Below, piece after piece: positions 1 through 34,261 of a stretch of DNA of 34,261 nt. Source of the DNA: a virus. The stretch covers positions 1 to 34,261 of IMG/VR virus record IMGVR_UViG_3300028779_000105; one strand, written 5' to 3'. Both the position numbers and the translations under genes were made by a program. The notes below the pieces were generated by a model, which worked only from the letters and a program-made list of their open reading frames with translations, ran no database searches and was not told the DNA's origin. Within the stretch, counting starts at the first letter, position 1, and every line of letters starts with the position of its first letter.

Positions 1-69
1 CTGAGGCAACAGCGGGAAGTGGCTAGGTACGAATTGGCGACGGCAAAGGACGGCAGTGGGTCAGTTTGA
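1..69 (+). CDS. C-terminal end of an upstream gene (partial)
   Basis: The first frame is open from base 1 and reads 22 codons to a TGA at 67-69. The visible residues are mixed charged and polar and carry no recognisable motif. The other two forward frames stop almost at once, and the next gene begins 35 bases later, so this is probably the tail of a gene that starts before the window. The stop codon lies in the loop of a perfect inverted repeat (52-83). Too short to identify; an open frame of this length can occur by chance. Confidence 0.35.
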   Translation: MRQQREVARYELATAKDGSGSV

Positions 70-83
70 ACTGACCCACTGCC
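52..83 (+). terminator. Perfect 15-bp inverted repeat, terminator-like hairpin
   Basis: Bases 52-66 (GGCAGTGGGTCAGTT) and 69-83 are perfect reverse complements separated by two bases, so the transcript can form a very stable stem with a tiny loop. There is no T-run on either side, so a classical Rho-independent terminator is not proven; an RNase processing or mRNA-end-protecting hairpin, or a protein-binding palindrome, are alternatives. The putative stop codon of the upstream gene sits at the tip, and the Shine-Dalgarno sequence of the next gene (AAAGGA, 85-90) begins two bases after the stem. Confidence 0.5.
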
Positions 84-104
84 TAAAGGACTAATCTTAA
101 CTCA

Positions 105-1025
105 ATGGCACGAGCACCACGCAACGTAATCGAGACAGCCGCTTCGACGGCCCTGCAAGCGACGGCAGGCACACAGGCGGCAACAACCCCTGCAAAGACA
201 GCCGACGCCGTAGCGACCCGTACAGCGCCCGTAGCACAGCATCCGTGGCACGGTGACGCGAAGCAAAAGGTCTACGTGTGGGACATCCCGTCCGACCGCT
301 CCGGATACAACCTGCGTATCGAGATAACCGAAGCCGACAACGCCGATGAAGCGCGGATTGTCGCGCTCGAAAAGACTTTGGACGCCGGTGGTGGCGAGAT
401 CAGCCGGCCGCTTAACGCTATTGAGGTCAACTGGATTAACACCGTTGAGCCGCGCGTTGTGCTTGACACGAAGGAAGTGACGCTCGATCACAAGACCGCG
501 CTTGACGTTAACCAGCGGCTTGAAGGCGAGATAGAGGCTTGGAAGCAATGCCGCCGTGATTTTAGCAGGCTTGGCATAAACGTGTTCAACCCTGAAACGT
601 GGGTTGAAGGGCAAAAGGCCGAACTTGCATCGAAGCTGGCCGACGCGGAAGATGATGCAGAAAACAAGCGCAGGGCGCTCTGTGAGGCCGTGGAAGCGGC
701 GATAGGTCAACTGACGCGGATAGCACGGCAAACCGGCCATGCGCGGCCCGACGCGGTGATTGTGGCGGAACCCGACTACTCGGTACTTGGTATCGTGTGT
801 CCTCCCGGTGTCTCGAAGCGCGACTATCCCAAGCTGGCGGGGGCTACGTGGGTGCATACCAGTATCGACACGTTGACGCCGGAACAGGCTGAGGGTATCA
901 GGCTGATCGTCAAGGATGACGGGCTGATCGACTACCACGTAAGGCATACCGGCATAAGCGACCCCGAGGCGAACGCGCTAAGGGCGGCGGGTGCGCTCAT
1001 AAGCGTAAGCACCGGGGTTAAGTAG
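105..1025 (+). CDS. Phage protein of unknown function, 306 residues
   Basis: I do not recognise this family. The first ~45 residues are Ala/Thr-rich and probably disordered; the rest is a mixed, acidic globular sequence with a helical, Lys/Glu/Ala-rich stretch around residues 170-215 that could form a coiled coil. No signal peptide or membrane segment. The ATG at 105 is preceded by AAAGGA at 85-90, a longer gap than usual, but the same AAAGGACTAA-type leader recurs before other genes here, which supports this start. It stands first in a run of small co-oriented genes upstream of the portal, so a head-assembly or accessory role is possible but not shown. Confidence 0.72.
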   Translation: MARAPRNVIETAASTALQATAGTQAATTPAKTADAVATRTAPVAQHPWHGDAKQKVYVWDIPSDRSGYNLRIEITEADNADEARIVALEKTLDAGGGEISRPLNAIEVNWINTVEPRVVLDTKEVTLDHKTALDVNQRLEGEIEAWKQCRRDFSRLGINVFNPETWVEGQKAELASKLADAEDDAENKRRALCEAVEAAIGQLTRIARQTGHARPDAVIVAEPDYSVLGIVCPPGVSKRDYPKLAGATWVHTSIDTLTPEQAEGIRLIVKDDGLIDYHVRHTGISDPEANALRAAGALISVSTGVK

Positions 1026-1035
1026 AGGATTCTAT

Positions 1036-1323
1036 ATGTCGCGTGTACCTATTGACAACCGACGCGACCGGAAGGGAAACGGGCTTTCTCGTGACGAGAG
1101 CTGTGGCCCCGATGGGTTCTTTCGTAACGGATGGATGGCCCGCACACTGGATTATCCTCCCGTGTTCTGCGAGGACATGACGTTTCCGACGTTGCGCGAA
1201 ATGGTTGATATGGGCAAGGTTCTGTTGGGTCCGTGGCCGTATGCCGTGCTCAAGGATGACCATGATATGGGATGGAAGCTGACATACGAGGCGTATGCTG
1301 AGCTTGAGGTTCTATGCTCCTAA
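1036..1323 (+). CDS. Phage protein of unknown function, 95 residues
   Basis: Unrecognised small soluble protein, basic at the N-terminus (several Arg in the first 20 residues) and rich in aromatic residues, Met and Asp later. The ATG follows AGAGGA at a normal distance (AGAGGATTCTATATG) and starts 11 bases after the preceding stop. Its last codons overlap the start of the next small membrane-protein gene at 1314 by 10 bases, which suggests translational coupling. Three Cys residues are scattered and form no clear zinc site. Confidence 0.65.
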   Translation: MSRVPIDNRRDRKGNGLSRDESCGPDGFFRNGWMARTLDYPPVFCEDMTFPTLREMVDMGKVLLGPWPYAVLKDDHDMGWKLTYEAYAELEVLCS

Positions 1324-1490
1324 CGTTACTTGCCATAATCGCGGTGTGTGCGGTGTCGGTCACGGCCATGCTTGCCTGCCTTGTGCTGAGGCTGCGTGGG
1401 GTACACCTGCCGAGCGTGGCGATAGACATAAAGCAGATGTTACGAGCACGGCGGGAACGGCCAACGGTACGCGGGTTTGGGGGAAGGTGA
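1314..1490 (+). CDS. Small single-pass membrane protein, 58 residues
   Basis: This frame gives a protein with one strongly hydrophobic segment at residues 2-25 (Leu, Ile, Val, Ala, Cys), followed immediately by a positively charged tail containing many Arg residues (from about residue 26). By the positive-inside rule the basic C-terminal part should be cytoplasmic. The start is supported by TTGAGG (1304-1309) just upstream and by overlap with the preceding gene; the stop TGA at 1488-1490 lies six bases before the next start, whose Shine-Dalgarno (GGGGGAAGG) lies inside this gene. Function unknown; small membrane proteins of this sort in phages include lysis and superinfection-exclusion proteins, but nothing here decides it. 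A longer reading in another frame (1295-1504) looks like a shadow because it lacks such features. Confidence 0.58.
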   Translation: MLLTLLAIIAVCAVSVTAMLACLVLRLRGVHLPSVAIDIKQMLRARRERPTVRGFGGR

Positions 1491-1496
1491 ACACCT

Positions 1497-1838
1497 ATGA
1501 ATAACGCACTTGCTAACGCAATCGTGGCGGATTACACCGCTCACAAGGACGTGTGGAACAACCTTGCGCCGTCCGATCTCGCATCCCGGCTAGAGGCGAT
1601 GGACTTCCCCGACGTGACTATCGCTGATGGTCCTGTGTCTGTGACCGTCGCTGAGACCGCTCCTGAGCCGGTTGCTCCCGCAGTGGTGCCGGTGGATGAG
1701 CCTGTCGCAGAACCGACGCCGATAGTCGCGCAGGAACCCGTAGCCGAGCAGGTTCAGGTAGACATCAACGGTACCGAGTTCGATGGTACGGTACTGCCAG
1801 AAGCGGCCATGCCGCATGAAGTGGTACCAGGTACGTAG
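1497..1838 (+). CDS. Low-complexity Pro/Val/Glu-rich phage protein, 113 residues
   Basis: Residues 1-45 look globular and helical; from about residue 45 to 90 the sequence becomes a Pro-Val-Ala-Glu-rich low-complexity linker with recurring E-P-V-A-like units. Acidic overall. The ATG at 1497 has a strong Shine-Dalgarno, GGGGGAAGG, ending at 1487, and sits six bases after the preceding stop. No known domain recognised. Pro-Val-Glu linkers of this kind occur in phage structural proteins as extended spacers, but no function can be assigned. Confidence 0.6.
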   Translation: MNNALANAIVADYTAHKDVWNNLAPSDLASRLEAMDFPDVTIADGPVSVTVAETAPEPVAPAVVPVDEPVAEPTPIVAQEPVAEQVQVDINGTEFDGTVLPEAAMPHEVVPGT

Positions 1839-2005
1839 TACTTACGGTTTGGCAGCAAGGGCGACGGCCCACGGTAGATTAACGTAAAGATCCACGCGCC
1901 GGATTACCGCGCGGTCATGTAACAGTGTTTGGGAGATTCATCCGATCCGTAAACGCGGACGCTGCCAAAAAAACGACGGGATTAACAAGCGAAAGGACTA
2001 ACACG
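1839..2005 (+). other. Intergenic leader without a recognisable gene
   Basis: About 165 bases between two small genes. I see no convincing reading frame and no strong hairpin or T-run. It ends with GAAAGGA (1991-1997), the Shine-Dalgarno for the zinc-module gene at 2006. A frame upstream of 2006 (from 1925) is open and in phase, but its ATG has no good Shine-Dalgarno, so I treat it as leader. Confidence 0.4.
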
Positions 2006-2359
2006 ATGACCGAAACAATGAACTCAGGTATGAAGGTCTCGGGATACAACGTAGTATTCGTGCCACCAGACGACCAAGAACGGTGCCATTTCGCCGGGTG
2101 TGACCTGCCGCTAGTGGTCGGGTCCGCTTGGTGCAAGCCTCACACAAAGGCAATGGTAGTCAATGGGAGCGTGACGGTTCCGATACATGTTCTGTGTGGC
2201 GTCAGCGGTTGTGAAGAGGTAGTAACCTTCCCGTTAAGGTTCTGCAAGCACCATAATGACGGTTGCCCGTTCGCTGAATGTACGCGCAATCGGGTCAAGG
2301 GTACGCGGTACTGTACCGAGCACAACGAGCTGGTACGCATTGCATTTTCAAAGGACTAA
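2006..2359 (+). CDS. Protein with three tandem C-x4-C-x10-C-x2-H zinc-binding-like modules, 117 residues
   Basis: The protein carries three copies of the same metal-ligand pattern with exactly the same spacing: Cys-x4-Cys-x10-Cys-x2-His, beginning with CHFAGC, CGVSGC and CPFAEC and ending with CKPH, CKHH and CTEH. The first two modules are separated by about 20 residues and the last two by only a few. Such strict repetition argues for three small zinc-binding units. The spacing resembles the short Cys/His repeats in some eukaryotic WRKY19-like zinc-finger proteins (recollection, not a search). I chose the ATG at 2006 because AAAGGA (1992-1997) lies eight bases before it. The last codons (Lys-Asp-stop, 2351-2359) also supply the Shine-Dalgarno for the next gene. 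Likely nucleic-acid or protein binding; function unknown. Confidence 0.75.
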   Translation: MTETMNSGMKVSGYNVVFVPPDDQERCHFAGCDLPLVVGSAWCKPHTKAMVVNGSVTVPIHVLCGVSGCEEVVTFPLRFCKHHNDGCPFAECTRNRVKGTRYCTEHNELVRIAFSKD

Positions 2360-2364
2360 GCATC

Positions 2365-2595
2365 ATGGATTACGTAGCGACGCTGGCTAGCAGCATTACC
2401 CGCGCCGATGACACGGAGTACACCGTCAAGGCGCTAGAACCGGGGCAACCTTACGTAGTGTTCGGCGTGACTGCGGTTCCCGTACAGGCGCTTACGTGGG
2501 GAGTGTCCCCAAAATCCCGTAGCAAGTACGTTGAACGGGGCAAAGGTCCGCAGGGCGATCCGATTTACCTTCGCGGTATTAGGGATGCGGTATGA
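2365..2595 (+). CDS. Phage protein of unknown function, 76 residues
   Basis: Small soluble protein, no recognised domain; the N-terminal half has alternating hydrophobic residues suggesting beta strands, and the C-terminal third is basic and Gly-rich. The start at 2365 is fixed by AAAGGA at 2350-2355, nine bases upstream, which overlaps the end of the preceding gene. Its stop overlaps the ATG of the next gene (ATGA, 2592-2595), implying translational coupling. Confidence 0.62.
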   Translation: MDYVATLASSITRADDTEYTVKALEPGQPYVVFGVTAVPVQALTWGVSPKSRSKYVERGKGPQGDPIYLRGIRDAV

Positions 2596-2975
2596 GCAGG
2601 GCCGACAGGGACAGGCTAATCCTGCCGCCTCACGTGAAGGCCCGTGTGGACGCCGTAGAACGGCTATCGGCTACCGCGCAGTTCGTCGCAGGTGGGTACT
2701 ACAAGCACGTTAGCGGTATCGCCATGCACGTAGTGGCACAAGCTCCGTTCATGCGGTTCCAGGCCATGACGCTGATAGCGGAAACCACGTCAGAGACGAA
2801 CCCTGTGGTAGCACTGCCGGTTAGCGGCATGAACCCGGACGCATACAAAGGATGGGTTCCGATCAGCGAGCGCGAATGGCGTGAGTGCTGGAAACCGTGC
2901 GAAGTTGAGACGGCGCAAGTGACGGATGGTGAGGAGGATAATATTGAACTACTGGTCGAAAAAAAGGTTGATTGA
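2592..2975 (+). CDS. Phage protein of unknown function, 127 residues
   Basis: Starts in a four-base ATGA overlap with the preceding gene. The N-terminal 30 residues are strongly charged and basic, the middle is hydrophobic and mixed, and the C-terminus is acidic. Two Trp and a Cys near residues 100-105 belong to a compact aromatic patch. No family recognised. Its 3' end overlaps the next gene by about 30 bases, as in other tightly packed phage operons. Confidence 0.62.
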   Translation: MSRADRDRLILPPHVKARVDAVERLSATAQFVAGGYYKHVSGIAMHVVAQAPFMRFQAMTLIAETTSETNPVVALPVSGMNPDAYKGWVPISEREWRECWKPCEVETAQVTDGEEDNIELLVEKKVD

Positions 2976-3198
2976 GCACAGAGTGCGGATGTCGCCACCA
3001 TCGCCTCCCGTTCTTGCGACAATCCCCAACCGTGGGATTAAGGCCCGGATGCAAGAGTCTATCATCACTGCCGCCCCGGTTATCAGCGGTGAGAGTTTAC
3101 AGCGCGACATCGAACTACTCTTAGACAAGATGGGCGCGGACCCAGCCGAGCCAATCAAGGACATAGTAGCACGTGGGCCGGAGATGGTGAAGGACTAA
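2944..3198 (+). CDS. Phage protein of unknown function, 84 residues, probable TTG start
   Basis: The frame is open from an ATG at 2926, but the best ribosome binding site, GAGGAGG at 2931-2937, lies inside that extension and fits an in-frame TTG at 2944 with six bases of spacing. I therefore place the start at TTG. The protein is basic at its N-terminus, has a short Pro-rich stretch (around residues 17-22) and then a helical, acidic C-terminal half. No family recognised. The end reads Lys-Asp-stop, so it contains AAGGACTAA (3190-3198), the motif used elsewhere here as a ribosome binding site, but no reading frame follows it. Confidence 0.55.
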   Translation: MNYWSKKRLIEHRVRMSPPSPPVLATIPNRGIKARMQESIITAAPVISGESLQRDIELLLDKMGADPAEPIKDIVARGPEMVKD

Positions 3199-3302
3199 CA
3201 GCAGTGTATCTCGGCTAATCCTAGAGCGCATCGACGCCTCCGACGATTTAGGTCAATAACATTTTTTCGGCTAACCGAACTCTTTCAATTTATCGAACTG
3301 TT

Positions 3303-3334
3303 GCCCTTTCGCTAACGCGAGGGGCTTTTTCTTT
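3303..3334 (+). terminator. Rho-independent terminator upstream of the portal gene
   Basis: CCTTTCGC (3305-3312) pairs with GCGAGGGG (3317-3324) around a TAAC loop, including two G-T wobbles, and is followed by CTTTTTCTTT (3325-3334). Stem plus T-run on the + strand is the classical arrangement. It would end transcripts of the small-gene block and so separate it from the portal-capsid transcript, although read-through is common in phages. A smaller hairpin (TTCGG-CTAA-CCGAA, 3266-3280) lies just upstream next to a run of T. Confidence 0.6.
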
Positions 3335-3354
3335 GCCTGCTCACCGTAATCAAC

Positions 3355-5622
3355 ATGGCCCAACCCAGCGTAATCGACAAAATCATGAGCGGGGCGTCTT
3401 CGTTGGTGCGCGGTACGCAGAAGCTACTCAGCCCTACCGACATTGACAGCCAGATAGAGCTATCCGACCTGCAAACGCAACCTGCGCCAGAGACGTGGGA
3501 GGATAAGAAGCTTCGTCAACTAGGCAATCAGCGATACGAGGAAGCCCGTCAAGGCCGCTTCTTGGTCAACGAGAAGATATTCACCGGGCTTGCGTTCTAC
3601 AACGGCGTACACGACCACTATTATAACGCCGGCGCGGGTCGCATGATGCCGATCAACGAGGGTTCCAGCGACCTCAAAGAACGGTTCGTATACAAGCCCA
3701 AGAACTTCATACCGGTCTACGTGCAACGGGCGGAATCGCGCATATTGGCCGAGAAACCCGACGCATGGGCCGCCCCCATGACAGATAGCGACAGCGACAA
3801 GAAGGCGGCGGCTATTGCCAGGTCTTGTGTCACTCACGCTCACCGTAAACTCAACATCGACGCATTACTGCGGCAAGTTGTACGGCGAATGCTTATCACT
3901 ACCACCACGTTCATAGAGATCGGGTGGGACAACAAGGCGTATGCGGACATCGGCATTCCGCAAGCGGACGGTTCAGTGTCGTACCACTACGAGCAGATCG
4001 GCGATGTTTGCGCCAACGTGCGGCTTGCGATAGACGCATACCCCGATCCTAACGCCGCGCTGAACGGCAAAGGTATTGACGGCGGGGCTTACTTTGTTAC
4101 TCGGTCTCTGGAAAGCATCGAACATATCTTCGCCAAGTGGGGTAAGCGCGTCGAAGCCGACAGCCAATCCGACGTGAACATGTGGCTCCAGCAACGCATC
4201 GAGTGGATTTCCGGCACGTACACACGGGCCGCTTCGTCTCAGAAGAACTCTGCCGTCGTCACGCAGGTATGGGAAAAGCCGAGCGGCCAGTTCCCTAAGG
4301 GTAGGTTCTGGGTGTACTCGGGCGAGACGGTACTGCATAAGGGGCCGTGGCCGTACACGAAAGGCGTAGCGCGGCACAAGTACCCTTTTGTTGAGTTCTA
4401 CTACGATGAGAACGTCGGTAGTATTTGGGGCTTGAATATGGTTAGCAACCTTATTCCGATCCAGATGGCGATTAACGATCAATCGACTTACATGAACGGA
4501 CGGCTTGCTTGGGACAGGCCGGTAATATTGGCACCTCGGAGCGCGAATATTGCGCCCGACGATTACAACGACAACTATTACGGCAAGATCATACCGTTTG
4601 ATTCGGCCAACATGGGGGGTGCTCCCCCTCAATGGCTTTTCCCCCCGTCGCCTGGGAACCTGTATCTTGAGAACATGGAAGCCTTAAAGGCCGACATGGA
4701 GTACATGGCGGGCGTTCGAGACTTCAACTCCGACAGCGCCCCGACGCCGAACTCCGGTAAAGAGTACGAGCTTCGCATGAACGAGGACAAGTCAAGGCTT
4801 GCACCCGTTATCGAGCGCATGGCGGAAGGTGTCGTAAAAATCGACGAGTACATATTAGCCTTGTACGAGCAGTTCGGGGACTCGTTCCCTCGTTTGCTTG
4901 GGCTGGCCGACGAGGATGTACCGCAACGCGATCTTGAAGGGCCGAACGCAGGTACAACCGAGCTTGCCGACCTGAAAGCGTTGTCAGAGGGCAACTACCG
5001 AGTTATCATGTCGCCGGGTAGCGGTCAAGGCAAGTCGCCGGCCGCGCAGGATGAACGGCTTGACGAGATCATGGGCGTTATAGGCCCGTTGGCGCAAAAC
5101 CCGCAGACGCTACCGCTTATCAAGCTTTACTTCGATCAACTCAACGATATTAGGTCAGACGCGCAGATTGACCGCGTAATGACCGAACTGAACCAAGCAA
5201 CCGCGCAGATGCAGGCAAACCAACCGAACCCTATGGCCGTGCAGCAGCAGAAAGACGCAGCGGCGGCTCAGTCGCAACAGTCTCAAGCGCAGATCGACAT
5301 ACAGCAAGCGCATCAGGAGTCGGCTATCAACATCGCGGAAGCTCAGGCGAAGTCTAACATCGCCATAGCGCAATCCGCCAAAGAGCAAGAGTGGGAGATG
5401 CAGCGTCAGAACGTGGAAGCGGCCAACCAGCTAAGGCTTGCCACGTTTAAGGCGTCTACCCCGTCCGTGTCGCTCACAGGCCCACTCGGACCCGTTGGTA
5501 TCGCTTCCGCCGAGAAGGAAGCCGGGTTGCAGTCCGACGATACCGCGACCATGCAGAAGCAACTGACACCGCCTCCGAAACCAGTGGCAGGCACTACTAC
5601 GAGCACGAATACCAAAGGCTAA
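3355..5622 (+). CDS. Portal protein, P22-like
   Basis: The dodecameric portal forms the unique capsid vertex through which DNA enters and leaves. At 755 residues it is close in size to the P22 portal. Features consistent with that family: an N-terminal region with the tract YKPKNFIPVYVQRAESR around residues 113-128, a central part with many aromatic strands (TQVWEKPSGQFPKGRFWVYS near 305), the segment GSIWGLNMVSNLIPIQMAIND near 357, and a helical crown. From about residue 600 to 695 it is a Gln/Ala-rich predicted long helix or coiled coil, matching the helical barrel at the C-terminus of P22-type portals. No Shine-Dalgarno is visible before the ATG and no better start lies upstream. Gene order, portal then scaffold then capsid, supports the call. 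Confidence 0.85.
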   Translation: MAQPSVIDKIMSGASSLVRGTQKLLSPTDIDSQIELSDLQTQPAPETWEDKKLRQLGNQRYEEARQGRFLVNEKIFTGLAFYNGVHDHYYNAGAGRMMPINEGSSDLKERFVYKPKNFIPVYVQRAESRILAEKPDAWAAPMTDSDSDKKAAAIARSCVTHAHRKLNIDALLRQVVRRMLITTTTFIEIGWDNKAYADIGIPQADGSVSYHYEQIGDVCANVRLAIDAYPDPNAALNGKGIDGGAYFVTRSLESIEHIFAKWGKRVEADSQSDVNMWLQQRIEWISGTYTRAASSQKNSAVVTQVWEKPSGQFPKGRFWVYSGETVLHKGPWPYTKGVARHKYPFVEFYYDENVGSIWGLNMVSNLIPIQMAINDQSTYMNGRLAWDRPVILAPRSANIAPDDYNDNYYGKIIPFDSANMGGAPPQWLFPPSPGNLYLENMEALKADMEYMAGVRDFNSDSAPTPNSGKEYELRMNEDKSRLAPVIERMAEGVVKIDEYILALYEQFGDSFPRLLGLADEDVPQRDLEGPNAGTTELADLKALSEGNYRVIMSPGSGQGKSPAAQDERLDEIMGVIGPLAQNPQTLPLIKLYFDQLNDIRSDAQIDRVMTELNQATAQMQANQPNPMAVQQQKDAAAAQSQQSQAQIDIQQAHQESAINIAEAQAKSNIAIAQSAKEQEWEMQRQNVEAANQLRLATFKASTPSVSLTGPLGPVGIASAEKEAGLQSDDTATMQKQLTPPPKPVAGTTTSTNTKG

Positions 5623-5628
5623 CCAATA

Positions 5629-6012
5629 ATGGCACGAATTAAGACCGCCGACATACCGCAAACTTACGGATACCCGCCGACTGGTGATAACACCGCCCCT
5701 TCGATGACGCCGCGTTACAGAGGCAACGCCAAGATCAAGCCGCCTCATGGCTCTAGCCTCGAAGCGAAGCCTGTGCGCGTGCCGCATCCGACCATCAAGG
5801 GCCGCGACACAGCAGGCCGGATGATGCCGGGGATTACCGTGCCTGGTGCCGCTCCGCCGTTCCAGAAGGTACAGGCGGGCAAACAGTCGATCACGGCCCT
5901 GCTGGACGCCGCCATGCCGCAAGGCAAGACATCTGCCGCAACACCGCCAAGGGCCACTGTACCACCATCGCGGCTAACACCTGCTCCGCCGCCTATGCGA
6001 ACGCCGTATTAG
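5629..6012 (+). CDS. Pro-rich basic phage protein of unknown function, 127 residues
   Basis: Rich in Pro, Ala, Thr and basic residues throughout, with a Pro-rich C-terminus and little predicted globular structure except a short helical patch near residues 80-95. It starts seven bases after the portal stop with AAAGG (about 5614) upstream. Small Pro-rich proteins between portal and scaffold genes are common in short-tailed phages; the role is unknown. A minor head protein is a guess. Confidence 0.65.
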   Translation: MARIKTADIPQTYGYPPTGDNTAPSMTPRYRGNAKIKPPHGSSLEAKPVRVPHPTIKGRDTAGRMMPGITVPGAAPPFQKVQAGKQSITALLDAAMPQGKTSAATPPRATVPPSRLTPAPPPMRTPY

Positions 6013-6030
6013 AAGAAAGGCAAAGGACTA

Positions 6031-6333
6031 ATGGCAACACCCAAGATCAGTTGGTTTACGCTCGTGCCATCACTAGACATTGACGGTGAAAACCTGACGG
6101 ACCTTATACCAGTGCTTCAATCTCACCTAACTGAGTTTCAGGCGCAAGGGTACGACAATATCCACACTTTTATAGAAGATCGTTCGGGTGAACTGCTTTC
6201 ATCAATAGTAGAAATACGCGGTGAACGTATGGAAACCCCTGAGGAAGCTGAAGTGCGTGAAGTTAGTCCCGAATGGATAGCAACGGAACGGTTCGAGGCA
6301 CGCATGAGAGAGATACAGCTTCGTAATAACTAA
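6031..6333 (+). CDS. Acidic phage protein of unknown function, 100 residues
   Basis: Globular-looking, acidic, helical sequence without a recognised domain. The ATG at 6031 follows GAAAGG (6015-6020) and AAAGGA (6022-6027). Its position between the portal and the scaffold suggests a head-assembly role, but nothing in the sequence proves it. Its stop is followed directly by TAAAGGAC, the ribosome binding site of the scaffold gene. Confidence 0.65.
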   Translation: MATPKISWFTLVPSLDIDGENLTDLIPVLQSHLTEFQAQGYDNIHTFIEDRSGELLSSIVEIRGERMETPEEAEVREVSPEWIATERFEARMREIQLRNN

Positions 6334-6351
6334 AGGACACCGCTAAACATC

Positions 6352-7386
6352 ATGCCTAAACTAGACTTTGACTCCATGCCCGACATGCCCGAGGGCGATG
6401 ACCCAATAGTGTTTAAGGGCCAATCGTCCGACACGGTTACTGAGCCCACCGTTGACACGTCTGAGCCGGTTGCATCTGGCACCGACACAACGCCGCCTTC
6501 GAGTGCCGATGCTACCGCTGCGGACGCCGAAACACCGCCTGCGGAGGGCGACGGAGAGGTTTCCGCGCCTGCCCAGGAAACAGAGCCGGACCCGCGAGAA
6601 GTCGCGCTAGTGGAAGCGGCTAAGGCACTCGGCATTGACGAAACGGACGTGTCCAAGTTACCCGCCGCGATTGTTGCCAAACGCGCAGAACTGGACACGC
6701 AGCGACAAGCCGCAGCCGAGAAGGAATTGACCGCGCGCCGCGAAACCATCAAGGCGCAAATCGCCCAGCAGGTTGACACGTCCATAGCCCAACTTGCCGA
6801 CGCGACGGTGAAGGCCCATTTACAGGCCAACGGGTACGACACGACCGGTCTAACCGGCCAATGGTGGTTAGACCCAAACAACGCGGCGGAAGTGGCCGCA
6901 TATCGCGAGATACAGGCGCAAGTACTTGCCGATCCCGCATGGGCGAACCGCAAGCAGGCGGACCTGAACCAGGCGCTTTCTCAGTACGAGCAGTACGAAG
7001 CCCAGCAATCGGCGCTGACTACGAAGTACCCCTCGTACCCCAAAGATATTGATGATTTCCTCGTACAGAACCAGGCATCCGCCGGAGCACGCGAGGAACT
7101 AGCCAAGCTCACCAGCGCGGCTGTTGACAGAAAGACTTCGACGCTCAATTCCGAAGTCGCGGCCCTGCGTGCTGAAAACGCCGCACTTGCCGCAAAGGTT
7201 TCCGGGTTTGACAAGGCACTTGCCGACGCCAAAACCGAAGGGCTTAACGCCGCTATTAAGAAGATTTCGGTAGGCGACAGGCAGCCTAATACGACCGGTG
7301 TCACTCATCCTACGAATGACCAAGCGCAGAAGATACCGCCGCGCGGGAAGTGGCTCGACGCCATACCCGAACTACGCAGGCCGTAA
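6352..7386 (+). CDS. Capsid scaffold protein (putative)
   Basis: Scaffold proteins template procapsid assembly and are then released. This 344-residue protein lies directly before the major capsid gene, the usual scaffold position. It begins with an acidic, disordered Pro/Ser/Thr/Glu-rich region (residues 1-80), continues as a highly charged Ala/Gln/Glu/Lys-rich helical region (about 85-150), has a short structured middle with Trp residues, and ends with a coiled coil around residues 250-300 (heptad-like LRAENAALAAKV). The last ~40 residues are basic, as expected for the capsid-binding end of a scaffold. AAAGGA (6332-6337) lies upstream. There is no protease motif, so this is not an obvious protease-scaffold fusion. 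Confidence 0.72.
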   Translation: MPKLDFDSMPDMPEGDDPIVFKGQSSDTVTEPTVDTSEPVASGTDTTPPSSADATAADAETPPAEGDGEVSAPAQETEPDPREVALVEAAKALGIDETDVSKLPAAIVAKRAELDTQRQAAAEKELTARRETIKAQIAQQVDTSIAQLADATVKAHLQANGYDTTGLTGQWWLDPNNAAEVAAYREIQAQVLADPAWANRKQADLNQALSQYEQYEAQQSALTTKYPSYPKDIDDFLVQNQASAGAREELAKLTSAAVDRKTSTLNSEVAALRAENAALAAKVSGFDKALADAKTEGLNAAIKKISVGDRQPNTTGVTHPTNDQAQKIPPRGKWLDAIPELRRP

Positions 7387-7480
7387 CCTCGCGCTTTTCG
7401 GCGATGCACAATTCCGCCTAAAGCCCGACGTAAGAGCCGCCTAACAGACCTACCTTTCACGCAATCGAAAGGTTATTCTC
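7387..7480 (+). promoter_or_regulatory. Capsid gene leader with hairpin overlapping the ribosome binding site
   Basis: ACCTTTC (7452-7458) pairs with GAAAGGT (7467-7473) around an eight-base loop. The 3' arm contains GAAAGG, the Shine-Dalgarno of the major capsid gene (ATG at 7481). The hairpin could therefore limit or time capsid translation, or mark a processed 5' end. The word CCTTTCACGCA in the 5' arm and loop recurs at 9113-9123 in front of another head gene. Confidence 0.45.
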
Positions 7481-8548
7481 ATGGCATCAACATCCGGACC
7501 TTTTGGGTTCGTACAGTACTACGAGTCGGTAAACGAGCCCGTAGTTAAGTACATTCTTGACAGTTTCATTGAGGCCGAAGCACTCTTCACGTACTTCCCG
7601 ATGATAACGGAAGGCACGAAGAAGAAGCTCGGTAAGCGCATCATCGGGCTTCTGCCAGCTCCTACATGGCTACCGCTCGGCGTGGAACCGCCTACCCCGT
7701 TCGTTCAGGATTTCCAGGACTACGAGGAAGAGTGTTTTTACATCTCCGACAACTTCGACATGGACTATCGTTTCAAGAACGATAAGAACTATGTCATGGC
7801 CGACGTGACCGAGAAGCAGATTGAGGCTTATATCAAGGGGCGAGCATTCGACCTGAACTATAAGCTGATAAACAACGACCACGTTAATGGTAACGCGCAG
7901 TCGTTCGTCGGCATCAAGTGGCGTTTGGAGAACAGCACGGTCTACGGCAACAACGCCGGTGTCTCGTTCCAGGCGTCCACGAACCTCGCAACGGCTAACC
8001 TGTCGGTGTCTAACAACATCAAATTGCAGCGCGATATTGACCAGATGCTCGACCGGATGGGTTGTGGCAACGGCGATGGCGTCGTTGCGATGATGTCTCC
8101 GCAGGTCAAGCGTCAGATCGACGCCGTTGTGCGAACGTCGGCCACTTCGGGCGGCTTCGAGATCACCAAAGACGCTTTCGGGCGTACCGTGACCAAGTAC
8201 AAGGGCGTTACGTTCGTTTCCGTGGGATACCAGGCACCGACTTCGACCGGATTGCAAACCAGTCCGATCATAGCCGACAACCAGGACATCAACGGATACG
8301 ACACCTACGATGTAGGCAACTACAACGCGACTGGTGCGGTCTACTCCACGATATTCTTCGTGTGGGGCGGCGAAGAGAAGTTCGCCATGTGGCAGGACAT
8401 GGACCCGGTGATGCTCAAGGAAACGCGAATCTCCGGTTTGCGCAAGGGGCGGATACAGTTCGATATGTCACAGGGCATATGGAACCCGAACACCAGGGCG
8501 CTCGGACGCATCTACGGCATCGCTACGGACGGGCCTACCTACTCCTAA
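7481..8548 (+). CDS. Major capsid protein, HK97-fold (putative)
   Basis: The protein would form the icosahedral shell. At 355 residues it is in the normal range, and it lies after the scaffold in the usual portal-scaffold-capsid order. The sequence shows an N-arm, an extended charged loop (DYEEECFYISDNFDMDY near residues 80-96), a spine-helix-like region with Asp/Arg-rich residues around 185-195 (QRDIDQMLDRMG), a peripheral part with MSPQVKRQIDAVV near 207, and a C-terminal stretch giving residues such as VMLKETRISGL and a short basic strand. These are typical of the capsid superfamily that keeps the HK97 fold despite low identity. Start set by GAAAGG upstream. No protease gene lies next to it, so cleavage during maturation is unlikely to be phage-encoded here. 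Confidence 0.82.
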   Translation: MASTSGPFGFVQYYESVNEPVVKYILDSFIEAEALFTYFPMITEGTKKKLGKRIIGLLPAPTWLPLGVEPPTPFVQDFQDYEEECFYISDNFDMDYRFKNDKNYVMADVTEKQIEAYIKGRAFDLNYKLINNDHVNGNAQSFVGIKWRLENSTVYGNNAGVSFQASTNLATANLSVSNNIKLQRDIDQMLDRMGCGNGDGVVAMMSPQVKRQIDAVVRTSATSGGFEITKDAFGRTVTKYKGVTFVSVGYQAPTSTGLQTSPIIADNQDINGYDTYDVGNYNATGAVYSTIFFVWGGEEKFAMWQDMDPVMLKETRISGLRKGRIQFDMSQGIWNPNTRALGRIYGIATDGPTYS

Positions 8549-8556
8549 GCACGGTT

Positions 8557-8580
8557 GAAGCCCCTGTAACAAGGGGCTTC
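8557..8580 (+). terminator. 9-bp hairpin between the capsid gene and the next head gene
   Basis: GAAGCCCCT (8557-8565) and AGGGGCTTC (8572-8580) pair perfectly around a six-base loop. No T-run follows; instead the Shine-Dalgarno GGAAGG (8581-8586) of the next gene comes immediately after. It may act as a partial terminator after the capsid gene, or as an RNA-processing or stabilising structure that sets the relative amounts of the head proteins. Confidence 0.55.
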
Positions 8581-8596
8581 GGAAGGAAACTCTCTC

Positions 8597-9076
8597 ATGA
8601 GCTTTGAGGCAACTACATACTTCATCGCGCCTGGAACCGTGATTGCCGGGAACGGCAACTCGGGAACTGCGCCGGCGACAACCGTCATAACGAACGGCGT
8701 TGTGGTGACACCTGCGGGCGTTGTCGACTTCGGGTTCGGTACCCCGGAGCGCGGCGTAAACGTTGGCATCGTAACGACCCAGGTTAACGGCGATGCGAAC
8801 GTTCTATTCAAGACGCAGACGACCGATGACCTCGTTACGTGGTTCGACAACGCCATTGACGAGCAAGGCCCGGTTAATGCAACCGGCCAGCGCAACATCC
8901 ACTGTTCCAGCAGGCGGCGCTATATGCGTCTCGCATGGCTGATACAGGCGAACGACCCCGGCGAAGGCAGCTCGAACAACAGTTCCAGCAGCGGCCAGTC
9001 GTTCAACAGCTCTTCGAGCGGCGGTGGGAACTACATCACGGCCTACGCGGCCCTGACGATAGCTGCTACTGGCTAA
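8597..9076 (+). CDS. Head or decoration-like protein with Ser-rich segment, 159 residues
   Basis: A beta-rich protein of unknown family. Residues ~43-114 match the protein encoded next (9143-10396): both have D-[FL]-GFGTP, then FKTQT or FTVQT, then WFDNA, and end in RYMR[LM]SW-like residues. Residues 125-145 are a Ser/Asn/Gly-rich low-complexity stretch (runs of four Ser twice), followed by a short hydrophobic C-terminus. The position directly after the capsid gene and the beta-sandwich look suggest a capsid decoration or head-fibre base protein (inference). GGAAGG lies at a normal distance. The Ser-rich stretch is a possible glycan acceptor, given the glycosyltransferase genes downstream. 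Confidence 0.68.
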   Translation: MSFEATTYFIAPGTVIAGNGNSGTAPATTVITNGVVVTPAGVVDFGFGTPERGVNVGIVTTQVNGDANVLFKTQTTDDLVTWFDNAIDEQGPVNATGQRNIHCSSRRRYMRLAWLIQANDPGEGSSNNSSSSGQSFNSSSSGGGNYITAYAALTIAATG

Positions 9077-9093
9077 CCGCTACGAACCATCTT

Positions 9094-9128
9094 CCGCCTG
9101 CGGGTTCCTTGTCCTTTCACGCAGGCGG
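9094..9128 (+). promoter_or_regulatory. Hairpin touching the ribosome binding site of the 9143 gene
   Basis: CCGCCTGCG (9094-9102) pairs perfectly with CGCAGGCGG (9120-9128), with a 17-base loop containing CCTTTCACG. The 3' arm runs into GGGAGG (9127-9132), the Shine-Dalgarno for the ATG at 9143, so part of the ribosome site is covered. Same architecture as the leaders at 7452 and 8557. Confidence 0.5.
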
Positions 9129-9142
9129 GAGGATTTTTCACA

Positions 9143-10396
9143 ATGGGTTTTCCAACCGCAACCGTAGACGGCACGAATAACCAAGCTATCTCGTGGTTCT
9201 CCGGCGCGGTTCCCATAGACCCAGGAGTCGAGGTCCAGGTCAACGCGCAAGGCTTTTCGGCCAACCCCGTTGACCTGGGGTTCGGCACTCCTTTGCGGTC
9301 GGTCAACGTCTCCGTTACCGTGACCGCGCTAAACGGCGCATCATCGGTTGTGTTTACGGTACAGACCAGCCCGGACGGTGTGCAGTGGTTCGACAACGCA
9401 ACGCACGACAGCGGCCCCGTAACCGGCCCAACCGAAGTTTACATACATTTTATGACGCGCAACCGCTATATGCGGATGTCGTGGACGGGTTCGGATAACC
9501 CGGACAACAACAACCCCGCCGATTACCCGGCAGGCACGTACAAACTACTGTACTTAGCCGGGGCGTATAACGCAAATTACGGGGCCACGAATAATTGGGT
9601 GATCGGCACCAATATAACCAATACGGCATCGACGCCTGCCGCGAGCAACCCGTTGACGACGGCTCCTGGCAACGAGGGTAATATCGGCGGAGTGATCGGT
9701 TCGTTCACGGCTCCTAAGACCACAGAGGCGGCGGCTGAAGCGTATTGGCAGGGGTATACGCAGGAGTTCCAGCACGCCGGTGGTCCTATAGGGCTGTACG
9801 GGTCTAACTGGAACCAAGGGCAAGCGGTACCTAGCTTGCCTGCAACGACCGTTGGGAGCAACGATAACCAGAACCCGGCCGCTCCGGGCGACCAGCCTCC
9901 CGACTTTCAGGACGGCGCATTCACAGGGCTAACGCCGGTGTGGATGCACAACCAACCTGGCTATAACCTGCTTGCCTGCGTGTCTACTGCGGCGGCTATT
10001 GGGGCGGTGACGCCGAATGTCTGGAAGGTGGGTTTGCAGTGGGACGATTACGGTGCTGACACGTTCGACACCGGCGTTTTGCTGATTGCGGGAACCACGA
10101 CCCCGATACCTACGGGCCAACCTTTACAGTCAGACCAGACGGAGATTATCGAGCTTAAGGCAAACGGGTTCCTTCCGGACGGAACCTACCGCGAGTACAC
10201 GTTGTCAACGCCGGTTGCCTGTAATTACATAATGCTCTACAGGTACTTCGACACGCATCCGCTGAACGTGCAGGTACAGCTCATAACGTGGTTCATCCTG
10301 CCGAGTGTGAACAACTCAACGCCGCTGACGTGGCAACTTGAGAGCGAATCGAACGTCTCGTTTATATGGCAATTCAAGGTTGCCAACGTAGGGTAA
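9143..10396 (+). CDS. Head-fibre or decoration-like protein, 417 residues
   Basis: The N-terminal ~120 residues are a paralogue of the preceding 159-residue protein, so the pair arose by tandem duplication. The remaining ~300 residues are different: a long Asn/Thr/Pro/Gly-rich beta segment, an aromatic stretch around residues 195-240 (WQGYTQEFQHAGG), and a C-terminal beta-sandwich-like region with regularly spaced Trp residues (VWKVGLQWDDYG, near 293). No signal peptide or membrane segment. I read it as an elongated exterior head protein anchored to the capsid through the shared domain (inference). The stop at 10396 is followed four bases later by the DUF5672-type gene. Confidence 0.65.
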   Translation: MGFPTATVDGTNNQAISWFSGAVPIDPGVEVQVNAQGFSANPVDLGFGTPLRSVNVSVTVTALNGASSVVFTVQTSPDGVQWFDNATHDSGPVTGPTEVYIHFMTRNRYMRMSWTGSDNPDNNNPADYPAGTYKLLYLAGAYNANYGATNNWVIGTNITNTASTPAASNPLTTAPGNEGNIGGVIGSFTAPKTTEAAAEAYWQGYTQEFQHAGGPIGLYGSNWNQGQAVPSLPATTVGSNDNQNPAAPGDQPPDFQDGAFTGLTPVWMHNQPGYNLLACVSTAAAIGAVTPNVWKVGLQWDDYGADTFDTGVLLIAGTTTPIPTGQPLQSDQTEIIELKANGFLPDGTYREYTLSTPVACNYIMLYRYFDTHPLNVQVQLITWFILPSVNNSTPLTWQLESESNVSFIWQFKVANVG

Positions 10397-10399
10397 CTT

Positions 10400-11035
10400 A
10401 TGCTTGACCTTTCCACGGTGACTCTGTGTGCGATTGCTACCCGTGACCACGAGGCGGCGGCTTACGCATTCCGCAAGTCGCAGGACGGCGTTGCCTACCG
10501 CAACGAGGTAGTGTTTAGCGATAAGCCTGAACTGTTCGTTGGGCCGAACCTGGCGAAAGTGCGTATCCCTCCCTTTGCCGAGTACCCGGACGTTTGTATA
10601 TGGTGGGTGACGCGGTTTGCCGATTTGGTTCTTCCGCTGATCGGCACGCATTGCCTACAAACCAACTGGGACGGGTTTGTACTCAACCCCGGCGCATGGC
10701 GTGAGGACTTCCTTCAATGGGACTTCATCGGCTCGCCCATGCACGGACACACAACGGGCAACAACGGTTTTTGCTTGTGCTCGCGTCGGTTCTACGAAGC
10801 CATGAAGGGGCTTAACGTGGCCCCAAACGCGCAGTCGTGCTTCCCTAGCGATCAGAAGGTTTGCATACAGTACCGCGCTCATATGGAAGCACAGGGCGTT
10901 CGGTTTGCTCCGGTGGAAGTGGCGCGTCAGTTCGCTAGAGAAAACGACCCGCCTTACGGCACGGAGAGCTTCGGAGGTCACGGTAAGCTGTTCGTCGCCA
11001 ACGTAGTGCAGCAGAACCGGTACATCCTGCATTAA
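10400..11035 (+). CDS. DUF5672-type glycosyltransferase-like protein, 211 residues
   Basis: The central part carries the hallmarks I associate with DUF5672: a hydrophobic strand then QTNWDGFVLNP (about residues 87-97), W-x-x-x-F-x-x-WDFIGSP (102-114), then a Gly-Asn-Asn-Gly-Phe turn and a CSRRFYEAM helix. This fold is related to GT-A glycosyltransferases; the Asp in DGF and the aromatic WDFIG block are the conserved features. The usual acceptor is unknown. It is the first of three sugar-transfer-like genes in the virion region, so a virion protein is a plausible acceptor (inference). AGGG in the preceding gene's stop region serves as ribosome site. Confidence 0.7.
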   Translation: MLDLSTVTLCAIATRDHEAAAYAFRKSQDGVAYRNEVVFSDKPELFVGPNLAKVRIPPFAEYPDVCIWWVTRFADLVLPLIGTHCLQTNWDGFVLNPGAWREDFLQWDFIGSPMHGHTTGNNGFCLCSRRFYEAMKGLNVAPNAQSCFPSDQKVCIQYRAHMEAQGVRFAPVEVARQFARENDPPYGTESFGGHGKLFVANVVQQNRYILH

Positions 11036-11040
11036 CAGCA

Positions 11041-11071
11041 AAGCCCCTCGCCTTGTGAGACGAGGGGCCTT
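11041..11071 (+). terminator. Hairpin after the DUF5672-type gene
   Basis: GCCCCTCG (11043-11050) pairs with CGAGGGGC (11061-11068) around a ten-base loop. There is no T-run. It precedes the strong Shine-Dalgarno at 11075-11085, repeating the hairpin-then-ribosome-site layout seen at 7452, 8557 and 9094. Terminator, attenuator or processing site are all possible. Confidence 0.5.
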
Positions 11072-11074
11072 GCC

Positions 11075-11150
11075 GGAGGTGGAGGACCTAATGAACGCTA
11101 AGATTGTACCATGTAAAGGACAAAAATCACAGTCAGATACCGCTCCCTAA
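11075..11150 (+). pseudogene. Orphan start region (Shine-Dalgarno plus 19-codon frame), probably the detached 5' end of the following glycosyltransferase gene
   Basis: GGAGG occurs twice (11075-11079, 11081-11085) and is followed at ideal spacing by ATG at 11091. The frame then reads only 19 codons, starting Met-Asn-Ala-Lys-Ile-Val-Pro, and stops at a TAA (11148-11150) inside the right-end hairpin of the tnpB element. The next glycosyltransferase gene, on the far side of the element, has no ribosome site and begins Met-Ser-Lys-Ile-Val. The simplest reading is that the element landed in the 5' end or leader of that gene. A separate short leader peptide is the alternative. A second AAAGGA lies at 11115-11120. 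Confidence 0.45.
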
Positions 11151-11300
11151 AGGAAGCGGCTTGTCCCTAGACCGATAGCGGTTGCACTTGGCAATCGCGT
11201 GTCTGAGACGATAGGCTTTCTGACGGAAGCCCGTCGGAAGGTGAAGACCAACCGACAAGGTGTTTATCACGGATATTGAGCGCGGCATTAATGTCAGCAT
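11140..11300 (-). ncRNA. Likely omega-RNA (reRNA) region at the 3' end of tnpB
   Basis: TnpB proteins use a guide RNA made from the 3' end of their own gene and the right end of the element. Here the minus strand, right after the tnpB stop, reads AAGCCGCTTCC-TTTAG-GGAGCGG-TAT, a stem-loop (11140-11159) of the form typical for such right ends (AAGCC...TTTA...GGTA). The variable guide would begin just past it, reading toward lower coordinates (about 11138 to 11118). The 5' limit is not visible and the boundary at 11300 is only nominal. Confidence 0.42.
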
Positions 11301-12327
11301 TAGCACGATGACCACACGAACGACAGACAAAACGAGATTGAGAAGGACGGTTGCCTCGGTAGACGTGTCCGCAAACGGCACACCTCTGCGAAGTATGACG
11401 TGGATCGACGCCAACAACGCGGCAACCCTTCTCCTCGGCCTTGTATTCGATGAAACCGGCAAGTTGAGCGAACGACCACGAGTGCAGACGCCGCTTGGCT
11501 TCTCCCCGCGTGGCCTTCACCCGCTGCCGAATGTTCGTCAGGTTTTCCACAACGATGGTAGTTCCCGCCGTGATGCCGTGCAGTATAGATTTGCTCAATA
11601 CGTGGTCGCAATCGCGTCGGAATCGCTGTTCGCGTCCCGCGAGGCGGCGAAGGTGCTTTTTGGCGGACTTCGAGCCGTTCGATTGAAGTTTCCTTTTGAG
11701 GCGGAAACGCCTTTTGCTGACTTCGCGCCAGCATTTCTTGCCGTGCAGACGCCCGTCGGAAGTGACGGCAGGGCGTGTCACGCCCAGGTCAACGCCGAGG
11801 GCCGTACCATTGTCTGCGAAAGTCACATCGTCAAGTTTCAGAACGACGTGCAGGGTGAAGCGACCCTTACGGTACATCAGGTCGGCAGTGGCAACGCGAT
11901 TGCCGACAAGTGCCATAGCGTAGGCAGGAACCGCAAAGGCTACCTTTTGACGCCCTGCGACAGTGGCAAGGTTGGCAAGTCCTGTCCGCCAGTCCACCGA
12001 GAACGAGTTGCAGTTGTAACGGGGTGGGCAGAGCGTGGACTTAGGACAGCCAACTTTGCGCCCTTTCTTGTCCAATGCGATTGCCGACTTGACGGCTTCC
12101 GATGCCTTCTGCCGCGCCTGAACGTGCAGGTCAGAAACAAGTTTCGGGCAGAGTGCTTTGCAGTCTCGGTAAGTAAGTTTGTGAAGGGTGTAGGCGTTCC
12201 CTTGTTTAAGTCGCCAGCCTTCAGCACAGACAAGATTGAACGACTGCGTAAATTGACGCATCGTTTCCAACAGGCTTTCGGCCTGTTCCGGTGTGGGTTT
12301 CAGGGGCAATCGCACCGTTCTGTCCAT
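11167..12327 (-). CDS. tnpB: TnpB, RNA-guided RuvC-like DNA endonuclease
   Basis: TnpB cuts double-stranded DNA next to a short target-adjacent motif, directed by an RNA from its own element; it is the ancestor of Cas12. From the ATG at 12327 the protein has 386 residues, a normal size. The N-terminal helix-turn-helix-like start reads RLPLKPTPEQ. The three RuvC acidic residues are present: Asp180 in LGVDLGVTRPAV, Glu261 in IVVENLTNI, Asp345 in HRANADINAALNI. The zinc ribbon has four Cys (316, 319, 335, 338; CAVCG and CRSCG). A longer reading to 12414 runs into the left end, so I chose the ATG that gives the family-typical beginning. Codon use and orientation differ from its neighbours, as expected of an insertion. 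Confidence 0.9.
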   Translation of the reverse strand: MDRTVRLPLKPTPEQAESLLETMRQFTQSFNLVCAEGWRLKQGNAYTLHKLTYRDCKALCPKLVSDLHVQARQKASEAVKSAIALDKKGRKVGCPKSTLCPPRYNCNSFSVDWRTGLANLATVAGRQKVAFAVPAYAMALVGNRVATADLMYRKGRFTLHVVLKLDDVTFADNGTALGVDLGVTRPAVTSDGRLHGKKCWREVSKRRFRLKRKLQSNGSKSAKKHLRRLAGREQRFRRDCDHVLSKSILHGITAGTTIVVENLTNIRQRVKATRGEAKRRLHSWSFAQLAGFIEYKAEEKGCRVVGVDPRHTSQRCAVCGHVYRGNRPSQSRFVCRSCGHRANADINAALNIRDKHLVGWSSPSDGLPSESLSSQTRDCQVQPLSV

Positions 12328-12333
12328 GCCTCT

Positions 12334-12363
12334 ATTATGCCATATGTTTGCACGTTTTTGCAA
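12334..12363 (-). promoter_or_regulatory. Putative tnpB promoter, possibly giving a leaderless transcript
   Basis: On the minus strand TTGCAA (12358-12363) and CATAAT (12334-12339) are 18 bases apart, a good sigma-70-like match. The CATAAT ends only six bases before the tnpB ATG at 12327, so transcription would start at or next to the start codon. By inspection only. Confidence 0.33.
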
Positions 12364-12419
12364 GCATAATTCTAAACGAAAGGTGGGGATACGCCTTCGG
12401 CAGACAGGAAGCAATTCCC

Positions 12420-12440
12420 CTGTCGGCTAAAGCCGAACAG
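12420..12440 (-). repeat. Left-end hairpin of the tnpB element
   Basis: CTG-T-CGGC (12420-12427) pairs with GCCG-AA-CAG (12432-12440) around a short A-rich loop, flanked by CCCC on both sides. A subterminal imperfect hairpin like this is characteristic of left ends in the IS200/IS605 superfamily, where the transposase binds. It lies about 18 bases before the ATG of the downstream glycosyltransferase-like gene. Confidence 0.5.
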
Positions 12441-12458
12441 TCCCCTTGCTTGCTTGAT

Positions 12459-13295
12459 ATGTCTAAGATCGTAATTCCTATCGATCGTCCGCTAAAGGTC
12501 GGTATCGCCATATGCACTCACGCGAGTATCCCCTACGTTCACCTTGGACTTGAAGCTCTCAAACGCAATGAGCCTGAAACGCCGGTGCTCATACATGACG
12601 ATAGCAGCACTAAGCAACTCGAACTCAGGCTCCTTGCGCAGTCGGAACGCTACGGCGCGTCGTTTGTGAGTACGGACTTTCGCAAGGTTCCCACGATAGG
12701 CGACATGAGCGGCTTTGCAGAAGCGCTTCGTTGGGGTGAAGATAATGCGCTTGACGTGGTGGTTAAGTGCTCACGTCGGTTCATCCTTAACCGGGCATGG
12801 TCAACGGGGCTTGCGGAGATATTTCAGAACTACCAGTATGCGACCGTGACCGGCGCTTGCGCGTGGTATGGGTTCGGGTTCAGGTCCGAGCTTGTCGCCA
12901 TGCACGTACCTTCTTACATTGCGTCGGGTGTCTACGCGCAGATGAAAGAGGCGGTTCGCATCAACCAGCGGGTAGACCCGTTGCCGGAAGCGTGGTATCA
13001 CCGCAAGGCGCGGGAAGTGCATCGGTTCGTTCATCCGTTAGACGTAAACGTTTCGCACTCGGATAACGCACACCATCCCGATTGCGACTTTGTTGTACGG
13101 CACGAAAACAGCTATCCACGGTCAAGCAGTAACGACGGGTACGCTCACTGGCCGCTCATGGGATTGCACAGGCACCAGCGCGTTCAGGGAACGGTTTGGC
13201 ACGACTCACACGCCGAAGGTGATTATTACCTGCTTGCAAAAGAGTTCGGTTTACCTTACGAATTGTCCGACTTCCACCATATACAGGGGGAATAG
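12459..13295 (+). CDS. Glycosyltransferase-like protein (GT-A type), 278 residues, 5' region displaced by tnpB element
   Basis: The N-terminal strand PLKVGIAICTHASIPYVHLG (residues 12-31) followed by a helix and VLIHDDSS (42-49) is the beginning of a GT-A/GT2-like nucleotide-sugar binding fold; the Asp-Asp pair fits the sugar-nucleotide site. A later His/Asp-rich C-terminal part (GTVWHDSHAEGDYYLLAKEFG, about 246-266, of which 20 or fewer residues are conserved in type) resembles the acceptor end. The specific sugar is unknown. The ATG at 12459 has no Shine-Dalgarno: CCCCTTGCTTGCTTGAT precedes it, derived in part from the element. The original ribosome site is probably at 11075-11085 on the other side of tnpB, so expression may be low or lost. 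Confidence 0.6.
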   Translation: MSKIVIPIDRPLKVGIAICTHASIPYVHLGLEALKRNEPETPVLIHDDSSTKQLELRLLAQSERYGASFVSTDFRKVPTIGDMSGFAEALRWGEDNALDVVVKCSRRFILNRAWSTGLAEIFQNYQYATVTGACAWYGFGFRSELVAMHVPSYIASGVYAQMKEAVRINQRVDPLPEAWYHRKAREVHRFVHPLDVNVSHSDNAHHPDCDFVVRHENSYPRSSSNDGYAHWPLMGLHRHQRVQGTVWHDSHAEGDYYLLAKEFGLPYELSDFHHIQGE

Positions 13296-13298
13296 ACA

Positions 13299-14264
13299 AT
13301 GGGCGAACCGCGTAAGATAAGGCTACTTCGCAAGCAATGCCCCGGTGACGTGACCGTATTCACGGCGGCTATCAAAGCGCTTCACATATCGCAACCGGGC
13401 GCGTTCCTTACCGACTATCATGGCTATCATCCGTCTCTCCTTGAGAACAACCCGTACATCACTCACCTTGAACCGTGGGAAGGGCAGGAAGTCGATACGG
13501 ATTACGGATACGCGTGCATGAGATCGGGCAGGCCGTTTCATTTCCTGTACGGCTATGTTGAGAACCTGTCAAAGCAACTCGGCGTACATATCGAACTAAG
13601 CGACTTCCGGGGCGACCTTTATCTATCCGATGCCGAGCGCGAGCTTTACCCCGGTCTGAAACCGCCGTACATCGTGATTAACGCGGGGTCGAAGGGCGAC
13701 ATTACCGCGAAACAATGGAGCAACCATCGCTTTCAACAGGTGGTAGACGCGCTTCGTGACCGCTTCCAAATCGTGCAGATAGGCGGGGCGTCCGATCACC
13801 ATGCGCCGCTTACGGGCGTGGTCAACCTGATAGGTCAAACGACCATCAGGCAGCTCATACAGATCGTTCACCGATCTTCCCTTGTGATAACCGGCAACTC
13901 GTTTGCCATGCACCTTGCGGCGGCTGTACCTGGCACGGAAACGAATCCGGACAGGCAAAAGATACGACCCTGCATCGTGCTTGCGGGACAGCGGGAACAG
14001 CGACAGTGGTTCCACTATCCGGGCCATACGGCGCTTGGCACCGAAGGGCGATTGCCCTGCACGTTCAGCACGGATGCGGACGCTTTGCCTATCGGTCCCG
14101 GCGAGGCGTGCTGGGTGAACAAGACCGTTCTGATACCCGGTGACAGAGACCGCAACATATGCAAGTCGGCTATCCAAGACGAAAAAGGCCAATGGCTCCC
14201 GCAATGCCTTCACAGGATAACGGCGCGGCACGTAATTGAGGCGGCAGAGGCGTATTTGACATGA
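13299..14264 (+). CDS. GT9-like glycosyltransferase (heptosyltransferase fold), 321 residues
   Basis: GT9 enzymes are GT-B fold transferases that include the lipopolysaccharide heptosyltransferases. Recognisable here: an N-terminal strand with Pro-Gly-Asp (KQCPGDVTVFTAAI, residues 12-25), the C-domain start PYIVINAGSKGDITAKQW (about 125-142), and the signature region LIGQTTIRQLIQIVHRSSLV then ITGNSFAMHLAAAV (about 181-215). Classical enzymes have Asp-Ser-Gly where this has Asn-Ser-Phe, so donor or acceptor use may differ. Size is near the family norm. GGGGG precedes the ATG, and the gene ends in an ATGA overlap with the adaptor gene, tying it to the virion operon. ADP-heptose use should not be assumed. 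Confidence 0.75.
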   Translation: MGEPRKIRLLRKQCPGDVTVFTAAIKALHISQPGAFLTDYHGYHPSLLENNPYITHLEPWEGQEVDTDYGYACMRSGRPFHFLYGYVENLSKQLGVHIELSDFRGDLYLSDAERELYPGLKPPYIVINAGSKGDITAKQWSNHRFQQVVDALRDRFQIVQIGGASDHHAPLTGVVNLIGQTTIRQLIQIVHRSSLVITGNSFAMHLAAAVPGTETNPDRQKIRPCIVLAGQREQRQWFHYPGHTALGTEGRLPCTFSTDADALPIGPGEACWVNKTVLIPGDRDRNICKSAIQDEKGQWLPQCLHRITARHVIEAAEAYLT

Positions 14265-14980
14265 CCGGACAGGACGTAATACAACGGGTGCTTGTTGACC
14301 TTGGCGAGAGTAAATCGACCGCCGCCGTTCAGCAGATGATGCGCTATCCCGACCATGTACGGTTCACGGCAGATCAGATAGCACGCCGCACGTGGTCTTT
14401 ATATAAAACAGCCGTCACCGACATAATAGCAAACCAGATCGAGTACACGCTACCTTCAAAGCCGTTCCGAGACATGGCTATGAACATCGTAGACGCTTAC
14501 GGGTTTGTGTGGCCCATCGCTCAGATCACGCCGGAACAGGCCGATCAGCAGTACTTCGGGTGGCGCGACCCGCAAAACCTGTACCTTGGCGACGGACGGC
14601 CCCGCGTGGCTATCGTGGAAGGCTTGCTCACGTACAAGCTGTACCCGGTCCCGAACTACAATGCACAAGACGGGCTCATGATTAGCGGCTACTTCGGCGT
14701 TGACAAGTGGTACGACATCAACATGGAGTCGCCCCTTCAAGTGGGGGCTGACGAGTGCTGGATTGCAGGTGTATCCCTCCGTCGATGCAAGGAGATGCGC
14801 CGCGTAGACCCGACGTACTCCGAGCTTATCCCGTCGCTTGAGATCGACTATCGGACGCTGTGGCAACAACTGTACGGCGAGTCCGTGGGTGCCAACGCGG
14901 CCCGTCGCGGCGGCATAATCCCCGCCATCGGCAACAGGTACAACCTTGGCGGCGGGTGGTCATGGGGTGGGTCTTACTAA
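14261..14980 (+). CDS. Head-tail adaptor-like protein, 239 residues
   Basis: The N-terminal helices, the strand IEYTLPSKPFRDM (about residues 60-72), and a Trp/Tyr-rich middle with LYPVPNYNAQDGLMISGYFG resemble the adaptor or tail-tube-A-like proteins of short-tailed phages, which form a ring below the portal and bind the nozzle. The C-terminal ~30 residues are Gly-rich and may be disordered. It starts in a four-base overlap with the GT9-like gene and its stop overlaps the next start (TAATG, 14978-14982), so these genes are translationally coupled. Assigned by layout and general resemblance only. Confidence 0.55.
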   Translation: MTGQDVIQRVLVDLGESKSTAAVQQMMRYPDHVRFTADQIARRTWSLYKTAVTDIIANQIEYTLPSKPFRDMAMNIVDAYGFVWPIAQITPEQADQQYFGWRDPQNLYLGDGRPRVAIVEGLLTYKLYPVPNYNAQDGLMISGYFGVDKWYDINMESPLQVGADECWIAGVSLRRCKEMRRVDPTYSELIPSLEIDYRTLWQQLYGESVGANAARRGGIIPAIGNRYNLGGGWSWGGSY

Positions 14981-15732
14981 TGGCGCAAGCACAAGACCTC
15001 GTGAATATGGCGCTGACATTCCTCGCGCAACCGTCGGGTTCCATCGTCTCGGGTTTGCCGGACAGCACGACCGAAGGGAGCTACGTCATTGCATCCCTAT
15101 CGCAGAACCTTATGTGGCTCACGGAAGCGCAAAACCGGCTTTGTCGCCTGTGTGTACCGATCTTGGACATCGCAACCGTCACTGTTTCCGCAGGGCAAAC
15201 CAGCGTAGGCCCGTACTCAACGATTACCAATATGGCGGGACGTATCCTGCACAGACCTACGACGGTATCTATCGGTAGTAACCAGCTTCAAGCAACGAAC
15301 TTCGGCTTTCTGACGCAAGCTAACAACTACTGGTTCAAACCGGACCCTGCGACGGGTAATCCCGTCGCGTGGGTCGACTCCAATGTGTCGATATTACTTG
15401 CGCCTGGGTACACGGCAGCCCCGACGCTCACGATCAGCGGGTTCTTTCTGCCTCCTCCATTATCGGGTGCCGACCAAACCGTTGACAGTTCACTTGACGA
15501 TTACACACAGAGGGCTATGGCCTTTTACCTTGCGTGGATGATAGCGAGTAAGAACGCCGATAACCAGGTACTAGCGCCTCGTGCTCCGGTTATGTTAAAC
15601 GAGTTCGCCGCGTCCGTAAAAGAGATTTACACGCGGCTTGTCGAGAGCGACCCGACGCTATCAGGGTTCTTCGACGCGGAACCAATCGACGCCGTGGTTC
15701 AGCTCATGTCACAGCAGAGTTTGAGGAAGTAG
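14980..15732 (+). CDS. Second adaptor-like virion protein, 250 residues
   Basis: The start is the ATG overlapping the preceding stop (TAATG). The N-terminal helical part includes LTEAQNRLCRLCVPILDIAT (about residues 46-65), a middle beta region contains Trp and Pro turns, and the C-terminal third is helical (DDYTQRAMAFYLAWMIASKN then FAASVKEIYTRLVE). That helical end, following a beta domain, is typical of small connector and adaptor proteins in podovirus-like phages. A stopper or tail-completion role is likely, but I recognise no exact family. Confidence 0.55.
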   Translation: MAQAQDLVNMALTFLAQPSGSIVSGLPDSTTEGSYVIASLSQNLMWLTEAQNRLCRLCVPILDIATVTVSAGQTSVGPYSTITNMAGRILHRPTTVSIGSNQLQATNFGFLTQANNYWFKPDPATGNPVAWVDSNVSILLAPGYTAAPTLTISGFFLPPPLSGADQTVDSSLDDYTQRAMAFYLAWMIASKNADNQVLAPRAPVMLNEFAASVKEIYTRLVESDPTLSGFFDAEPIDAVVQLMSQQSLRK

Positions 15733-15736
15733 GCTT

Positions 15737-16231
15737 ATGTCCTCGTCAAGTCCCTATCCGTTTGGCCGGCAGTGCGTTCGGCTCATGCAGCCGGACGTGA
15801 ACACGACCGAGTACATAGTAAGTGGCAACTTGCAGATCGGCATAACCATGCCGTATGACAGGCTCACAAACTACGTGGGGCAATTTCCGACAGGTGGAGG
15901 GCCGGACACGCTCACCATCGCGTACACGGACACTATGGGCCAATCCCAAGGGCCACTTGTGCTGAATGTGACCTTGTGGATGAGTGATACGGGCTACTGC
16001 TTCATCAGTCAGGACGGCACGAAGCAATTCCTTGTTGCGGGGGTAAACGGGACATTCTTCGATGCCAACTACGCATCGGTGAACGCGCGTAATGTCGCGG
16101 CTTTCGCGCCTGCACTTGCGACCCAATGCACGAATGCGAGCGGGTACGACTATACGACCCTGCTACCCGACCAGATACGGCCCGTGACATTCATCGTCAA
16201 CGGGCAAACCTACAGCGAATATTCCGCTTAA
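15737..16231 (+). CDS. Virion-associated module protein, 164 residues, duplicated in the next gene
   Basis: A beta-rich protein of unknown family. Its core (about residues 14-160) is closely related to the C-terminal ~150 residues of the 507-residue protein encoded next: shared blocks include LQIGITMPYD, GGPDTLTI, WMSD-x-GYCFIS, DGTKQFL, FFDAN and YTTLLP. Most positions are identical by eye. GAGGAAG precedes the ATG by a few bases. The GGPDTLTI and WMSD blocks look like strands of a compact jelly-roll or lectin-like module (inference), and its duplication suggests it anchors or caps a virion part. Confidence 0.65.
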   Translation: MSSSSPYPFGRQCVRLMQPDVNTTEYIVSGNLQIGITMPYDRLTNYVGQFPTGGGPDTLTIAYTDTMGQSQGPLVLNVTLWMSDTGYCFISQDGTKQFLVAGVNGTFFDANYASVNARNVAAFAPALATQCTNASGYDYTTLLPDQIRPVTFIVNGQTYSEYSA

Positions 16232-16244
16232 AGGGCAAAACAAA

Positions 16245-17768
16245 ATGAGTACGCTACTACTGAACGCTTTTACGGACGCTTGGGCTACGCTGTATTACGG
16301 GGCGCGAAACGACTGCCCGAAGTCGGCCCCGGTTATCAACAATGCCGCCGACGCTCGCAGGGCGGCATGGAACGCTTTTGCGCTCATGGCAAGCCCGACG
16401 CTGAACACGACAAAGGAAGTGCCGATCTTGGAATCGGCCCTAGCGAGCGTCCAAGGTATGCAACTATCCTCCGGCGCGTTTGACCCGCCTGACACGAGCG
16501 ACAACGAACACAACTCCGCGCTTGGCGACGGGGTAGAACTACCGGCTATGAAGGCGCTCGCCGATAGCGGTCTGTTACCCGCCGTATCCGGCCCGTGGCT
16601 CACTTCGATCGACAAGAACACTCAGTACCTTGTCGGCCCGGATGCTACGGCGTACAACGCTTCGAGGGTGAACTACAGTCACAGGGACAGCATCGACGCA
16701 AGCCTAAAGCTGTACCAGTACATCCTTTATCCGACTTCTGACAACCTGACGGCATTCAACACGTCCTTTGCCACATTGCAGGGCGATATGCTCGGTGCAG
16801 GTTATCGGATTGCGCTCATGCCCTACGGATGGCCCGGACAGATTATTGCGCCGGGTGGAACTCCTACGCCGGGGAACATCGGACTGGAGTCGGCTTACGG
16901 CGTCATGCCAGAGCGCGATCACAGCGGACTTACCTCGCAGGTGGTCGGCTACGATGCTTCGTACCAGATGGTTGACTTGTACTCGCTCGCTACCCTGTCG
17001 CTCATGGCACAGGACGCGGGGCTAACGTCCATAGCGACGGCGGCAAACACGCTGATTGGTTATCAGCAAGACCTTCTGACGCGGTGCATTACCCCGAACG
17101 GCGTAAACATCGCCGGATGTTGCAGGGTAGGCGGTTCGACTGACCCGGTAACGGGCAAGTACACCCCGTTCGAGACGGACCCCACGACGGGGGCAGGCAA
17201 GACATACGACGTGGTAACGGCCAAGGTCGCGGCCCAACTTGCTTACCACGCAACCGGCGTTCAGGCATGGGCTACGGCGCGTGATATGCTTGTGGCGTCC
17301 TACGGTGATTACGGGCGCATCTGTACGCGGATTGCACAGCCTGGTATCAAGACGACCGAGTACATCAAGAACAACGCTTTGCAGATCGGCATTACGATGC
17401 CCTACGATCAGGTGACGACCTTTGCGCCTCAGTTCCCAACGAACGGAGGGCCGGACACGCTCACGATCACGTACACCGATCAGACAGGACAGCCGCAAGG
17501 TCCGTTGACGCTGAACCTGACGTTCTGGATGAGCGACGCGGGGTATTGCTTCATCTCGGCTGACGGCACGAAGCAGTTCTTGATAGCGGGTGTGAACGGC
17601 GCGTTCTTCGATGCCAACTGCACGGCGATCAACAACCGCAACATAACGGCATCGGCAACACCGCTCGCGGGTGTGTGCATGAACGCCGGCGGGTACGGAT
17701 ACACGACCCTGCTACCGAACCAAGTAAGGCCGGTCACGTCAATCGTCAACGGCCAAACTACGGATTAG
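16245..17768 (+). CDS. Two-part virion protein: helical, enzyme-like N-terminal region plus duplicated C-terminal module, 507 residues
   Basis: The first ~345 residues are mostly helical and periodic in the manner of alpha/alpha-toroid carbohydrate-active proteins, with aromatic clusters such as MPYGWPG (about 191-197) and an Asp/His/Tyr-rich stretch (PERDHSGL then GYDASYQMVDLYS). The last ~150 residues repeat the preceding 164-residue protein. A soluble protein with a separate terminal attachment module is typical of depolymerase-type tail spikes, so host polysaccharide degradation is a reasonable but unproven idea. No lysozyme or amidase motif is visible. AAGGG precedes the start. The Ala-Ser-Pro and Tyr content is like its neighbours, so no sign of recent transfer. 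Confidence 0.62.
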   Translation: MSTLLLNAFTDAWATLYYGARNDCPKSAPVINNAADARRAAWNAFALMASPTLNTTKEVPILESALASVQGMQLSSGAFDPPDTSDNEHNSALGDGVELPAMKALADSGLLPAVSGPWLTSIDKNTQYLVGPDATAYNASRVNYSHRDSIDASLKLYQYILYPTSDNLTAFNTSFATLQGDMLGAGYRIALMPYGWPGQIIAPGGTPTPGNIGLESAYGVMPERDHSGLTSQVVGYDASYQMVDLYSLATLSLMAQDAGLTSIATAANTLIGYQQDLLTRCITPNGVNIAGCCRVGGSTDPVTGKYTPFETDPTTGAGKTYDVVTAKVAAQLAYHATGVQAWATARDMLVASYGDYGRICTRIAQPGIKTTEYIKNNALQIGITMPYDQVTTFAPQFPTNGGPDTLTITYTDQTGQPQGPLTLNLTFWMSDAGYCFISADGTKQFLIAGVNGAFFDANCTAINNRNITASATPLAGVCMNAGGYGYTTLLPNQVRPVTSIVNGQTTD

Positions 17769-17779
17769 GATTATGGCCG

Positions 17780-17920
17780 CTATCTACTACTCGCAGGGAA
17801 CAGCACGGCCATGAGTAGGCACACACCGATAGCGAGTCCTATCCAGTAGGCCGGCGCATGAGTGTAGACGAACACGACCGCGAGAAACGCGGCGATGAAA
17901 CATACGATCAGTCGAGGCAT
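17780..17920 (-). CDS. Tiny two-helix membrane protein, 46 residues, minus strand
   Basis: On the minus strand a 46-codon frame runs from ATG (17920) to TAG (17780-17782), with GGGAG eight bases before the ATG. It has two hydrophobic segments, residues 4-19 and 24-41, separated by the short turn Thr-His-Ala-Pro, with Arg near both ends: a helical hairpin in the membrane. A TATAAT with a plausible -35 lies about 45 bases upstream (17966-17995). The + strand here carries no gene. Small two-helix proteins are seen among holins and other phage membrane proteins, but I see no endolysin beside it. It is below usual length cut-offs; coding status rests on hydrophobicity, ribosome site and promoter agreeing. 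Confidence 0.5.
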   Translation of the reverse strand: MPRLIVCFIAAFLAVVFVYTHAPAYWIGLAIGVCLLMAVLFPASSR

Positions 17921-17965
17921 TAGGTTAGCTCCCTTGTAATACTTCCGTCACTGTATCAGAACGAT

Positions 17966-17995
17966 ATTATAGCGCACTATGTCTCAACAAAGCAA
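17966..17995 (-). promoter_or_regulatory. Putative sigma-70-like promoter for the minus-strand small gene
   Basis: Reading the minus strand, TTGCTT (17990-17995) and a perfect TATAAT (17966-17971) are 18 bases apart. The transcript would start near 17960 and give a leader of about 40 bases before the ATG at 17920. It overlaps the start of the divergent 1278-residue gene (17979), so the two could interfere. Confidence 0.35.
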
Positions 17996-20900
17996 CAATC
18001 CATACGCAAATAGTGGCGTGGCCGTTATCGACGAGTCGCGACTGTTCCAAACGGTCGATCTCTACACGCCGATACAGAGCATGGACGGCCAGATGCTGTT
18101 AGCCGCCGATAATATGAGCAACGCCGCTGGCGACCTCATAGGCAGGCCGGGACGGGTAGGCAGGTACGGCGGCTCGCAATCTTCATCAAGCAACAACGAC
18201 CATGTTAGTGGCACCTCCTCTTCGAGTAGTTCGGCATACCAGGATGACGGCTTTACCTACTACGGCGTTCCCCCCGGCGCGTCCTACGACATTACGGACT
18301 ATACCGACGGCCAAGGGTATCACTGGATGCTCTTTACGTCGGGCGGCAAGCTATACAAGACGCAACAGGGTACCAACAGTTACACGGAACTGCTGACCAC
18401 TACGGGTAGTTCGTTCGCCATAAACAGCGCGACGGTCGACTCCTGCACCATCGGCAACTACGTTTACATATCGGATAACGTCAACCCGTGGGTTCGCGTG
18501 TCGTTGCTCGGCGGGTTCCCCGTAGTCGCCATGATTGCGCCGGTTGACGCGCCTACGGTGGCGCTCACGGACCTCGTTATTGACACGCCAACCGCTTCCC
18601 AGTGGAACCCTGGGCCGACGCCGAACAACGTACTGACAACCACGAGCGGCACGTTCTCCGTGCCTTCTACGGCCATATCGAGCGGCTTACTGGAGTCGAT
18701 TAACAACGGCAGTTCGTTCATAGGCAGCCCAACGCCGGTGACGATTCCCGTAGTGTCCACAAACAACTTCGCGCAGTACAGTTCTGTAACGATTCAATCG
18801 AGTGCGACGAACTACGCGTATTTCACCATATCGGCAGCTGGCGGCGGCAATATAACTGGGTACTTCACAGGTGGCACGGCGGCAGGCACTACGATGCCTA
18901 TGGGCGCATCGGTTATTCCAGCTACGCTAAACGGTAATCCGGGCTTTGATATTGGCAGCGGTCAAGTCCTTTCAGGCGTGCTTGGAGTAGGTAATCCGTG
19001 GGGAGGTGCGAACGGGCCATACCACTATCCGGGCGTGTCTCCGGACTACGGGCCGGGGTCTTATCCTACCGCAAGTGAACGGCCCTACTTATCCCATAAT
19101 TGGAGCCTACTGCTAGACAACGCGGCGGACGCGATAGGTGAGACGATCTACGCGGTGCCGAACGATCAAACGTCATGGCCTAACCCTAGCGGACTGAAGA
19201 ACGCGGCATCTTTCCTGTTTACCTGTTGGTCTCTGCAACAATCGGCGGGTTCAACGGCGTCATTAGCAGTCACGATGCAGCCATACAGCAGTGGTGGCAG
19301 TCCCTTGGCCGGGGCAGTCACGCAACTGCTGTATCCCGACTCGGCAACTAATTGGTTGCAACTAACAGCCGCGTTCAACTTTGCCGAAACGCTGCCTAGC
19401 GACCCAGACCATTACGAGTTTATTCTGTCGTCGGGGCCATCCAACACCAGCGGTAACGGTGTTTGGGTCGCGCAAACCTCACTGTCAACGCTGAATAACT
19501 CACCTTCTCTGTCAAGCTCAGGCACCACTCAAGTAAAGTGGCAATCGCTTTACAACACTATCGGCGGCGGCTACATGGTGCGCGATTACGGCACCATCAG
19601 CTACACCGACATTGCCGTTGACGCCACGACCAACACGAAAGTAACAAGTGCGCTTACCCCGTTCACGTCGGCGGATGTTGGCAAAACACTCGTTATCACT
19701 GGCGGCACAGGATTCACACCGGGGGCGTACACGATCAGTACCGTCGTTAGCAATGTGGCGACACTAAGCGCGTCGCCTGCGGCGACCAGCACGACGGGCG
19801 GCTATGGCAACCGTAGCGGTTCAGGCGTAAAGGACTTCTCGCAGGTAGGCATACTTGCAATGGCATGTACCAGCCCGATACCGCTAACAGACTTATTCCT
19901 GCGGTTCGGTTTCGTGCAGGATGGGACCGACACGATAGCGTGGTCGAACGACATATTGTTCAACGCGACGGGAACTGTGGCGTACTGCGACATATCCACG
20001 CTGACCGGCTCGATCAACCTGGCCGATATACGTTACCTGTATATCCAGGCAGTACTAGACCTTCCATTAGCCGACATACCTCCGAACACTAAGACCAACG
20101 TGCTGACGTTTGGTCCGCTCACGTCAGGCGGCAACCTGACCGTCGGGCAGGCCAATTACATCTACTATGTGACCGAAACAGCGGTCATTGACGAGTTCGA
20201 CAGTATCCAAAGCAACCCTTCGGCGGGTAGCGCGAACGTCATACCTACAGACGGGCAGGCGCAAGCTCAGATAACCATACCTGCGGATTGCCCGAAGAAC
20301 GCGCTTACCACGCAGTACAGCCTATGGCGGCTAGGCGGTGTGTGGGATGACACGCGGCTCATTGCGACGGTAGGCAAGAATGCGACAGTAGGCGCGAACG
20401 GCGCAAACGCGACAGATTCAACAAACCCGTATTACAGCTACGCTTCGGGTGTGTTCATCGACAATACGCCGGACATATGGCTGACGCTCGCAACGCTGAT
20501 TAGTTTTGGCCGTGACCCAATGCCTACTGTTGTTGGGGCGCAAGCGGAATGGCAAGGTAGGCGGTGGGCGGCTGTCGGTAACACACTGTACGGTTCGTGG
20601 CTTGCGAACTCGGACACATCAGCAGGCATGATGACCACGCTGATACTGGACACGTCGGACCCTAACGCGGCCATCGAAGGGTGCAACTTCCCCATATCCC
20701 AAGACCCTACGGATACCATCGTCAGGCTTATCCCATACGGCATACCGATAGAGGCGGGTAATGCGTTTGGCGGCGGTTTACTCGTGCTGAACAAGCGGTC
20801 GGTATTCATGGTGCAGGGTACGGACCCGACTAACTTTGCCATACGCCAATACGACTATGACGAAGGAATAGGGCTAATCGCACAACGGGGCGTGGCCCGC

Positions 20901-21815
20901 ATATCGGCCAACCAACTGATATTCATGGGGCCGGACAGGTTGCATGTATTCCCTCCTCAGGGCGATGCCGTCGCAAACGATGTTGGACTTCGTATACAGC
21001 CGGCGTTGTATCCGGCGTATCCCAGGCAACAGGTATTGCAGAACGCTACGGCGTTCGCTAAGTCGTGGATGATGTACCACGATAGCGCGATATACCTCGG
21101 CGCTCCGATGCCCGGTGACGCGGCTCCGTCTGTCGTGTGGAAGTACGACCTTCGCGTTAGGGGATGGACCCGGTGGACGGGTACGCAGGTTCCCGTAACG
21201 GACGCGGGTAACAGCTCGTCAAGTAGCAGCTCTGGCGGTTCCGGCGCTATCTACTACTCGCAGATGAACTTCACGTCGGGCCGTTCGATGCCGCCAAACG
21301 CGCTAGGTTCGCCTTACGAGCTGTACTTCTACGGGAGCGGGATAGATGCGGACGGAAGCAGTAACGGCTTAGGCGGTCAACTGTACGTCATGCAGGGCAG
21401 TATCGACATCGAGACGCCGATAGCTACCGCGACGGCCATTCCTTGTACGGTCACGGTCCATGCGTTCAGGCCGGGGTTCTTCTACAGGTTCAAGCTCCAT
21501 CCCTTGTACTACAGGGAAGCACGGCTTGAGTTCATCGAGATCGAAATGATACTGAACGGCTTGCTCACCATGACCGCGCAGGCGTACAACGCGGGACCGT
21601 CCGGCCCGGTTGCGATACCCGGCGCGGCAAGCGTTCAGCAGTACACGCTTACGGGGCTAGGCCAAGGGTTCCGCAAGGAGATGCCATCGGGGTTGATCGA
21701 AGGCCAGTTCGTCACGCTGACACTGACGTTCGATTGCGGACTAACGCAGGGCAACACCACGTATGTACGGGGCGTTCGGGGCCACGTCACACAGACTGGC
21801 CAAGGCGCGGGCTAA
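17979..21815 (+). CDS. Large tail nozzle-like structural protein, 1278 residues
   Basis: A long, beta-rich, Ser/Thr/Gly/Asn-rich protein without signal peptide or membrane segments. The last third has features common in nozzle or tail-tube-B-like proteins of short-tailed phages: GGGLLVLNKRSVFMVQG (about residues 930-946), a tract with IFMGPDRLHVFP (near 980), then WKYDLRVRGWTRWTG (about 1052-1066) as in a beta-propeller. Two Ser-rich stretches are present, residues 68-85 and 1079-1085. The start at 17979 has no Shine-Dalgarno; an in-frame TAG at 17970 excludes an upstream extension. It is larger than the classical nozzle, so extra domains are inserted, perhaps the variable middle at 200-650. 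Confidence 0.6.
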   Translation: MSQQSNNPYANSGVAVIDESRLFQTVDLYTPIQSMDGQMLLAADNMSNAAGDLIGRPGRVGRYGGSQSSSSNNDHVSGTSSSSSSAYQDDGFTYYGVPPGASYDITDYTDGQGYHWMLFTSGGKLYKTQQGTNSYTELLTTTGSSFAINSATVDSCTIGNYVYISDNVNPWVRVSLLGGFPVVAMIAPVDAPTVALTDLVIDTPTASQWNPGPTPNNVLTTTSGTFSVPSTAISSGLLESINNGSSFIGSPTPVTIPVVSTNNFAQYSSVTIQSSATNYAYFTISAAGGGNITGYFTGGTAAGTTMPMGASVIPATLNGNPGFDIGSGQVLSGVLGVGNPWGGANGPYHYPGVSPDYGPGSYPTASERPYLSHNWSLLLDNAADAIGETIYAVPNDQTSWPNPSGLKNAASFLFTCWSLQQSAGSTASLAVTMQPYSSGGSPLAGAVTQLLYPDSATNWLQLTAAFNFAETLPSDPDHYEFILSSGPSNTSGNGVWVAQTSLSTLNNSPSLSSSGTTQVKWQSLYNTIGGGYMVRDYGTISYTDIAVDATTNTKVTSALTPFTSADVGKTLVITGGTGFTPGAYTISTVVSNVATLSASPAATSTTGGYGNRSGSGVKDFSQVGILAMACTSPIPLTDLFLRFGFVQDGTDTIAWSNDILFNATGTVAYCDISTLTGSINLADIRYLYIQAVLDLPLADIPPNTKTNVLTFGPLTSGGNLTVGQANYIYYVTETAVIDEFDSIQSNPSAGSANVIPTDGQAQAQITIPADCPKNALTTQYSLWRLGGVWDDTRLIATVGKNATVGANGANATDSTNPYYSYASGVFIDNTPDIWLTLATLISFGRDPMPTVVGAQAEWQGRRWAAVGNTLYGSWLANSDTSAGMMTTLILDTSDPNAAIEGCNFPISQDPTDTIVRLIPYGIPIEAGNAFGGGLLVLNKRSVFMVQGTDPTNFAIRQYDYDEGIGLIAQRGVARISANQLIFMGPDRLHVFPPQGDAVANDVGLRIQPALYPAYPRQQVLQNATAFAKSWMMYHDSAIYLGAPMPGDAAPSVVWKYDLRVRGWTRWTGTQVPVTDAGNSSSSSSSGGSGAIYYSQMNFTSGRSMPPNALGSPYELYFYGSGIDADGSSNGLGGQLYVMQGSIDIETPIATATAIPCTVTVHAFRPGFFYRFKLHPLYYREARLEFIEIEMILNGLLTMTAQAYNAGPSGPVAIPGAASVQQYTLTGLGQGFRKEMPSGLIEGQFVTLTLTFDCGLTQGNTTYVRGVRGHVTQTGQGAG

Positions 21816-21920
21816 CATAAAAAAATCGCCCTAGCCATTCGAAGTGGCCGGGGCGATTCCATGTTGCATCGCGTCTATCTAATTTCACTCGTACTATACC
21901 ACATCGGTAACATAAAAAAA
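21813..21920 (+). repeat. Two copies of a 13-base repeat TAACATAAAAAAA
   Basis: TAACATAAAAAAA occurs at 21813-21825 (beginning with the stop codon of the nozzle-like gene) and again at 21908-21920. Each copy directly precedes a strong hairpin, so a hairpin-plus-A-tract unit has been duplicated or selected twice in one intergenic region. Confidence 0.7.
21824..21858 (-). terminator. Hairpin with T-run on the minus strand (first of two)
   Basis: AATCGCCC (21824-21831) pairs with GGGCGATT (21851-21858), and inside it GCCA (21834-21837) pairs with TGGC (21845-21848). Seven A lie before the stem on the + strand, so on the minus strand the stem is followed by a T-run, the arrangement of a Rho-independent terminator for leftward transcripts. 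On the + strand there is no T-run, so it could be only a weak terminator of the nozzle-like gene. Confidence 0.55.
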
Positions 21921-21922
21921 GA

Positions 21923-21944
21923 CCCTGCGCGGTTAAGCGCAGGG
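21923..21944 (-). terminator. Hairpin with T-run on the minus strand (second of two)
   Basis: CCCTGCGC (21923-21930) and GCGCAGGG (21937-21944) pair perfectly around a six-base loop; seven A (21914-21920) precede it on the + strand, so the minus strand reads stem then TC then seven T. Same layout as the first hairpin about 100 bases away. The region between and after them (to 22015) holds no convincing gene; AAGGA near its end serves the 22016 start. Confidence 0.55.
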
Positions 21945-22015
21945 CCAATGTCCCGAGTACAAGACAATGAACAGACACGAAGGCATTGTATCACACCTCT
22001 TAAGGAATTGTCAAC

Positions 22016-22312
22016 ATGGATAACGCATCGACGGGTTGCGCGGGGCTGTGCTCAGGGCAACTTACAATCACATCGTCGGCACAGCCGCTATCGGCCGCTA
22101 CTTTGAACGGCGCATTCAAGACGGGGTACGGGTCAAACGGCTATTACCTGCGAACTACGGCCAACTGCTACATCGGCGGTGCGGGCGTGACTACGACTAC
22201 CGGCATGCTCATCAGCGCAACGGACACGAGCCCCACGGAGATCGAGACCAGCGCGTTGCTGTACGTTGTCGGCACCAACGGGACACTCAGCTTCATCCAG
22301 TTGTCTAGCTAA
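22016..22312 (+). CDS. Small virion-like protein, 98 residues
   Basis: A compact beta-rich protein whose pattern, NGYYLRTTANCYIGGAGVTT then a Ser/Ala/Thr turn and LLYVVGTNGTLSFI, resembles the small proteins with repeated beta strands found in many phage virions and head fibres. The ATG at 22016 has AAGGA ten bases upstream. It could be a small decoration or fibre-associated protein; function not established. Confidence 0.62.
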   Translation: MDNASTGCAGLCSGQLTITSSAQPLSAATLNGAFKTGYGSNGYYLRTTANCYIGGAGVTTTTGMLISATDTSPTEIETSALLYVVGTNGTLSFIQLSS

Positions 22313-22324
22313 AGGAACGCATCA

Positions 22325-23011
22325 ATGGGACTATTTGGCAACTTCTTTGGCGGTTCATCGGCTCCAAACTACAACGTGGCGAACGGCTATCTCGGTAATT
22401 TGCAGTCGATTGGCACGAACTACGGGGTCACTGCGAACCAGCTGAACAACACGTACAACGGGGATCAGGCTCAAAGCCAACAGGCATTGAACGGGCTATC
22501 GCAGTACCTTCAGAGCAACCCCGCTACACAGTCGTACAACGCGGCTCAAACGGCTAATGCGGAGAATGGCGCAAGCGAGGCGGCAACACGCGCAGCGGCC
22601 AACCTGGACACGAATCTAGCGTCTCGTGGCATATCGCCGAACAGCAGTATGGGTATCGGCGGTCTGGCGAGCATCAACCGTGGTTTAGCGGCCAACGACG
22701 CTAACATCCAGTCGCAGGTAGGCCAGAACAACATAGCCCAACACGCGGCGAACCTCGGACAACTCGCTAACCTTTGGGGAGGTGCGGCGAATACCGCGTT
22801 CGGTCAGAACCAGGACGTGAACGGGGCGAGGGCCGGGATATACGGGAACCTCGCGGCGAACGCAACCAACCAGGCGAACGCGCTTTACGACTATCAGCAA
22901 CAGCAGAATGCGGGTGTAGGCTCGTTTCTTGGGGCGCTCGGCACGGGTGCGAGCATGATACCGGGGATCGGGACCGTTGGAAGTGTGGCGGCAGGCACGC
23001 TCTCCAGGTAG
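22325..23011 (+). CDS. Ejection (internal virion) protein, small, 228 residues
   Basis: Begins MGLFGNFFGG, a start shared by many small internal or ejection proteins of short-tailed phages. The middle is Ala/Asn/Gln-rich and helical (residues 60-190) and the C-terminus is a Gly/Ala/Val/Ile-rich hydrophobic segment of about 25 residues (GALGTGASMIPGIGTVGSV), suited to membrane insertion. That architecture fits proteins such as T7 gp14 and P22 gp7 that leave the capsid to line a channel across the host envelope. AAAGGA (22311-22316) is eight bases upstream. The next two genes look like larger members of the same ejection set. Confidence 0.68.
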   Translation: MGLFGNFFGGSSAPNYNVANGYLGNLQSIGTNYGVTANQLNNTYNGDQAQSQQALNGLSQYLQSNPATQSYNAAQTANAENGASEAATRAAANLDTNLASRGISPNSSMGIGGLASINRGLAANDANIQSQVGQNNIAQHAANLGQLANLWGGAANTAFGQNQDVNGARAGIYGNLAANATNQANALYDYQQQQNAGVGSFLGALGTGASMIPGIGTVGSVAAGTLSR

Positions 23012-23023
23012 GGTGAAAACATT

Positions 23024-25147
23024 ATGGCTAGTATGACGTCGGTACCGCCTATGGGCTTAGATCAGTTTGGCGCGATAGTTCCGCCGCCTGTATCTGCGGG
23101 GCAGGGGATTGCTGCGCCTCCCGCTCAGGGCGTAGTTGCGCCAACACCGCTTCATGCGCTTGTTGCCGCAAACCCGCAGGCCGATGCGAACGCCATATCC
23201 CGCGCTACGAACGTGCATCCCGCTATCGTCCAATCGGTTATAAACCAAGTACGCGCTACTCAGCAGCCCGTCCCGCAGGGTTCGCCAATGCTTGCACAGG
23301 GACCGTCCGTACCTCCTCCTATGCCGACGAACGGGCCTCAGCTTGCGCCGGTATCTATGACACCTCCGGGCCTCGTGAGCACGACCGTAGGGCCGATGGT
23401 GCGCGGGTACTCGTCGCCGAACGCACCGGCTCCCGTCGCCCAAGGGTATGCGAGCACTCAGCAGGCGAACCTTCCACCTCCTCCGGCGATCACCATACCG
23501 GGGTTGACGAACACGGCCATTGCGCCGCCTAAGACAGTTTCGCCAACGGAAACCAGTACAACGCCAACGGAATCGGCACCGGGCGCGACCGCTCCGACGA
23601 GTCCCGCGCTTACGGCGGCATTACGCGGCGGGGTTGTGCCTAATACATCGTCGCAGATGGCACCGGCAGGCACCGCGAGCGTACCGCTTGCGAGTACGTA
23701 CCAGCCGGACGCGCCTGCACCTGCCGCATCGCAAGAACACGCCGTACCAGGCCGTCCGGGCTTCTTGCAGCAGGTTTTGGGCGGTCTCGGCCACATTGCG
23801 CCTTACCTTGTGGCAGGAGCTATTGATGCGCGTAACCCGCAAGGCGCGGGTGACTTCCTCGGCAACTTCCAGCAAGGGCAGCGATACAATCAGGAAGTCA
23901 AGGCGCAACAAGCACAACAGGCTAGGGAGACAGCGCAACAGACGTTTAATAACAATATTGAAATGTCGCGAGCTAAAGCCGAGTCCGATCAGAACGCATT
24001 CAACAACTCCGAGAAGCTAAAGGAAGATGCCTACCGCGACGAAGTATTGGCGGGTAAGACGCCAAAGGCGGCGGCTGACGCGGCGGAAGCTAACCTGAAA
24101 ACACTTCAAGGCCAACCAACGGCGCAACTTGCAGAACAAACATACATCGCGTGGCAAGAATCGCATGGTATAACCCCGACCCCGGAAGATTTGAAGATAT
24201 TCCGTGACCCTGCTACGGGCTATAAGACGTATCTCGACCACAATCCGTATATTGTGCCAGAAAACGCGCATCAACTAGTACAAGACAAACTAGCGACAGG
24301 CAAATACGACTTACTTAAAGGCCGGTACGCCGAACTTAAGAACCTCGACGATGCGACCATTCAGGCGATGCTTGCCAAGAACCAATTCACAATCGACCAA
24401 GATACCGGCCAAGTGCTCAAGAACGGCCAAATCGTACCGCTGGACCAAGCGGATATTGCACTGAAACAAGCGGAAGCGGCAGCGGCTCCCGTCAACGCGG
24501 CGGCTCACAGTACCGAAGCTCAATCGGCGGCCACTAATGCACAGTCTACTAGGGACCGCACGTATGGCACTGGTGGTGCAAAACAGATAGGGGCCGGAAG
24601 TGGTAGTGGCACGAGTGCTCCCGTCGCCATAGCTACGCCGGGAAGCAACGAAGCAAGCTACGGCAACCAGTACAACAAGGCGGTTGACACCGCGAACAAG
24701 GCACAGTCGGCTCTGGTTAAGTGGCGCGAAAACAACTCAGGGAAAGACCCTGCCGAACTTGTATCGGCGATTAATGCGGCCAACAACGTGCTCGCTTTTA
24801 TGCACAGCACAAAGAAGACCGGGCCGCAAACGGCGCGATCTACCGCATACAAGGCAAACTATGGGGGGAGCGGTATAACCGCGCCGCCCGGTGGCGCGGT
24901 GGCTGCACCGAACGTGCCTCCCGGCGCAGGACCACTTCCGCCGAGTGGTTATGTTGCTGGCAAGGGCGCTAATACCGGGGAAACGATATACCATCAACCG
25001 GGAACGGATAATTTCTGGTCTCCCAAGTACGGACACGTAACGATTAAAAACGGGCGTGTAGTTCCAGTACAAGGGGCGTTGTTGATTGACCCGAAGAAGG
25101 GCAGTTTTACCATGCGGGAAAGTATTGCACCGCCAACACAAGCCTAA
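23024..25147 (+). CDS. Ejection-type internal virion protein, 707 residues
   Basis: N-terminal ~230 residues are Pro/Ala/Thr/Gln-rich and probably disordered, except for a helical unit around 40-70 (HALVAANPQADANAISRATN). A short hydrophobic stretch (GLGHIAPYLVAGAI, about 255-268) comes next, followed by a long helical, highly charged region to ~480, a Ser/Gly-rich linker, and a more globular C-terminus rich in Gly and Pro. No enzymatic motif such as a lytic transglycosylase Glu-Ser block is obvious. Position between the small hydrophobic protein and the 2555-residue protein, plus helical content, argue for an internal core/ejection protein like T7 gp15. AGGGTG precedes the start. Confidence 0.62.
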   Translation: MASMTSVPPMGLDQFGAIVPPPVSAGQGIAAPPAQGVVAPTPLHALVAANPQADANAISRATNVHPAIVQSVINQVRATQQPVPQGSPMLAQGPSVPPPMPTNGPQLAPVSMTPPGLVSTTVGPMVRGYSSPNAPAPVAQGYASTQQANLPPPPAITIPGLTNTAIAPPKTVSPTETSTTPTESAPGATAPTSPALTAALRGGVVPNTSSQMAPAGTASVPLASTYQPDAPAPAASQEHAVPGRPGFLQQVLGGLGHIAPYLVAGAIDARNPQGAGDFLGNFQQGQRYNQEVKAQQAQQARETAQQTFNNNIEMSRAKAESDQNAFNNSEKLKEDAYRDEVLAGKTPKAAADAAEANLKTLQGQPTAQLAEQTYIAWQESHGITPTPEDLKIFRDPATGYKTYLDHNPYIVPENAHQLVQDKLATGKYDLLKGRYAELKNLDDATIQAMLAKNQFTIDQDTGQVLKNGQIVPLDQADIALKQAEAAAAPVNAAAHSTEAQSAATNAQSTRDRTYGTGGAKQIGAGSGSGTSAPVAIATPGSNEASYGNQYNKAVDTANKAQSALVKWRENNSGKDPAELVSAINAANNVLAFMHSTKKTGPQTARSTAYKANYGGSGITAPPGGAVAAPNVPPGAGPLPPSGYVAGKGANTGETIYHQPGTDNFWSPKYGHVTIKNGRVVPVQGALLIDPKKGSFTMRESIAPPTQA

Positions 25148-25151
25148 ATAA

Positions 25152-28100
25152 ATGTCAACAACCACGGGAACGAACAACACAATACCGGCTGACTTCGCAT
25201 CGGACGTGCTCGCCATGTCGAAGTCAAACGGCGCGGCATCCTCCGCGCCTGCCCCTGCGCCTAAAATACCGGATAGCTTCGCGTCCGATGTACTTGCGAT
25301 GTCAAAGTCGCAGTCCGCGTCAACTATACCTCCTACGTCTGCATTGCAAAACCAGTTGCGCGACTCCGTGGCTAAAGCCGGAACGCTGAATCAGGCGATT
25401 GTCGCAGGTCGGCAAAGTCCGCTGTATCACGCCGACGATCCTAGCCTTGTTGCGGCGATCAACAAGCAGAACGCGCTCACCCAGCAGGACGAAGGGCAGA
25501 TAAACGCTTACAACGCGCAACATAACCCCGCGATGCAGGCTAACGCACGGCAGGCAGGCCAAACTCCGGCAGGGTACGCACAGGGGCTAACCAACCTACA
25601 AATATCGCGGCAAAACGCGGCTAATGTTCCACCGATTGATACGTCTTTCGGCAAGGCGTTTGGCGATGCTGGGGACCAGATGCTTTCTCCGTATACCGAG
25701 GGCATTGCCGACACGATTACGGGTATTCCATCAGGCATTGCAAGCGTGGCTGGCAATATGGCTATGACGCTCGGCAGGCCGCTCATAAATGACCCTTTAC
25801 AGGTTGCGCACGATGACGCGCTGGCGGCAGGTAATAAAGCGCTGGCGGCCAAGATACTGCACATGCAAATGCCCGGTTCCGCAACAGAGCAGGACCGCGA
25901 CCTTCTTATGTCCGCAGGGCCGGGAATATTTGTTCCCCCGTCCGCAAATAACGCACTTAACGGTTCCCCCGTTCTTGACTTCAAGCATGACCCGCGAGGC
26001 GCAACATCGGAACTGATGGCTGACCTAATGGTAGGTGCAGGTGGTTTGCACGGCGCGGGCGTCGAAGTGCCAACGCCAGGGGACATGGCCGATGCTGTGA
26101 ACAAAGCCATTATGCCGGGTGATGTTGGGAATGTTGCCGACAACCTGCGAACGCCGAACGCAAAGCCTACTGTCGCGCCCTCGCAATCCGGTTTTGCCTA
26201 CCAGGTGGACAACTCGCTTAATGCGAGCTTTGCGCGGTCTGGCGTGAAAGCGCGACAGGCATCACCGCCTACGCAGGCGACGGGTGAACCTCCCGACGAA
26301 ATACAGGTAAATCCTAACTGGAACGCCGATGATTTCCGTTCCCTCGCCAACACATCAACGAATAAAACTTTGGCGGCTGCACGTAACGCTGCGGCTGATT
26401 ACCTCGACAAGAACCACGGAGGGGCATCGTTCGACGGGACTAAACCCGCAACAACCGCGCCAACAATAGGCGATGTTACCCCGCAGGAAGCGCAACAGGG
26501 ACCGGCACCGGACGCGAAGCCGATAGCGGGAACCGTGGCACAACCGCAACCGACGAAGGGCATACAACAAGCAGTCGCAGGTGAACCAGGTGCGCTGAAT
26601 ACCGTGGATGATGTAATACACGCAATCGGCGCGGCAAACCCTGTCTACGCGGACCCGTCTCATGCCGCCGCGCTCAAGGCGCTCCTTGACAGTCACGCGC
26701 AGGCATGGGCTAAGTCTACGGGCCGTCCCATAGCCGACTACGTTCCGAGTGTATGGCACAGCGTGGTCAAGGGGGAAGAGCCTACACAAGAGACGGCTCC
26801 GAGCGGCGTGCCTGCGTCAACTGAGCCGCCCGCGCCGGTAGTCGCGCCGTCTATGGCTCCTGTGCAAGGCGCGGGCGTTCCTGCGACGGCGGCACCGCCA
26901 CGTGTGAACATGGCTTTGCCGATCAGTGAGATACACACTGACCCGCAACGGTTTCAGTACAAGGTGGGCTACGGCACAGGTGGTTCGACCGGCTCGACCC
27001 GCGACATTAAGGCGTGGGACCCGTACAGTGTCGGGTTAAAGCAAGTGTGGGTGGACCCAGCTGACGGCAAGACCTACATGGTCAACGGGCATAACACGCT
27101 TGACCTGGCCAAACGAACAGGCCAAACGACTTTGCCGGTTCAGTACATTGATGCGCCCGACGCCAAGACAGCTCGCGCTATCGGTGCTATTACCAACATC
27201 AACGAAGGTAAAGGCACACCAATTGACACGGCTAAGGCCATTAGGGATGGTGGAGATACTCCGGAATCGCTTGCGGCAAAGGGCGTTAATATCAAGTCTG
27301 AACCTGTACGGCAAGGCATGGCGATGGCTAACCTATCGCCTACGCTGTTCAGCCAAGCCGTTACCGGAGAATTGCCGACCGACCGCGCTACTATAATAGG
27401 CGGCTTACTGCCCGACCACAACGACCAAGCCGCACTGATGAAGTTGCTTGGCAAGCGGAACATGACCAACGACCAGATACGGGAACTGGCCGAGTCTGTT
27501 AATGCCGCTCCGCGCGTCACGTCCACAACGCACAGTCTGTTCGGGGACGATGAAACTACGCAGAACTTGGCCGTAGAACGGGCCAACGTCGCCGCTCACG
27601 TTAAGAGCGAACTCAAGAAAGCGGCATCGGCACTAAAGACGGTGGCAAAGCCGGGTAACGCCGAACGTCTCCATGCCGCCGATAACGTCATTAACGCGCA
27701 AAAGTCGGCTGAATTGGGTACGATAACGGGAAGGGCCGCAGACGTATTCGACCAGTACAAGAATGCGGCGGGAACGTCCGTTAGTGACACACTCAACGAT
27801 GCTGCACGGCGAATAGCCGCAGGAGAGAACAAGAATGCCGTCTATAAGGATACCGTCGCAACGATCAATGCCGCAATCCCCGACCTCGCACGCGGTAACG
27901 ATGGACGACCCAGCAGTACAGCGGAGTTTGGCTTCGGCGGCGATAGCCCACGCGGGAATGCTCAAGTACCCACCATCGAGTATGCCAACGAGGGAAGAGG
28001 TGGAGCGGCTACAGAAGCTAGCCATGCAAAACCCGCTGATAGCACCGAACATGAAGGACTAACCGACACCCTCTTTCAGAAACAACCAGCACCCCATGAC

Positions 28101-31100
28101 AAGAACCTTGTCGCCGTTCATAATGCCACATCTGACGGCATACTTGCGGCGGCAAAGTTAGGCGGCATTCCCGCGCCGTCAATAGCAATTCTTGGCAAGG
28201 ATATACCGCACAATCAGTACGGCGAAATATCTCTTGTGGGGCCGCGCGAGATGATCGACCCCGAAACCGATTCGCGGAACAAGGTGTTTAGCCGCGACGC
28301 TTATTCGCCTACTCAACCCCGGCCAACAGTGAACCTAACAGAGCGGCAGTTGAGCAAAGCTCTTGATTCCGTAATGTCTGGAATGAAAGACGGCAACGGT
28401 CGCCCCGAGCGAGTAGACAGATATGAACTGAATGGTCAAACGAAAGGCAATTTAGATCCTCGCGACCTCGCAGAACGCATCGCGCAACATGACGCTGTTC
28501 GTGCCGCATTCCTGAAAGATCACGGCGTTGACATCTCGCCATATCGGGAAGTTCAGACCAACGGTTACGTTCGCTACCACGGCAGAGAGCATACGTCACC
28601 GGTCCGGGAACTCCTTGACTCGAAGTATGGAGACGGCTCCTCGTACAGCGGCGATAAGGCTGTAGCCGGTTGGGTACAGGACAAGATCGCCCCGCATATT
28701 GGCGAACCTTTGCTTCAGCACGGCAAGTCTCGCGTTCCCTACACATTGGATAATATCGTCGCCGCTATGACCGGCAAAGGTGTGCGCGGCAATGTAGACA
28801 CAATGACGCAGGGGCTTGAAAAGCAACTAGCCCGGTCGGCGAAATCATTCAAGAGCGTATCCGAAATGCACGCCAACGAAGGGATGATTGCTCGGCCAGC
28901 GGACTATGACGCTCGTCGCGATTCGGTACAGAATCAGTTCTTTGGATTCTCGGATGGTTTGACACCTGCCTATCGTTATAACGACACGTGGACACGACTA
29001 GACGATTCTGCAAAGTCTCTAGGGGATTACTTGAAGGGGCCACGTACCCCAAACGGATTTAAGACTGCGCTCGCTCGAAACGGGTTCGACCCCGCGAAGG
29101 TAGATGCCGATACCGTGAAGGCTGGTATGACGGCGGCTCAATCGCTTCATGCGTTGCCGACACGATACTTTGAAGCCAAACCGCTTCGCGGCGTAAAACT
29201 TAACGAGTTTGCAGGGGCTGTTGTACCGCACGATGTTTCACCGGAAGTCATTGACGCCTTGAAGGGGAGCGGAATCAACGACATCCGAACATATCAAAAC
29301 GGGGATGACGAAGGGCGGCGACAGGTTATTGAATCCCTTGCAAGAGATAAGTCCGCGCTCTTCCAGGGCGCGAAAGGTTCCGTCACCTTCCGCCCCGAGG
29401 ACGGACGCGCCATAGTCCGGTTCTTCCGCAGCGCCGACATGTCCACGGCGGTACACGAGATAGCCCACGTGTGGCGCAGGACGCTCTCCCAAGATCACCT
29501 AAACACGCTAGAGGACCATTACGGTATCAATGACGGCAATTGGACCCGCGACCACGAAGAGCAGTTCGCCCGCGACTTCGAGAAGTATGCCGCGTCCGGC
29601 AAAGCGCCAAAGCCGTCACTTCAGGCCGTTTTTGACAACCTCAAGGAATGGTTGCACAAGATATACGACGGCGTGAAGGGTAGCCCGCTGGAAGGCGATC
29701 TGCACCCGACGCTCCGCAGGGTGTTCGACGAAATGCTCGGCAAGGACGATGACGCGGGTACGAGCGTACACGACGGCGGCGAAGTGTCAGGAAACGGTAC
29801 CGCGAAAACTAACAGCGGTGATCTGTCTGGCATGACTCGCCCCGCGAAGTACGCTGGCTCGATTAACACGGAGTACACTGGCGTTGACAGTAAAGGCGAC
29901 GGGTACACTCGTGCGGCCATTGATAAGGCAGGCTTAACCGAACACCACGCAACGACCATTGCGCGTATTGAGGAAAAGGCTAAGAACCTTGGCCTGAACA
30001 GCGCGGATGTCTCCGTGCTTGCTAACGCATGGCGCAATCACCCCGACAAAGAAAATGCCGGCGCACTTGGACCCCACACGACCGTAGCGGTTCGGAACAT
30101 CCAGGACAAGCACACCCAAGCAGTCATGGATGCTGACGAGAAGTATCAGTCCGACCCGACACCGGAGAACCGTAAGGCGCTTGACGAAGCAACGGCAAAC
30201 CATGCCGATAGCACGTACCTGCGCTCGGTCAACGCGCAGGCGGCAGGTACTATCCTTCGCGCTCACGGTGAAAAGTCAGCCGCATTCGAGGGAACCGGTT
30301 ACGCTGGAGACCCGAACGACCTCCTGGCACCGCAACGGCAACCGGCCTCGGGATGGGCCAAGCGTACCCGCGCAGCAAGCGGCGGCAACTACGGTAAAGG
30401 GGCAAAGCTCGTCACGTCCGACGAAGCGGCGCAGGCTATTGCGCGTATCAAGGCAGGTCGAAACACGCCGGAGACAACGGATACCCTGCACCAGCTTGAC
30501 CCCGCCGATGTTGACGATGCCGCGATAGTTGGCGCACACCACCTCGACGCCGGGACAACTGAGTTCGGTGCATGGTCGCAAAAGATGAGGGACGACCTCG
30601 GGCAGCACCTTACCTACGCCGAATTGCAAACCATCCTGCAAAACTCACGAGCCGAGATTGCGTCACGTACCGGATCACGTCAAGGACCACCCGCGTCCAG
30701 CCTGTTTGTTGACCACATCGCCAAGACCCTAGGCACCAACGGCGCGAAAGAGTTTATGAACGGGCTGCTCGATCACCCCGCGCTACTCGATAAGGTTGTT
30801 GCCGGTGACGCTCGTACATCCGCCGAAAACGCGATAGTCAACAAGCTATATAACGATAACTTGCCGGCCAAGGGGGCTGCCGGTGCGAGGAATGCCGCAG
30901 TACGACAGGTCCAGGAAGCGGCGAAGCAGGCACGTATAGCAAGCAGATCGAACGGCACGGGGTTTGCCAAGAGGGGTACCGCTTACGAAGCGGGTATCAC
31001 GCCGGAAGAACGGCTGTCCCGTATCATATCGGCATCGCACGGTATGAATGCCGGTAAACAGTTCGCCACATCGCTTGACCCCGACATATTGGCGAAGGTT

Positions 31101-32819
31101 GCGCGTGGCCGTGGTTTGACCGCCGAAGAGTCGGACGCGGTAGGTAAGGCCATGATTCAAGCACAGGGTGCGCGGGCCACATCGAGCCGGCCGGTACCCG
31201 CAGAAGCCATACATAGGGCCGTTGCCGACACACGTAAAGCGCTTCGCATGTACGGCGACGAAGTGCGAGCCGGGAACCCAAAAGAAGTACTGCGCGAGCA
31301 GTTGCAAAGGACGTTCGATCACGACCCCGCCAAGATAGCGGAGATAAACAGCGACCTCGCGGGTATCGACAAACACGATATTGAAGGTCTGTCCGACGTA
31401 CTTATCAAGCACTCAGACCAGGGCGCAATTAGCAAGCTCATTGACGCTCGGCGCTCCGGTTTGCTCTCGGGTCCGCAAACACTCCAAAAGATCGGACTAT
31501 CCCACTTGTTGTATACCGTAGGGGAAGAACTAAAGCGTGGGCCTGCCCGCATGGTATCGCCCGACAACGTTGGGCCGATCAGCGGCAAGGCTATTGCCGC
31601 GTCACTGGCCAAAGTCCGTGAAGAAGGGGTACCTGCGGCGGCGACTATGATGAAGCATGGGCCTACCGCAGTGCAGATGATGGGGAAAGACCCGTTATCA
31701 GCCGCTATGGTCCCGTACCGTGCGGAGTTTAACGCAGGGATTCGGAACGGCGCGGTAAACAAGGCGGTCAATGCGGTTGTGCGATTTCCATACAGGCTTC
31801 ACGGTGCGCTCTATCACATGAACTCGGTGTACGCTATGGAACGTGCATTGCAGGAAGAGTCGTTCCTGGCCGCACAGCGCGAGGGCAAGGCGGCGGGGCT
31901 TACCGGATCGGCACTACGTGCTCATATCGCTGCAAGGACACCGGAGATACGTGATGCTCCCACGCCAAAGATGATAGAGGCGGCGGCGGCACAAGCGCGA
32001 GAGGGTACGTTCCAGAACGATAACGCCATGCATTCAGGCCTTCAGTTCGTCAAGCACCTAAAAGGGGGTGCGTTTGCGCCTGCCATTAACACGGCAATCC
32101 CGTTCGACAAGGTTCCAGTCAACATCGGCGGCAAGGCGCTTGAGTACAAGTACGGGTCTCTGTATGCACCGGTGCGTGCGATGGTTAACAAGGTAAGCGG
32201 CAAGACCGTTACCCCGGCAGAGGCGCGTATCCTTGCTAACACATTCGGGCGAGGCGCACTTGGCGCTCCGCTTATCGCGGCTGGTGTTGCGGCCTACATG
32301 ACACACCATGCTTCCGCCGGTGATCCCAAGCATTTCCAACCGGCGACGCTAAACGTGAACGGTCGCAAGTATGACACATCCGACCTAGGGCCTGCCGTAT
32401 CGGGCGGTTCCGAGGGTGTGGAACTCGCCAACCTTATCAGTAAGGCGGCGAAGGGCAAACTAAAGGGTTCCGATGCTACCGGGCTTTTGGCAAACGAGTT
32501 CAGCAGTATCCCGCTGGTCAATGCGTCCGAGTCCCTGGCCGGTGTGATGCAGGACGGCTTAACCAAGAGTGTGGTCGGTCAGTGGTTAGCCTCATGGCTT
32601 CCATATTCGGCTGCATTATCGCAGGTGGCAGCACTCACGGACAAGAGCGGTGATCGAAGGCATAAGTCATCGGCGCTCGATTACGTTAAGAACGCTATCC
32701 CTGGCGAACGCGAAACGTTACCAATACAGCGAAGTGGCAAGAATAATACCGGCACACCAGTACCACAACCCGGATGGGACAGGTCCGTACCCGATACCAC
32801 TCCTCCGGGGGATCGCTAA
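25152..32819 (+). CDS. Giant polyvalent ejection protein with ParB-like and HExxH metallopeptidase regions, 2555 residues
   Basis: Very large phage proteins of this kind are injected with the DNA and carry several effector domains. Visible here in order: two 15-residue repeats at 11-25 and 39-53; a hydrophobic Gly/Ala stretch near 180-205; a ParB-like region about 590-720 with ISEIHTDPQRF and the catalytic-type motif VNGHN (644-648); a conserved polyvalent-protein block near 985-1060 with VHNAT, GGIPAPSIAI and GEISLVGPREMIDP; an HExxH zinc site, HEIAH (1435-1439), with the following HEE (1468-1470) as third ligand candidate; long helical parts; and a C-terminal region from ~2300 (FDKVPVN, then a Gly/Ala-rich hydrophobic segment and PGERETLP) typical of this class. 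No Shine-Dalgarno; it lies four bases after the preceding stop. Individual domain activities are predictions. Confidence 0.78.
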   Translation: MSTTTGTNNTIPADFASDVLAMSKSNGAASSAPAPAPKIPDSFASDVLAMSKSQSASTIPPTSALQNQLRDSVAKAGTLNQAIVAGRQSPLYHADDPSLVAAINKQNALTQQDEGQINAYNAQHNPAMQANARQAGQTPAGYAQGLTNLQISRQNAANVPPIDTSFGKAFGDAGDQMLSPYTEGIADTITGIPSGIASVAGNMAMTLGRPLINDPLQVAHDDALAAGNKALAAKILHMQMPGSATEQDRDLLMSAGPGIFVPPSANNALNGSPVLDFKHDPRGATSELMADLMVGAGGLHGAGVEVPTPGDMADAVNKAIMPGDVGNVADNLRTPNAKPTVAPSQSGFAYQVDNSLNASFARSGVKARQASPPTQATGEPPDEIQVNPNWNADDFRSLANTSTNKTLAAARNAAADYLDKNHGGASFDGTKPATTAPTIGDVTPQEAQQGPAPDAKPIAGTVAQPQPTKGIQQAVAGEPGALNTVDDVIHAIGAANPVYADPSHAAALKALLDSHAQAWAKSTGRPIADYVPSVWHSVVKGEEPTQETAPSGVPASTEPPAPVVAPSMAPVQGAGVPATAAPPRVNMALPISEIHTDPQRFQYKVGYGTGGSTGSTRDIKAWDPYSVGLKQVWVDPADGKTYMVNGHNTLDLAKRTGQTTLPVQYIDAPDAKTARAIGAITNINEGKGTPIDTAKAIRDGGDTPESLAAKGVNIKSEPVRQGMAMANLSPTLFSQAVTGELPTDRATIIGGLLPDHNDQAALMKLLGKRNMTNDQIRELAESVNAAPRVTSTTHSLFGDDETTQNLAVERANVAAHVKSELKKAASALKTVAKPGNAERLHAADNVINAQKSAELGTITGRAADVFDQYKNAAGTSVSDTLNDAARRIAAGENKNAVYKDTVATINAAIPDLARGNDGRPSSTAEFGFGGDSPRGNAQVPTIEYANEGRGGAATEASHAKPADSTEHEGLTDTLFQKQPAPHDKNLVAVHNATSDGILAAAKLGGIPAPSIAILGKDIPHNQYGEISLVGPREMIDPETDSRNKVFSRDAYSPTQPRPTVNLTERQLSKALDSVMSGMKDGNGRPERVDRYELNGQTKGNLDPRDLAERIAQHDAVRAAFLKDHGVDISPYREVQTNGYVRYHGREHTSPVRELLDSKYGDGSSYSGDKAVAGWVQDKIAPHIGEPLLQHGKSRVPYTLDNIVAAMTGKGVRGNVDTMTQGLEKQLARSAKSFKSVSEMHANEGMIARPADYDARRDSVQNQFFGFSDGLTPAYRYNDTWTRLDDSAKSLGDYLKGPRTPNGFKTALARNGFDPAKVDADTVKAGMTAAQSLHALPTRYFEAKPLRGVKLNEFAGAVVPHDVSPEVIDALKGSGINDIRTYQNGDDEGRRQVIESLARDKSALFQGAKGSVTFRPEDGRAIVRFFRSADMSTAVHEIAHVWRRTLSQDHLNTLEDHYGINDGNWTRDHEEQFARDFEKYAASGKAPKPSLQAVFDNLKEWLHKIYDGVKGSPLEGDLHPTLRRVFDEMLGKDDDAGTSVHDGGEVSGNGTAKTNSGDLSGMTRPAKYAGSINTEYTGVDSKGDGYTRAAIDKAGLTEHHATTIARIEEKAKNLGLNSADVSVLANAWRNHPDKENAGALGPHTTVAVRNIQDKHTQAVMDADEKYQSDPTPENRKALDEATANHADSTYLRSVNAQAAGTILRAHGEKSAAFEGTGYAGDPNDLLAPQRQPASGWAKRTRAASGGNYGKGAKLVTSDEAAQAIARIKAGRNTPETTDTLHQLDPADVDDAAIVGAHHLDAGTTEFGAWSQKMRDDLGQHLTYAELQTILQNSRAEIASRTGSRQGPPASSLFVDHIAKTLGTNGAKEFMNGLLDHPALLDKVVAGDARTSAENAIVNKLYNDNLPAKGAAGARNAAVRQVQEAAKQARIASRSNGTGFAKRGTAYEAGITPEERLSRIISASHGMNAGKQFATSLDPDILAKVARGRGLTAEESDAVGKAMIQAQGARATSSRPVPAEAIHRAVADTRKALRMYGDEVRAGNPKEVLREQLQRTFDHDPAKIAEINSDLAGIDKHDIEGLSDVLIKHSDQGAISKLIDARRSGLLSGPQTLQKIGLSHLLYTVGEELKRGPARMVSPDNVGPISGKAIAASLAKVREEGVPAAATMMKHGPTAVQMMGKDPLSAAMVPYRAEFNAGIRNGAVNKAVNAVVRFPYRLHGALYHMNSVYAMERALQEESFLAAQREGKAAGLTGSALRAHIAARTPEIRDAPTPKMIEAAAAQAREGTFQNDNAMHSGLQFVKHLKGGAFAPAINTAIPFDKVPVNIGGKALEYKYGSLYAPVRAMVNKVSGKTVTPAEARILANTFGRGALGAPLIAAGVAAYMTHHASAGDPKHFQPATLNVNGRKYDTSDLGPAVSGGSEGVELANLISKAAKGKLKGSDATGLLANEFSSIPLVNASESLAGVMQDGLTKSVVGQWLASWLPYSAALSQVAALTDKSGDRRHKSSALDYVKNAIPGERETLPIQRSGKNNTGTPVPQPGWDRSVPDTTPPGDR

Positions 32820-34261
32820 ATGCCGCCAATCCAGCGCCGTAAACCGTTTACCCCGCCTACGTCCGTAGCAAAGGCTACGGTGTCGAACGCCACACAGCAG
32901 TTCAGCGGTGGTACCCCTGCGGCGATAGTCACGCCGGGTCTGATCGGCCCAACAGGTAGCACAGGACCAACAGGCCCAACGGGTGCGACAGGTCCAACCG
33001 GTCCTGTTGGAGCTACCGGCGCAACCGGACCCTCCGGAGCGATTGGGGCGACAGGTCCAACGGGTAGTACCGGCCCCGCAGGTGTTACCGGCGCAACGGG
33101 CGTCACCGGCCCTGCTGGTGTCACAGGCGCGACAGGTGCAACGGGTGCGGGAACCACGGGTGCAACAGGTCCGACCGGCCCTTCGGGTGCGGCAGGTGCA
33201 GCGGGTGTAACCGGCGCGACTGGACCTTCCGGCGCTGCGGGGGCCGTTGGCGCGACTGGTGCTACGGGTCCTACCGGAAGTGCCGGTGCGGTGGGCGCTA
33301 CGGGGGCGACAGGCCCAACAGGGGCAGGCGTTACCGGGGCTACCGGGCCAACAGGTCCGAGCGGGTCGGCGGGGGCCGTTGGAGCTACGGGGCCAACGGG
33401 TAGTGCCGGAGGTGTCGGGGCTACCGGCGCAACGGGTCCAACGGGAAGTGCGGGCGCTGCGGGTGTTACAGGTCCGACAGGGGCGACGGGCGCTACCGGG
33501 GCCACCGGGGCGAACGGACACAGCCCGATCACGACCATTTCGTCGGGCTCGGTCACGATACCGGCCACCTCTTCGACGGTCGCGGTCACGTTTACGGACG
33601 CGGCGGCTTTTTCGATAGGTCAGTACGTCCTGCTCTACGACGGCACGAGCCGCATGAGCGGCCAGATCACGGCGCTCGCGGGTTCGTCGGTGACTCTTGC
33701 GGCGCTCGGCTACCCTAACGACAACTCGGCGGGTACGGTCATCGGCGCGTCGGCCACGGTCTCGCTGATCGGCAGGATCGGGATTACAGGCTATACAGGC
33801 GGCTCGACGCTGCTGTACTCGAATACGACGGTGCCTTCGGGGAACACCATCGCCAACACGACCACGCCGACCGCGTTCACCTCCTCGTTCGCTATCCCGG
33901 CAGGTTCGCTTGCGGTGGGCCAGGTGTTGCGGTTTCGCATGTGGGGCGTTTACAGCACGGCGCTGGTCGCGCCAACGATCACGGTGCAGCTCCTGTTCGG
34001 CGCGACGGTGGTGAGTACGACGGGCGCCATCACGGCGGTATCTAGCATCACGAACGGCGGTTGGCTCGGAATCATCGACCTAATCGTGACGGCGATAGGG
34101 TCCTCGGGCTCGGTGGAGTCGCAGGGGTACGGCGAGTATTCGACGGCGGTAACGACCGGGCTTTCGGTCAACATGGCGAACACGGCGGCGGTTGGCTCGA
34201 TCAACTTCAACGCATCGCAAACGGCGACGGTGGTGGTGACGTGGGGAACGGCGAGCGCGTC
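32820..34261 (+). CDS. Collagen-like fibre protein (3' end outside window)
   Basis: The frame is open from the ATG at 32820, one base after the preceding stop, to the end of the window (480 codons, no stop). Residues 1-39 are basic and probably anchor the protein; residues 40-234 are Gly-X-Y repeats, mainly GPT, GAT, GST and GVT, forming a collagen-like triple helix, with two places where a residue is missing (near GAGTTG and GAGVTG). From ~237 a beta-rich globular region follows, with [20 protein letters not shown] and [20 protein letters not shown], typical of fibre tips. It is likely a trimeric tail or head fibre contacting the host. Composition changes near 33530 toward NNG codons (TCG, ACG, GCG), so the tip may come from elsewhere. 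Confidence 0.78.

What the first reader, a model, noticed from the sequence alone, without database searches (positions are those of the whole stretch)
10400..14264. Three different glycosyltransferase-like genes embedded in the virion operon: possible self-glycosylation of the particle
A DUF5672-type, a GT-A-like and a GT9-like gene lie between head genes and the adaptor genes and are coupled to the adaptor by a 4-base overlap. Two virion proteins carry Ser-rich tracts (residues 125-141 of the 8597 protein; 68-85 and 1079-1085 of the 17979 protein) that could be O-glycan acceptors. Genes for host-surface modification would more usually sit in early or lysogeny regions, so virion proteins are attractive substrates. 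This link is inference.
Basis: inference. Interest (0 to 1): 0.62.

Follow-up and report, generated by a model that had tools for sequence, protein, structure and literature searches.

The report
Phage enzyme likely glycosylating poly-serine virion proteins
Between its shell and tail genes this uncultured phage carries an enzyme of the heptose-transferring kind whose relatives in other phages always occur with proteins rich in long serine stretches, which suggests that phages use a so far unrecognised enzyme family to coat their own particles with sugar.

Summary
The interval holds a DUF5672 gene, a GT-A-like gene of unproven family and a GT9 gene that overlaps the adaptor gene by ATGA. The Ser tracts are real.

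The GT9 gene belongs to a phage subfamily absent from isolated phages (tblastn) and identified by four invariant C-terminal cysteines. All seven other records found carry a poly-Ser gene, next door in four of the six independent ones. At 12 or more Ser per 20 residues, 8 of 8 GT9 records have such a gene, against 0 of 41 controls. The fold is a heptosyltransferase (WaaF, WaaC, TibC). The cysteine finger aligns with that of BAHT enzymes, which put heptose on serines. One relative encodes HldE/HldD-like enzymes for the donor; another carries two true BAHT genes.

Best reading: the GT9 protein O-heptosylates Ser-rich virion proteins; the second transferase may extend the glycan. No chemistry has been shown.

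The parts
10400..11035 (+). DUF5672 (PF18922) protein, 211 aa; putative glycosyltransferase; link to Ser tracts not supported
   Evidence: Pfam E 1.1e-8; distant relatives in cyanophage glycan clusters
11129..12442 (-). TnpB insertion element bracketed by ACAGTC (11129 and 12437); approximate borders, right-end hairpin near 11139-11160, left-end hairpin near 12421-12437
11167..12327 (-). TnpB RNA-guided nuclease, 386 aa, RuvC D/E/D and Cys4 residues present
   Evidence: NF040570 E 4.3e-50, 171 bits against cut-off 100; sequence
12459..13295 (+). Middle putative GT-A-like glycosyltransferase, 278 aa; conserved next to GT9 in G003
   Evidence: 37% identity over 265 aa to L011:8915-9712; no profile hit
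13299..14264 (+). GT9-like transferase with four-Cys C-terminal finger (C254, C271, C288, C303), proposed protein O-heptosyltransferase; core of the finding
   Evidence: PF01075; A5 alignment; fold; hhalign to BAHT
14261..14980 (+). SU10-type adaptor 1, overlaps the GT9 stop by ATGA
   Evidence: PF24175
14980..15732 (+). SU10-type adaptor 2
   Evidence: PF24175
8597..9076 (+). Post-capsid head protein, 159 aa, with Ser tract 125-141; proposed acceptor; paralogue of the N-terminal part of 9143-10396
9143..10396 (+). Second post-capsid protein, 417 aa, paralogous N-terminus without the Ser tract
   Evidence: phmmer 1.2e-20
17979..21815 (+). Large virion (tail) protein, 1278 aa, Ser tracts 68-85 and 1079-1085; proposed acceptor
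   Evidence: homologue L004 without the tracts
32820..34261 (+). Collagen-like Gly-X-Thr repeat fibre protein, open at the window end; further possible O-glycan acceptor

Best explanation
The GT9-like protein (13299-14264) is a phage-encoded protein O-glycosyltransferase. It takes ADP-heptose, made by the host here, and attaches it to serines in Ser-rich tracts of the phage's own virion proteins: a head protein made right after the capsid protein (8597) and a tail protein (17979). The middle transferase (12459) probably adds a further sugar. Production of the enzyme with the head-tail adaptors lets modification and assembly run together, giving a sugar-decorated particle. Shown here: gene order, the subfamily, its predicted fold, the cysteine finger and the association with poly-Ser genes. 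Inferred: donor, acceptor, extension step and any benefit such as shielding or adhesion.
For: A viral-contig scan keyed on two GT9 motifs that contain no Ser rule returned seven loci, G003 and L054-L059. Every one carries a poly-Ser gene, 30-57 bp upstream of GT9 in L055, L058 and L059 and adjacent in L054. At 12 or more Ser per 20 aa: 8 of 8 GT9 records against 0 of 41 controls, Fisher 2e-9. In relative G001, where no transferase was recognised between capsid and adaptor, the tail homologue lacks both tracts. Relative G003 carries GT2 and GT9 homologues in the same slot and a Ser-rich protein in the virion operon. AlphaFold model pLDDT 84, pTM 0.85; best structures are GT9 3tov (Z 23.8), WaaF (22.0), WaaC (20.7) and TibC (20.2). 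Four cysteines invariant in eight sequences align with the BAHT finger, hhalign E 1.1e-6, probability 91%; TibC's four iron-binding Cys are needed for heptosylation of serines (PMC4358343). L055 encodes HldE-like (E 2.5e-88) and HldD-like (1.3e-65) genes downstream of GT9. G014 (L057) also has two true BAHT genes. Virion glycosylation is known in mycobacteriophages (Freeman 2023, cited in PMC12619734).
Against: No biochemical data. In the window itself the tracts are short (runs of 4-7 Ser) and not next to GT9. Controls are TerL and DUF5672 relatives, not matched for host or phage type; L056/L057 are near-duplicates and some controls are too. HldE/HldD matches are below NCBIfam's strict equivalog cut-offs. 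The sugar pocket carries the LPS-type H205 where BAHT has Trp (by alignment), so the acceptor class cannot be read from the core alone. The 17979 and 8597 proteins are called virion proteins from position and homology, not from proteomics.
Confidence: 0.62

Rival explanations
1. The GT9 and GT-A-like proteins modify the host's LPS or capsule, for example to block superinfection, and sit in the late operon only because that slot collects cargo genes.
For: GT9 family members include LPS heptosyltransferases and H205 is of the LPS type. The slot looks like a cargo site: TnpB here, toxin-like and ART-like genes in G003.
Against: Does not explain the poly-Ser association in all records or the BAHT-type cysteine finger, which is not part of the alignments to the LPS enzymes seen here.
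Confidence: 0.2
2. The enzymes glycosylate the virion, but on other acceptors, chiefly the collagen-like Gly-X-Thr fibre at 32820-34261; the Ser tracts are linkers.
For: GXT repeats are O-glycosylated in some bacterial collagen-like proteins (BclA, own knowledge). L055 has a collagen-like tail fibre next to its poly-Ser gene; the window has a collagen-like ORF.
Against: Collagen-like genes were recognised only in the window and L055, poly-Ser in all GT9 records; TibC modified Ser and not Thr in the tested peptide.
Confidence: 0.1
3. The association is indirect: phages of certain hosts tend to carry both poly-Ser linkers and sugar genes with no enzyme-substrate relation.
For: Controls are not host-matched; the sample is seven independent records with the window.
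Against: Tight adjacency in four independent records; GT9 proteins only 30-40% identical to the window's, so the link has lasted through much divergence; loci with DUF5672 but no GT9 show no poly-Ser.
Confidence: 0.08

Closest known systems
BAHT autotransporter heptosyltransferases TibC and AAH (TIGR04414)
   Same: GT-B heptosyltransferase fold (Z 20.2); four-Cys C-terminal finger with Trp after the second Cys and Ile-Thr after the fourth; proposed Ser acceptor
   Different: No N-terminal beta-barrel (the model starts with the GT-B N-lobe and aligns to TibC from residue 90-91); not detected by the family HMM; poly-Ser rather than beta-helix acceptors; wider spacing between the first two Cys; His instead of Trp in the sugar pocket
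GT9 LPS heptosyltransferases WaaC, WaaF, WaaQ
   Same: Family PF01075, fold, catalytic Asp and Lys-x-Trp positions, S..MHLAAA motif
   Different: Added cysteine finger; linked to poly-Ser phage genes
Mycobacteriophage virion glycosylation (Che8 and relatives; Freeman 2023)
   Same: Phage-encoded transferases thought to decorate the phage's own capsid and tail proteins (cited)
   Different: Acceptors there are C-termini of capsid and tail tube subunits; enzyme relation not compared here
Serine-rich repeat adhesin O-glycosylation (GtfA/B, SdgA)
   Same: Low-complexity Ser acceptor made dense with O-glycans
   Different: Different enzymes and cell-surface adhesins (own knowledge); only a weak SdgA match of L055:10951-11985

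Membership tests
Glycosyltransferase family 9 (PF01075) | Pfam score over gathering cut-off | tested here: met
   41.3 bits against 22
Glycosyltransferase family 9 (PF01075) | GT-B heptosyltransferase fold | tested here: met
   Predicted model: 3tov Z 23.8, 1psw Z 22.0, 2h1h Z 20.7
Glycosyltransferase family 9 (PF01075) | ADP-heptose transferase activity | not testable with these tools
   needs an assay
BAHT (TIGR04414) | Family HMM score over cut-off | tested here: not met
   Window protein gave no TIGR04414 row at E up to 1; of the records searched only G014 and G015 have over-cut-off genes, at other loci
BAHT (TIGR04414) | Four-Cys iron finger in the C-lobe | tested here: met
   Four invariant Cys aligned with BAHT Cys; metal binding itself not testable
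BAHT (TIGR04414) | N-terminal beta-barrel domain | tested here: not met
   321-aa model begins with the N-lobe; aligned to TibC from residue 90-91 on
BAHT (TIGR04414) | Autotransporter acceptor encoded nearby | tested here: not met
   No autotransporter family among the window proteins scanned; poly-Ser tracts instead
DUF5672 (PF18922) | Pfam score over gathering cut-off | tested here: met
   35.4 bits against 24.4
TnpB (NF040570) | Family HMM over cut-off and RuvC residues | tested here: met
   171 bits against 100; D, E, D and CxxC pairs in the sequence
GT-A glycosyltransferase (middle gene) | GT-A fold with DxD-type metal site | tested here: inconclusive
   Model pLDDT 44; no profile match
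Phage virion glycosylation system | Glycan present on purified virion protein | not testable with these tools
   uncultured phage

The most novel reading that the evidence does not exclude
A so far undescribed phage glycosylation system: short GT9 enzymes with a BAHT-like cysteine finger, in several unrelated phage lineages, load ADP-heptose onto poly-Ser brushes of virion proteins. Some phages bring their own ADP-heptose synthesis, and the second transferase varies from phage to phage to give different outer sugars.
Probability: 0.45. Interest if true: 0.85.

Novelty: new variant of a known kind. Interest (0 to 1): 0.68.

Why it matters
Poly-Ser phage proteins and phage glycosyltransferases of unknown target are usually annotated apart. 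If one enzyme family links them, many such pairs in metagenomic phages get a testable enzyme and substrate at once, and protein heptosylation extends from bacterial adhesins to virions. A dense sugar coat would bear on adsorption, particle stability and recognition by hosts or by animal immunity. No match to the family was found in 50,697 isolated phage records, and full-text searches for phage heptosyltransferase or poly-Ser virion work found none.

Tried and rejected
Direct searches with single window proteins found no relatives of the middle gene, DUF5672 or the adaptor in viral contigs, of the middle gene in genome contigs, or of MCP, portal, adaptor, middle gene and GT9 in isolated phages; the TerL of the sibling contig L002 opened the way. 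Structure prediction of the middle gene failed with two sequences, and hhalign of it against an L055 transferase and against DUF5672 gave nothing. Bacterial genomes could not be surveyed for the GT9 subfamily, since no usable centre genome was available. Plasmids gave no match. Microsatellite slippage for the Ser tracts was considered and rejected because codons are mixed. Filing GT9 as a BAHT was considered and rejected because the HMM and the barrel fail, while the likeness in mechanism is kept. A promoter/terminator scan of 10300-14400 gave no more than chance, so transcription of the genes downstream of the TnpB element is unresolved.

Full report
What is in the interval. The window is a 34,261-base virus contig, a short-tailed phage by its P22-type portal and SU10-type capsid and adaptors. 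Between the post-capsid genes and the adaptors lie a DUF5672 gene (10400-11035), a TnpB gene on the opposite strand (11167-12327), a putative GT-A-like gene (12459-13295) and a GT9 gene (13299-14264) that overlaps the first adaptor by ATGA. An ACAGTC repeat at 11129 and 12437, 1308 bases apart (a multiple of three), brackets the TnpB element. A start codon at 11091 with a strong ribosome site stays in frame with the middle gene across it, so the element probably sits in the middle gene's 5' end; this is inference.

The Ser tracts. They are real, confined to two of 28 proteins, written with mixed codons and beyond shuffles of the same proteins. In the 8597 protein the tract is an insertion relative to its paralogue 9143 (for the paralogy; the insertion is read from the sequences). 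In the tail protein both tracts are missing from the homologue of relative G001, which has no recognisable transferase between capsid and adaptor.

Relatives. The sibling contig L002 (99.9% identical) gave the terminase, and a terminase profile gave 39 loci. One, G003, carries homologues of the middle gene (37%) and GT9 (38%) in the same slot, with no DUF5672 and no TnpB detected. Its virion operon, between adaptor 2 and the tail gene, has a protein with a Ser-rich domain of about 150 residues, up to 17 Ser in 20.

The co-occurrence test. A scan with a GT9 alignment, using two sequence motifs unrelated to serine, found G003 and six further loci, L054-L059. Each has a poly-Ser gene; in L054, L055, L058 and L059 it is the immediate neighbour. 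With 12 or more Ser in 20 residues the count is 8 of 8 GT9 records against 0 of 41 others, Fisher 2e-9; with 10 or more it is 8 of 8 against 4 of 41. Leaving out the window and counting L056/L057 once leaves six independent records, all positive. Controls include four loci with DUF5672 but no GT9, and none has a tract. The controls are not host-matched, and this is the main weakness.

The enzyme. Eight aligned GT9 proteins, the others 30-40% identical to the window's, share the catalytic Asp (D17), the Lys of the K-x-W motif (K138) and four C-terminal cysteines (C254, C271, C288, C303). The model (pLDDT 84, pTM 0.85) matches GT9 3tov, WaaF, WaaC and TibC with Z 20-24. The characterised enzymes among the best matches (WaaF, WaaC, TibC) use ADP-heptose. 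TibC holds iron with Cys 339, 342, 358 and 370, and mutation of any one abolishes heptosylation of its adhesin, which takes place on Ser (PMC4358343). The finger of the phage family aligns with BAHT fingers, including the Trp after the second Cys and the Ile-Thr after the fourth (E 1.1e-6). It is not a BAHT by the family model and lacks the beta-barrel.

The donor. L055 encodes HldE-like and HldD-like enzymes in the gene run downstream of GT9 (below strict equivalog cut-offs). L059's next gene has a weak match to a phosphoheptose isomerase family. G014, the record of L057, has two BAHT genes over cut-off, one beside an ORF of strand-loop-strand repeats like those BAHTs modify. The window has no such genes, so the host would have to supply ADP-heptose.

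What remains open. The fold and role of the middle gene; whether DUF5672 is a glycosyltransferase at all and what it acts on; whether the acceptors are truly on the particle; what the sugar is for. Virion glycosylation as such is known from mycobacteriophages, so the kind is known; the enzyme family, the poly-Ser acceptors and the heptose link appear new in the literature I could search.

Noticed in passing
11129-12442: TnpB element in antisense inside the transferase run, bracketed by ACAGTC 1308 bases apart; start codon 11091 with strong ribosome site is in frame with the middle gene across it; the putative guide begins right after the right end (minus strand TGTGATTTTTGTCC).
   Followed up: partly
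L070:1477-4135 (G014) and L072:1447-2925: Two bona fide BAHT genes on a phage contig, one beside an ORF of strand-loop-strand repeats; phage-borne autotransporter-type glycosylation.
   Followed up: partly
L055:16739-18983: HldD-like and HldE-like genes in an 84-kb phage contig after GT9 and a run of transferase-like genes.
   Followed up: partly
L011:7823-8401 and L052:10855-12273: ADP-ribosyltransferase-like and toxin-like cargo genes (by eye, not profiled) in the same head-to-adaptor slot of relative G003.
   Followed up: no
32820-34261: Collagen-like protein with long Gly-X-Thr repeats, open at the window end.
   Followed up: partly
1-84: A 39-base insertion holding a palindromic hairpin (GGCAGTGGGTCAGTTTGAACTGACCCACTGCC), present here and absent from the otherwise 99.9% identical sibling L002.
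   Followed up: no
25152-32819: 2555-aa protein with a PBECR5 nuclease-like domain (979-1138) and a region like phrog_21.
   Followed up: no
15737-17768: The 164-aa protein and part of the 507-aa protein are near duplicates (phmmer 8e-68).
   Followed up: no
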